Below are positions 1 through 64,000 of a stretch of 64,000 nt of DNA, piece by piece (positions within the stretch are counted from its first letter, which is position 1; every line of letters begins with the position of its first letter). Below the pieces are notes generated by a model. It searched no databases, was not told the origin of the DNA, and saw only the letters and a list, made by a program, of their open reading frames with translations. Both the position numbers and the translations under genes were made by a program. The DNA is from Hemerocallis citrina. Its lineage: Eukaryota > Streptophyta > Magnoliopsida > Asparagales > Asphodelaceae. Location: NCBI GenBank assembly GCA_017893485.1, contig CM030366.1:100948953-101012952 (forward strand), in the 5' to 3' direction.

Positions 1-239
1 TTAACATGATTAATCATCACAACCCAAGCATGGATATATAATTAGCATTAACCTACAATATTCCTAAGCATGAATTATAACTCCTACAATATTCTAAGCA
101 TGAATTATAACTCCTACTCATCTAAGCATGGTAGATTAATTCCTACCTTAATCTAAACATGGCATTTGTTAAACATGAGTATCTTCTAGCTCGATCTTGA
201 ACAATATTTAGGCATGAACATACACTATTTAAGCATAGA

Positions 240-530
240 TATCATGTAAGCATGATCATCTACTAACTTAGCATGAACAAAAATTAAGTATGACATCTAC
301 TAACTTAGCATGAATAATGATTAAGCATGATCATCTACTAACTTAGCATGAACAATCATTAGCATGGTCATCTACTAACTTAACATAAACAATCATTAGC
401 ATGGTCATCTACTAACTTAACATATGACATCTACTAACTTAGCATGAATAATGATTAAGCATGATCATCTACTAACTTAGCATGAACATACACTTATCTA
501 AGCATGGATATCATGTAAGCATGAGTATTT
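240..530. repeat. Irregular tandem repeat, 'catctactaacttagcatga' type
   Basis: The phrase catctactaacttagcatga recurs at least five times with variable spacers. It shares the 'agcatg' core with the sharper 32-bp array to its right and looks like a degenerate flank of that array. Confidence 0.7.
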
Positions 531-534
531 ATTT

Positions 535-957
535 AATCTAGCATGGTATACAACTTTCCTACAATTAATCTAGCATGGTATACAACTTTCCTACAATTAA
601 TCTAGCATGGTATACTACTTTCCTACAATTAATCTAGCATGGTATACAACTTTCCTACAATTAGTCTAGCATGATATACAACTTTCCTACAATTAATCTA
701 GCATGGTATACAACTTTCCTACAATTAGTCTAGCATGGTATACAACTTTCCTACAATTAGTCTGGCATGGTATACAACTTTCCTACAATTAGTCTAGCAT
801 GGTATACAACTTTCCTACAATTAATGTAGCATGGTATACAACTTTCCTACAATTAGTCTAGCATGGTATACAACTTTCCTACAATTAGTCTAGCATGGTA
901 TACAACTTTCCTACAATTAATCTAGCATGGTATACAACTTTCCTACAACCATCTAAG
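535..957. repeat. 32-bp tandem repeat, about 13 copies
   Basis: The unit contains 'ctagcatggtatacaact' followed by 'ttcctacaatta'. Starts of 'gcatgg' at 541, 573, 605 and 637 give a period of exactly 32 bp, and the copies run to about 950 with only scattered substitutions. It lies in noncoding sequence inside the putative LTR. Confidence 0.9.
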
Positions 958-2020
958 TATAGATACTTACTTCAATATAAGCATAACCATCCTTTTAATG
1001 TTCATATGCATCTAATTTAATTAAACACAACATATACTACAACATAACATCTACTACTAAAACTCCTACTAAAATCTTTATCTAAACATAAACATCTACT
1101 ACTTAATTTTACATAACATAAACATCTACAACTACTTCATTTTAACATCCACTACTACTACTTTATTTGAAACATACACATCTACTACTACTACTTTATT
1201 TAAACATAAAACATCTACTACTTAAATAACTACTAAATCTTTATTAGCATCTATTTCTTATTGTTACTAGTGATCATAAAAAGAGATCTTTTTAATCATT
1301 CTACAACTAGTGATTTTAGATTAGTTTCTTTTTCATAATTAGAATTAACATCTACAATGGGTTCTTTCTTACTTAAGATTATAAAAAAAAATAACAATAA
1401 TAAGATAAAGTAAGAACCCTTCATTTTGGTCCATCCAATATATGCTTTCTTTTTTTAGTCCAAGTCCAATGTGTGTCCTACAACCAAATTGGTTGTATAC
1501 AAGTTCATATGCTTTATGTGTGAGTTCACATTCAAGTCCTACAACCAAAGATGGTTGTATACACAAGTCTATATGCATATGTTTATTTTAGTCCAATTCA
1601 TAACACAAAACAACAACTACCACTATAAAGATTGACCTTTTTGTTCTTTACTACTACCATTCATTTCTTTTCTTTTCATGTGGTTATTATCTTTAACCAT
1701 CCATAACCATACAAAAATAAGAACTGCACACCACAACACTATCACAATAAACCACTCTCAAAGAACAAAAGAACCAAAACAAGGAAGGTAAGAAGAAGAA
1801 GAAGCAAAAATCAACAGCTCAATAATCAAAAGAACAAGTGGAGAAACCCCCACCTTAATCTTCTTAATGGAAGAACTAGCTTGCTACACTTCTCCTTCCC
1901 CTTAGCTCCTAGGAAACTTCTAAACCTACAAAGAAAACTCTCAAGTTAGAATGGTTCTCTCTTTCTTTTCCTTTCTTTCTTTTTGTCTTTCTAAAATGAG
2001 ACAAAGGTGGAGGGAGGGGG

Positions 2021-2028
2021 TATTTATA
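2021..2028 (-). promoter_or_regulatory. TATA-like box in the putative LTR
   Basis: TATAAATA on the minus strand, followed downstream (toward lower coordinates) by a purine/CT-biased leader. The same octamer occurs in the Tat LTRs of this window, which supports an LTR promoter. No start site can be shown from sequence alone. Confidence 0.35.
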
Positions 2029-2667
2029 GGTGGAGAGAAAGGGTGGAGAGTGCAAATGTGCATGCACAAAATGCACACAAGCCCTCCCCCAAATTGGGGC
2101 CGGTTTTGCCTAGGGGAGGAGTGGGTGAGGTGGAGGTATGGTGAGGGTATGGTGTTTTAGGTGAGGTGGAGGAGAGAAGGTTTCTAGAAGAATACCTCCT
2201 AATTCTCTTATGCATACATCTTAATCCTATGTTTAATTCTCCTACAATCTTAACTATCTAATTAGGATTGTAAGGAGAACAATTTTATCCATTGAATATA
2301 TACCACATACTTTGTATAATGTACTAATCGACATACTACACGTATGAGCGCATATATGTATGTATACCGAAAATCTTTGCATAATCCGTATAAAAATAAT
2401 TGCATCTCGGAAATAATAATAAAATAAATTCTATTATTAGTTCGGAAGATCACGGTACCAAATTGATACAATACGGATGTATACTGACCGGTATAGATAA
2501 TGTCTATGAACAAACCGGGTGAAAATCGCCAAAATAATTCGATTTTGGAATTAAAACAAAATAATAATAAAATAATAATTCATACAAGGTAATATCCGTC
2601 CGGGATATTACAATGTATTCCTTAAGGTATCGCCGTGGAGAGGCATTATTCGGTTTGGAAGCGGAGG

Positions 2668-3060
2668 CACTAGTAGAAAATGCTACATTCGGAATAAAAA
2701 TTTCCTTTGTAAATGTGTGCAATTCCATTGTTAGTGTACATCTGTAAGGGATTTTTCTTCATTCCCTTATAGTTGTGCTGTTGTGAAATCTCTCCTGGTT
2801 AATGTACATATTCACAACGGAATTTTAACTATCCCTTGCGAATATTAGCCACAATAGAATATCTACAATGGAAGTTGTACTTTGCTGTCCCCATACATAA
2901 GAGAATATCTATAACAAATTTGTCCCTTGCAAGTGTGTTTTAAAAGTAATTTTTTCCGTTGTTGAAGAACTATTGCTACAGGGCCTGCAAGGTACTCATT
3001 CCCTTGCATTTGCTACCTCACGAATGCAACTGCACACGTTTTCTTCATTACTGATTATAT
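2668..3060. repeat. CACTA terminus and subterminal repeat region
   Basis: CACTAGTAGAAAA at 2668-2680 matches the classic plant CACTA terminal inverted repeat start and is preceded by AGG (possible 3-bp target duplication). Over the next ~350 bp short motifs such as 'tcccttgc' and 'cattccctt' recur in both orientations, as expected of subterminal transposase-binding repeats. The partner terminus was not found. Confidence 0.6.
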
Positions 3061-3488
3061 TTGAATGGCTTAACCAAATTTACAAATTAAAAAAATGTAT
3101 TTTTACAATGAAGAACATATAATTATTTTACATATTGATTCACACAATTATATAAAGAAAACACAATAATACAAAATATACAATTTGAACAATCAATACA
3201 TATTTAGATATATAATAGTAAACTTAAGAACACCAAAATAAGCTTGAATATTATATAATTCAGAACCTTCTCATTACAAAATTTTTGGTTTGTTTCAAAG
3301 TGCCAAAACAACAATCCATTCTAGAAGAAAATATGAGTTGTGAAATTCCAAGAAACACAATAAAATGTTTTCAAAATAACTTTTAACCTGCTACTGCTTC
3401 CATATATCCCCAACTTCACTTTTCACGTATGCTCTTCTATATGTTCCTCATTATCCTCTGTCTCATAGTCATCGCCGCTACATATAGA

Positions 3489-3977
3489 CTACATGAAAAA
3501 GAAACAACACAAAATTAGAATTGGATTCAATATATATAGGTAATAATATATATATAATCCAATTGAGGCAATTAAATATATGGCTACCTCTTGTCGTATT
3601 TGACCATTGCATGTGGCGATAGCAGTATTTTCCAACCTTTGCTTCAAGGCTTCCATCTTGTCAGGATGCAGCTCACAAAAGAAGTCCATAAGCACTTGAT
3701 TTTGTATTGCCAACTTGTCACACCTTTTGAACAAAGATTTAACAGTTGATCCTTCTTGTATCCTTTTATCTATTCCTGATTCCGATGAGAGAGAACCAAC
3801 ATCATCTTCCTTTCTATTTCTCAGAATTTTGGTTCCTTTAAGTCTACTGCGGTTCTTTTTTGGGCTGCCAAACACACTATCGACGCACCTATCTTGAACT
3901 TCTTGGGGCAGCTTTGATGGATCTGGATTTTCAAAACCATGTAACTTGAGTGCAGCTTGTTTGACAGAAAAGGTCAA
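3489..3977 (-). pseudogene. Ptta/En/Spm-type CACTA second-gene product, 3' part
   Basis: A 162-residue frame whose first ~115 residues look protein-like: a segment with FENPDPSKLPQEVQDRCVDS, a basic stretch, and an acidic/heptad tail ending HPDKMEALKQRLE. This resembles the C-terminal part of the plant Ptta/En/Spm transposase family that accompanies TNP2 in CACTA elements. The last ~35 residues are hydrophobic and probably intron read-through. It lies on the same strand as, and downstream of, the other fragments at 4118-4393 and 21.6-22.6 kb, with the Tat element between. Family assignment is by appearance; function is inferred as accessory DNA binding during transposition. Confidence 0.5.
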
Positions 3978-4117
3978 AGCATCCTAAAATAAGAAAATGA
4001 ATAATTGATATACATGCCACAATAAGAATCATCATAAATATATTGAAGACTAAAAATCATCTTTACCCAAAGAATCTGTCTTAAGTTACAAAAATTTGTA
4101 AACTTATTAGATGAGGG

Positions 4118-4393
4118 CTATTTATTAAATGTAATGAAAGCAAATCTTACCACCATAACGAGGTTCTTGTTCTTCTTTGTTTCATTCTTGTATTCTTTGT
4201 TTAATGTTCCATAAGATATCTTTGCAATTTGGTCGACAGTCAACTTGTCGACTTTCAATTTTTTCTTCTGAAAAAAAAAACTTAATTTGAAGGTTATAAT
4301 TTTGTAGATATAATTGGAAGGAAGAGAAAATGAGAATTTTAATGTTTCTCTGACCGGCTTATGCTCTGCCTGCGCATACGAACTTGATCCCAA
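4118..4393 (-). pseudogene. Ptta/En/Spm-type CACTA second-gene product, middle fragment
   Basis: A 91-residue frame on the minus strand. It includes a lysine-rich stretch, then KLTVDQIAKISYGTLNKEYK and NETKKNKNLVMVV. In family members this kind of segment follows the tryptophan-rich core seen here at 21621-21935. The middle of the frame is hydrophobic and likely intronic. It is the last piece before the Tat insertion, so the gene was split between this fragment and the one at 21621. Confidence 0.4.
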
Positions 4394-4817
4394 GTGATGA
4401 TTAAAATCATTTGATAGTCGATTTCTGCTGCACTACAACGATTTTTTCTGCAAAAGTTTACAAATAAGTACAAATGCTTGTACTTTTTTTCTTCATTCTT
4501 GAAATAAATGGTCTTCTAATTAGGCATACAACCATATACCATTTGAATCAGGTAAAATTTATAATATTGACCAATTAAAAATAAAACAGATTTCTAAGAG
4601 ATGAGTTGCAAGCCTACAAAGCAATGGCGCAGCACATTCCTAAGTCGAGTTATATTAACCATCCGCCCTACACGCTGTTAAGTATCAAGCCACACATTTA
4701 AAATGTAAAATCTTTCCACATCCAAATCCAGTGGACTCTTGCTAAATTGCTAAATAACTAGTACAAAAATATGAAAAAAAAATCACGCACACAAAGCAAT
4801 GGCGCAGTCAAGTTGAA

Positions 4818-4952
4818 TCAACCCTGTTATCATGTGCTGAGGATATAAGCATACATATGTAGTTCACAGGAAATTATACAGAGAACCCAGTAAGGATCAT
4901 GTTATCAACCCTGTTATCATGTGCTGAACATATAAGCATACATATATAGAAT
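4818..4952. repeat. 87-bp tandem repeat at the Tat insertion site
   Basis: Host (CACTA-internal) sequence 'tcaaccctgttatcatgtgc' starts at 4818 and again at 4905 (period 87 bp). A third copy resumes immediately right of the Tat element at about 20219. The retrotransposon therefore inserted within or beside a small local duplication. The second copy is cut short after 48 bp. Confidence 0.75.
4948..4952. repeat. Target-site duplication, left copy (AGAAT)
   Basis: AGAAT directly precedes the LTR start TGTTACC at 4953 and is repeated directly after the other LTR at 20216-20220. A 5-bp duplication is what gypsy integrases produce, so this defines both borders of the Tat element. Confidence 0.95.
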
Positions 4953-5543
4953 TGTTACCGCTGATTTCGGTGTGGGGGTAAACAGATAGAATTTGTGAGT
5001 CCGAGAAAAACCTGAACAGTTGACTCAACCTTCTTGCTCCTGCCGCGACCTGCAAGGAAGTGCGAAACACCGGGATTGATTCCGGCAACGCACCCTCCGA
5101 CGCTCTTGTCAGTAATCAGAAGAGATTAAGAAAGAGCTTAAAAGTGGTGAAAAAGTGATTAACCTGGTCATGGTGGTAGAGGGGTGATATTTATAGTCGC
5201 CAGGAGAGCCGTTTAAGGATCTGATCTCCTGTGTAACAGCCGGGAGCAAAATCCTCAGTCTGTTTTAGGAAATCTTTCCTTGATTCCCGGTGAGAGCAAA
5301 TCAGAGCCATTGACTTGCCCAAATCATGGATCCTGATTTGTCTCTTGATGGTTTGGGTTCGTCTCGGGTCGGAACCCGTACCCAACTGGTGTGGATCCGC
5401 TCGTGGGTTATTGGATCTGTGAGAAGGAGATTCAGTACCCGCTTTGGATCCGCTTGTATGTGAAGTTACCTTTTTACCCCCGAGCTTCAAGATTCGTGCC
5501 CAATCTGGACGGTTCCGATTTAACCCCATTTTTAGCCATATCA
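4953..5543 (-). repeat. 3' LTR of the Tat element (591 bp)
   Basis: In sense (minus) orientation it starts TGATATGGCTAAAAATGGGG and ends CGGTAACA. It has the same length as the other LTR and differs from it by about 12 substitutions and no indels. TATAAATA lies at 5188-5195. Short open frames at 4897-5088 and 5191-5544 lie within LTR sequence and are not genes. Confidence 0.95.
5188..5195 (-). promoter_or_regulatory. TATA box of 3' LTR
   Basis: TATAAATA on the minus strand at the same relative place as in the 5' LTR (19860-19867) and in the solo LTR (23131-23138). Conservation across three LTRs supports it as the retrotransposon promoter core. Confidence 0.6.
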
Positions 5544-5559
5544 CGAGCCCCCCACTCCT
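5544..5559 (-). other. Polypurine tract of the Tat element
   Basis: Minus-strand AGGAGTGGGGGGCTCG directly abuts the start of the 3' LTR. This is the expected position and composition of the plus-strand DNA primer. The second Tat-type element has a similar tract (CCGAGAGGGGGGG) before its LTR at 40015. Confidence 0.85.
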
Positions 5560-5943
5560 AAAGACTGAGCGTGATCAGCCTTTGAGGAGTAGTTTGACTG
5601 TTTTGTTGGCTAGCAGAGTTGTATCGGAGTCCATATGGAGGACTTAGAATCTCGAAGGGGGTAGTGAGGTAACTTTTTGATGCCATGTGTTGTTCTCTAG
5701 CCATATCGAGTATTTGGCGTCCTTCATCTATTTTTTTCAGATTATTTATTTAATTTTGCGATATGTTTACTAATCGTTCGGGGGGCCTTAACAGTGCATT
5801 CTGGGCAATAATTGTGCGTTCAGGGGCCCAAAAATATACCCCCGAATTTTCAATTATTTTCTAGAATTTTTAGTTAAATTTCCCGAATTTTTAGCAATTT
5901 TTTGCAATTTTTAAATAAATAAAGTGATTTAAATAGATAAAAA
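5560..5943. other. Tat 3' untranslated stretch without genes
   Basis: Between the polypurine tract and the first 222-bp repeat I see only AT-rich sequence with 'gaatttt' runs and no coding signal. It belongs to the 3' untranslated region of the retrotransposon. Confidence 0.6.
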
Positions 5944-6830
5944 ATGATTTTTAATACTGATTTATGGCGTGGCACAATCTGGACCTCTGATCATAGTCGA
6001 GCGTGATTTTCTGAGAGATCTGACGGTCTCCGTAGCTCGGCGTCTTTTTTCTCCGTTTACGAGCTCGGAATGACACTTGCTCGGCTGCCGACCGGAGACT
6101 AGGGGGTTAGGCGTTCCGAGCGACGTGGTGCAATCTAAGCCATCGGATGGTGGCGCATTTCCCAAGAAAATACTATCTTGTCTTTTAGCGCACGTGGCGC
6201 AATCTGGACCGTTCATCATTAGAAGCACGAATTTCTGAGGGATCCAACGGTCGTAGTAGCTCGGTGTCTTTTTTCTCCGTTTACGAGCTCGGAATGGCAC
6301 TTGCTCGACTGCCGACCGGAGACTAGGGGTTCGGCGTTCCGAGTCGACGTGGCGCAATCTGAGCCGTTGGATGACGATGCGTATCTCGAGATGGGCACAT
6401 TTCCCAAGAAAATACTATCTTGTCGTTTAGTGTCCTCGGCGAGATCTGGGCCGTCTGATTGAGATCATACGCGAAAGTTGAGGAGAAAGTGTGTTTTCTC
6501 CGTTTACGAGCTCGGAAAGGCACTTCCTCGGAATCCGTCCGGAGACAGGGGGTCTCGGCAGGACGAGCGACGTGGCGCAATCTGAGCCATCGGATGACGA
6601 TGTGCATCTCAAGATGGGCACATTTCTCAAGAAAACACTATCTTGTCGTTTAGTGTCCTCGGCGAGATCTGGGCCGTCTGATTGAGATCATGCGCGAAAG
6701 TTGAGGAGAAAGTGTGTTTTCTCCGTTTACGAGCTCGGAAAGGCACTAGCTCGGTAGCCGACCGAAGGCGTGGGGTCTCGGCAGGTCGAGCGATGTGGCG
6801 CACTCTGTCTCGAGACGATCCTGTTCCCAA
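5944..6830. repeat. ~223-bp tandem repeat, four copies
   Basis: The landmark 'ctccgtttacgagctcgga' occurs at 6051, 6275, 6498 and 6721 (spacing 224, 223, 223). Each unit also carries 'gacgtggcgcaatctg' and 'aaaacactatcttgtcg'-like phrases. All small open frames on both strands here are repeat translations. Tandem arrays in the 3' untranslated region are a known hypervariable feature of Tat-lineage elements and can seed satellite DNA. Confidence 0.9.
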
Positions 6831-7074
6831 GGGCATTAATGGTGCTTCGGGGTTTGCGCGGCGTTCCACTTTCCCAAGTTCATTAAGGATAACTCCTTCA
6901 ATTAATGCATGGCATTTCAAATTCCGAGGGTCATAATGGCTGGACCTTGGAGGGGAGCTTATAAGTACTCCACTCTCTTTGTCATTTCAATCGCAACAAA
7001 TGTAGAGTTTCAAACCTCGAAGGTATTGGCCTTGGGTAACTTGTCTTTCGAGGTCCGAGGGGGTTGTCGCTCTC

Positions 7075-7470
7075 TTGCCTTTTTCTTCTCCCGTTCCTGA
7101 CGGCCCCAAAGTGGATGTCCGGGGGGGGAACGAGGCAGTAGTGGTGACGACCATAGTCCAGACCCGAGGGATGAGTTACTTCGGAAGGACGGGTGGTTGC
7201 CCTGTTGCCTTGTTCTTCTCCCGTTCCTCACGGTTCCGAAGGGGATGTCAGGAGCGGGAGAGAATGAGGCAGTAGTGGCTACGACCGTAGTCGGGACCCG
7301 GGGTGTGAGCTGCTTCGGAGGGACGGGTGGTCGTTCTCCCACCAAGATCTTCTGCCTACTCTGTTTGCTCCGCAGCGGGTGTCAGGGTCGGCAGAGATCA
7401 GGGTGGGAGAGGTGATGATCCATGTCCGAATCTGAGGGGTGAGCTTGTTCGGAAGGACGGGTGATCGCTC
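7075..7470. repeat. ~130-bp tandem repeat, about three copies
   Basis: 'cttctcccgttcct' at 7085 and 7215 (spacing 130), each followed by 'gggacgggtgg'-type phrases, with a third, more diverged copy to about 7470. Noncoding; it lies between the 223-bp array and the start of the antisense gene. Confidence 0.75.
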
Positions 7471-7769
7471 TTTCACTTCCTGTCCATCGGTGAGATTGAG
7501 GGGGAGAAATAAAGGGCGTTCCGATCTTGTTGTTTGCAACTGTGAAGGCTCTATTGCCAGAGTCCTCTGCCGGGCCGAGCCTTCCAGTTACAATCAACTA
7601 GCTTGGAATGGTGCGCTTCTCCCGATCTCTGAGTGTTCATCTGCTTTCAACCGGGCCTCACAGGTCGGCGAAATGTCGACCGAGACGTGGGGCCCGGGGG
7701 GCTCGCCGAGGGCGGTGCCTTAAAACTTTGAATCAAAACTTTTTCTGGCTTCTCTAGGCATTGGTGGGG

Positions 7770-7990
7770 CGTCCGAAGGTTCGATCGTCCGAGCGACGTG
7801 GCGCAATCTGAGCCGTTGGATGACGGCGCGCATCTCGAGACGGGCACATTCCTCAAGAAAACACTATCTTGTTGTCTAGTGTTCTCGGCGAGATCTGGGC
7901 CGTCTGATCGAGATTTTACGCGAAGTTTGAAGAGAAAGTGAGTTTTCTCCGTTTGCAGGCTCGGGAAGGCACCTGCTCGGAGGCCGACCG
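7770..7990. repeat. Isolated copy of the ~222-bp unit
   Basis: Contains 'gacgtggcgcaatctgagcc', 'aaaacactatcttgttg' and 'ctccgtttgcaggctcgg' (7947) in the same order as the array at 5944-6830. It lies just upstream of the promoter-like region of the antisense gene. Confidence 0.8.
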
Positions 7991-8157
7991 GAGTCTGCGC
8001 AATCTGGCTCGGATTGCGTGCGGCTCGGATTCAGATCCCATTGCGCCGAGCTGGTTGACTTGGCGAGGAAGGCAGTTGTGTTGGGCCTTCGCGACGTTTC
8101 GAGAGCAGCCCAAAAGTCGCACTTATTCGTTTGGAAGTCCAAGGGACGTTCCATTTT

Positions 8158-8166
8158 TACTATAAA
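8158..8166 (+). promoter_or_regulatory. TATA-like box of the antisense gene
   Basis: 'actataaat' about 200 bp upstream of the first ATG (8364), followed by a C-run and a CT-rich leader typical of plant 5' untranslated regions. It lies on the strand opposite to gag-pol, so it could drive the antisense cassette on its own. Prediction only. Confidence 0.45.
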
Positions 8167-8363
8167 TCTTCACCCCCCCCCCCCCTTAGACCAAGTCTCA
8201 TTTTTCACTTTTACTCTCTCTCTTCAGTTTTTACTTTGCCTTCGAAGTTTTCAGCTCTCTGGTGGCGTTGCTAGCTTTCGCAGTAGCGTTCCTTGTCTCC
8301 GGCGAACTTTCCGACCGTACCTATCACTTCAAGGTCAGTCTCTTTCCCTTCTTTTTAGCAAAA

Positions 8364-10681
8364 ATGGTTAAGATCACAGATGAGACCCCCGCCTCGGAGC
8401 AAGCCGTTGGCCGAGGGGATAAAAGGAAGGAGGTAGTGGAGCCGAGCGATCAGAATGTCGTTCGTCCAGACAGAGAGGGCGAAGTGGCCGAGCTACCTAA
8501 AGAGGTTGCGGCGGTGTCCCGGGAGGGGAAGGTCATGGTTACGATCGTGGAAACGCCGAAGACGGCGGGAGCGTTCGGTCGGCAGCCCATTTCTCTGTCG
8601 AGTGTGGGGGGGCGTACGGGATTACGCCGAGGACACCTTGGAGAGAGTAACCCAAGGCACGGCTAAGTTGGTGGAGGAGAACGAGCCGAGGGAGCTGTCC
8701 GAGGTGGATCATACCATCTCGTCTCTCACCGAGGGTGACCTTCATCTGATCCGAGAGGGCTTCCGGATCCCTGCCGACTATGGACTGCTCCTCCCCGGGC
8801 CGGGTTTCCGAGCCAACACAAAGTCCTCGTCGGACGTGTGCGTCTTTCCGGTCGACTCCCTTATTGCCGGACTCCGCTTTCCCCTCCACCCGTTCGTGGT
8901 TGATGTTCTGACGTGGTACGGTCTGAGCCCCACCCAGTTGATGCCGAACACATGGAGGCACGTCATGGTGTTCGTCCTCCGATGCCAAGAGGTCGGCGGT
9001 AAGCCAAGTATGTTCCTCTTTCGGAGTCTCTTCCGACCCTGTCAGCCAAGGCGAGACGAACAGAGGTTCTATCTTACGCCCCGGACGGGCGTGAAGCTGA
9101 TCGAGAATCTGGACTCGATCAAACATTGGAAGGAGAAGTACTTCCTCATCCGAGCTCCGGCACCGTGGGTGATACCGACGGTTTGGGCAAAGGAGGGTCT
9201 GCCCAAGCGGACCAAGAAGGAGGCGGCACTGAGTGAAGAGGAGGCAGAGGTTCAGAAGAAGCTCCTCGCCCTGCCAGCGCTGAGCTGGAAAGAAATTACC
9301 GAGGAGGATCTGTTCTGTGGGGGTCTCAGTCCGATCGACCCTAGTATGCTTCTGGTATTTATACTCTTTGTTTAGAGTTCATGAAAATTTTTCTAAGTTT
9401 TTTCATTCGGCTTTTGCAGAGACGATGAAGCTGGATTACAAAGCTCTGGTGGCGAAGGGCCGGTCAGAGCAGGAGGCGAAGAAGAAGAGGCCTTCGGTAG
9501 GGCCTCAGGACAGCCGAGCCTCAAAGAAGCCTTCGGTCGAGAAGACTGTTGACCAACCGAAGGTCGCGATCCTCGAGCAGGGGGAGATCAGGGTTCTCGA
9601 CTCCCCTGCTTCGGAGGTGTCGGCTCTGACCCCGAAGATGGATGCTCCCGGTTCGTCGAGCGGTACGTTCGGCGTGAACGAGGCACTGTCCCTCCAAGTT
9701 CCACCCCTCACTGCCGATGCGGAGAAGATCCTGACCGAGCGTCACAAGCAGATCTTCGTGCCCGACTGGCAGGTGATGAACGTCGACGGCTTCCTGGGCG
9801 ACGGCAACATCTGCATGGAGGCGGTGAGGCACCTGCCGACCCCAAAAGACTGAGCGACCCTGAAGGCCGGGCAAGCAGGGGACGTCGTGATGCAGATCGC
9901 TCGGAATACTATGTCGGTAAGTTGGCCGAGGTCTCCCTTATCAAAATTTCTTCTTTAGAAATTTTTTTTTAAAGTCTTTGGACTCGAATTTTAATCCGCT
10001 GTTCTTTTTCAGACCCTCTGCCACTTCAATTTTCTGGTCGAGGAGTTTGCGAACAAGGAGCAGGAGAAGGAGCGGGAGAGGGCGGAGCGCGTCAAGGCCA
10101 CGCAGCGGCTTGATGCCGAGCAGCTCCTCTCGACGAAGAGGGCTGCCGAAGTGGCGGGGTTGGAGAAGCAGCTGGCCGACGCCATTCAGCAGTTGAAGGA
10201 CACGGCGGCCAAGCTTGAGGCATCGGAGAAGTTGGCAGCCGAGTTGAAGGAGGAGCTGGCCAACGCCCGGTCGGAGGCGGAGAAGGCTCGGAAGAGGGCC
10301 GAGAGAATCACGGCCAAGCATCAGAAGAAGGTGAAGAAGGTGAGGAAGGCTGTACAGGAGGAGGCCGCGCAGCACATGCTCCAGAACATGGAGGAAGCCT
10401 ACGGTCGAGCCCTGCTCCATGTTGCCGCCAAGAACCCGGGCTTCGACACGTCCTCCTACCACTTTTACGACTTCGTGGAAGGGGAGAAGGGTGTTCCCGA
10501 GGGGTTGCTCGGCCCCGAGGGAGAGACGGAACGCGTCGAAGGCCCAGGGGAGACCGAAGCCGAGGACGAGGAGGAGGACGACTCCGAGGAGGAGAGCTGG
10601 AGCGAGGACGGAGGCGAGGGCGGTGGCGCGGACAAGGCCGGGGGGTCGACGGATCCTAACGACAAAAAGGTCGACCCCTGA
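8364..10681 (+). pseudogene. Antisense spliced gene of the Tat element: gypsy-transposon-associated domain plus coiled coil
   Basis: Three exons fit well: 8364-9343, 9420-9916 and 10013-10681, with GT..AG borders (GTATGC, GTAAGT donors; TTTGCAG, TTTTCAG acceptors) whose phases agree across both junctions. Exon 1 carries a domain with PADYGLLLPGPGF, AGLRFPLHPF and LSPTQLMPNTWRHVM, resembling the Pfam family 'putative gypsy type transposon' (Transposase_28, PF04195). Exon 3 is a long Glu/Lys/Ala coiled coil followed by an acidic tail. Two lesions are visible: a one-base frame break at a run of seven G (8606-8612) and an in-frame TGA at 9851-9853. The product is inferred to be an accessory protein of unknown role. 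Long minus-strand frames over exons 1 and 3 are shadows of it. Confidence 0.75.
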
Positions 10682-10883
10682 CTCGGTTGTCTTTTTTAGT
10701 CTTTTTTCTTTTGTAAGCCTAACTGCGGACTGGCCACCGCTTTTGTAAAACTTTTCTCCTTGGTTTTGAATGGAAACATTTTGTTTGGCCAAAATTTGTC
10801 CAAGTGTTGAGTCTCGGATTTGTGTGTGACTAGTTGTAGATGTTTCCATGTATTGTCCCCTCGGACTCATCTCCGCTTTTCAG

Positions 10884-12331
10884 GTGAAGTTCGGTCCGAT
10901 CACGGAGGTTTCGTACCTCCGTAAGGAGTTGGTCAAGATGAAGCAAGAGCTGTCATCGAGCCATGATAAGCGCTTTCACTTATTTTTGGAACTGGGGGAG
11001 GTAAAGACGCTGGCCAGGGCGAAGTGTCGCGAGTTGGCGCAGCTACGAAAGCGACCCCCGGTCTCTGCTCTTGAGGGCGAGGTCGAGCGGCTCCGTAGAG
11101 AGCTCACCGCTACCGAGCAGAAGAATGGCGATCTTTTGGCCGAGGTCCAACACATGGAATTAGAGGGGAAAGAACGCTCGGCGGCAGAAGGGAAGCTGAC
11201 TTCGGAGCTGGAGAAGGCGTTGGCCGAGCGCAAGAGACTATTGGCCGAAGTCGACAAGCTCAAAAGGATCACGATAGATAGGGGGATCGAAGTCACCCAC
11301 TTCCGACGGCTCGCGACAGATAGTGCCAACGTCTCTGGCTCATCGAGGCCTTCTCGTCCGAAGAAGTTGGCGAAGGACGACGCTCTGAGAGACAGGATCA
11401 TTGAACTGGAGGAAGAGGTCGCATCGCTCAAGCCTATGCCGGAGAGGGCTAACGTCCGCAGTACGTCATGTACTCGTGAAGAGAGCGAGAGAGGGATTTC
11501 CTTTTACGAACTTGCGACACGTTCGCCTATGACCGGACGGAGTCCAGCCGACGCTCAGAGCAGTGCGGCCGTCTCGTCGAACGGGGCCTCGGTCGGTGCC
11601 GCAGTCAGGGCCAGCAGCGAAGGGGGGTCGCGCTTCGTTGGTTTAGGATCGAGCTCAGAGGGCAGGCCTCGTCGTCCTCGCGTTTCCTTAAACCGAAGCG
11701 TTCCCCTTCCGAAGAGGACCTGATCATGTCGCTTCATGTCCCTTCTGATTTGTTGTAAAACGTTGTTGTAGGGTCGGTCTCGTTGTATGTAGAATTAACA
11801 TGTCTGAATATGAATCCGGATTTGTGATTTGGAAAAATTTTAAGTGTTGGGCCTCGGCGATGTTTTGAAGTCTTGCTATTTGTTTTTCCCTTTTTTCAGC
11901 TCGAGGCGGCCGACCCATATGCTGATCTCCACGGCTCGGATGGTGACTCTGAATCCGAGGCCACTTCTGGGACGGCGGCTCTGAGTCCTAGGAGTGTCGA
12001 GCTGGAGTTACGCTGAGCTGAAAGTGAGCGGGCCCACCTCTTGTCCGTCCTCGACCTACGGGAAACCGAGATCCAACGCCTGGAGAACAGGATCGCCGAG
12101 TTGACTCATGCAGAAGGGGACGAAGATTCGCAAACCGCTTTCAGCAACGCTCTTCGGGTCAAGTGTATTCGGCACAACCAGTCGAAGATTATAGCCGAGC
12201 GGGACGATTTGCTCTCGGAGATTCGACATTTGCAGACTGTGGTAGCGAAGCTCCGGGACGATGCAGGGGAGCTACCAGCCGAGGAGGACGAACAGTCGGC
12301 CGAACAGTCTAGTGAAGATATTTCCATATGA
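10884..12331 (+). pseudogene. Second antisense coiled-coil gene of the Tat element
   Basis: An exon-like frame begins after CTTTTCAG at 10884 and runs to a stop at 11721-11723. It is rich in heptads (for example LRKELVKMKQELSSSHDKR and VERLRRELTATEQKNGDLLA) with a Ser/Arg-rich tail. Another exon-like frame starts after TTTTTTCAG at 11900 and runs to 12331, broken by an in-frame TGA at 12014-12016; its product is again coiled coil with an acidic end. An AATAAA follows at 12425. Whether these form one transcript, separate genes or alternative 3' parts of the upstream gene cannot be decided; the donor joining the two is unclear. No enzyme motif is seen; a structural or RNA/protein-binding role is only a guess. 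Confidence 0.5.
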
Positions 12332-12424
12332 GGGCCAAGTATAGTGGGTCGGCGGCGTGTATTTTGTTTGCCAACACTTTGTAACCATGAAAAAGATGTG
12401 CTTTGTATTCCAGTCTGGTTGTTT

Positions 12425-12430
12425 AATAAA
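12425..12430 (+). terminator. Poly(A) signal candidate of the antisense cassette
   Basis: AATAAA about 95 bp after the last stop codon of the antisense coiled-coil exons, in T-rich sequence. Consistent with a plant 3' end; not proof of one. Confidence 0.4.
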
Positions 12431-12599
12431 AAATCTTTCGTTGTTCTGCATATTTATCTTGCTTATAACTGTGTTGGTCGCGCCGAGATCCTCGAACCGA
12501 GCGTGTTAGTTCCGTCGGCGAGAGTGTTGAACCGAACGGGGTACCTATGAGTACAGTATTTCGTCGCTTAGCGACTCTGACTAGGTACGGCACGAATCC

Positions 12600-13060
12600 C
12601 TAGGCGGCTCAGTCCCCAAGAAGGCTCTATCTTGTCGTTTAGCGCGGGCGGCAAGATCTGAGCCGTTGAACGTAGGCACGAATCTCGAGGCGGCTCAGTT
12701 CCTAAGAAAATGTTATCTTGTCGTTTAGTGCAGGTGGCAAGATCTGAGCCGTCTGATCGAGATCAGGCGCGAAAGTTGAGGAGAAAGTGTGTTTTCTCCG
12801 TTTGCGAGCTCGGAAGGGCACTTGCTCGGAATCCGTCCGGAGACAGGGGGTCTCGGCAGGACGAGCGACGTGGCGCAGTCTGAGCTATTGGATGACGACG
12901 CGCATCTCAAGACGGGCACATTTCTCAAGAAAACACTATCTTGTCGTTTAGTGTCCTCGGCGAGATCTGGGCCGTCTGATTGAGATCATGCGCGAAAGTT
13001 GAGGAGAAAGTGACTTTTCTCCGTTTGCGAGCTCGGGAAGGCACTTGCTCGGTAGCCGAC
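12600..13060. repeat. ~222-bp repeat copies on the far side of the antisense cassette
   Basis: 'ctccgtttgcgagctcgg' at 12797 and 13018 (spacing 221) within units nearly identical to the array at 5944-6830, preceded by shorter partial units (~100 bp) from 12600. The same repeat family therefore lies on both sides of the antisense genes. Confidence 0.85.
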
Positions 13061-13109
13061 CGAAGGCGTAGGGCTTCGGGCTTCGGTTATTAGGCAGGAG
13101 AGCTCGGAT

Positions 13110-13690
13110 TATGTGGCCGAACGTAGCTTCGGTGTCCCTCCGCTGACGGAGCAGAGGGGCGGACCACTCCCGGTTCGCCGCAAAGCGAGCTTGGGGGGAC
13201 TGGGAGCTAAGTGTTGGTCTCCGGGTCCATCGTTGTAGTCCAACGGTTGTGGGAGCAATTCCGAACGGCGATCTACCCCTGGCTCGCTCGGAGGCAAGCC
13301 GAGGAGGTAAAGTCGAGCCGAGTGTTGGACTCCGAACCATCGGTGTAGTTCAACGGTTGTGGGAGCAATTCCGAACTGCAATCTACTCCTGACTCGCTCG
13401 GAGGCGAGCCGAGGAGGTAAAGTCGAGCCGAGTGTTGGACTCCGAACCATCGGTGTAGTTCAACGGTTGTGGGAGCAATTCCGAACGGCGATCTACCCCT
13501 AACTCGCTCGGAGGCGAACCGAGGAGGTAAAGTCGAGCCGAGTGTTGGACTCCGAACCATCGGTATAGTTCAACGGTTGTGAGAGCAGTTCCGAACGACG
13601 GTCTACCCCTGGTTCGTCCGGGGACGAGCCGAGGAGATGAGGTCGAGCCGAACGTGGACTCCGAATCGTTGGTTGAAATCTCAGTTTAAA
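13110..13690. repeat. 110-bp tandem repeat, about five copies
   Basis: 'agtgttggactccgaacc' (or close variants) at 13210, 13321, 13431 and 13541, then a variant at 13651, gives a 110-bp period. Each unit includes 'caacggttgtgggagcaatt' and 'gagccgaggaggtaaagtc'. The open frames across it are repeat translations. It lies directly downstream of pol in the element's sense direction. Confidence 0.9.
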
Positions 13691-13843
13691 CAAGCGTTGA
13701 TAAGAGGGGAGAGAAGCATGCGAATTTAACAACACGAAAGAGCTTTCTTTATTAATAATCGACGGCGAACCGTTTTACATAGTACAATTTATGAAAATAG
13801 GTTACAAGTCGGAGGACTGGAATGGCTCGATATCCTATGATAC

Positions 13844-14116
13844 TTAGAGTGGCGCCGGAGCGCTCTCTTGGTATTTTAGGAGGTGGTCGGCATTCCAGGT
13901 CCTCGGAAGCTCTCTGCCCTCTAGGTCTTCAAGACGATATGTTCCGGGCCGAACTACCCTCGTGATCCTGTATGGCCCTTCCCAGTTCGGAGCCAGCTTG
14001 CTCTTCTGACTGGGGAAGGATATGGCTAGCTTTCTCAAGACCAAATCCCCTTGCTTAAGGTTGGCAGGTCGGACCTTTTTGTTGTACGCAAGTTCAACCC
14101 GTCTTCGGTAAATCTG
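13844..14116 (-). pseudogene. Integrase C-terminal part (after an in-frame TAG)
   Basis: Same frame as the upstream pol frame, which ends at a TAG (14117-14119). The piece includes KLAPNWEGPYRITRVVRPGTY and RTWNADHLLKYQ, the usual C-terminal sequence of plant gypsy integrases of the Tat type (no chromodomain). The stop codon cuts it off from the catalytic core, so the product would lack it unless the stop is read through. Confidence 0.85.
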
Positions 14117-15736
14117 CTACCGAATCGACGCCCTTTCCCTCAGCTCGTCTATCAGGTCCAAGTCTGCTCTGAGGTCCCTGGCATTCTGTACTTCGTCATA
14201 GGCTGTGAGCCGAGGGGAAGGTATTCCGACCTCAAGAGGTATCACGGCCTCGGACCCATAGGTGAGGTTGAAAGGGGACTCGCCTGTGGGGGTCCGCTTG
14301 CTCGTGCGGTAGTTCCATAGGACGTTGGGGAGTTGGTCGACCCATAGGCCCTTGGAACTTTTGTCTAGCCTTTTCTTGATGCCTGCGAGGATCTGCCGGT
14401 TAGCATTTTCTGCCTGTCCGTTCGACTGAGGGTGGGAGACGGACGAGAAGCGCTGCTGGATGGCCAGGTCGTTGCACAGAGCTCGGAATGCTGCGCCAGT
14501 GAACTGGGTCCCGTTGTCCGTCACGAGGACACGGGGGACGCCGAACCTACAAATGATACTCTTCCAGAAGAACTGTACCACCTTGTTCTCGGTTATTGTG
14601 GCGAGGGGCTCGGCCTCGACGCACTTTGAGAAGTAGTCGATGGCTACGACCAAGAACTTGAACTGACCCAGAGCCGGAGGGAAGGGCCCTAGTAAATCCA
14701 TCCCCCACATTGCAAAGGGGACGGGACTTGATAGGGAGGCGAGGTTGGCCTGAGGGAGGCGTCGGATGCTGGAGTGTCTCTGACAAGAGCTGCATTGTCG
14801 AACGTGTCGCTCGGCGTCTTGGAGGAGGGTCGGCCAGAAGTACCCATAATTCAAAGCTTTCCGGGCCAAGGACCTAAATCCTGAGTGTGCCCCTCCGATG
14901 CCTTCGTGGAGCTCTTGTAGGGCATATTCGGCCTGATCCGGAGAGAGGCACCTTAGGTACGGTCGGCCGTCTATTTGAGAGAAAGAGCGTTTGTACAGGA
15001 TGCCCTCGATCAAGACATACCGCTCGGCCCGGGTTCTGACTCGGCGAGCCTCTTTGGGGTCTTCGGGCGGGAGCCCGTCCCTCAAGAACTCCACAAGAGG
15101 CTTCATCCAATTATCTTGTAACATGACCGGCAACGATTCTGCCGAGCCAGGTGTCTCGTCTTCAATGCTCGGCTTAGAGAGGACTTCGATCAGTACATTC
15201 TGTTCGAGACCTTGCAGGGAGGACGAGGCCAATTTGGAGAGGGCGTCGGCCTGTGAGTTCTCTTCACGAGGGACCCGCTGGATGAGCGCCTCCTCGAACC
15301 GGCCCATGAGGTCCCGAACCCTAGCAAGGTACTTCGCCATCCGCTCATCTCGAGCCTCGTACTCGCCCAAGACTTGGTTCACGACGAGCTGGGAATCGCT
15401 GTGGATTCGGAGGCGCTGCGCCCCAGCACTTCGTGCAAGTCCGAGACCAGCGATGAGTGCCTCGTACTCCGCCTCGTTGTTCGAGGCCTTGAAGTTCATA
15501 CGGATCGCGTACTGGAGGACGAAGTTGCCAGGGCCGTTCAGAATGATGCTGGCGCCGCTTCCTTCATTACAAGAGGATCCGTCCACGAAGACTGTCCAAA
15601 TGGGGGGTCCATTCGGAATGTGTTCGACCTCAGGGATAGTGGACTCCACGATGAAGTCGGCGAGTGCCTGTGCCTTAATTGCTGTCTGAGGTTGGTAAGT
15701 GATGTCATGCTGGCTCAGCTCTATGGACCACTTCAT
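14117..15736 (-). pseudogene. Pol part 2: archaeal-type RNase H and integrase core
   Basis: 539 residues in the same frame as pol part 1, from which one TGA separates it. An extra RNase H domain begins near residue 50 (VFVDGSS with the first catalytic Asp, then NNEAEYEAL, IHSDSQLVVNQ, QADALSKLAS). This second, archaeal-like RNase H marks the Tat lineage. The integrase follows: an HHCC zinc finger (HEGIGGAHSG...CSSCQRH) and the DDE core with WGMDLLGPF, VTDNGTQFTG and SNGQAENANRQ. It ends at TAG 14117-14119 before the C-terminal domain. It would remove the RNA of DNA/RNA hybrids and insert the cDNA into the genome. Now inactive as a polyprotein because of both stops. Confidence 0.93.
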
Positions 15737-15739
15737 CAG

Positions 15740-17722
15740 TCAGCCCGAGGTCTCAGGCTTGTAGAGGATCTGCTTTAGGGGTTGGTCGGTGAGGACGACG
15801 ATCGAGTGGGACTGAAAGTATGGCCGAAGCTTCCTCGCCGCTGTGACTAGGGCGTAGGCCATTTTCTCAATCTTCGGATAGCGGAGCTCGGCGTCCCGAA
15901 GCACCTTGCTCACGTAGTAGATGGGCCTTTGGGACCGGTCCTCCTCTCTTACCAGGATAGCACTTAGGGTCTGCTCGGAAGCAGCCAAGTAGACGAAGAG
16001 GGTCTCGCCCGGGACCGGTTTGCTGAGCAGAGGGGGGTTCACCAAGTATGCCTTCAGTTGGTCGAACGACTCCTGCTGTGGCTGGCCCCATTCAAAACCC
16101 TTAGCCCCCCTGAGTGCTTTGAAGAAGGGGAGGCACTTTTCCCCCGACTTCGAGAGGAACCGACCGATAGCAGCGAGCCGACCAGTGAGCTTCTGCACCT
16201 CCTTGATGTTCCGAGGCAGGGCCATGTCTAGTATGGCCTTAATCTTCTCGGGATTAGCTTCGATTCCTCGTTGGCTTACCATGAAGCCGAGGAACTTTCC
16301 CGAAGAGACCCCGAACGCGCACTTGTTCGGGTTCAGCCGCATGTTGTGCCTTCTCAACACTCCGAAGGCCTCTTGGAGGTCGGCTACATGGTTTGTGCCC
16401 CGGATGCTCTTGACGAGCATGTCGTCAACGTACACCTCCATGTTTCGGCCGATCTGGCTTTGGAAGACCTTGTTGACGAGGCGCTGGTAGGTGGCGCCCG
16501 CGTTCTTCAAACCAAACGGCATGACCCGGTAGCAGTAGAGGCCTTGGTCGGTGACGAAGGAGGTCTTCGGAATGTCTGGAGGGAACATTCGGATTTGATT
16601 GTACCCCGAGAAGGCGTCCATGAAGCTGAGGAGCTCATGGCCCGAGGTGGCGTCAATAAGGGTGTCGATGTTCGGGAGAGGGAATGGATCCTTCGGACAC
16701 GCCTTGTTCAGGTCGGTGAAGTCAATACATATCCTCCACGAGCCATTGGACTTCTTGACCATTACAACATTCGACAGCCACTCGGGGTAATTTACCTTCT
16801 GTATGAACTTGGCCTTCAGCAGTTTATCCACCTCCTCCTTGATGGCCTGCTGTCGCTCGGGAGCGAACTTTCGCCTCTTCTGCCGAACCGGCTTGCACCC
16901 CGGTTTGACACTCAGGCGATGGACGAGCAGCTCCTCGAAAATGCCGGGCATGTCCGTGGCCGACCAGGCGAACAAGTCACGGTTATCCCGAATGCATTGA
17001 ATCAGGTCCGAGCATAGTGCGGTCGGCAAGGACTTGCTGATGAGGAACTTCCGGCTCGGGTCCTCGTCCGAGAAGAGCACTTCTTCTAACTCGTCCGCCG
17101 GCTCGGACGTTGGCCGAGCTTTCGGCTCGGGGATTTCTAGTGTCTCGAGCGAGAGCACTGGTCCCCCGGTGGAAGTCATGTAGCACTTCCGGGCTGTTTC
17201 TTGGCTTCCCCTGACTTCCCCTACTCCCGACCGAGTGGGGAACTTCATTTTCAAATGGTACGCCGAGGGGACAACTTCCAAGGCGGCTAGGCCGGGTCGG
17301 CCTAGGATGACATTATACGCCGCCGGGACGTCGACGACCATGAAGTCCATCGGCTCGGTCCGGGTAGTAGGGGCGCTTCCCGCGGTTACGTCTAGGGTTA
17401 TCACCCCCTCGACAGTTACCGGGACCCCCGTGAACCCGTGGAGTGTGTAACCGGCCGGTTTGAGACGGTCCCGGGACAGCTGCAGGCCTCGGAAGGCCGA
17501 GAGGAAGAGAATATTGAACGAACTCCCATTGTCTACTAAAATCCTCTGCACCTTGAAGTTGGCCATGCGGAGGTCGATGACGAGGGCATCGCAGTGTGGG
17601 GTTCGGACCCCTTCGAGGTCGGCATCGGAGAAAGACATAGGGACGCCGAGACCTTTGGGAGGAGGGGCACTGTGAACCGAGTTGACCTCTCGGACGAAGG
17701 CCTTCCGGGAGGAATTAGAGGA
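15740..17722 (-). pseudogene. Pol part 1: aspartic protease, reverse transcriptase, gypsy RNase H
   Basis: The frame is open from 17722; the first ATG gives 632 residues from 17638. Protease active site DNGSS near residue 36; RT with NVVMVKKSNGSWRICIDFTD, FSGYNQI, MPFGLKNAGATYQRL and the catalytic YVDD at residues 403-406; then the gypsy RNase H remnant with RPIYYVSKVL and LTDQPLKQIL. It ends at TGA 15740-15742; the same frame continues two codons later as pol part 2, so a single nonsense change broke a longer polyprotein. The pol frame is +1 relative to gag and overlaps its end by 8 nt, so a frameshift or reinitiation would be needed. The role is copying retrotransposon RNA to DNA in cytoplasmic particles. 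Confidence 0.93.
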
Positions 17723-19556
17723 TCAGGTACAGAATCCTTTCCTCCTCAAACTCGGGTGTCTCTTCGCGTCGCTCGGAACGCTTGTTAGCCCCCCGATGCA
17801 GAGGGGAATTTCGGTCCGCCCGATCGTTAGCCTTCAAGAATTTGGCCAACTGCCCTCTCCGGATGAGGGCTTCGATCTCATCTCTCAAAGCCCGGCAGTC
17901 GTTCGTGTCGTGGCCGTGGTCTTGATGGTAACGGCACCATTTATCTTTGTTCCTCCTCTTTGCCGGGGTGTGCATCCTCGGAGCTGGAGGGATGACCCCC
18001 TCCTTCTCCACTTCCATTAGGATGGTAGAGACGTTAGTGGTGAGGGGAGTGAACTTCTCGAACCTGGGGGGAGGGCGACGCTGACCGCCATTGTCTTTCT
18101 GAGCCTTCTTGGACCCCTCTTCCCCCGTCGCCTTCCTCTTCGACCCTGAGGAGGACCCCCCGAAGCTCGGAAGGGCTTCGGCCTCCTCTGCTCGGATATA
18201 CTTCTCGCACCTCAGGAGGAGGTCGGCGAAGTCATGTGGGGACTTCTTGGCTAGGGACGAACGGAGGTTGGCATTGAGAACGTTCGACTGGAACGCCACT
18301 GTCGCCACTGACTGGTCTAAGGAGGCGATAGACCTAACCTCTGCGGTGAATCTCTTCACATAGTCCCGCAGCTTCTCTTCCCTTTCCTGCCGCAGGTTCA
18401 GTAGGGAGAGACTTGTCTTCTCGGCTCGCCTGCTACTCACGAAGTGAGTTATGAACAGTGTTTCAAACTGCTCGAACGAGAAGATGGAGGAGGGGGCGAG
18501 TCTGGAATACCATTCCCGAGCCGACCCCCGGAGGGTGGTAGGGAAGGTCCTGCAGAGCACGGCGTCGGAAGCTTGATGGATCAGCATCAGGGTCTTGAAG
18601 CTTTCGACGTGATCGACCGGGTCGGATTCCCCTGAGTACGTTTCAAACTGCGGAGGTTTGAAACCCCTCGGTATGTGGGCCTCCATGATCGATCGCGAGA
18701 AAGGGGGTCGGCTGGGACGGACGGTTCCTGCTCGGGACTCCTCCTCCCTGTCCATGCGGCCAACATGCCTTTCCACCTCATGGAGACGGCGGATGAGGGC
18801 GTCGTCCCTCTGCTGGTAGTCGTATGACCCCCCGGACTCCTCTTCATAGGAGGGGGAGCGCGGACTGCGGCGCCGGTAGTCCTGGGAACGGCGTGGACTG
18901 TATTGCTGCCGCTGGCGGCTGGGAGCCGGGGAAGGACTTCGAGTTCGGCGGCGAGGACTGGGGTCCCTCGGTGGTGTCAGAGCCCTCTGAGCATTTTGGA
19001 CGTTCTGCCGAAGATTGAGGGCCTGTAGCACAGTGTCCTGAAATTGCAGGAACTCGGCACGAGTGATCGGTGCGTCATTGTTCCTCCGAGGATGCCGATC
19101 CGCGGGGGAATGCGGCCTCCTCCTCCTGCGTTCGGGGGACATTGCCCGGCCCCTACGGTCCGGGGACCTCCTACCGTCTCGGCGACGAGGAGACCGCCCA
19201 CCCTGACGCTGGCGGGAGGCTCCCTCTCGGGCCCGCCTCTCGTCAAGGTGTGTGCGGAGGTCGTCGTCCTCCTGGCGGTTCAGGAGCGTGTTGCGGAGGT
19301 CGGGATGATGGGAAGCCATCGAATCCGAGGATCCGTTATGAACCGAGACATAGTCCTGGTGGAGGGGCTGCTTCTGCTTCCGGCCGTTATGGCCGGAAGG
19401 GCCATTGTTGGGTTGCTGCTTGGGATGAGGTGGGACCTGCTGGGCCGGTGGAGGGAGATCGGACTGTGGAATAGGATTGACAGGGACTTCCTCCGTAGGG
19501 TCGACGGGATTGGCCACACGGTTCGACCCTCTAGATCTGACCTTCTTCGGAGGCAT
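17715..19556 (-). CDS. Gag polyprotein of the Tat element
   Basis: 613 residues if the first ATG inside the internal domain (MPPKKVRSRG, 19554-19556) is used; the frame is open further upstream into the 5' LTR, but that part is leader sequence. The N-terminal third is Pro/Arg-rich and disordered. The retrotransposon Gag core includes AREWYSRLAPSSIFSFEQFE and LRDYVKRFTAEVRSIA. Near the C-terminus is the knuckle-like CRYHQDHGHDTNDCRALRDE, typical of Tat/Retand Gag. It would form the cytoplasmic particle that packages the RNA. The stop is TAA at 17715-17717. No internal stop is seen, so Gag is the one intact protein of this copy. Confidence 0.92.
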   Translation of the reverse strand: MPPKKVRSRGSNRVANPVDPTEEVPVNPIPQSDLPPPAQQVPPHPKQQPNNGPSGHNGRKQKQPLHQDYVSVHNGSSDSMASHHPDLRNTLLNRQEDDDLRTHLDERRAREGASRQRQGGRSPRRRDGRRSPDRRGRAMSPERRRRRPHSPADRHPRRNNDAPITRAEFLQFQDTVLQALNLRQNVQNAQRALTPPRDPSPRRRTRSPSPAPSRQRQQYSPRRSQDYRRRSPRSPSYEEESGGSYDYQQRDDALIRRLHEVERHVGRMDREEESRAGTVRPSRPPFSRSIMEAHIPRGFKPPQFETYSGESDPVDHVESFKTLMLIHQASDAVLCRTFPTTLRGSAREWYSRLAPSSIFSFEQFETLFITHFVSSRRAEKTSLSLLNLRQEREEKLRDYVKRFTAEVRSIASLDQSVATVAFQSNVLNANLRSSLAKKSPHDFADLLLRCEKYIRAEEAEALPSFGGSSSGSKRKATGEEGSKKAQKDNGGQRRPPPRFEKFTPLTTNVSTILMEVEKEGVIPPAPRMHTPAKRRNKDKWCRYHQDHGHDTNDCRALRDEIEALIRRGQLAKFLKANDRADRNSPLHRGANKRSERREETPEFEEERILYLIL

Positions 19557-19603
19557 GGCTGCAGAGGACGACAAGGAAGAAGCTGAGGCTGTTCGTGTGG
19601 TTG

Positions 19604-19621
19604 TTCCCACAGACGGCGCCA
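19604..19621 (-). other. Primer-binding site of the Tat element
   Basis: Minus-strand TGGCGCCGTCTGTGGGAA, three bases inside the 5' LTR end. The leading TGG pairs with a tRNA CCA end, and TGGCGCC starts are common in Tat/Athila-group elements. Which tRNA is used would need comparison with a tRNA set. Confidence 0.85.
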
Positions 19622-19624
19622 ATC

Positions 19625-20215
19625 TGTTACCGCTGATTTCGGTGTGGGGGTAAACAGATAGAATTTGTGAGTCCGAGAAAAACCTGAACAGTTGACTCAA
19701 CCTTCTTGCTCCTGCCGCGACCTGCAAGGAAGTGCGAAACACTGGGATTGATTCCGGCGACGCACCCTTCGACGCTCTTGTGAGTAATCAGAAGAGATTA
19801 AGAAAGAGCTTAAAAGTGGTGAAAAAGTGATTAACCTGGTCATGGTAGTAGAGGGGTGATATTTATAGTCGCCAGGGGAGCCGTTTAAGGATCTGATCTC
19901 CTGTGTAACAGTCGGGAGCAAAATCCTCAGTCTGTTTTAGGAAATCTTTTCTTGATTCCCGGTGAGAGCAAATCAGGGCCATTGACTTGCCCAAATCATG
20001 GATCCTGATTTGTCTCTTGATGGTTTGGGTTCGTCTCGGGACGGAACCCGTACCCAACTGGTGTGGATCCGCTCGTGGGTTATTGGATCTGTGAGACGGA
20101 GATTCAGTACCTGCTTTGGATCCGCTTGTATGTGAAGTTACCTTTTTACCCCCGAGCTTCAAGATTCGTGCCCAATCTGGACGGTTCCGATTTAACCCCA
20201 TTTTTAGCCATATCA
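19625..20215 (-). repeat. 5' LTR of the Tat element (591 bp)
   Basis: Starts TGATATGG and ends CGGTAACA in sense orientation; TATAAATA at 19860-19867. It is followed on the plus strand by the right AGAAT duplication (20216-20220), then by the resumed host repeat. Confidence 0.95.
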
Positions 20216-21620
20216 AGAATCAACCCTGTTATCATGTGCTGAGTATATAAGCATACATATATAGTTCACAGGAAATTTTAAAGCCATCCAGTGATAACAC
20301 AGGTTTATAGAGAACCCCCAGTAAACCATGATTTATAGGAATTCTAAGAATCACAGTAGAACTCAAGTACTTTCAAACTATTAATTTACATACTCAGGAG
20401 CTGCATATCCACGAATATACAGGAATTGTTCAATACTGCATCTTTTGGCTTGTATTTACTCTCACATTCCATACTTATGGATCGTTCTTAACCATCTCAT
20501 TAATAAAATGCTCTCTGATTTCACATGGCATTGGAGTCGAGATTAATTCTTAGACCTGTGTCTTACGAGTTATGAATAATGCACCTCTATATATACGTAT
20601 CTTACCTTTTTAACAGGTAACAGAAGAGGCAACAAAATTGTTTACTTCTACATTTTCTAATCTAAAGATTTCAAAATCCATATGCAAACTTAATCCCTTA
20701 TCAGGCTGTTTAAGTTTTATCTAATCTTTCCTTCTCTCAAGGGGAAAAGGGATTGTTCCTAGCTTCAGAAAATGTGCAATCTTTAGTTCAGTGAGTAGTG
20801 TTCTTTGGTCTAAAACCATTCACTTTCTTCAAATTATATGTATAAAGTTACATGTAGTCACTCATATTGGATGTTTCAGTTGTTTATTGCCTTTTGATGG
20901 CGTTCTGGTCCCATGAAGACTTGGTTATTTTATTGTATCTATCGAAAAACATAAGATGTCTATGGAGCATATGTATTTGGCTATTTTCTAATTATAATAT
21001 TTTACATTAGAAAAGTCCAGCACCTTATAGACAGAGAAACCGTAACCTGCATCCCAATATATACATGAGATGAAGTTAAACTAGTTAATGAGAAGATCCT
21101 CAAAATACTAACTTTGCTAAGAGTAGTAAAAGTGCTAAAATCAGCACTCAAATCAATACTATTGAAGTATTGGAACTACCTGAACAAACTTGAACGGGGA
21201 GGGTTGGACTAAGATCCAAATGATGAATCTTGATAACAAAAATGGCAGCTGCTTAGATACTAATAATCAAATGTTACCATGGTCCCAAAAATTAGCCCGC
21301 GGTTGGTATCAACTGTCTAATTTTGACACTATTTTTGGCATTGTCGAAAAAATCATGCTTCTCGATTGAGTGTATCAACCTTTTGGTATTGGCTTCTTAT
21401 AGTGTTTGAGTAGTAAAGATATGTTGTTCTAAAAAGTGGAAAAAATGGAGGAATCTGAGGAACACTACACTGAGTGTGAACCTCTTTTTAAGTGTTTCAA
21501 CAAAAGGCAGTCATCAATACCAAGGGCTCTTTATGAACGATATATACCCAACTGAAGGTTATATATTTACACATTTCCATTTTGAATCAGAAAGGTAAGG
21601 ATGAAATACCAATTAAAACA
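20216..21620. other. CACTA-internal noncoding sequence
   Basis: It opens with the AGAAT duplication and the third 87-bp host repeat, then AT-rich sequence without coding signal. It fits an intron or spacer of the CACTA second gene, whose exons lie on both sides (4118-4393 and 21621-21935). Confidence 0.5.
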
Positions 21621-21935
21621 TTAAACATGAGATAGCAGATTAACTAACCATAAACCTAAATGTAACCTAAATATCAAGGCCATTAGCCAAAAAAAACGAC
21701 AGAAATATTGGAAGTATACCTGTGAGGCCTCAGACTCCCAATAATATGAACATGTTGAAAACTGGATTGTATCTACTCGAGGATCTAACCGCCAGAACCG
21801 TTCCCAATCATCATTGTATTTAAGAAAATGGGAATGCAATCTACTCTTCCAGCACCCAAGCATACCCTGTAGTTTAGTTTGAAATACATACTCCCATGCT
21901 TTCGGATTTTTGTCCATAACATAGAATTTCTGCAA
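21621..21935 (-). pseudogene. Ptta/En/Spm-type CACTA second-gene product, core fragment
   Basis: A minus-strand frame that includes WEYVFQTKLQGMLGCWKSRL and NDDWERFWRLDPRVD. Tryptophan-rich spacing of this kind is typical of the core of plant Ptta/En/Spm-family proteins (Transposase_24-like). The last ~35 residues are hydrophobic and probably intron. It continues the fragment at 22036-22248; further parts lie beyond the Tat insertion at 3.5-4.4 kb. Confidence 0.5.
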
Positions 21936-22035
21936 ACACGAGAGATGATACTTGGTATTTATATAAAGATCAATCTAAAATCGACAAATAGAAGTTCTTT
22001 GCTTAATATTACCAAAAGAATTCGCCATGTAGCTT

Positions 22036-22248
22036 CTAATCTGCTAAAAGGTTGATGCAACAACCAACTGCAACACCGAATAGATCTGACTGCTTGGCTA
22101 GAATTCCTAGATAGTTGTTGAAGCGGTTACCCCACTTACCAATTGGTTGGCCTAACTCATTCCATTTTAAAACTACCCTTTGACCTCTGCGGGGTCTCTT
22201 GGTTGCTGGATTATTACCTGTTCGTCCTCTTTTGGGGGGCCTCATCAA
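22036..22248 (-). pseudogene. Ptta/En/Spm-type CACTA second-gene product, N-terminal fragment
   Basis: 70 residues: a basic KRGRTG...KRPRRGQR stretch that could act as a nuclear signal or DNA-binding tail, then LKWNELGQPIGKWGNRFNNY, closely like the 'NExGQPIG' segment of the plant Ptta/En/Spm family. The pair of segments makes the family call fairly safe although splice sites are not resolved. Confidence 0.6.
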
Positions 22249-22397
22249 AGCTATGCAGAATATGTAAATTTTGCATCAATTAAACTATAACACAGACATA
22301 TGTAGGATGACAATTAATAGTTCAAAAAGATTGAGAATTGCATACAACATGCTTACCCGTGTGTCGTACTCTCTCCGCCTTGGCACTCTCATAGCGA

Positions 22398-22598
22398 TCA
22401 ACGTACATCAATTTTTTTCCTACTTTCTTGATCAATGAGAGCGAGTGGTGGTAGCGGTAGAGATAAAACCTCATTTATTGCAATGCCTGGGAGAAACTCA
22501 TCATCACTGTCATCATCTGATTTATCCGCTTCTGGTATTTCTCCATCTACTCGTGCAAACTCCTCATGAGTCTCCGGAAGAACATCATCTGCACACAC
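22398..22598 (-). pseudogene. Acidic leader fragment of the CACTA second gene
   Basis: 66 residues with a strongly acidic part (EADKSDDDSDDEFLPGIAIN). Upstream of and on the same strand as the 22036-22248 fragment, so probably its first coding exon. No domain is recognised. Confidence 0.35.
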
Positions 22599-22877
22599 TT
22601 AAGAATAACCATTAATAGAAGTAATCAAATCATAAAACTGTAATTAACACAAAGAATAAGATAAAAATAAGGTAATATCCACCTATTCTTCTTAAATTAG
22701 CTTCAATTGTAGGGTCCCTCATCTGTCAATAAATATTAATGTCCAAGAGTTAGTCACTTCAGAATATCCTTATAGGAGAAGTAAAAACAAAGTCAATGAA
22801 AACTAAACAAACCACTGATCTAGATGGTAAGTAAACAACAATATAAATTCCAAGTTTAATGAAAGTACCTGCAAGGC

Positions 22878-23468
22878 TGTTGCTGCTGATTTTGGTGTGG
22901 GAGCAAACAGATAGTATTTGTGGATTCTTGGAAAAACCTGAATAGCAAACCTGAACCTGTTTTGTTGGAGTCTGACCGCTGACTCCCGCCGTTCACCTGC
23001 AAAAAGTGCGAGACACCGGGGTTGATCCCGGAGACGCACCCTCCGACGCTCAAGTCAGTAATCAGGAATGATTAAGAGAGAGCGTAAATTGGCAAAATAT
23101 TGATTACCTCTTAATGGAGATGGATGGGGGTATTTATAGTCGCCGTTGGGATCAGATTAGGAATGTAATCCCTGTGATTAGATAAGGAATGTAATCCCTA
23201 ATTCCCGGTGAGAGGATAGTCGCGAATCAGGCCCGTTGATTTGGTTCAATCAGAGACCCTAATTCTATCCTGTCGGACTGGGTTTGTATCGGGTCGGGAC
23301 CCGTATCCAGATGAGGTGGATCCGTTCGCGGGTTATTGGATATGTGAGAAGGAGACCCAGTACCCGTTTCGGACCCATTTGTATGTGAAATTACCATTTT
23401 ACCCCTGAGCTTTAAGATTCGTGCCCGATGTGAACGGTCCCGATTTAATCCTATTTTTAGCCATATCA
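22878..23468 (-). mobile_element. Solo LTR of a Tat-related element (591 bp)
   Basis: Bounded by TG..CA and a perfect AAGGC duplication (22873-22877 and 23469-23473). It has the same length and overall sequence as the Tat LTRs at 4953 and 19625 but many substitutions, so it is an older or sister family member. TATAAATA is present at 23131-23138. No internal sequence remains, so LTR-LTR recombination removed it. Small frames inside are not genes. Confidence 0.93.
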
Positions 23469-23473
23469 AAGGC

Positions 23474-23872
23474 TATACTGTAACGAACCAGAAAAGCCAG
23501 ACTACAACATAATGTCCAAATAGAGTATACAACAAAATAAATGTCAAGTTTAATGAAAGTACCTGCAGGCTACACTGTAATGAATTAGAAAAGCCAAACT
23601 ACAACTTAATGTCCAAATAAAGTCCATAAAATAATTTTGGGCCACAACATCATTGCTAATAGAAAAATATCATTGTAGTTCAGAAGGTTAATATAACACA
23701 TAAACAACAAAAGATCTCTCTAATCAATGAAGTTCTTAAAAGCTAATAATAACTGCAACAATTGATGCCCTACTGCCCTACTCCAACGTTTTTGTTTCTC
23801 TTCATTGTTGATGAAACATTTGCCTCTACAACTTCACTATAAATTTCTGGCCTCACCAAGGAGATATCACCA
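23474..23872. other. CACTA-internal spacer
   Basis: AT-rich sequence between the solo LTR and the TNP2 3' end. A phrase 'atgtccaa..gt..caataaa' recurs around the solo LTR, which suggests a small local duplication of host sequence. The 3' end of the TNP2 reading frame lies near 23873. No other gene is seen. Confidence 0.5.
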
Positions 23873-26800
23873 TCAAGTTGGATGTTCTGTGAAGAAAAAA
23901 TTCTGAACAGGATCAACAGCTCCTTCGATTTCTATTGGCCCATCTTCTTCATCATCAACAATATTACCACTATCTAGTATATCAAACACAGCTCTGGATG
24001 GCCTTCTCAAGACTACCCATATATTTGGATATATAGGATCTTCGATGTAAAAACATTGTTCAGCGTGATTTGCAAACATGAATTTATCATCTATACATAT
24101 TTCTTTCTTCAAATTCACAAGCTGAAAACCACACTCATCCTTGGATTTTTGCATTTCACACCAACACACTTTGAACATTATGTATTTATATTCTTGTTGA
24201 TGTCCATAATATATCTCCACAATATCTTCTAGCTGACCACGGTACATTACATTACCTTCACGAGGTTTTTTATCTTTATTGCTTGAATAACATCTTTGGG
24301 TAAAGACCTGAACAATCCCGTTATTTTGGGTTGTTCTATTTTCTTCTAGAGAAGTTATATGAAACTTGAAACCATTAACACAATACCCGCCATACCTATT
24401 CACCCATGAAAGTGGACCTCTTGAAAGAGAAACAACTAGATCCGAGACAAGTTCTCCTTAGCAACTAGGTACTCAACCTAACATGAAATAAGTAGAGTAA
24501 TTTTAGTTAATAATATCTTTCCATGCACACACACACACATACAGAAATGAAGTAGGTTTAAGGATAGACTTATAGAATTATATGTGACTTTGAAGCCAGT
24601 ATGGAAAATCCTTTCTGTGAATACGAACAATTTCCCTTGTTGCATTTTTTCCCTTATATTTCTTCCACAATTCTTCGATGTGTTTACTACAAAAAATAAT
24701 AATGATAACTTGTTAAAGAATAACATTTTATATAATCATAAAAATACTAAACTATGTAAAAGGGCATAGTGAACGCAATTTCGGAACATATCTATTTCTT
24801 CAACATTATTTAACACATATGCATGTGCTTGCTCCAACATTTCTCTAGGGTAATGTGCATCCTCCTCAATGAAAGAAAATAATGAACCCTCTACATTTCG
24901 AACATGACGATTTAGCCTTGTTTCCACATCATGCAAATAATGTGAAACAAAGTTTAAGCATTCGTTAGCTAAATAATTTTCAGCTATTGAACCTTCAGGG
25001 CGTGCTCGATTATGAACTTGTTTTTTCATAAACCCCAAATACCTAGAAACAAGAAACAATCACAAATTTATAAGTACATGTACGCATGTTTCTAAGTATA
25101 ATATAAAATTTTTAAATTAGGTTCGTAGTCTTTAGTACCTTTCAATGGGATACATCCATCGATATTGGACAGGACCACCTATCCTAGCCTCGGCAACTAA
25201 ATGTACTGTAAGGTGTACCATGATTGTGAAAAAAGATGGTAGAAAAAATACTTCTAACTTGCACATAGTCTCTAATACTTGTTGCTCTAGCTTCTCAAAC
25301 TCTGATGCATCAATAACTTTTGAGCACAACTTATTAAAAAAGCCACAAAATTCTATCAAAACTTTAGCAACTTCAAATTTCATGTTATGCCAGAGTGCAA
25401 TAGGTATTAGTTGATGCATTAGTATATGGCAATCATGTGTATTGAGGTTTGGAGTTTTCCTATCTTGAACCTGCACATTATTGGAAATATTTGAAGAATA
25501 GCCATCTGGAGATTTCACTGATTTAAGCACCTGAAAAAATCTCTGCATCTCTTCTTTGGACATGGTGAATACTGATGATGGAAATTGAAACCTGTTATCC
25601 CCAATATCTACAGCTTGAAGGATCCTACGTATATCCATGTCCATCAAATCTCGACGAGCCCTTAAATCATCCTTTGATTTCTTCGAATCTTGCACGAGTG
25701 TAGATAATCTATTGTCACATATGTTTTTCTCTATATGCATTACATCCAAGTTATGCCTAATCTTAAGATCCTTCCAATATGGCAAGCGAAAGAAAATGCT
25801 TATTTTGTTCCACCCTGCCAGCAATTTTTGTGCATTTTCATTGTTACTTATTCTCTTGCCCCTCTTCCATTTCTTTACCTGAACTGCATTGTCTGGCTTG
25901 AAACGATCTTTTCCAAAAGTCACATTTGGAAGCCCCTCTAGTTGTTGGAAAATGTCAATTCCAGACATCTGTATTGGTGCTATCTGTCCTTCAACTGTTC
26001 CATCAAACTTATTCTTATTTTGACATAATGGATGTTATGATGGCAGCCACCTTCGATGACACCAAAAGCAAAACTTGCGAATATAAGTGAGACGCTTCCC
26101 CTCGTAATCTGTTGCACAAATAGGACATGCAAATCTACCCTTAGTTGACCAACCAGAAAGATTACCATAAGAGAGGACAGCTGCATGCATTTTAAATTCT
26201 TTCTTAGAGTAAGCATCGAATGTTTTAACACCAATCTCCCATAGAATATTTAGTTCATCAATAAGTGGTTCCAGATATACGTCAATGTCATTACCAGGAG
26301 AAAATTTCCCAGGAATCAACAAAGACAGAAATATGTATGGTTGCTTCATACACATCCATGGAGGTAAATTATATGGCATAAGCAACACAGGCCATGTAGA
26401 CCATGATGAGCTCATTAAACCAAAAGGGTTGAACCTGTCGCTTGCCAAAACCAATCTGACATTTCTTGAATCTTCAGCAAATTTTGGATACAAGCGATCT
26501 AGGTGCTTCCACGCCTCTGAGTCAGCCAGATGTCGATGTCGTAGTTTGCCATCATCGATACGACATTTGGAATGCCACCTCATTTCCTTAGAAATATCTT
26601 TGGACATATACAATCTTTGCAATCTGCTTATGATAGGAAAATGATGAAGAACCATAGCCGCCACATTCGTTTGATTTGCTCCCTCTTCAGACGTACTTGC
26701 AACTGCAGTGAGCTTATTCTTTTTCCACCTAAAGACCTTGCACTTTGGACATTCAACCAGGTCATTATACTCCTTATAATATAGAATGCAGTCATTGGGA

Positions 26801-27471
26801 CACACATCAATCTTGTTGTACTCTAGGCCTAGTGTCGCAAGAATCTTTTTAGCATCATAATATGATTTGGGTAAGCTCTCTTGCCCATTGAGGATTACTC
26901 TGCGAAGTAAATCAAGAAGCATCTCAAAATGTTTTATGGACATCCCACTTATAGTTTGAAGATGGAAAAGTCTAACCATAAATGAAAGCCTAGAAAATTT
27001 AGTGCAACCATCATGTAAGTTTCGCTCATTGTCCTCTAGTAGTTTCACAAGCTCATTAAAATCTCCGAAGTCTTGATTTTGAGGTGCTTCTCCTCCATGT
27101 ACCACGTCCTCATCACCATAGGTTGCAGCCATTATGTCGTCCAACATAACATTCATGTCGTCAATCCTTTCAATCTCCACTTGAGCTATTTCCTCGTCTG
27201 TGTTATAAGCATCCATTCCTTCTCCATGATAATCCCAAAAAATGTAGTCCTTACTGAACCCAAACATCAATAAATGTTCACTAACTACTTGATCCTCTAA
27301 GGTTCTATTCAAATAATGTACACATGGGCAATATATTTTTCCTGTCTCAGAATGGTAAGGATTTTCATCAGGATATTTCAAGAATGCCACTGCACCTTCT
27401 TCATATTGTTGGTTCTTAAACCTGTCTTTCTTAAGTATACTAATGAATGATTTGTCTGGAAGAATTCTCAT
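23873..27471 (-). pseudogene. TNP2-type CACTA transposase
   Basis: It starts MRILPDKSFIS at 27471 with a transposase-associated N-terminal domain (YCPCVHYLN, HLLMFGF). The Transposase_21 core follows (DLVECPKCKVFRWKK, ASDRFNPFG, WSTKGRFACPICATDY). A TAA at 26035-26037 breaks this frame, which then continues unchanged (25132-25968) with a DUF4218-like part (LMHQLIPIALWHN, VAEARIGGPVQYRWMYPIER). After an intron (about 25030-25136) comes an exon with NRARPEGSIAENYLANE (24736-25059), a short exon near 24585-24688 (KHIEELWKKY), and a DUF4216 part (23873-24403; RYGGYCVNGFKFH). This order matches plant TNP2 proteins. It would cut and join CACTA ends in the nucleus. The stop makes it a probable pseudogene; the usual 'DGFNPFG' reads DRFNPFG here. 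Confidence 0.88.
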
Positions 27472-28120
27472 CTGAAAGTTTACAACATTTATTGTTAGTT
27501 ATATAATCAAACAAGTGCATACATAATTATAGTCGCATTCTTTCAAAAAAAATTTGGTACACACATGAAATCTAGTTAGTAAGTGCAATGAAATATTTCT
27601 GTAATAGTGTTATTCACAAGATTTTAAGTGTTAACATTTTTGTTTACAGTGAATAGAAGCTGTACATGCATTGTTGTGTTTGAGCATTGCCAGTCATTTC
27701 CCTATGTACTGTGAGCAATTGGCATGCAATATACACATCATCCTTGAATTTTTGCTATCAGCAAGCAATCACCCTCTAACAATTTCAAGTGCTCAACCAA
27801 TAGATCTAAAAACTTTACTTAGGTCCATTACCACCCATACTTTTCACAAAATGTAACCAACCTGCCCCACTCAATACTATGTTAAAGTCATACCGCTAGG
27901 TAATTCTATTAGTCTATATGCACATTAGTAAACACACATATAAACACTGCATTACATCTATGCAGTTTACAAAAGCAAATCCATCAAAAAGCAGAGCAAC
28001 AACAACCACAACATCAAAACAAATCCATCTACTACCATTTCCCTCTATCGTCCATCAAAAAGAAGATTTCTCTCTACCGTTTCCCTCTGCCGTCCATCTC
28101 CTATCCTGCAAGCTCTCACC
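27472..28120. other. TNP2 upstream region, noncoding
   Basis: AT-rich; probably promoter and leader of TNP2, and the expected place of the right CACTA end. TAGTG occurs at 27605-27609 with some resemblance to the left terminus, but the flanking triplets do not match. No gene is seen. Confidence 0.4.
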
Positions 28121-30800
28121 CCGCAAGTCTTCATCCCACAAGCCACTTTTTGTTCATGATCGTTGTGTTCGTGTTCGTGTGTCGGGATCCGTTCCCGTTA
28201 TTCTATTCTTGTCGGATTCGTCGTCTTCATTGAGGCAAGTAACTTGTACGTTGTTTTTTGTTCTTCATACAAGTACAAAATACCGCAAGTAGTCTTGCTT
28301 CCATTACATTTCATTCTCATGTCAATTCCTTGAAAATCATAATCTTGTTCGCTTGACCCATTCCCATCATTTCATGATCATGATTAATCACCACAAGTTG
28401 TCACACACACACTACACGAAAATAAATTGGATCTAAATAGATATCTTTATGTGTATATACTTGTTCGTGATTTATCATATGTTGTGGATTTTGTTACATG
28501 ATTGATGCACTATATGTGTTATCTCACTGTGGAATTGTTAATACACATGCTATGTTGATTTGAATATTCAATATATCATGTCTTGCATCATACTCTAATT
28601 TGGATCTATCGAAGATGAGTTGTTTGATAAAATGCATGAAAGAAATTTCTTTTTGCTGCAGCCCTGATTTAGTACAGCAATTTGGACTCTGTTAAAGTTA
28701 GTAAAATAAATTAATTTGTGAATATAATTCGTAGGCCTCGATGTCTATTTTTCAAAACTTTCGACGGTTCTCAATTTTGGCTTTTGATGTGTGAGTTAAC
28801 ACAGTTTTACTGCAGCTATGTCGTAATTTGCAGGTTCTAAATTATAAGATCACTGCATGATTTATTATTTTAAAACTGATATTAAAAGTAAAATTTGGAT
28901 GTAGTATTATCCTGGGTATGACTAGAAATGACTAGGATCAACCCCAAATTTTTGTAGAATTGTTTAATGACTTTTATAACTTATTTCTTGCTTGTGAAAC
29001 CAACCTTATAATTACTAAACTGCATGGTGTTCAGTAAAGAACTCTGATTTCAACCTGATTCTAGTCATTTTTGATAAAAACTTTGTGAATATGAAATGTA
29101 GCCTAATATGTCTATTTTACAAACCTTTTGACGGAATTGAATTCCGAATTGTGCTTTGTGAATTATCCCTTTTTAGTACTCTGTGTCTGAAATTTTAGAT
29201 TCCTAAATTTGCTGCGTCACTCTATTGTCCGATTTAAATTGACTATACTATCTGTAATGGAATGAAATGAAAATTAATATGCTGAGTCTAGACATGCTAG
29301 AGAACCTTCTAGAATTTTTTCTAGATTTAATTATGATGTTTTTAGAACCTTTCATGCTTATAAATAAGACTTTGCATATTCTGACTTAACATAAATTCTG
29401 TATAAAATACAGTTTTGGACCCTGTTACTGTAGCTGTTATCTGACTTGTGTATATGCGCTGGATTCGGCAAAGAGTCTAGTTTCTAGATTTTTTGACGGA
29501 TCTAGATTTGCATTCCTGTGACAACAAAAATTTCAGTTTTGGTGTAACAACGTCTTGTTGTCTAGAATTGAAAGTCTCGTTGTTCTAACTATTATAGGTT
29601 GGTTTGTTACCCATTTATGTTTCCTATCCAACTTGAACTTGTTTCTTGTTTCTTGCCATGTTTTCTTGCCCTATTTATGCATGTCCATGCCTGCTTTAAT
29701 GATAATAACAAGTAATCAAGCCGGTGTGAAGGAAAAAATCTAGTAGTGGACAATATAAAAAAGTGTACTCAGAAGGGCCTCGTGTTTCCCAACTATTTAC
29801 TGTTTTACTGCCTTTCACCAACTGTTTACTGTTTACCCGAATACATACTTCCTTATCGGAAGGTGTACTTAGAAGGAGGGGCCCATGTTCCTCAACTGTT
29901 TACCGTTTTCCTGACCACATACTTCCGGATAGGAAGGTGTACTCGGATTGTGCGAATTTAGGACACTATTTACTTGATGCCTGAGTACATGGCCCTATAG
30001 GATCCACTACGAAAACTAAACACAACTTGTTTAAATGTAGCAACCATGTGGTAAAATTTGGGACGCATGAAGTGCTACCTAGATAGTATTAAACAATAGA
30101 CTTAAGAATAACATGATTCACTGGCACACCCCTGTTTTCCTGAGATTGGTACCTATTACTGCTACTTTTTACCATCACTTGATACTGTTATCCTTTAATG
30201 TTACCACTACTTTTTCCCATTACTGTTTACCTGCTACTGTATCCTGCTATTTACCTGCTAGTTATTATACTCTATCCATCTACTGTTTATTTCCTCCATG
30301 CTTTTGATTCCTGTTTCTTGTTTCATATTATTGTTCCCACTCTCTCTTTCTTGTACTACTTGCGGCTCGTAACTTCCACTAACGGGCATACTGTTTTTCC
30401 TGTTTTCCCTATTTCTTCCAATTGCTAAATGAACAGGTTTTGGAGATCAACTACCTACGGGAGTTGGTGAGCAAACATTTTAGGCTTCGCCTGGGGAATC
30501 TTGTTTAGTTTTTTGTCGTTGAGTTTATTTATTTATTGTTGCTACTTGGAACTTGTAAGAGGCATGTAGTCCCGAAGTTTACCTTGATCTAGATCTTGTA
30601 CTTATTTGGAAAATTTATATTTGTTACAAATAAAATCTGTTGGTTAATAATTTGTTCATGCATGTGTGGTTTACTATATCTGTCATATTTCCTGTTATGC
30701 TGGTTGAGTAGATCCTTACAACTCATGAATGATGAAAACCATTCGCTGGAATTTGTCGCGTACCGTATTCCGTATTCCTTTTGGGAAGCGGGGTGTGACA
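28120..30800 (+). mobile_element. Diverged repeat copy A (probable LTR), ending GGGAAGCGGGGTGTGACA
   Basis: A 2.7-kb noncoding stretch. Its right end, GGGAAGCGGGGTGTGACA, is the reverse complement (one mismatch) of the left end of copy B at 33541. Internal landmarks recur inverted in B: 'ctagtagtggacaatata' (29740) and 'atagacttaag' (about 30098). Ends of this type resemble long gypsy LTRs. A CT-rich leader-like stretch lies near its left border (28.0-28.25 kb). The left border and element class are uncertain. No coding sequence is seen; small frames are noise. Confidence 0.5.
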
Positions 30801-30839
30801 GAAGTGCCTTTGTGATTAAAGGAGAGTGCTATGTGTGAC

Positions 30840-32846
30840 AACCCTGACAATCAGAAAAATTAGTAGAAGAAAGAGGACCAAGGGCACCACTACGGGCTAA
30901 AGTCTTGAGTCGAGACTCACTAATATGTCCTAAATGTCTGTATCGCAGATCAGCATCAGAGAATACAGTACCAACAAAATGAGGAAGAGATTTATGTGTA
31001 TAAAGAAAATCTAGATGATATAGACGACACTGTCAACTAGCACGTCCAAACTCCTGACCAGTATGTGAATTAGTGATAATACAGCTTAAAGAATCAAATA
31101 TAACGACAAGACTACTATTGCACAATGCACTAATGGAAATAAGGTTCATAGATAAATGAGGAGCATAAAGAACATACGGCATTGTGAGAGTGGGAGAGCT
31201 AATAGACCATTAGTGTGTAGTGAGAAGTTGTGAGCCATCAGCAGTGTGTAAGGATGGAGAGTGAGAGGCAAGTGTAGTGCTATTGGTGAACAGTGTATAA
31301 TTACTAGTAAGGTAATGAGATGCACTAGATTCTAAAATCCAGGAAGAATTCATACTGGGAGTAACAGAGAATGCGGGGGAAGATGGGCCAACAGTGATAG
31401 ACTGACCCAAAAGTTGGAGCTCTAGCTAATTGAGGTGATGTTGAAAATTAGTCCAATCAGCAAGAGTCGGCAACACTGGAGGAATTGTCATAAACAAGGA
31501 TGTAAGGAAAGAAGTGTTGGGAGGAGGAATGGAACTGGTGTCGTTGTGGCAGGGATCAAGTCTGAGATACTGCTGGTGTTGGGATCGAGATAGGGAGCTA
31601 GATGGTTCTACTGGTTGGGGAAGAATGGATGGGGCAGGGTTAGGGATGATGTTGGGAGGAGAAGGGAGGATGCCAGAATCAAGATGATGATGGCGCTGCA
31701 TCTGTCTGAATATGGATGGAGATCGGAATGTGAGGGGGAGTGAAGAGGAAGATGGAGCAACAGAGAAGTTAGTGGAGAATTAAAGAGACTGGTGAGAGTG
31801 TGGTTCCATTAGAGAAGAAAGAGTACCTGCAAAAAAAAATTGAACCTTTTTTGGTTTTTTTTGAACATATTTTTGTTTTGTTTTGTTTTTTTTAACGGCG
31901 ATGAACAGCAATGGCGGCGGCGGTGGCGACAATTGAAATAGTAGAGAGAGGAAGGGTTAGATGAGCATAGGGTTAGGGTTAGATGGGGATTTGGAGTTGG
32001 GTTTGTGTGTGAGTTTCGGTGTTTTTTTTTGTTGGAATTTTCTGGTTTGGGTTTTGGGTATAAGATAAACCGGGTCGGGTTTTTAGATGAGAAAGGATAT
32101 ATTAGGGTTTTTTTTGGAGGGGGGGGGATGTTAGGTTGTGGGTTTCAGGTATAAGAAAATGGGTATAGAGAAGATGTAATGGGGTTTCGATTTGGGGGTT
32201 GCAGGAGCCTAGAAGATGGCTAGGGTTTGAGTGGGACTGGATTTTGGGTTGAGAGTCCCCGGATTGAAGGTTGGGGCTGGGGTTGGAGTTTGGGAATGGG
32301 GTGGGAGGTTGGTGGTGATGGTGGTATGATGGAGCTTTAGGCGTGGAGTTTGATGGTGATGGATGTGAGTTTGGGAGTTTGATGGTCGTCAGATTAAGGG
32401 TCATCGGAGTTTGATGTTGCCAGGGTTTGATGTTGTTGTTGCTACTACATTTGTAGTCGAAGATGTGGTAGTTGCAGTTGCAGTGGCAGTCGAAGATGTG
32501 GCAGGTGCAGTTGCAGTCGAAGATGTGGTTGTTGTAGTTGCATTCAAAGATGTGGGCTTATCATCGGAGTTGATGGTGGGAGAAGGAGTACTATTGTTGG
32601 GGAGAAGAAGTATTGTTGTTGAGAAAGGGAAAAGAGGAATTTGTGTAATTAGGGTTAAAGATTAGTGAGGGAGAAAGAAATTTGGGATTAGTTCTCTGAT
32701 ATTATGATAAGGTTAACAGAGAGATTGAGAAATACTATTGGATTAATTATAACAGAGTACAATGTCTCCTATATATAGGAGGGAACCAAATACTAAACTG
32801 ATGCATACCCCGATATGAGACTAAATATATATTACAATATCTAACA
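30840..32846 (-). mobile_element. Ty1/copia fragment: LTR, 5' region and Gag/protease-region part
   Basis: A minus-strand LTR-like segment (32711-32846) starts TGTTAGATATTG and contains CCTATATATAGGAG. It is followed by a degraded initiator-tRNA-type primer site (ATATCAGAGAA). Further along are Pro/Ser-rich frames and, at 31210-31410, a copia protease-region segment (SWILESSASHYLTSNYTLF, TADGSQLL). Weak GAG-pre-integrase-like sequence continues to about 30845 in a broken frame. Several stops; a dead 5' piece. The rest of pol is missing here. Confidence 0.65.
32440..32560. repeat. Short tandem repeat, 'gtcgaagatgtgg' type
   Basis: 'gtcgaagatgtgg' recurs three times, with variants, separated by 'gttgcagttgcagt' runs. 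It lies in the 5' region of the copia fragment. The plus-strand frame across it (32411-32665) is low-complexity Val/Ala and is not believed. Confidence 0.6.
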
Positions 32847-33290
32847 AGTGAGACTCGAACGGAGTCCAGATATGAGAAGTGTGGAACTCAGTCTATCAAG
32901 CTCATGCAACAAATTCATTCCGATGAGATGCATCGTTAATAGGTTCACTCATCTTAGTCCTCAACATGTGCATCAAATCTTTCTAGAATTAGACAGCTTA
33001 GTAGTGAATCTCCCACACTCATCCTCTTTATACAGGCTTCAATTGCAGCATTGTCATCTCTATATCAAATTCTTCGAGTGAGTAAACTGCACTAGAAATC
33101 CTACAATTTTTCATGTGCATAATGGACATTTGGAGGTACGCACGCGCTCCAAATTGTTTTAATCTCCTACCCATCATTTTCATTTTCATGATCAACATAT
33201 TTATATCGATTGCTTCCCCTGATTTCACTAGGAGAGAAGCTTACGGCTAAACCCTGTGACACTTGCAACATCTTCATATTTTGATTCTAT
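32847..33290. other. Unassigned sequence between copia pieces
   Basis: No recognised gene or repeat. The two short frames here have no protein-like features. It may be host or old element sequence flanking the copia LTR. Confidence 0.3.
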
Positions 33291-33540
33291 CTAAGAACAA
33301 AGAAAGTGTTCAAAGAAAGATAGTTATAAAAGGGTATGTTATTTCTTATCCAATTAACTGGATACAATATCTCTTATATAGATAGTATACGCAAGAACGT
33401 GCTTTACCCAGTATATTACAAACTAATAAAACTACATCTTTAATACTCCTCCTCAAGTTTGAGCATATATGACATACATATCCAACTTGTCATTGATGAA
33501 CTGTATATTTACTCTTGCAAGGGACTTTGTGAGAGCATCA
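33291..33540 (-). mobile_element. Ty1/copia 3' end: RNase H tail, polypurine tract, LTR start
   Basis: Translated on the minus strand, 33540 downward gives a typical copia RNase H tail (TKSLARVNIQFINDKLDMYV). This is followed by a purine tract CTTGAGGAGGAG and LTR-like sequence with TATATAAGAGATA. It belongs to a different copia copy from the 5' piece at 30.8-32.8 kb, because the LTR sequences do not match. It abuts the end of repeat copy B at 33541. Confidence 0.65.
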
Positions 33541-35048
33541 ATGTCACGCCCCGCTTCCCATTTACGGAAACATGGGCACGCAACAAAGGCCCTGCGAATG
33601 ATATAAGTAATCGAACTCATATCATTTATAAGCTGTACAATTATAAGTTCATCAAGATGGGAAATACATCCACACGGATAAAAAGAATGATCACATGAAC
33701 AATAATAAAATCAATAACCAATACCTGAAATACAAGAACTTTGGGTAAACTGCCCGAGAATATACAATACAGTAGACGGTTCGCTACAACTAGTAGCGAC
33801 AGGAAAGTAGAGCACTAGCAGTAGCAATTCTATACGGCCGTCTAAAAATATGATCATCAAGTTCCTTTCGTATCTCATCATTTGTACCTGTAAAACATTA
33901 ACTAAAAATAGAGAGTGTCTATTAGAGCAAGATTCGGACAGCAAGTAGCAACAAACAGTGAAACAAGGAAGTACGATATAACAAGTAAGAAGGAATAATA
34001 GTATGCTACAAAAATACGTGTAAAATTGTAACTGGAAACGAGAAACATGTAAACAGGACTTCAATTTATATTTAGTCGGTAACAAGGAATCATGTAACAG
34101 GAAACATGTATTGTAAAAAGGAATCATGTAACTAGTAAATAAGAATCATGTAACTTGTAAACATGAATCTTGTAACTTGTAAACAGGAATCATGCACATG
34201 CTCAGTGTTAACCTTAAGTCTATCAATATTTTATTAATCCTATCTAATGCATGCAATCCTGCATCTCATACCACAAGTTTGAGTGCATACAATCATGTGA
34301 ATGCTTAGACTCTAGTGGTGAATTCTACAAGATCATATACTCAGGTCTTGCGGTGACAATAACAGGAAGTAGGAAACATGTAGTCAAGTAATGGACTCTA
34401 GAGGTGGGGCCCACAGACTATAGAGATGGACCACGTCATCCAGTGACGTGGCATTTAGGTCCACGGGGCACTTAGTTCCATATAACTTGTAACAGAAAAC
34501 ATGAAGTCAGGTAATGGACTCTAGAGGTAGTCCCCATCATCCCATGATGTGGCGCTTAGTTCTACGTGACACTTAGTTCTATATAACTTGTAAACAGGAG
34601 TCACTATTACTGAAAACACGAACCCCCTTCCGAATACACTCTCTTATATTGTCCACTACTAGGTCTTTCCCATTATTACTCCGGCTTGTTATTCTTTTAC
34701 ATAATTATTCATAACATTCAACTAGTGGAAACGGGTGTCAAGACAGTAACAAGAAGGTATCGGGAGTATGCAATGCATGACATGCAAGTTCAATTTATTA
34801 GATGCGAGAACTAAACATTGTTACAATTTAAAACATGGAGTCACAATTTCTGGACAACATTATACTACTATACTAAAATTCACTTTCCTGATGCAATAGG
34901 AAAGCAAATCAGGTTCCGTCAGGGGTTTCAAAAACTAGACTCTCTGATGGTTCCAACTCATATTCATATGACACAATCCAATAACGGTAAATAGGTCTAA
35001 CAGAACATTCTATACCGGTCTAGTGTTCAGGCAGCAGGTCAGGGTCAA

Positions 35049-35113
<65 letters not shown>

Positions 35114-36180
35114 CTCGACTGGTACTTCATTATCAAACCTTATAAAAATTATAAAATCACTCATAAGCATGTCTAGCAACATCATGGGAAGTTTCAAGTC
35201 TTGATTCTATTGATAACACATTATTTTAATCTGTAAATCATGTCGATATGCTTCTAAACAGAAATCTGGAATTTAAAACCTAACAGTACTAAAAACATGA
35301 GAACTTGCATACAAAAAATCGGATTTCAGATCTGTCAGCTGTCCCAGAAACAAGATCCAGAGGGCTACAATTTTCATTTATAAAGGTCTAATTTTTTTTA
35401 TCAGAATCTGGGTCAAAAACTCTCTTCAAGATGGAATAAATAGCAAGGCAGCTGCACAATATTATTATTTGCAACAACCAAGATACAAAAACATGTACTT
35501 TTCTAATAGAATTTAATCAAGCATTTATATTTAGTATTTCAGATATATCCCTATTGTTAACATGATGGAAAGTTTTCACTTCTACGATTGAAAATTTACT
35601 GTTAATAATCATACCGTCACAATCCATACAATCAAAAATAGACTAGCATATATCTCTACATATGTTTGTGCAGTGCATGCAATAAAAGAAGTGTTATGGA
35701 TATGAAAAAATGAATAAGATGGTATATAACGATGAATTAACATGGTTTAGGGTTCGAGTCAACAATGTGGCACGAAAAGAAATCTATTACTTGGTTTCGC
35801 TGATAAATCCGTAAAAGATTTCTTTGGTAACAATCAATTGAGATACGATAAATAAGGTAAAGAGCTACTTGCGGAGATCAATAAACATTTCTTGAATGAG
35901 AACAATAAGTCGGTTCAAGAGAAACTTGCCTTATATGAAAATTACGACGGAACAATGAAAAAAAGAGCGGTAATGACTCACGGGCAGCGGCAATGGCAAG
36001 AGGCAATAGAGAAAGCAACGGGAATGGCAACACGAGAACGGCAGCAAAAGCTTCGGTGGTGTTAGGACGAAGGGCAGCAACAAGATTCCTTAGGCGGGCA
36101 GGCTCCAAGTATATTCTACCGCCTTTACCCGAGCAAGCTCCAACTCTGCATCGCATGAAGCACCGCACAAACGGATGAGT
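33541..36180 (-). mobile_element. Diverged repeat copy B (probable LTR), opposite orientation to copy A
   Basis: Begins TGTCACGCCCCGCTTCCC on the plus strand, the mirror of the end of copy A. It shares with A, inverted, 'tatattgtccactactag' (34656) and 'cttaagtctat' (about 34213). It contains a (TA)n run and many short 'atcatgtaac'-type repeats (33.9-34.2 kb). No coding sequence is supported. The right border is uncertain. Small frames at 33711-34127 and 35878-36178 show no motif. Confidence 0.5.
35050..35112. repeat. (TA)n microsatellite, ~31 repeats
   Basis: An uninterrupted TA dinucleotide run of about 62 bp inside repeat copy B. It can extrude as a cruciform and is likely to be polymorphic in length. 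Confidence 0.95.
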
Positions 36181-36269
36181 CCCGACCTCGAAAAGTGCAG
36201 TGTGTCATGAAGGAGAGCAAGCTCAATCTCTCGATAGCCTCATTTGATGTACGCAACTACTTGTTAGCA

Positions 36270-37350
36270 AAAAGAAGAATAGAATCACCTCAACGTTGAA
36301 CAAACACAAGTGACTTCACTTCAATATTAAAAAGATTCAGAACACCCACAACTCATTCACCCTAAAAATGAGTTCGGCGCTATGCACGCCACTTAGTTCC
36401 TCCGGCCAACAACTCGTCAACACCGAACAACGAGTTCGACGCCATGCACTTCTCTCGAGCTCCATCAAACAACTTATTCACTCCAAATAGCAAGTTCAAT
36501 GCTCTGCTCTCTGCACAAGCTCCATCAACAACTGTTGGCTCCAAAAAACGAGTTCAACACTCTGCTCTCCGCACGAGCTCCATCAACAACTTGTTGACTC
36601 CAAATAATGAGTCCAACGCTCTGCTCACTGCTAGGGCTCCATCAACAACTCCTTAGCTCCAAACAATGAGTTCAACGCCATGTTCTTCGCTCAGGCTTTG
36701 CCAATAACTCGTTGACTCCAAACAATGAGTTCAATATCCTGCTCACTGTATGAGCTTCATCAATAACTTGTTAACACCAAACAACGAGTTCAATGCCTTG
36801 CCCTTCGCTCAGGCTCAATCAATAACGTGTTGACCCTATATGACGAGTTCAACATCTTGCTCTTTGCTTGAGTTCTGTTAAAAACTCGTAAACTCCAAAC
36901 AATGGGTTCAATGTTCTGCTTCCCACTCGAGCTCCATCAACAACTCATTGACTCCAAAAACCGAGTTCAACGCCTTGTTCTTCGCTCAAGTTCCGTAAAC
37001 AACTTGTTGGCTCCAAGGAACGAGTTCAACACTCTGCTCTCTGCTCAAGTTCCATTAACAACTCAGTGACTCCAAACAACAGGTCCAATGTCCTGCTTTC
37101 GGTTCGAACTCCATCAACAACTTGTTGACTTCAAACAACAATTTCAATGCCTTGTTCTTTGCTCAAGTTCCCTCAACAACTCGTTGGCTCCAAACAACGA
37201 GATTATGCTCTGATCTCCGCACAAACTCCGCTAACAGTTCGTTAGCTACAAACAACGAGTTTGACGCCTTGCTCTCCGCTCAAGCTCCATCGGTGACCCA
37301 TTGACTCCAGACAACGAGTGATGCCCCGCACTTTGCTCGATCCCTTCGAA
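36270..37350. repeat. 60-bp tandem repeat, about 17 diverged copies
   Basis: Units read like 'caacaactcgttgactccaa' then 'caacgagttcaacgc' then 'ctctgctcaagctccat'. 'caacaact' at 36583 and 36643 gives a 60-bp period. Copies differ by many substitutions. It is part of the second Tat-type element's 3' tail. Confidence 0.85.
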
Positions 37351-37399
37351 CAACCACTCATCCTCATGGAGTAGGCTCAGCATCCAACACCGGCCTAGA

Positions 37400-37990
37400 A
37401 TTGTCTCTACAAACTTGTTGACGCAAACAACGAGTCCAAAATGTTAGATCTGCCATAGGGTGTCTTTACAAAACTCGTTGTGCACAAACAGCAAGTCCTA
37501 CATCAACTTGATTAAGGAGTTTTCCCTACAAACTTGTCGGGATCAAATGGCAAGCTCTAGATCAACTCCGTCTGAGACCCGCCTCTCCAAAAACTTGCTG
37601 GGCACAAACGACAGGTTCAACGTTCAACCCCGTTTAGAGTTATCTCTCCAAACATGACGGGCGTAAACGGCAAGCTCAAACATCTAACTCTGTCACAGAG
37701 TTCTCTCCAAACTTGCTGGGATCAAACATCAAGCTCTATATCAACTCAGTTAAAAAGTTGTCTCCACAAACTTGCCGGGCACAAACGGCAAGCTCAAATG
37801 TCCAACTCCGTCACAAAATTCTCTCCAAACTTGCTGGGATCAAACAGCAAGCTCTACATCAACTCAGTCAAAGAGTTTCCCCTACAAAACTTGTTAGGCG
37901 CAAACGACAAGTTCAAATGTTCAACTCCATCCCAGAATTGCCTCAATAAGCTTGATGAGATCAAACAGTAAGTCTTCAACAGCATATCTA
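37400..37990. repeat. Higher-order variant of the 60-bp repeat (~115-bp dimers)
   Basis: Alternating halves 'cttgctgggatcaaacagca' and 'ggcgcaaacgacaagttcaa' with 'atcaactcagtcaaagagtt' and 'caactccgtcacagagttct' form dimers of about 115 bp, repeated about five times. It clearly derives from the adjacent 60-bp family. Confidence 0.75.
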
Positions 37991-38799
37991 TGTCAGCTAC
38001 AGGATGCTCGTCCAATGATGAAATGCTCATTCAACAAAACAAGCGAACAACACAGCGCTTGGACGACGAAAGAGTAATTCAGTTCTACGATGGGAAGTTC
38101 GATCGACAATACAAGTGAATAACACAACGTTTGGTTGACAATAGAGTAATTCGACGAAGTAAACAGTTCAAAAAGCACTTGGTGTGCGAAAAATCTCCAG
38201 ATTAAGTTCGACAAAATGAGTTGACTTGTACAAGGAGCATACAATGCAACTTCAAGCCAACTGCAACTTCAACAACTTCAAACCAAATGCAGCAAAGGAG
38301 ATAATTTTGGAGATAACTCCAAGCCAAGTTCAAGAATGGAGATAGTTACTCCATCTCCATATCTAAAGGAGATAATTACTCCATCTCCAAGCTCCAAAAA
38401 ATTCCAAAACTCCAACAGTGAAGGATTTAGCTTTCGGGCTCAATAGAAGAAGGAAAAGTTAGGTTTTTATTACATCAGAATAACGGGTCGGGTCTTCAAA
38501 ACCAAAACTGCAAACATAATACAAACACCCAAGTTCAAAAACTAAATGGGCCTGCACTCCAAACCCACCAACAAAAAACCAAATCCTAAAATCCAAATTA
38601 GAACCAACCCTGGCTTCTTGTTCTTCGAAACTCCAAACATTCTTCTTCAAAACCCAAGCGCCACCCTAGCTCCTCGTCATCGCCAAGTTCAAAGCCGTCG
38701 ACAAAGGCACCACCATCAACAAAGCTCTCCCTACACGTCGTTGCCATGCTCGCCAAAACAAGGCGCTACAATTCGGCACCACGACTAACTCCACAGCTC

Positions 38800-39370
38800 A
38801 ACGCTAAGAGCTTCATAGCTCAGGCATAGCTCGGCGAGAGTTCGACGCTTATAGGTCAGTGAAGGGGTAGGTCGGTCAAGCTTATAGCTCGACGAAACGG
38901 CGACAGTCAAACCCATAGCTCAGCGAGCTCGGCGAATGGGGACAAGCTCATAGCTCGATGAGGCGCTTAGCTCGGTGAGGAAAATAAGTCAACGAGGAAG
39001 TGATAGCTCGACCAAAGAACAAGCTCGACGACCAACAGTCCCATAGCTCGACCAAATTTGAGAGATCCATTGCTCGACGAGGATTCAAAGCTCCATAGCT
39101 CGACTTAACGAGCGGCTCGATGAAATAGCGTCCCCTTCATAGCTCGACCAAGATCGGAACTCGTAGCTCGACCGAATTTGAGAGCTCCATAGCTTGACGA
39201 TGATTCGGAGCTGCATAACTCGACTGAACAAGCGACTCGACGAAAGAGAGAGATCATAGTTCGACCGAAACTTCTCCATAGATCGATAGCAATCTTCACA
39301 GCTCGACGGAAGAGAGAGCTCATAGCTTGGCCAAGTTCGATACCCATAGCTCGGCCAAATTGTAGGTCAA
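38800..39370. repeat. Irregular 'catagctcgacga' repeats
   Basis: The phrase 'catagctcgac(c/g)a' recurs more than a dozen times at uneven spacing. Noncoding; still within the second Tat-type 3' tail. Confidence 0.75.
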
Positions 39371-40114
39371 GCTAGAGGGTCTCAGCATCCAAATGTGAGC
39401 TGTTCAATCTGTCAAAAACCCGAGCAAATGCTTGATGAATGACGCAAATCTCACCATACCTCCGATCTCCATTCTGCTCTCTCCTCAATCATCCAATCCT
39501 ACTTCGCGGACGAGCTAGGGTGTGATGGACATCCCTGATGCTGCCCTGTCACCCCCTCATCAGACCCTCTCATCATGGTCGTTCAAGCACATTAGCATGT
39601 GAGCTCGTCTTGGTCAACGCCTCTGATCGTTTAAAAAGGATGATGAGTTTGGTAATTTCGCAAAAAGGCCCCCGAATTTCATCTTAATTTAGAAAAGTAA
39701 TTAAAACCCCCAAAAAAAATTATTTAAATTCAGAAAATTAATTAAAGTTTCCGAAAAATAATTTAAAATTGGGTTTATTAATTATAAAATTTGAAAAGGT
39801 GATTTTAATATTGGGGAAATTCTATTTAAAAATCTAGAAAATTTCAGAAAAGTCCGAAAAAAATATGGAAAATATTCGCCACCTTCAGAAGCCACTGATC
39901 AGTTCTAGGTATCTCCAAACACCCTTAAAGCTAAGATTATATTCCAGAATTCATAAATAAGGCGTACTACTCACCGAAAGACAAGAAAATTGTCTTCCCG
40001 AGAGGGGGGGCTTATGATAATGGTAAAATCTCAACAAATCAGGGCCCTACTATTCCAGCACAAATCTCAAAGCTTCTATAGGAAGATTAATCATAACTGA
40101 CCTCTTTAACTGGT

Positions 40115-40119
40115 CCGGG
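40115..40119. repeat. Target-site duplication CCGGG, left copy
   Basis: CCGGG at 40115-40119 directly before TGTAGTACC and again at 47759-47763 directly after CTACA. It defines the borders of the 7.6-kb insertion. Confidence 0.95.
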
Positions 40120-41867
40120 TGTAGTACCCCGTATTTTTAAATACTATTTTTGAGATTAGAAAATGAATTAAAATGATTTTTGAGAGATTTAATAAATATT
40201 TTTCTAAAGATTTATCTTTTACATGTGCAAATATTTTTGGTATAAATATCCAATTTTATATTTTTAATAAATTCTCCTACTTATAATAGAGTATATTCTA
40301 AATTTTGGAAATTTTCTGAGTAAAAAAACTATTTTTATAAATACCTCGAAAGAGATGGGCTTTTATGTAAAAAGCCGTTTGGATCTCAAATAAATAATGA
40401 AAATTTATTTTTGCTGATTTTTGGGCTTTCCATGGTCATCATTGAAATTAAAATATATTTAAACTTTATTTAGAGTTGATTTGGTAAAGATTTAAACAAA
40501 TATGGTGTTTTTGCAAATATGAAATTTATGTTGGATCTTGTGCAAATATTTTTCTGGAAAGTAAAAGTCAGATATTTTTATTGAAAAATATAATATGTAT
40601 TAATAGATATTATTTCTGGATTTTTACGAATATTTTATGATGTATTTGCAAATATTACAAAAAGGAGGGCTTTTGTGCAAAATTGCCACCCTGAGTGCAA
40701 ATCCGAATTTTACTTATTTTTGGGCTATGCTGGATTGCTGGAAAACTCAGTAGTAAAAGGATTTGATTTGGTTTTTATTTATTTAACTTATTTTATCTAC
40801 TTTATAAAGAAAGGTTTATATATGTAAAGTTATATTTTGAAAGGATTATTTTGCAAATATGTTTCAAACCCTAATTCTTCATTTCCGGCCAGTATAAAAG
40901 GTGGAGTGCAGCCGTCATTTGCTACACAACACAAGGTTTATTTTTTTTTATTTTTCTTGGAGATTGAAAGAGAAGGGCTTTGATTATTCTTCATTAATTC
41001 GATTGGATTCTTCATTTGAGGTGAGTGACATGTTTGTTTTTATTTTATTTTGCGTATGTTGTATGTGAATGACTTGTTTGGTTCCTTTTGATTTGTGTAT
41101 GTTGTATGCGAATGATATGAATATTTTGATTGATCTTGGATGTTGAATTCCACATATTAGAAAGCATGCTAGGGTTTGGTATGAATATGTATATTGGATG
41201 GATGGATGAAAAATTGGATCTTTGAGAGGAACCCTAGATATTTGCATGTGAATGATTTTAGATTTGTTGGAGGACCTAATATAAATTGTGAGTAGACTTT
41301 TTCTTTTGGATTATTGATTTGACTGAGTATGATGGACGTTCTGCATTAATTAATTAAAGATGAGATTTTTGGGACTATTGGTGAGTTGGATGAAAACAAC
41401 ATGGCCATGTTGATGATAAATTGGTTTTCGTTTATGAATCAACTATTGAGAGCAGTTGATATTGAGTTTGAGAAATTTTGAGAATAAATAATGGTTTAGA
41501 GGACCATGTTTTGAGAATTTGAGTTATGATGACTAAAATTGGGGATTGATACATTTTGATTTAATTTGGGAATTTTCTTTTGAGATTTGGTTTTGACGTG
41601 GTTTGGATCTGTATACGAAGCTATTTCAACGAACAATTAATTTTAGAAACTCTATTTTGACTATATGCACAATTTATGTTTTATTGGAAAGAGATTTACA
41701 AATCACTACTTTTATAAATTCAAGCAATTTGATTTAGTTTTATAGACTATTATATGTCCTACCAATTGTATTTGGTTATATAAGAAATAAGTTTTTATCG
41801 AAATAGTTCTCATAAAGTAAAACTATGTATCGGTTGAATTGTGCACAACCAAAATACTGCAGACTGA

Positions 41868-42225
41868 AGGCCGACAGTCGACTGTTGTGAATTCTCAGTC
41901 GACTGATACAACCCGGCTACTTTTTTCAATAGTATTCCTGAAATTTGGTTCTGGACAGTCGACTGATGACTTTTACAGTCGACTGATATCACTCAGATTA
42001 TTTTCTCGATGTTATTGTAATTTTTCTCTCTAGACAGTCGACCTATACCCTTTTCATTCGACTGCTATACTTAGACTCATTTTTCCTAAAATTACTGGAT
42101 TTCTCTCTGGACAGTCGACTGGTGAGTTTTACAGCCGACTGTAAATACTTAGATTTTATTTTCTTAAAGATGTTAGTTTCTCGCTCTGGACAGTCGACTA
42201 ATGACCTTTTGCAGTCGACTAGTTC
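41868..42225. repeat. ~78-bp repeats each holding paired CAGTCGACTG palindromes (5' LTR)
   Basis: 'ctggacagtcgac'-type starts at 41951, 42030, 42107 and 42185 (spacing 79, 77, 78), with an earlier unit at about 41868. Each unit has two copies of the 10-bp palindrome or a one-mismatch form, separated by 10-16 bp. The same block is at 45.98-46.33 kb in the other LTR. Confidence 0.85.
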
Positions 42226-42714
42226 TGATGCTTTTCTTGGGTTTTCCATATGTTCTTTAAACGATTGATTCTTTAAATATTTTTGGATCTATAAATTACT
42301 ATTCTAAATATTATTCTTTCTACAGAACATATATTTTCAAGATATTTCATTGTTGAATTTGGATTATGGAATTTTATAAAGATTTGGGTTTTGTTGATCG
42401 AAGAGGTTTCTCCCTTTGATCGTTTTGACGATGGATTTGTGAACTTTGGTCTTGTTGAGATCTCTAGGAGTTGAGTGGGAGTCCTGTGTACCGGCAGTTG
42501 AGATTTGTTGAGTTAGACCTGGGGGGTCTTGGTTTAGTTGTTGTTGACTATTTAAATCTGGCAGGATACACTAACTCTAGAGATGGGGATTTTGTGGTTT
42601 AATAATAATCAACTTAAGGACAGGCACTAGTAGGGATGTGATGGAACTTGGGAAACGTAAGTATAGGCTCATAGTTTTGTTAGTCCAACGAATGAATTCC
42701 AGGACTGTTTGTTG

Positions 42715-42970
42715 TTCTGTCTCGAGAGGACATTTGTGTGTTCGCATGTCGAGGGTCTGCAGGCCTATTCACGGAGCATGCAGGGTGCATTCGCGTGTCG
42801 AGGGTCGGTAGGCCTATTAACAGAATGTACCTGGTGTATCTGCACGTCGAGGGCCTTACAAACCTATTCGTGGAGTACACGGATTTGGGAGATGATTCTC
42901 CAGTTGTTTTGAGCTATCTTACATGATGCTTGCGCGTCGAGGACTGTGGTGCCTATTCGCGGAGTATTCT
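42715..42970. repeat. ~63-bp 'gtcgagg..cctattc' repeats (5' LTR)
   Basis: About four imperfect units containing 'cg(t/c)gtcgaggg' and 'gcctattc(a/g)cggagta'. Repeated at 46.82-47.07 kb in the 3' LTR, with a related motif set at 51.2-51.43 kb in the solo LTR. Confidence 0.7.
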
Positions 42971-43658
42971 GGATCTTGTTTTCCATCACCGTAGTAGGAT
43001 TAGTTGCATAGCGAGGGGTTATTCCTATAAAGTGGAGATCGTTAAGGGCTTGCACCAGACCTATATAGAGTGGGATGCATAGAATCCGATAAGTATGCAT
43101 TAGAGAGTCAGCATATAGACTTGTATTTTGTTGACTTGGTTTTACGCATGTGCTTTCCTGTTTTCTACACTTGACACTTAGTTTAGTTCCACTTGATATT
43201 TACATGTTTCATTGCTATGTCCTATTTATGTATTCCTGTTTATTACATGTTGTTTATGAATCCATGCTTAATGATTATTTATGTTCTTTGTTTTTATGTC
43301 ACTCACACCTTTATGGTTGACCCCTTTAGTTTTGGGGGTTAGGGATCTTCTCTAGCCTCATGTGTTACATGTTGTTGCTTAAAGCTTGGAGGTTTGGATG
43401 CTTGAGATAGTTTTGAGATAAATTGATATAATAGAGCTTTTGTGTAAAATTTGTAAAAGAAGTGTTGTAAAAGGAAAGTTTGTAATTCAAGGTGTTTTGT
43501 ATTCCGCTGTGTTTGTAAATGATTGTTGTAACAAAAGTTTGAAATAAAATTTATCTGTGTTTTTGGGCTATGTATACTATTACATTGAAGTTGATGCTGG
43601 GAATTGTGCCACGTATTTTCTAAGATATTATATTAGAAATTCGGGGCGCTACAGAGAT

Positions 43659-43670
43659 TGGTATCAGAAC
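43659..43670 (+). other. Primer-binding site of the chromovirus derivative
   Basis: TGGTATCAGAAC, one base away from the usual initiator-methionine tRNA site TGGTATCAGAGC, five bases inside the 5' LTR. Confidence 0.75.
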
Positions 43671-43825
43671 ATGCTTCAATAGTAATAATAGACATAGTAT
43701 GAAAACCAACCTAGGTGTGGACACTAGAGCGTGAGTACCTAGGTGTGGACATTAGAGAGTGAGTATCATATAGAGTTAGAACATGATGTTTGGTTTGGGG
43801 TATGATTATGGTTTTGCAATAGGGT

Positions 43826-44020
43826 ATGGATGTGGATGTGAATTGTGTTGTGGTGGTTTTCCTTGGTCATGTCCTTTCTAAGGAGGGAGTGGCCATTGAT
43901 CCTCGGAAGGATGAAGCAGATGTGGAAGGTCAGAGTTGGATGCAGGAGTTCAGAGGTTGTTACGGCATGGCTTCCGATGGCAAGTTATCAGAGATGTGCA
44001 GTGGAAGATTGATTTTCTGA
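43826..44020 (+). pseudogene. Reverse transcriptase scrap in the element interior
   Basis: A 64-residue frame containing FLGHVLSKEGVAIDPRK, the conserved end of the gypsy chromovirus RT palm/thumb ('FLGHVVSKDGI.VDP.K'). Sequence on both sides does not match the family, so this is a deletion remnant. It shows that the element descends from a coding gypsy element. Confidence 0.75.
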
Positions 44021-44195
44021 ACTCTTTGTATGATGGTGTTCCTTCTATATGTTATATTTCCTTTGTTGGAATGTATTCTCCTGTATGATTGTATTTCATA
44101 AATTATGTTTCCATTTATGAGATATTGCATTCCTTATTGGTGTGGTGTGTTTGTTTGGACCTCATTAGCAGTAGTTCTGAAGACAGAACTCTTCT

Positions 44196-44208
44196 AAGGA
44201 AGGAGTGA
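44196..44208 (+). other. Polypurine tract of the chromovirus derivative
   Basis: AAGGAAGGAGTGA directly before the 3' LTR start (44209). Confidence 0.75.
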
Positions 44209-47200
44209 TGTAGTACCCTGTATTTTTAAATACTATTTTTGAGATTAGAAAATGAATTAAAATAATTTTCGGAAGATTTAATAAATATTTTTCTAAAAAT
44301 TTATCTTTTACACGTGCAAAATACGTGCAAATATTTTTTGTGTAAATATCTAATTTTATATTTTTAATAAATTCTCCTACCTATAATAAAGTATATTCTA
44401 AATTTTGGGATTTTTCTGAGTAAAAAAACTATTTTTATAAATACCTCGAAAGAGATAGGCTTTTATGTAAAAAATCGTTTGGATCTCAAATAAATAATGA
44501 AAATTTGTTTTTACTAATTCTTGGGCTTTCCATGGTCATCATTGAAATTAAAATATATTTAAACTATATTTAGAGTTGATTTGGTAAAGATTTAAACAAA
44601 TATGGTGTTTTTGCAAATATGAAATTTATGTTGGATCTTGTGCAAATGTTTTTCTGGAAAGTAAAAGTCAGATATTTTTATTGAAAAATATAATATGTAT
44701 TAATAGATATTATTTCTAAATTTTCTGGATTTTTATGAATATTTTATGATGTATTTGCAAATATTACAAAAAGGAGGGCTTTTGTGCAAAATTGCCACCC
44801 TGAGTGCAAATCCGAATTTTACTTATTTTTGGGCTGTGCTGGATTTCCGGACAACTCAGTAGTAAAAGGATTTGATTTGGTTTTTATTTATTTAACTTAT
44901 TTTATCTACTTTATAAAGAAAGGTTTATATATGTAAAGTTATATTTTGAAAGGATTATTTTGCAAATATGTTTCAAACCCTAATTTTTCATTTCCGGCCT
45001 GTATAAAAGGTGGAGTGCAGCCGTCATTCGCTGCACAACACAAGGTTTATTTGTTTTTATTTTTCTTGGAGATTGAAAGAGAAGGGCTTTGATTATTCTT
45101 CATTAATTCGATTGGATTCTTCATTTGAGGTGAGTGACATGTTTGTTTTTCTTTTATTCTGTGTATGTTGTATGTGAATGACTTGTTTGGTTCCTTTTGA
45201 TTTGTGTATGTTGTATGCGAATGATATGAATATTTTGATTGATCTTGGATGTTGAATTCCACATATTAGAAAGCATGCTAGGGTTTGGTATGAATATGTA
45301 TATTGGATGGATGGATGAAAAATTGGATCTTTGAGAGGAACCCTAGATATTTGCATGTGAATGATTTTAGAATTGTTGGAGAACCTAATATAAATTGTGA
45401 GTAGACTTTTTCTTTTGGATTATTGATTTGACTGAGTATAATGGACGTTATGCATTAATTAATTAAAGATGAGATTTTTGGGACTATTGGTGAGTTGGAT
45501 GAAAACAACTTGGCCATGTTGATGATAAATTGGTTTTCGTTTATGAATCAACTATTGAGAGTAGTTGATATTGAGTTTGAGAAATTATGAGAATAAATAA
45601 TGGTTAAGAGGACCATGTTTTAAGAATTTGAGTTATGATGACTAAAATTGGGGATTGATACATTTTGATTTAATTTGGGGATTTTCTTTTGAGATTTGGT
45701 TTTGATGTGGTCTGGATCCATATACGAAGCTATTTCAACGAACAATTAATTTTAGAAACTTTATTTTGACTATATGCACAATTTATGTTTTATTGGAAAG
45801 AGATTTACAAATCACTACTTTTATAAATTCAAGTAATTTGATTTAGTTTTATAGACTATTATATATCCTACCAGTTGTATTTGGTTATATAAGAAATAAT
45901 TTTTTATCGAAATCGTTCTCATAAAGTAAAACTATGTATCGGTTGAATTGTGCACAACCAAAATACTACAGACTGAAGGCCGACAGTCGACTGTTGTGAA
46001 TTCTCTGTCGACTGATACGACCCGGCTGTTGTTTTCAATAGTATTCTTGAAATTTGGTTCTGGACAGTCGACAGATGACTTTTACAGTCGACTGGTATCA
46101 CTCAGATTATTTTCTCGAAGTTATTGTAATTTTTCTCTCTAGACAGTCGACCTATACCTTTTTCAGTCGACTGCTATACTTAGACTCATTTTTCCTGAAA
46201 TTACTGGATTTCTCTCTGGACAGTCGACTGGTGAGTTTTACAGCCGACTGTAAATACTTAGATTTTATTTTCTTAAAGATGTTAGTTTTTCGCTCTGGAC
46301 AGCCGACTGATGACCTTTTGCAGTCGACTGGTTCTGATGCTTTTCTTGGGTTTTCCAGATGTTCTTTAAACGATTGATTCTTTAAATATTTTTGGATCTA
46401 TAACTTACTATTCTAAATATTATTCTTTCTACAGAACATATATTTTCAAGATATTTCATTGTTGAATTTGGATTATGGAATTTTATAAAGATTTGGGTTT
46501 TGTTGATCGGAAAGGTTTCTCCCTTTGATCGTTTTGACGATGGATTTGTGAAATTTGGTCTTGTTGAGATCTCTAGGAGTTGAGTGGGAGTCCTGTGAAC
46601 CGGCAGTTGAGATTTGTTGAGTTAGACCTGGGGGTTCTTGGTTTAGTTGTTGTTGAGTATTTAAGTCCGGCAGGATGCACTAACTCTAGAGATGGAGAAT
46701 TTGTGGTTTAATAATAATCAACTTAAGGACAGACACTAGTGGGGATGTGATGGAACTTGGGAATCGTAAGTATAGGCTCATGGTTTTGTTAGTCCAACGG
46801 ATGCGTTCCAGGACTGTTTGTTATTCTGTCTCGAGAGGACATTTGTCTGTTCGCTGTCGAGGGTCTGCAGGCCTATTCACGAAGCATGCAGGGTGCATTC
46901 GCGTATCGAGGATCGGCAGGCCTATTAACAGAATGTACCTGGTGTATCTGCACGTCGAGGGCCTTGCAGCCTATTCGTGGGGTACACGGGTTTAGGAGAT
47001 GATTCTCCGGTTGTTTTGAGCTATCTTACATGATGCTTGCACGTCGAGGACTGTGGTGCCTATTCGCAGAGTATTCTGGATCTTGTTTTCCATCACCGTA
47101 GTAGGATTAGTTGCATAGCGAGGGATTATCCCTATAATGTGGAGATCGTTAAGGGCTTGCACCGGACCTATGTTGAGTGGGATGCATAGAATCCGACAAG

Positions 47201-47758
47201 TATGCATTAGAGAGTCAGCATATAAACTTGTGTTTTCTTGACTTGGTTTTACGCATGTGTTTCTGTTTTCTACACTTGACACTTAGTTTAGTTCCACTTG
47301 ATATTTACATGTTTCATTACTATGTCCTATTTATGTATTCTTGTTTATTACATGTTGTTTATAAATCCATGCTTAATGATTATTTATGTTGTTTGTTTTT
47401 ATGTCACTCACACCTTTATGGCTGGCCCCTTTAGTTTTGGGGGTTAGGGATCATCTCTAGCCTCATGTGTTACAGGTTGTTTCTTAGAGCTTGGAGGTTT
47501 GGATGCTTGAGATAGTTTTGAGATAAATTGATATAATAGAGATTTTGTGTAAAATTTGTAAAAGAAGTGTTGTAAAAGGAAAGTTTGTAATTCAAGGTGT
47601 TTTGTATTCCGCTGTGTTTGTAAATGATTGTTGTAACAAAAGTTTGAAATAAAATTTATTTGTGTTTTTGGGCTATGTGTAATATTACATTGAAGTTGAT
47701 GCTGGAAATTGTGCCACGTATTTTCTAAGATATTATATTAGAAATTCGGGGTGCTACA
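44209..47758 (+). repeat. 3' LTR (3,550 bp) of the chromovirus derivative
   Basis: Collinear with the 5' LTR throughout, including TATAAAA (45002-45008), the palindrome block and the ~63-bp repeats. It differs by scattered substitutions and a few short indels. Confidence 0.92.
45975..46330. repeat. Paired CAGTCGACTG palindrome block (3' LTR)
   Basis: Same order and ~78-bp spacing as the block at 41868-42225; a few palindromes carry single changes such as CAGCCGACTG. Confidence 0.85.
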
Positions 47759-48301
47759 CCGGGCCTTCTTCAGGCTCATCTACAAGACATGAGCTTCTTT
47801 CATTCCCATAAAAAGTGATAGATTAGGCTCATTAAGAAAGACCCATCCCATGAAGGCTGTTAGTCAAATCTCTTATCCCCAAACAAGAGAAGTTATCTCT
47901 TGAGGGGAGATTCGAATAGGAAATAAGGAATTCATAGTTCATCCAATGGATTCATATCAATCTCATGTACTGTTTTTCAGGCCTATAAATACCCTCCCTC
48001 ATCTTCAGTCAGAAGGTAATTAACAGTTTTTCTCTCAAACTCTCTTTCTCTTTCACGTTCTGACTTGAGTGTCGGATGGTCTGTCATTTTGGCCAACCCC
48101 AAGAGTTTTAGGATTTTTGCAGGTCCACCGCCGCGTCAGCAAGCATCAGATCCAGATCACAGTGTTCAATTAACGATCCAGATTCAATCTCAGGAGCGCT
48201 AACCGCATTTTACGACAAAGATCAAAGATCTGGTTTTTAGTAATTTCTATAAAATATTAACTGACTATATATTTGCTCTCACACCAAAATAAGCAGCAAC
48301 A

Positions 48302-48741
48302 AAACGGAAGGGATTACACAAATTAATTGCAATGCAAAGCAATGGTGACAATATACATTTTTTAATTATCTTTTAAAAAAACAGCTGTAATACATGATGT
48401 ACAAGTAGAAGCCTAGAATCTAATATACAATTCCCAGTTAATTATGTGTTTTTCTGGCTTAACTTTTGGCCATCAGTGAGTACCAACATGCACTACAAAC
48501 AGAAAGGCCTACCCCGGCGAAACTACCCCGGTTTTTGGGTAGTCGTGCTAGGGTTTCCCCGATTTTTTTTGAAAAATGCAGAGGTAGGAGTAGGATATGA
48601 AAACCCCAATCCCAAACCCTACTCCCCAACTCCCCAATTATTCCCATCACTCTTTCCCTCCCCGTCGTCGCCCACCAAATCCCCCCCCCCCCCCCCCGCC
48701 GTCTCTCCCCCCCCCCCCCCCCACTCCTCTGCTACTCTTTT
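48302..48741. other. Flank with a CACTA-like end and C-runs
   Basis: CACTACAAACAGAAAGGCC at 48491 followed by GC-rich repeats ('ctaccccggcgaaactacc') looks like a CACTA transposon end. Then come leader-like CT-rich sequence and two long C-runs (48680-48721). No partner end is found. The frame at 48446-48754 is largely low-complexity Pro/Ser and is not supported as a gene. Confidence 0.4.
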
Positions 48742-50369
48742 TGTAACACCCTAGAATTTTAAATAATGATTTTGGAATTAGTAAATGAATTAAAGTGAAT
48801 CTTGGTGATTTAATTAACATTTTTCTGAATTTTACCTTTTTGCATGTGCAAAACATCTGCAAATTTTTTTTTCTTAGGAAACACAAAGTCAAGAAATTTA
48901 TTTGGAGGATATAATAATTCTCAGTGAATAATAATTTCAAATAATCTGGATTTTATAAACCACAATTGGTATTTTCGCAAATATTGCTAAATGAAAGGGT
49001 CTTTTGAAAGTCAATTTTCCGGGTTGCAATGTGAGGCTGGGCTGGCCAGATCTGGAGAGATTTGAGGGATTTAAATCCTACCTCATTTGGTTTATTTAAC
49101 TACCTAATATGATAAGTTTACATATGTAAAAATATTTCTTAAAAGAATATTTTATAAAATCTTCTCAAAAACCTTAAAAATAACAAATCTCGGTCTATTA
49201 AACACTGCGCCCCTGCCCCCCCCCCCCCCCCCCCCTCTCTCTCTCTCGTGGTGAACTCAAACTTTATTCTCTTCTATTTTTGTGAATTGGAAGATTGGAT
49301 CTTGAAGTTTTGGAAAAGAGGAGGAGAAGGCTTTCTTATTGCGTTTGTTTCTACAAATTAATCTTCTTTAAAGGTGAGTGATACTTTGTCTCTTGTTTTG
49401 TTTTATATTTGTCGAATAGGATGACTTGTCTAGTAGGATGCATGCTAGAGGATTTTATGGTTGATGTAGTAAATAAATGTGATGGGTGAGTGGTAGTTCT
49501 TTTAGTTGTTATTTATATATATGATGAATTGATTATATGTTGTGAAATAAGATGATTAATTGAATAGATTGGATGTTGAGATCTTATTGGATTATAAATT
49601 GATGAATCTAAGTGAATGAATAATCAAAACAATGTCATCATGAATGAATTATAAATCGGTGTGTGATATATCATGTATAGTTGGCCGAAAATTTAATTTT
49701 TGCACACATCCTAAATTTTTATACCATGCTTGATTGATCATGCAAGAATTGATGTGGAATGTGTATGAGACTTCTAGGATTTGACATCTAGCTGATAAAG
49801 ATCAAATTTTTACTTGAACGAGAGTTGTTTGACCTATATGACAAATTACATCATATATGACTAGTAGGCAATTCAACGATGGTTTCTTATATGAATATGG
49901 ATGATTGATGAACTACTAGTTGCTGTTTTTCACACTTTATTCACTGATTTGACTGGAATGAGGAGATGGGTTGTTGTTTGGGTTGGATCTAATGAGAAAA
50001 GGGAAGAACATGAGTTTAATTGAATGGAGATTTGAAATATTTGTTAATGAATGTCTACTTCTCTATGAATCTCAGTTTTGATGTGTATGTGTATTTACCT
50101 TTCCTGTAAAAGAAGTAATCGTGACTGCGTTTATTGATGATCAAGTGATTTCATGAAAGAGTTTTCCTTAATTTTTTTTTCAATGCTATGATTCAAAAAT
50201 TCGAGATTTAAGCTTATGGAAAAATTTGATTGATGTACGAACTGAGATGGAGTTGGCTAAGATTTGCGACTATTATATTGTAGATTTTATCATGAGAAAC
50301 CACGTATTTATTTATATATAAACATGTATCAGTTTTGAAGAGTCGCAAAATTTTAGCTGTAGAAGACTC

Positions 50370-50580
50370 GACATGTCAGTCGACCGCAACGCAATTGAAT
50401 GGGAATTGGCAGTCAACCGTCATGACTAGCCTGTAGCCTTTTAACAATGACGGTCAACCACAGTGATTTGTACTGCGTTTGTCAGTTGACTGTCACAATT
50501 TTGGGTTTTTGTTGTTCTTTTGAACGATGACAGTCGACCGCAGTAGTTTATACTATGGTTGTCGGTCGACTGTCGTGGCT
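50370..50580. repeat. GTCGAC/GTCAAC palindrome-type repeats in the solo LTR
   Basis: Repeated 'cagtcgaccg(c/t)', 'ggtcaaccacag', 'cagttgactgtc' and 'cggtcgactgtc', an older and more diverged version of the paired CAGTCGACTG block in the 3.5-kb LTRs. Confidence 0.65.
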
Positions 50581-51194
50581 TGACTTTCCATAATCTATTT
50601 TGCTGCAGTTTTTGATTATTTATTCAACTTTTATAAATGTTAAATCTCTATTATCCAGAGTGTTTAGATTCAGATTGCTTGTATTTCAAGAGAGTAGGTG
50701 CTCTCAATTTTATTAAGTATTTAAATTATACTTTGGTGGTTTTAAAGGGGTATATGTTTTCGAAATTGAAGAGTATTTTATTACGAGTTATTTTCTACTA
50801 TTTGCTTCAGTTTTGATTGACATTGTTTCAGCTTTATTGAGCAATTATATGGTTATGGCTGTACATGGAAGTGCTCGATTTTGATTGTTGGATTCTTTTT
50901 AGAAATTCTCTTAACTTATTAAATGGATTCGAAAGATAAGAGTTGTTGTGATAACCTTGGGATTTTGAGACTCTAGAGGTTGAGTGGGACCCTAGTATAC
51001 CGGCAGATGAGATTTTGTGATTATTGCCAGTTGGGGCCTTGATATTGATTAGTTTGAGTTAATTCCGGTAGGGTACACCAACTCTAGGGGAATTGTGATT
51101 AATTAAATGAACTAAATAAATATAAGGATAGGCACTAGATGGTGATATGAAAAAAATGGGAGCAAACGTGAGTTATGGACTCCAGGATGATCCG

Positions 51195-51430
51195 AGGAGT
51201 GAGACATTCCCCAATATTCTGGGACAATGGATGAATAGGCCACAGAATGATCCACGGAGGGGATTGGTCTCCAGTATTCCAAGGATAAGAGCTACGCTCA
51301 TGGAATATTTCTGCAATGCAGGTTCCAGGATGACCTGCGGAGTGAGACATTCCCCACTATTCCGGGATGATGGATGAAATAGGCCACAGAATGATCCACG
51401 GAGGGGATTGGTCTCCAGTATTCCAAGGGC
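51195..51430. repeat. Two copies of a ~140-bp unit ('ccacagaatgatccacggag')
   Basis: 'ccacagaatgatccacggag' and 'gattggtctccagtattcca' occur twice, with 'gaggagtgagacattcccc'-type sequence before each. It corresponds in place to the ~63-bp repeats of the related LTRs. Confidence 0.7.
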
Positions 51431-52400
51431 GAGAGCTGATACTTGTAAAATGTCTAAATCTCGTAGTAGTCATTATAGTAGGATAGTTGCATAACGTGGG
51501 ATTGAATCCTATAAAGTGGAGAACGATAAGGGGATGCACCGGACCTATGTAGTGTGGGTTGCATAGAATCTGACAAGTATGCATTAGTATTCATCATATG
51601 CATTTGTGATTTCCTTGACTTGATTTATACATGTTTTTCCTTGTTTTCCTTACACTTGACACTTAGCCTAACTTCACTTGATAATTTATGTTTCATTTAT
51701 TGTTATTTCATATTTCATTTGTTGTTACCGTGTTAATATGTTGACTATGATTTTGTTCTTTATGTTTCATCTAAGTTGTATTTCTTTTGAATATCACTCA
51801 CATCGTTATGGCTGACCTCTGTAGTTTTAGGGGTAGTTATCTTTATCCTCATATTTTACAGGTAGGTATCTTTAGCATGGAGTTGGGAACATGTGGTAGA
51901 TTAGTAAATGTTTATGCAATTTTGTAAAGAGACTGATTGTAAAGAGTATTAGATGATAGATTAGTTTAGTCCCACATTGAATAATGTATTGATTTAGTAT
52001 TCTCTTCTCTCCTATATATAGGAGACATATTGTACTCAGTTTAATCAATAATAAAGAATATTTTCCTATCTCTAATTCTAACATGGTATCAGAGCCTATC
52101 ATTCTATAAGGCCTATACTAATTTTATCCTCGTCGTCGAGGTGGAGTGATTCATCGAGCCTATCGGAATCACTCCACCTCCCAACATTTTTTTTCCTCTC
52201 CCGATTTTTTTGATCAAAACCCTAATCTCTCCCAAAACCCTAAATCTCCAAAACTCTAGCTGTTATCAACTATCTCCCCCAAAACCCTAAATCTCCAAAA
52301 CCCAGCCGTCATCAAACAACAAGATCCTCTTTCTCTCTCCTCCACTCTCTCCAAATCTCAGAATTAAAAAAAAATTAAAAAAATTAAAATTAAAAAAAAA

Positions 52401-52730
52401 ATCTCAGTCACCGTCCGGTTCCGTCCATCGACCGCCCAAGAATCCATCGAAAATCGGAAATGGCAGATCGAAGACAATCAGATCTTCCTCCACAGGCCCC
52501 TCGGCACTCCCATCTCTGGCATCACCTTGTCTTTTGATCACGTGTTTGACCAGAGCTGCACGAATGCCACGGTCTATGAGCAACTCACCAAGCCCATCAT
52601 TCAGGCTGCTATTGATGGATTCAATGGTACCGCTTTTGCTTATGGGCAGGGCAAAACCTTCACGATGAAAGGTTCTGAACAAGATCTTGAAATCATCCAC
52701 CTTGCTGTTACAGACATTTTCCAAATTCAA
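52401..52730 (+). pseudogene. Captured kinesin motor-domain N-terminal fragment (KIN-7/CENP-E-like)
   Basis: One open frame of about 110 codons starts ISVTVRFRP, the first strand of kinesin motors. It continues WQIEDNQIFLHRPLGTPISG, FDHVFDQSCTNATVYEQL, FNGTAFAYGQ, GKTFTMKGSE and IIHLAV.DIF. This is the standard order up to just past the P-loop. The ATP-binding GQTSSGKT motif lacks its TSS (reads GQGKT), an in-frame loss of nine bases, so it cannot be a working motor. The frame then runs into a C-run and CT repeats at 52731. It has no microtubule-binding half. The KIN-7 subfamily call rests on the HRPLGTPISG and DQSCTNATVYE phrases. The minus-strand frame 52404-52730 is its shadow. Confidence 0.85.
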
Positions 52731-53114
52731 ATCCTCCCCCCCCCCCCTTCCTCCTCCTCCTCCTCCTCCTTCTCCATCTCCAAATTAAATTTCCATATTT
52801 CTATTTCTAGATCTGAATAACCTCTCCATCCATCTCCTATTTTTTAAGCACCTTAAATTAGTTTAATTGATATTTTTTTCTTCTTCTTATTTGTTTTAAC
52901 CCGTGCGCCGTGCTCTCTCTCCTTTTGCTGTTTGCAGTTTTGCCGTTGTGGATTACTATTTTCCCCAAAAAAAAAAATAATAATAAAATAAAATAAAATC
53001 TTGCAGGTTCTTGTGCTTCTACATCCAGATTGTCAACTCACTCCGATTGACCGATCGTGATTTTGAGAGGGGTGTTATCAGCATCCAGTTCTCAGTCATC
53101 GACAATTCTCACGT

Positions 53115-53235
53115 TTGGGGTGAGATCCTATCATCGACAATTCTCAAGTTAGGGGTGAGATCTCAGCATCGACTATGTATCAAGTCAGGGATGAGATCCT
53201 AGCATCGACTATGTCTCAAGTCAGCGGTGAGATCC
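53115..53235. repeat. 36-bp tandem repeat, four copies, in the short-LTR element
   Basis: 'tgagatc' with 'catcgac(a/t)a' and 'tctcaagt(t/c)aggg' recurs at 53121, 53156, 53192 and 53228 (spacing 35-36). It lies between the captured fragment and the polypurine tract. Confidence 0.75.
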
Positions 53236-53690
53236 CATCAGTCTACTTCTCAGTTCCGTCACATGCATCATCAAGCGCCATTTCTGCATCATAGTTTACC
53301 GTTCCTTCCACATCAACATCATTAGTATTCCAAACTCTTGTTGCTTGAACCAACTTGAGTTTGAGAGGGGGTGTTAGATGATAGATTAGTTTAGTTCCAC
53401 ATTGAATAATGTATTGGTTTAGTATTCTCTTCTCTCCTATATATAGGAGACATATTGTACTCAGTTTAATCAATAATAAAGAATATTTTCCTATCTCTAA
53501 TTCTAACAAAGAGAAAACTGTAATTCAATGTGTTTAATTTCTGCTATGCTTGTAAAAGAAATTATGTAATAAAAGTTTTAAAATTTTCCTGTGTTTGTAC
53601 TATGTTTATGATGACAATTAAGATTGATGTTGAGAATTGTGCCACGTATTTCTAAGTTCATGTATTGAAAATTCGGGGCGTTACACTTTC

Positions 53691-56422
53691 TCTCCTCAAA
53701 CACCACCAAAATCAACAATAAATCCAATAAAAGATCCCAAAAAGGGCAAAAGATTCAGCAACTCAAGAACCGAGGTGAAGATATCAATTTTGGACGAACG
53801 GATTCGGAGGGAGATGATCGATCGAGGTGAAGATAACGATTTTGGTATAAATCATGTTATCTTGTTTGTATTTTTAAAAATGGGTTGTGGTTGTTTGCTT
53901 CTGATTTTGGTTTATTCTTCTTGTCTGTAATTGCTTCAATCTACTCGATTATTTAGTTTTATTATCGCATTTTTATTGATACATGTGAAAATTTTATACT
54001 TTTGCTTGTTTTGTGGGTGTGTTCTAGTGTACATCATCACGTATATGCTAATGGGTGTTGGTTGATTCAGTGTACTGTAAAAGAGCTGAACTTCGTTAAC
54101 AGCCAAATGATGCAATTTTATTGTTTGAATATTACTTTCGCTAAGTTTGACTTTGGTTAGAAATGAATGGTGCATGTTTGCAACAAAATTGTTGTCATGC
54201 TAATAAGATTGTTTGAAATATTATGGTGATGCACTCTTAATTGCAAACTGCACATGTTATCATCCATCTTATCTTGATTTTCGACATTTTTTTAACTATT
54301 ATGTGGAATTCATATGACAATATTATATGAATAACTTGTTTGTTCAGTATTGCTGAATTTGCAAACCACCTGTTGAATCACAATCCGAATTCTATAATAT
54401 AGATCATGGGGCATTTGTCGTATGGATCAAAATATGACCTTTGAGTAGTAGACTATGCGACTTTTCTGTGGATCATATCTCCTTGTCTGTGGTGTATACA
54501 TGAGCAGCATATATCAACTATGCTTTAAAATATAGAGGCATCTTGGTTTAATATTGCAACTGCTCATAATATATTGAAAATTATAGATAACTAATACATA
54601 TTTGATGCTTGTTTATTATGTGCAACTCCCATAAAGTATTCTATATTTGATACAACTAGTACATGGTGTTAAAGGAAAAAGGTAAGTGGAATGCAAGTGC
54701 GGCAGATGGGAAGTAAAACAGAAAATGAATGGAATCTCGAGCTTCGAAGGCGTTGTCCCTCTCCTCGGCTTGCCGTCACCGTCCCTTCCTCGTCGAATCT
54801 CGAGCCCGACACCAGCCTCTCCCCGCCATGGGTTCTCCAAGTTGGACTTCGCTTCTTATCTCCTGGTAAAGTTCTCATCTTTGGTGAATTGGTTGGTAAA
54901 GTTTGAATTTTTATTCATTTTGTATAGTTTGAGATGGATTAGATGTGATTTGGTGGTATTGGACAATTGAAGTTGCGAGAGATTGATTCGAATAAGTTTA
55001 GTTATTATAACTTATTTCCATTGTTGCGAGGAGAGGCAATAACAATTATGGAATTATAGGCCTTAATTTGGTATGAATTATTCAATCTTTATAATATCTC
55101 AATTCATAATAAGCAATCCTTGCTTTCAATTATAATTAGATAAGATTTTATTTTTGAACCTTACCAGGTATGGATGAGGTACAATTGTTTTTTCACAATT
55201 GTTAGGTATGACAACTGTCATTGTTTCTTGATGCTTTTTGCTCCATTTCTCTCTTTAAATTGCTAGTAGAAATTGATTTTCCCCTTTTATAGTCTTGCTG
55301 ACATGCTTGCACTTTAGAAGTAGAGTGCTATTTATTTCGTGTGAGAATGTAGCTGCATCATAGTCGAAGAAAATACAGTAACACTGTCAATAAATGTGGC
55401 ACTGAGCATAGGACTCCAGATCAATGTGCTAATCTAGAATAGCATATACCTTCTTATGCCATTTCACTCCATGAAGGCTAGTTCTTACCCTATTATGCAT
55501 AATCTAGTTGGCGAATAGTTGAAAGAATTTATCAATACATGATGTTTTTGTTTTATTTCTGTAGAGAATATGTGATGTTATATGAAACTAATCTCATGTG
55601 TTTTTCTTGTGCTAAACTGAGGCTCTAGTAGAATTTCCACAACAATGCTTAGTAGATGGTTCCCAAGGATTGAACATGGAGGGTATTAGATAATCATTTG
55701 GACATTGACTGATTGATTTATGACTATTCAGAAGTCCTATGGTGAGGAGTTGTCAACATAGACAAAAATGCAGAAGGCTTTCTGTTTCCCTTGATTTTTT
55801 TTATTTTTTTTATTTTTTATACTTACCTTTCATGCTTATTCTCATTGTATTGTATTTTACTCATGCATTTTCATCCTTTTGAAATGTTTCTCATCTTGCC
55901 ATCCTTTAATGTGAGTTGTAGAGACCACAACTGGTTAAAGGTAATAAACAGCTTTTATTCTTTTTTTTCCATTTTAATATATACCAATATAATTTCTTAA
56001 GCTAGACTGTATTGCCTTTGATTGTCCTCAAAGTTTGTGGATTCATTTTGCCATCTTCCTTTGTTTTATCATGATGTTTTGTTTTTTCAGTATGAAGGAT
56101 GGGTTCCAAAGTGCTTATTGGACTTGTATGTTGGCTGTTGTGAGAAGTTTTCTGAGACACCCAACATCAACTTATTACATAAATTATACAATTTGGAGGT
56201 AATTACATTTAACTAATGCCCAGTAAAGTACTGCATATTTCTTAACCATGATTCCAGTTAATTCTGCGGAGTCACTTTTGTTCTCTGTGCAACTTACACA
56301 GTTGAGCTTGTTGTTTTCTTGAACCAGGTCTCTGAAGATGAAGTCGAAGTATCTGATTGTGGATTACAAGACATATCAATAACAATTTTTTAGGAAACTA
56401 TTGTGTTTGAGGAAACAAGAGG
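53691..56422 (+). other. Unassigned region with exon-like pieces on the plus strand
   Basis: Possible exons with splice borders lie at 56092-56196 (after TTTTTCAG; translates YEGWVPKCLLDLYVGCCEKF, ends at GTAATT), 56328-56393 (after CAG; VSEDEVEVSDCGLQD, then a stop), about 55921-55939 (ending AAAG/GTAATA) and 54690-54864 (GC-rich, ending CTCCTG/GTAAAG). I do not recognise the protein. They could be another captured fragment or the tail of a host gene; the rest is AT-rich intron-like sequence. No single long frame spans it. Confidence 0.35.
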
Positions 56423-56830
56423 CACTACAAAACGCACAGGCTATAGCGGCATTTTTTGGTGCCGTTATAGTCCATAACGGTGCTTCTGAAATCGCCGCTA
56501 AAAATGCCGTTACAACGTGCGTCATTATAGCTATATGGGCTATCGCGGCGTTTACCGCCGCCGCCGCTATAAGGTGTCCACCTATAACGGCATTGCCAAA
56601 CCGCCATTACAGGAGCATTTCCGTTTCAAAGTTTTTGAAAAAAGTAGAGCTATAGCGGCGTTTTTCCAAGCGCCAGAATTGCTCCCCTGAATAATAGCTA
56701 GCATTGGTACACTACAGTGGCACTTGTCTAGCGCCGCAATACAGGGTACTCAAAAGCAGTAGTATCTATTGTGGCGTTTCTTGGTAAACACCGCGATAGG
56801 TCGGTTTTTTTTTTTTTGGCATTTCGTTAT
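56423..56830 (+). mobile_element. CACTA transposon end with 'tatagcggc' subterminal repeats
   Basis: CACTACAAAACGC at 56423 is preceded by AGG. Over the next ~400 bp 'tatagcggc(g)ttttt', 'gccgttatag' and 'taacggc' recur in both orientations, the usual architecture of plant CACTA ends. The partner end is not in the window, or not recognisable. The frames at 56401-56655 and 56425-56607 are repeat translations. Confidence 0.7.
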
Positions 56831-57124
56831 AAAATTTTGAATTAAAAAAATCAGTAATTAATCGCATATTACAAATACATGTAATCATATTAAAGTTAAA
56901 TGCTTAAATCATAAAATCAATAATAACATCATAATCAAGAACCAAAAGTCACACATCACAAAAAACAACTCAATAAAAAATAAAATATGTAACACATATA
57001 AACTGTCATACAACGAGTGTCAAATGTATATATTTGTATATATTGTACAACACTTAGTTATTCCAAAATATAGACATAATTTCTACAAAACATTTCAAAA
57101 AAAGTCCAAATTCGACAAACTACA

Positions 57125-57232
57125 GCAGGGGAGTCTCCTTGTGTGGCTCACTGTTGATTCCAATTCCATCGTTATTTTGTCCTAGTGTATGTGCGTGACT
57201 GAAAACCGATGGAATACGCTGGCCCTATAGAA
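57125..57232 (-). pseudogene. Possible last exon of an unknown gene inside the CACTA element
   Basis: On the minus strand QRIPSVFSHAHTLGQNNDGI continues to EPHKETPLL and a TAG at about 57125. Composition is protein-like and differs from the AT-rich surroundings. The place, near a CACTA end, would suit a transposon gene's 3' exon. No family is recognised. Confidence 0.25.
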
Positions 57233-60200
57233 AAAATATAAACATTTCATCATCAATTTGTCAAACAAAAGAAGCAGTTGTTATTAGGGACTTGGATGGT
57301 GCGAAAGAGAGGCTTAATAAAGAAAATGGATGATTAATAAAGCAATTCATAAAATTAATACAAAAAATCTGAAGTATATCAATAAGAAGCAAAGTTAATT
57401 ATAAGATTGTAGTACACTAAACATTGAAACAAGAAAAGCACTTTTAAGCTTCAGTGAAATTCTGATAGCGTCAAGTCGTTGTACTTATCATATATCATTT
57501 TCCTAGAATACCATATCGTATATCTTATCCTATTGTAAGAAAAATTAAAGAATGGACTAAACTCCCATTAGATGCATTCCAGACACATATTCTGCAATCT
57601 AAAAAAGAAACCAACTTAGTAACCTGAATCACAAGGTTTTCAAGTCTGAATTACGAATTACTATAAGAAATTGAAAAAAGACACAACATAGAAATACATC
57701 ACAAAAAGAGATTAATAATAAATTAAAATGCTGAATGAAATGACAATTTAATTAATTAATGAAGATATTATTACAGTACAAAAAACTCAATAATACAATA
57801 TAGGAGACTAAGGGAATACATCAACCCGAGGAATGCACAGCCAGTACCCAACACAAAGATTTGTAAATGATTAAACTATTATTACGCAGCTGACACAACC
57901 TGACATACATCCTAAAAATCATCTATTTCCATGTCCTAACAAAGTAAACTTCACAATTTGTCCTTCATTTAAGGCCCATGCAACAAAGCAATTACCCTCT
58001 AAGATCATTCTGAAATAGGAGCATAGGATATAAATATAGAAGAAGACGAAAGACATTATATTCAATTTCAGTAAACATTCTTCCTGAAACCAAAGATAGA
58101 GCCAAAGCCCAAAATGAACATATTTTGATACATCGTAGTCTGCCCTGATAGTTCAGATAGAAAACTTACTGACTAAATTATGCGAACACAGAGACATCTA
58201 TACTTGGACAATAATTCCTGCATCCTCCAAGTTTTGTACCATTATATGGTGTGAGAGGAGGTTCCACCCACTACTTATATGCATAAACTTCCCTCAATGA
58301 ATTCGATCGAAGTCATGAAATCTATCCCACTCAACTAGATAGTTTGTTTTTGAACAATAGCTATATAAAGAGACATACACAATAACTTTCTTCCAGCATT
58401 GTTCTAAAGTTTGAACCAATGCATGTTACATATATACATTATTCCTCACCCTCGGAGACAAAAAAATCTCTCTTTTCTACTCTCCCTCAAAATATTTATA
58501 CATATAATGAATAGGCGATCCACTAGATTACTATTAAGATCTCTATTCCCTAAAATAAATCTACACGGAAATTTGATTTGGTATTTACTAATTTTGTCAA
58601 ACCTATATTTACCCAGAACCCTAACCAACTTTAAAATTGTGCAGAATCGACTGTTCAAGCATGCTGAAAGCCATATACCCAATACCCGATGATAAGGTTA
58701 TACAGCTATAATTTTGGGGTCAATTGTACAATTGTTCGATACTCAACCAACCCTAACTGTATTAAAATCAAAATCAACAACATTATGCTTAAGCTTATTA
58801 TAACAACAGTTCATCACCTGTACTATTAAATCACTGAGCCTGACTTGATTAAATTGACCAATCATGACCTCTATGAGATGAAAAATACAGGAACTCTTAA
58901 CATTATCCAACTTGATTTGAACATAAAGCTAATGCCCTGCTAATTAATGTCTTTGAATATATGAAGTTAGAAGCTTCAATGAGGTAGTTTGTGACACATG
59001 CATTGTAAGACAAAAATTACAATGTAAAAATATCATATCAAAATTCTTAAAAGAAAGTGAACTTCCAAATAAAACCATATAGAAGTTGTCATCAGTTATT
59101 TCATTTACGTGGTAGAGTTTAAATTGATGAAAAAGTTAAGAATGTTTACTGTTTAGTACTAGTGTACTACATCAAAAAATTTGTTCTCGACACTAATTAA
59201 ATTTACGATCTTCACTATATATGTTAAAATAAAACTTCTGAAACAAATAAACTTTTCTGATAAATCACATTATGTTAGTGACATCTACAGTGATATGTTT
59301 TGCACAAGTAATTAACTAAATATATATAGTGTTAAATATAGCTCTTAGTTTACCTTAAGATTCTAAACTATGATTAGATTTTGGTTCATGTGATAATAAT
59401 AAAAAAGGACCATAACATGCACATATCAATGGCAGTGTAGTGTCAGCTCATTGTATAATGGAAGAAAAAAGGCTTAGCTAAATTTAGGCTCATGCATTAG
59501 TTTTCTTTGCCTGAAATGAACTTATATGATGGTAGCCTAATATTAGGCATAATTCTCTAATAGGAAAAATTGTATAGAATGTGATTGATGGTATTCTATT
59601 TTTCTTCTTTCCATCTTCCCTTTTGTATTTGGTCATATATTTATGGGGGATAAGATCTGATTTTGGAAGCCTCCTTTCTAACAAATGTTAAATGATTGTA
59701 CATTTTGTATTGTTAAAAATGTATCCTTTGCATATTGTTTCCCTAGAAACTAAATCTTCATAAAAATATGATGATATGCAAGGTTTGAACATGTAATATA
59801 AAATGGATCCTAGTAGGGAGCTGTAAACAGGATAATTTGCACGTGAACGTACCTGCTTATCACTATGATTTGCCAACTTCAGTATTGACTCCTTGAAACT
59901 ACATTCGATAACCAAATTTCTTTTTTACAAACTCATGTATTATTATGACATGATATAAAATACCAAATCTAACGATGCTACAATACAAGAAATATAAATT
60001 AAACCACATCAATACATAAGACCAATACGACTTATAATATCCCAAGAAGATAGGAAAGTTCAACCAACCCGAAGCATAAAAGAAAAGGATCAATTGCAAT
60101 GCTCACTTAGCTCAGTCTTATTAATTAGATGAAGTTTGACAAAGAATTAATGACTTTATTCAGAAATAATAATATACTATGACCATTTGCAGACTGTTCT

Positions 60201-60294
60201 CATTATAATATCAGTGTCGTTGGATTCAAAAATCTTCATCACACTCATGTTTTCATTGTTAATCTTAGAAGGGGCCTTATATCTCATACCAATT
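57233..60294. other. AT-rich interior of the CACTA-like region, no gene supported
   Basis: Three kilobases of AT-rich sequence. The open frames (58411-58692, 59490-60099) lack motifs and look like noise. I see no transposase, tandem array or terminal repeat here. Confidence 0.5.
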
Positions 60295-60580
60295 CACTAC
60301 AAATAAGAAGGCAAACTCCGACGTTTGTTTTGCCCAATCCCGGCGTATATAAATGCTGGGGCTGGACTCCCCGACACTTCGAAAAGCGCCGCCGCAAGTA
60401 CCGTGCTTTCCCCCGCCGCGGTTGCGGAATACTTTCTCCGGCATTTCCAAACGCCGAAGGATGTTACAAGGATATCCCGGCGTTTCCAAATGCCGAATAC
60501 ACCGGGATAAGTTTTTTTTTTTTTAAAATTCCCATTAAAAGACCTATCCCGACATTTGAAAACTCCGGGCTAGATTATAT
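60295..60580 (+). mobile_element. CACTA transposon end with 'ccggcgttt' subterminal repeats
   Basis: CACTACAAATAAGAAGGC at 60295 is followed by GC-rich motifs in both orientations: 'cccggcgt', 'ctccggcatttccaaacgcc', 'cccggcgtttccaaatgccg', 'cccgacatttg'. A typical plant CACTA end, from a different family than that at 56423. Frames over it (60325-60632) are repeat translations. The gene fragments at 60.9-62.5 kb lie just inside it. Confidence 0.7.
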
Positions 60581-60945
60581 TTTTTTTTTTTCTTTTTTTT
60601 TTTTTTACAATTGTGTGGTGGTGGCATATTAGATGAACATCACACAGAAAACTATCAGATAACTCCCACGCATTCAATAGATTTAAATCTCCATTCTAGG
60701 CTAATCATAGTATCCTGCTAAAAAAATGGACTACGAGAAACAGCGAATGGTATAAATAATGTCAACCAAGCAAGAAACGAGAAGAACCATTATACAAGTA
60801 CAAAATAGTGCCATTGTCTATTAAATAGTCTCAAAATCAGAGTCATCTTTATTCATCATAACACAAACATTGTCACTGAGTAAATTGGAATTGCATTACA
60901 AGATGCAATCTCAATTCGGAAAGTGAGGTTTAGACATCTCATTGC

Positions 60946-60968
60946 TTAGGCCTGCAGTCCGATGATGC
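60946..60968 (-). pseudogene. Cu/Zn superoxide dismutase, last exon fragment
   Basis: After the acceptor TTTTATCAG, the minus strand reads the last codons IIGLQA and TAA (60946-60948). Joined in phase with the exon at 61089-61142 it completes the conserved 'ACG.IGL' C-terminus of plant Cu/Zn superoxide dismutases. Only 23 nt; the call depends on the neighbouring exon. Confidence 0.75.
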
Positions 60969-61088
60969 CTGATAAAACGAAAAATTGAAACATATTATAA
61001 AATAGTAAAGACTCTGATTAGTAAACTATCTCAATTTAGAAATATGATTCGAGAAAACATAGGAATTATTGAACACAATGTGACTCAC

Positions 61089-61142
61089 CGCAAGCAATTC
61101 TGCCACCTGCATTTCCAGTGGTCTTGCTCAGCTCATGTCCAC
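61089..61142 (-). pseudogene. Cu/Zn superoxide dismutase, penultimate exon fragment
   Basis: A 54-nt exon between acceptor CCTTTTAG and donor GTGAGT. With split codons it reads GHELSKTTGNAGGRIACG, the signature region of Cu/Zn superoxide dismutase (GNAGxRxxCG), with the cysteine that normally forms the intrasubunit disulfide. 'HELSKTTGNAG' resembles the peroxisomal-type (CSD3-like) isoform. None of the upstream exons with the metal-binding histidines are found between here and 61966; instead nucleoside-transporter exons lie upstream on the same strand. So this is a captured 3' piece, not a working enzyme. Confidence 0.85.
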
Positions 61143-61149
61143 CTAAAAG

Positions 61150-61965
61150 GAAAAAACAAAAAAAAAGATTCAGGTCATTAGATTTCTTGAATAAACTGAA
61201 ATATGGATGACAGCTAACAACAAAAATTGTTGTCCAAGTTTATTGCATCTTCACTCTAGATTCGCACACATGTTAGATAAAGATAAATGACCGAGGTTAC
61301 CATTATCAAGAAATTCTGTAGGTCTAATGAGGCGATGTCTTCTAGTACCTCCTACTGAATATATTGTCAAAAAGATAATAAGCAGAAACATGTTTCTAAC
61401 CAAGCCTAGCTGCTTTAGAGCGATAGTGCCTTACAATTGGTAGTTTCGGGAAGACAAATGCATATAGGATAATACATAGCAACTCAAAAAATGTGGAGAT
61501 TGCGAAAAACATTACTGCAGAATGAAATGAGAATTATTAAAAGGAGTAATGAAGAAGTCACATAACTATTAATTAATTGAAGACAACTAAATATATAGGA
61601 AAATTTATAGTAGAATAGTATGCATTCTCATAATGTTGACATCTTACAATTCAAACCTTTATCGTTTTCTCCCCAAATTAGTCCAAGCAATTTATGTTTA
61701 TATACACATGTTTATATGTAGCAGGTACCTAGACAATATGCACTAGCTATCTATATAAAGGAGATTGATCAAATATATATCCTAGATTAGCTTTATGATA
61801 GATATTTAGGTTAGGATTTTGTTTAGAAGTATGTTTCGAATAGTTCCTAAATAAATGCTACATGCACAAGCAAGCGTACAAAATTGAGAAGAAATAACAA
61901 AAAAAAAAACATCGACAGTTCAGGTCTATAAATTGATATCCACAAGAATAGAATAGATCACGTAC
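61150..61965. other. Spacer between SOD and ENT fragments
   Basis: Mostly AT-rich and intron-like. On the minus strand near 61300-61360 there is a short protein-like stretch (RRHRLIRPTEFLDN) ending at a GTAACC donor-like site; I cannot assign it. If real, it would be a third fragment between the two genes. Confidence 0.3.
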
Positions 61966-62080
61966 AAGCTCGCTCCTTTTCGAAGACCATCTTGGGAATT
62001 CTCAAAAGCTACCTTTGTTATTAATCTCAACGCGGATGTCAGGGCTCCAGAAGCGGAGCAGCCATGCCAGCCAAGAATGA
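61966..62080 (-). pseudogene. Equilibrative nucleoside transporter, exon fragment with frameshift
   Basis: After the acceptor TATACAG, it reads SFLAGMAA. Five extra bases then shift the frame, and the rest (in the shifted frame) reads GALTSALRLITKVAFENSQD and on through KGAS, a hallmark stretch of plant ENT proteins ('SFLAGLAASGALTSALRL'). It ends at a GTACGT donor-like site. In intact ENTs this is a membrane-associated loop and helix of the 11-helix carrier. The insertion and missing neighbours make it non-functional. Confidence 0.85.
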
Positions 62081-62372
62081 CTGTATATGAAATGAACAAA
62101 AATATATGTTAAAAAAATTGCAACTATTATATCCAGAGAAAGAAATGTGTCTGACATTTTCTTCATCCTTCAAATGCATAATTTGAAAATTTTATGAGCT
62201 CTGTACAAAAAACAGCTGAAATCATCAAAGGCCCCTTCATTGCATAATACAATTTCAAGTTTGAGCACGGAATTGGCAGCAAGAATAAGGACAGAAATAG
62301 ATAAATGTGTGCATGTGGACACAAATCTGAAGTATTAGTTTCGGAACATTAATAGAATTGATACATGCATAC

Positions 62373-62496
62373 CTGAATCAGTTCCGGGCACATTAAAGAG
62401 AGATCATCAACCATTCTGCCTTGTACATGAGCATCTGCTACTCCAAATGCTCCACTGAGAATGCATACACCGATAAATGGTCCAATTCCTCCTCTT
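62373..62496 (-). pseudogene. Equilibrative nucleoside transporter, exon fragment
   Basis: A 124-nt exon between an ACATAG acceptor and GTATGC donor, reading GGIGPFIGVCILSGAFGVAD then AHVQGRMVDDLSLMCPELIQ. This matches the ENT family motif 'GxADAxxQGGMxGDLSxMxPEFIQ', with changes (G to R, G to D) at normally conserved glycines. It splices in phase to the exon at 61966-62080. Upstream ENT exons were not found up to the window's hAT-like end. Confidence 0.88.
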
Positions 62497-63492
62497 CTAT
62501 GTTAAACTACATATACAGATATCATGATATTCATCCATGTTAAACTACATATATAGAATACTCTACTAGGAGAACCAAAAGCAATTTTCACATGTTAAAC
62601 TATCGGTAGCATTTTCACATTTTCACAGTTTCACTTCAACAAGGAGAACCAAAAGCAATTGATATCTATAAACTTTAAAAAAAATCTTAGGTGACAGATC
62701 CACGAACATCAACAAATGCTTTGTAGACTTTACGCAGGTGCGCAAATAAACCCAAACAGAGAAATCTAATGCTGTTTATATTTATATATAAAGAGAAGTT
62801 TAAGAAAACCACTAACTAATATTTTCATGATTCGGGTTTCTACTTCACATAAAGGTAAAGATCTTAATCTATATACAAAAGAGGAGTTAAAAAAACAAAC
62901 AAACAAAAACAAGTAGCCAATATTTTCACGATTCCGTATTCACCAATTTTTTTCCCTCATTTTTGGACATTAGAGTGTGAATTCATTAGTTTGAAAACTT
63001 TAAATTTAGCACAACATATAGGCCAGGGAGGGAGGGAGTTTGAACAGAAAACATTACAACTTACCTCATGAACTAATTAATTAAGCTTTACTAACTAAAG
63101 TAATTTAGTTAATGTTTAGTATTTGCGTCCCTTATTTGAGGTTCCTTTGAAATGTGAAATCACCTTTCTTAATATATCAGTGAAAAAATAAATGACTACA
63201 GGCAATAAGCTAAGATTGCCAGCGGTCGAGGGAAAAAGAACTATATGTACTTCCTAAATGGTGAATATAACGAAGCAATAAAGTTTATAAAAAATACTAC
63301 AATGACAAGATTAGAGGCCTAAAAGAATAATGACTTAGCAGACTCTAAACAAGTGCTTGCGATAGTCAACAAGTTTTAACATAAATCCTAACCACACATC
63401 TTGTGAGCACAATCCTAGCACACATAATTAAGTTACCAAACAACATTACAAACAAGTAAAATTGAATGGAAAAAAAAACACATACTCCTTGG
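62497..63492. other. AT-rich sequence, no gene supported
   Basis: Upstream side of the ENT fragments. A short direct duplication ('catgttaaactacatata' at about 62500 and 62540, 'aaggagaaccaaaagcaatt' twice near 62570-62660) is visible. No exon or terminal repeat could be supported. Confidence 0.45.
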
Positions 63493-63690
63493 CAGTGTTC
63501 TAAAAAGCGGCCTAGGCGGCGGCCTAGGCGGCGCCTAGGCGCTAGGCGACCCCCCAACGCCTCGACTAGGGCCTAGGCGTTTATGAAAATCGGAAATGGG
63601 TTCTAGGCGGCTAAAATCGGACCTAGGCGGCGTTTAATCAGTCTAGGCGGGTCTAGGCGGACTAGACCCGCTTAGGCCTTAAGTAATTTA
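63493..63690 (+). mobile_element. hAT-like transposon end rich in CCTAGGCG
   Basis: CAGTGTTCTAAAAAGCGG starts at 63493, in the style of hAT terminal repeats (CAGxG). It is followed by about a dozen GCCTAGGCG/TAGGCGG motifs in both orientations, a subterminal architecture found in many plant hAT-type nonautonomous elements. The other end is beyond the window, so the 8-bp duplication cannot be checked. Confidence 0.55.
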
Positions 63691-63719
63691 AATTTTTAAA
63701 AAAAAGTAAAAAAAAAACC

Positions 63720-64000
63720 CACCACTCTCACTTTCTTCTCCTAATAAAAAAAATAAAAAACCCAAAATCGCGCTCTTCACTTTCACCCCCAAATCGCGCT
63801 CTTCACTTTCACCCCAAATCGCAGCTCCTCTTCCTCTGCCTCCCTCCTCCTTCGCCGTCTTCCTCCGCCTCCCTCCTCCTTTTCCGTCCTCCTCCGCCTC
63901 CCTCCTACAGTCCTACTTCGCCAGTTCGTCGTCCTCATCCGCCTCCCTCCTCCTTCGTCGTCCTCCTCCGCCTCCTCCTTCTCCTCCCTCCGACTCCGCC
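63720..64000. repeat. CT-rich low-complexity tract ('cctcctccgcctccctcc')
   Basis: Runs of 'cctcctcc' and 'cgcctccctcctcctt', with two copies of 'aatcgcgctcttcactttca'. It could be a leader or first exon of a captured gene or simple repeat; the window ends before this can be judged. Confidence 0.6.

Follow-up and report, generated by a model that had tools for sequence, protein, structure and literature searches.

The window analysed here (64 kb; C9:100948953-101012952 of Hemerocallis citrina) very probably contains part of a non-autonomous Pack-CACTA element, a hybrid of two CACTA families, in which pieces of an ENT gene and a Cu/Zn SOD gene were captured, joined and then multiplied. Gene capture in a CACTA-like element, as proposed in the initial annotation of this DNA, is strongly supported by both ends of the element, an ATT duplication, donor-like genes and copies with the same junction. 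The boundaries and duplications, the donor-like genes, the shared junction, the other copies and the hybrid structure can all be read directly from the genome (3.78 Gb in 701 contigs). For positions above 64000, the window coordinates were extended into the adjoining flank sequence.

Boundaries of the element

60295-65815, extended (C9:101009247-101014767): entire Pack-CACTA element, probably non-autonomous, 5,521 bp
60295..64000: portion of the element within the window, with the captured pieces on the minus strand; defined by terminal inverted repeats (TIR), target-site duplication and end alignments
60292..60294: left target-site duplication, ATT; the right ATT copy lies at 65816-65818, beyond the window
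60295..60590, plus strand: left terminus with subterminal repeats CCGGCRTTTCCAAAYGCCG
63493-64888 (63493..64000 in the window), plus strand: nested hAT-like insertion, 1,396 bp, with the 8-bp duplication CTCCTTGG on both sides

Both ends of the element read CACTACAAA, an exact TIR of 9 bp. The previously annotated CACTA end at 60295, with its subterminal repeats, is present, and the rightward extension proposed at the time uncovered its partner: a scan for right ends (GTAGTG) up to 25 kb from 60295 found one with the matching 3-bp ATT duplication, at 65815. Near the CACTA end at 60295 the subterminal repeats take the form CCGGC(A/G)TTTCCAAA(C/T)GCCG; motifs of the CCGGC type occur five times in the left 300 bp and four times in the right 300 bp, against a mean of 0.27 per 300-bp window in neighbouring windows (CACTA ends included), of which 3/200 reached five. 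The element accordingly displays terminal inverted repeats, a 3-bp duplication and subterminal repeats, as tested for CACTA elements. Its left terminus aligned to the base in all four of the genomic copies listed below whose match reaches there (B, C, E and H), and the alignment of its right end with other members of the family was likewise exact to the last base. No stop-to-stop open reading frame (ORF) of at least 150 aa was found in 60295-64000; beyond this, 64880-65720 was translated on one strand and read by eye. The site of the hAT-like insertion is uninterrupted in copy B and in loci L060 and L061.

The captured ENT and SOD pieces

61408..62497, minus strand: captured ENT piece, three exons with introns; the ENT genes on C473 and C7 match exactly from 62497 to 61408
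62373..62497, minus strand: ENT exon 1 (GGIGPFIGVCILSGAFGVADAHVQG...CPELIQ), 5' part missing (tblastn)
61966..62080, minus strand: ENT exon 2; compared with both donor-like ENT genes, it has a tandem duplication of 5 bp and, at the 3' end, an insertion of 4 bp
61408..61514, minus strand: ENT exon 3, truncated by the SOD junction (tblastn E 3e-14)
61408..61410, minus strand: ENT|SOD breakpoint, a 3-bp overlap of the donor matches with microhomology GCT
60624..61410, minus strand: captured Cu/Zn SOD piece, comprising an intron end, the last two exons, the stop and the 3' UTR
61089..61142, minus strand: penultimate SOD exon, GGHELSKTTGNAGGRIACG, phase 1 on both sides
60946..60968, minus strand: last SOD exon, IIGLQA and stop

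We searched 113.5 kb with ENT proteins using tblastn, which recovered the two ENT exons claimed earlier on the minus strand (E 8e-16 and 4e-12 for exons 1 and 2) together with a third, 61514-61408, that had been overlooked; no further ENT exons were found in the 113.5 kb. The limits of the pieces also shifted, the ENT start being in fact 62497 and the SOD match reaching to 60624. In a protein search with the ENT piece, the Pfam family PF01733 was present in 120/120 of the matches listed (the best 120 of 848). Among these, the top identities for named sources were 84-86%, including Typha, Musa and other monocots, which is suggestive of a monocot host, and the lowest E-values belonged to dicot proteins with duplicated domains. 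The ENT piece itself was not recognised in Pfam-A and PDB searches.

The two SOD exons annotated on the minus strand were borne out by protein structure and nucleotide searches alike. The peptides of the penultimate and last exons gave a best PDB match with E 4.3e-10 and a Pfam match to Sod_Cu with E 9.5e-4, below the cut-off, and by blastn the SOD piece matched gene C1 at 84% over 848 columns and gene C2 at 82% over 782 columns, spanning 61410 to 60624 and 61408 to 60630, respectively. The captured SOD piece is the 3' end of a cytosolic-type Cu/Zn SOD. As introns are retained in both pieces and align with the donor-like genes, an origin as a retrocopy (processed pseudogene) was ruled out.

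A genome search with the ENT-SOD stretch returned 52 rows: 20 for element loci, three for ENT genes (C473 and C7), two for SOD genes (C1 and C2) and 27 weaker ones (74-81%), which were set aside as other ENT genes; five loci that were inspected proved to be other ENT genes. Thus, intact-looking ENT genes and two SOD genes are present away from the element. Exon by exon, the ENT genes on C473 and C7 cover residues 6-418 of a Musa ENT protein, with stops only in apparent introns. The donor-like genes differ much less from each other in exons than outside them (ENT, 2/339 versus 27/732; SOD, 2/78 versus 109/673), as expected of working genes. The donor-like ENT gene at C7:286817520-286819136 has an intron insertion of ~0.5 kb with a short repeated flank.

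Copies across the genome

Besides the window, ENT- or SOD-derived element sequence was located at ten loci:

A, C6:200.79 Mb
B, C6:33.5 Mb
C, C3:115.7 Mb
D, C5:138.3 Mb
E, C3:328.0 Mb
F, C8:136.5 Mb
G, C8:101.7 Mb
H, C3:104.7 Mb
I, C9:219.3 Mb
J, C7:190.1 Mb

Sequence derived from both genes occurs together in 8/11 loci (window, A, B, C, E, F, G and I), which argues that the ENT-SOD pair was joined once and then amplified; in three of the eight (F, G and I) the SOD portion is intron with at most the first exon bases. In the stretches inspected, D and J contain ENT only and H contains SOD only. Copy H is complete, with 3,931 bp and a GTT/GTT duplication. Copy B is complete around large insertions (C6:33532132-33570654), has an AAG/AAG duplication and is of the same form as the window element, with a right terminus reading CATTA, not CACTA. 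This right end is absent from the 15 kb at C6:33549001-33564000 and was located ~17 kb further up; an AAG preceding a CACTAG motif within those 15 kb was judged a chance occurrence. Copy E has unequal 3-bp flanks, TGC and TTT, which counts against it as a clean insertion. The flanks of the window, B/C, E and H all differ from one another; those of B and C are the same, so these two may be one insertion that was duplicated, or else insertions into the same repeat.

In the donor positions of L054, the ENT piece starts at 2321 in A and E, the two copies in which this part is preserved; for the window and B the start is at 2612, indicating that the first ENT part was lost in the latter two. The SOD piece ends at 5750 in donor coordinates in both the window and E. 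Pooled copy-to-copy differences for ENT amount to 161/2647 (6.1%) in exons versus 271/7017 (3.9%) elsewhere; for SOD without copy E they are 42/780 (5.4%) versus 306/6355 (4.8%), with exon limits off by at most 3 bases at the edges. Exons therefore differ at least as much as the sequence outside them, and nothing points to selection on the coding sequence, with single SOD pairs sometimes showing the reverse (e.g., window-B, exon 2/78 versus other 32/715). K2P distances between the ENT copies range over 0.035-0.067, which at a rate for grasses, possibly not that of the host, dates the copies to about 1-3 million years.

Junction and reading frame

The window and copies A, B, C and I share the ENT|SOD junction, which reads ACT in copy C and GCT in the other four. 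The introns within the ENT piece and within the SOD piece have GT..AG borders, and the matching phases reported earlier hold inside each piece (0/0 at the join of ENT exons 1 and 2; 1/1 within SOD). They do not hold between the pieces: with phase 2 at the present end of ENT exon 2 and phase 1 needed at the start of the SOD exon, a splice from 61966 to 61142 is out of frame. The simple in-frame ENT-SOD message envisaged by the initial annotation is further contradicted by the third ENT exon, which intervenes; the frame through this exon enters the SOD intron and reaches a stop after three codons. All five copies that cover the end of ENT exon 2 (window, A, B, C and D) have the 4-bp insertion there, which is in neither ENT gene and which, together with the phases, rules out a present-day in-frame fusion. 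The 5-bp duplication in ENT exon 2, noted earlier as an insertion marking decay, is real; as a mutation private to the window copy it was ruled out, since it is shared by B and C (3/5 covering copies) and absent in A and D.

These data bear on the reading that the element is a functional chimeric gene, in which a promoter and first exon at the right end would lead into the ENT exons and then the SOD exons with a polyadenylation signal, yielding a selected protein or a regulatory RNA. The arrangement is suggestive, since a probable TMEM208 first exon (see below), middle exons of ENT and last exons of SOD with the 3' UTR follow one another 5' to 3' on one strand. The end of exon 2 in the donor-like ENT genes and the SOD exon start are both in phase 1, so that skipping of ENT exon 3 could have kept the frame across the original join, and gene fragments borne by a CACTA element are spliced chimerically in soybean, as outlined in PMC1947982. 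Against this stand the 4-bp insertion, which puts the join out of frame in every covering copy, the stop into which ENT exon 3 reads, and pooled differences that are not lower in exons, making a functional chimeric gene very unlikely. With an out-of-frame ENT-SOD splice and exons no less variable than the rest, there is no sign of protein function, and in all likelihood the element has no role as a protein gene. Transcription from the right end could yield spliced RNAs, non-coding or truncated, that terminate in the SOD 3' UTR.

A hybrid of two CACTA families

62509..62569, minus strand: 61-bp piece common to the ENT-SOD-type elements H, E and A, marking the family switch
62570..63492, minus strand: right-half sequence, from ~62940 rightward common to CACTA elements lacking ENT-SOD in the stretch inspected

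Left of 62569 the element matches H, E and A. To the right, L060 and L061 match it from 63492 to 62942/62939 at 93-94% and also from 65597 down to ~62940, and copy B has 63331-62570 in common with the window. The right termini divide in the same manner: that of the H type, CACTACAAAAGATAAGAGA(A)ATGCCCGG (H, E and D), differs from that of the window element, which matches a terminus at window position 48491, further loci whose match begins at the terminus, L060, L061, L062 and copy B. The element is thus a hybrid, with its right half from one CACTA family and its left half, bearing ENT-SOD, from another; the switch lies near 62570, with ~370 bp (62570-62939) between the two family-matched parts. 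Two insertions, in the window and in copy B, with different 3-bp duplications indicate that the hybrid has been mobile as a unit.

The match of the two halves to different CACTA families would also be expected if the end at 60295 paired with another right end (e.g., 68025) and the end at 65815 belonged to a separate insertion, and a second CACTA pair at 56423-68025, with AGG duplication, does enclose the element. These other bounds are nevertheless highly improbable: ATT flanks 60295-65815 on both sides, AGG and not ATT follows 68025, and in copy B these two ends enclose the same content, with AAG as the flanking duplication.

The least credible account is that of a decayed host locus in which the ENT and SOD genes, and a CACTA end close to them, came to lie together by chance; it would explain the retained introns and normal exon order, but we rejected it on the presence of only three ENT exons across the 113.5 kb of the tblastn search, the donor-like genes, ENT and SOD matches that end at the same bases in different copies, the eight loci with both kinds of sequence, and the boundaries and duplications in three complete copies. 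An intact ENT or CSD gene continuing nearby, named earlier as the mark of such a locus, was not found in the stretch searched. A genome scan for the SOD family gave no match on the contig of the window, but this is weak evidence regarding a nearby SOD gene because the scan also failed to pick up the window's own two short SOD exons.

For the Pack-CACTA hybrid, we envisage the following order of events. An ancestral element would have acquired genomic DNA, introns included, from the middle exons of an ENT gene and the 3' end of a cytosolic-type Cu/Zn SOD gene. The two pieces would have been joined in the same orientation at the 3-bp microhomology, apparently at the DNA level, and the element would then have multiplied, presumably mobilised in trans by a CACTA transposase. 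The lineage that includes the window and B has the right half of another CACTA family, which probably carries the first exon and upstream region of a TMEM208 gene.

Further candidate gene pieces

The right half of the element probably holds the first exon of TMEM208 and its upstream region. TMEM208-like N-terminal residues at ~65290-65207 (minus strand) match Pfam PF05620 with E 0.0075 over model positions 7-32 of 167, and a similar peptide of L062 does so with E 0.0032 over 1-28, both below the cut-off, as were all the TMEM208 matches (E 0.003-0.15). A 49-residue TMEM208-like peptide had no Pfam match, and two protein searches and one PDB search with the TMEM208-like piece returned nothing.

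Elements elsewhere have other candidate pieces. L062 (C2:282152601-282154200) is a CACTA element in which a piece resembling TauE/SafE (E 0.02, below the cut-off) comes after a TMEM208-like first exon. The SOD piece of copies F and I (L038 and L036) switches just behind its splice acceptor into an aquaporin-like ORF, which matches the aquaporin family MIP with E 2.2e-5 and 24.8 bits (cut-off 25); a shorter peptide was without a match.

Surrounding sequence

Rfam, at its cut-offs, and ARAGORN reported nothing in the 64-kb window. The region 23873-27498 (minus strand) is a CACTA transposase region of the TNP2 type, with matches to Transposase_21, DUF4218, Transpos_assoc and DUF4216 in separate ORFs; the TNP2 region proper lies at 25.1-27.5 kb of the window, and its presence is in keeping with the Pack-CACTA reading. 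A CACTA right-type terminus at 48491 (plus strand) aligns with the right end of the element over 142 columns at 77% identity; within 25 kb, no partner carrying an ATG duplication was found for it. The pair at 56423 and 68025 is a possible outer CACTA element, going by its AGG duplications and 10-bp TIR. Further to the left, 4953-20215 contains Ty3-type retrotransposon ORFs (RT, RNase H and integrase) between direct repeats (4953-5543 and 19625-20215) that are 98-99% identical, and 40120-48300 comprises a direct duplication of ~4.1 kb, with repeat pairs 94-98% identical among those listed. At 52368-52820 (plus strand) a kinesin motor domain begins (Pfam E 1.7e-19) and then gives way to low-complexity sequence; it is possibly another gene fragment.

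Relation to known systems and significance

Pack-MULEs and Helitrons mobilise gene fragments, and a Pack-MULE has a long TIR and a duplication of ~9 bp. The element described here differs from both in that its ends, 3-bp duplication and subterminal repeats are those of CACTA; with a TIR of 9 bp and a duplication of 3 bp, its identity as a Pack-MULE was rejected. Capture of gene fragments by CACTA elements is already established. The closest likeness is to Tgm-Express1 of Glycine max, described in the portion of PMC1947982 considered here as a 5.7-kb CACTA element with five host gene fragments whose exons enter chimeric spliced transcripts. Both are CACTA elements of similar size with unrelated gene fragments that keep introns and splice sites, and the present one is probably non-autonomous like Tgm-Express1. 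They differ in genes and host, and in that transcripts are known for Tgm-Express1, whereas the present element is read from DNA alone; on the other hand, several genomic copies, the shared ENT|SOD junction and the two-family hybrid are visible in Hemerocallis. As a TIR DNA transposon with host exons, it also resembles the Pack-CACTA and Pack-TYPE elements outlined in PMC8903248 and PMC13317346. In the model presented there, neighbouring Pack-CACTA insertions fuse, and the hybrid structure would fit what this model predicts. CACTA elements of Chenopodium share host gene fragments and recognisable subterminal repeats; those described in the relevant part of PMC8978399 have transposase domains, whereas none was found here in the part scanned. 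Judged on titles and the starts of abstracts, no report of a CACTA element with ENT and SOD turned up; one candidate, PMC3544724, was set aside as unrelated, since the passages in question concern an intron of a manganese SOD.

If the readings of the further gene pieces are right, host exons are freely exchanged among these elements. We tentatively consider, as a possibility short of an even chance, a modular Pack-CACTA group in which cargo exons are swapped behind a constant captured head beside the right terminus, made up of a TMEM208-like upstream region and first exon. The cargo would be ENT and SOD for the window and B, a piece resembling TauE/SafE for L062 and recombined SOD/aquaporin-like sequence for F and I. 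Were this true, any fragment behind the constant head could be supplied by it with a promoter and a first exon that are mobile.

The element is a new and clear case of a process already known, not a new kind. It adds a case in which one genome shows the donor-like genes, the junction common to several copies, the two source families and the hybrid inserted at two places. This makes the case useful for testing how such elements form, as the junction, the switch point of the hybrid and the order of later mutations are directly readable.
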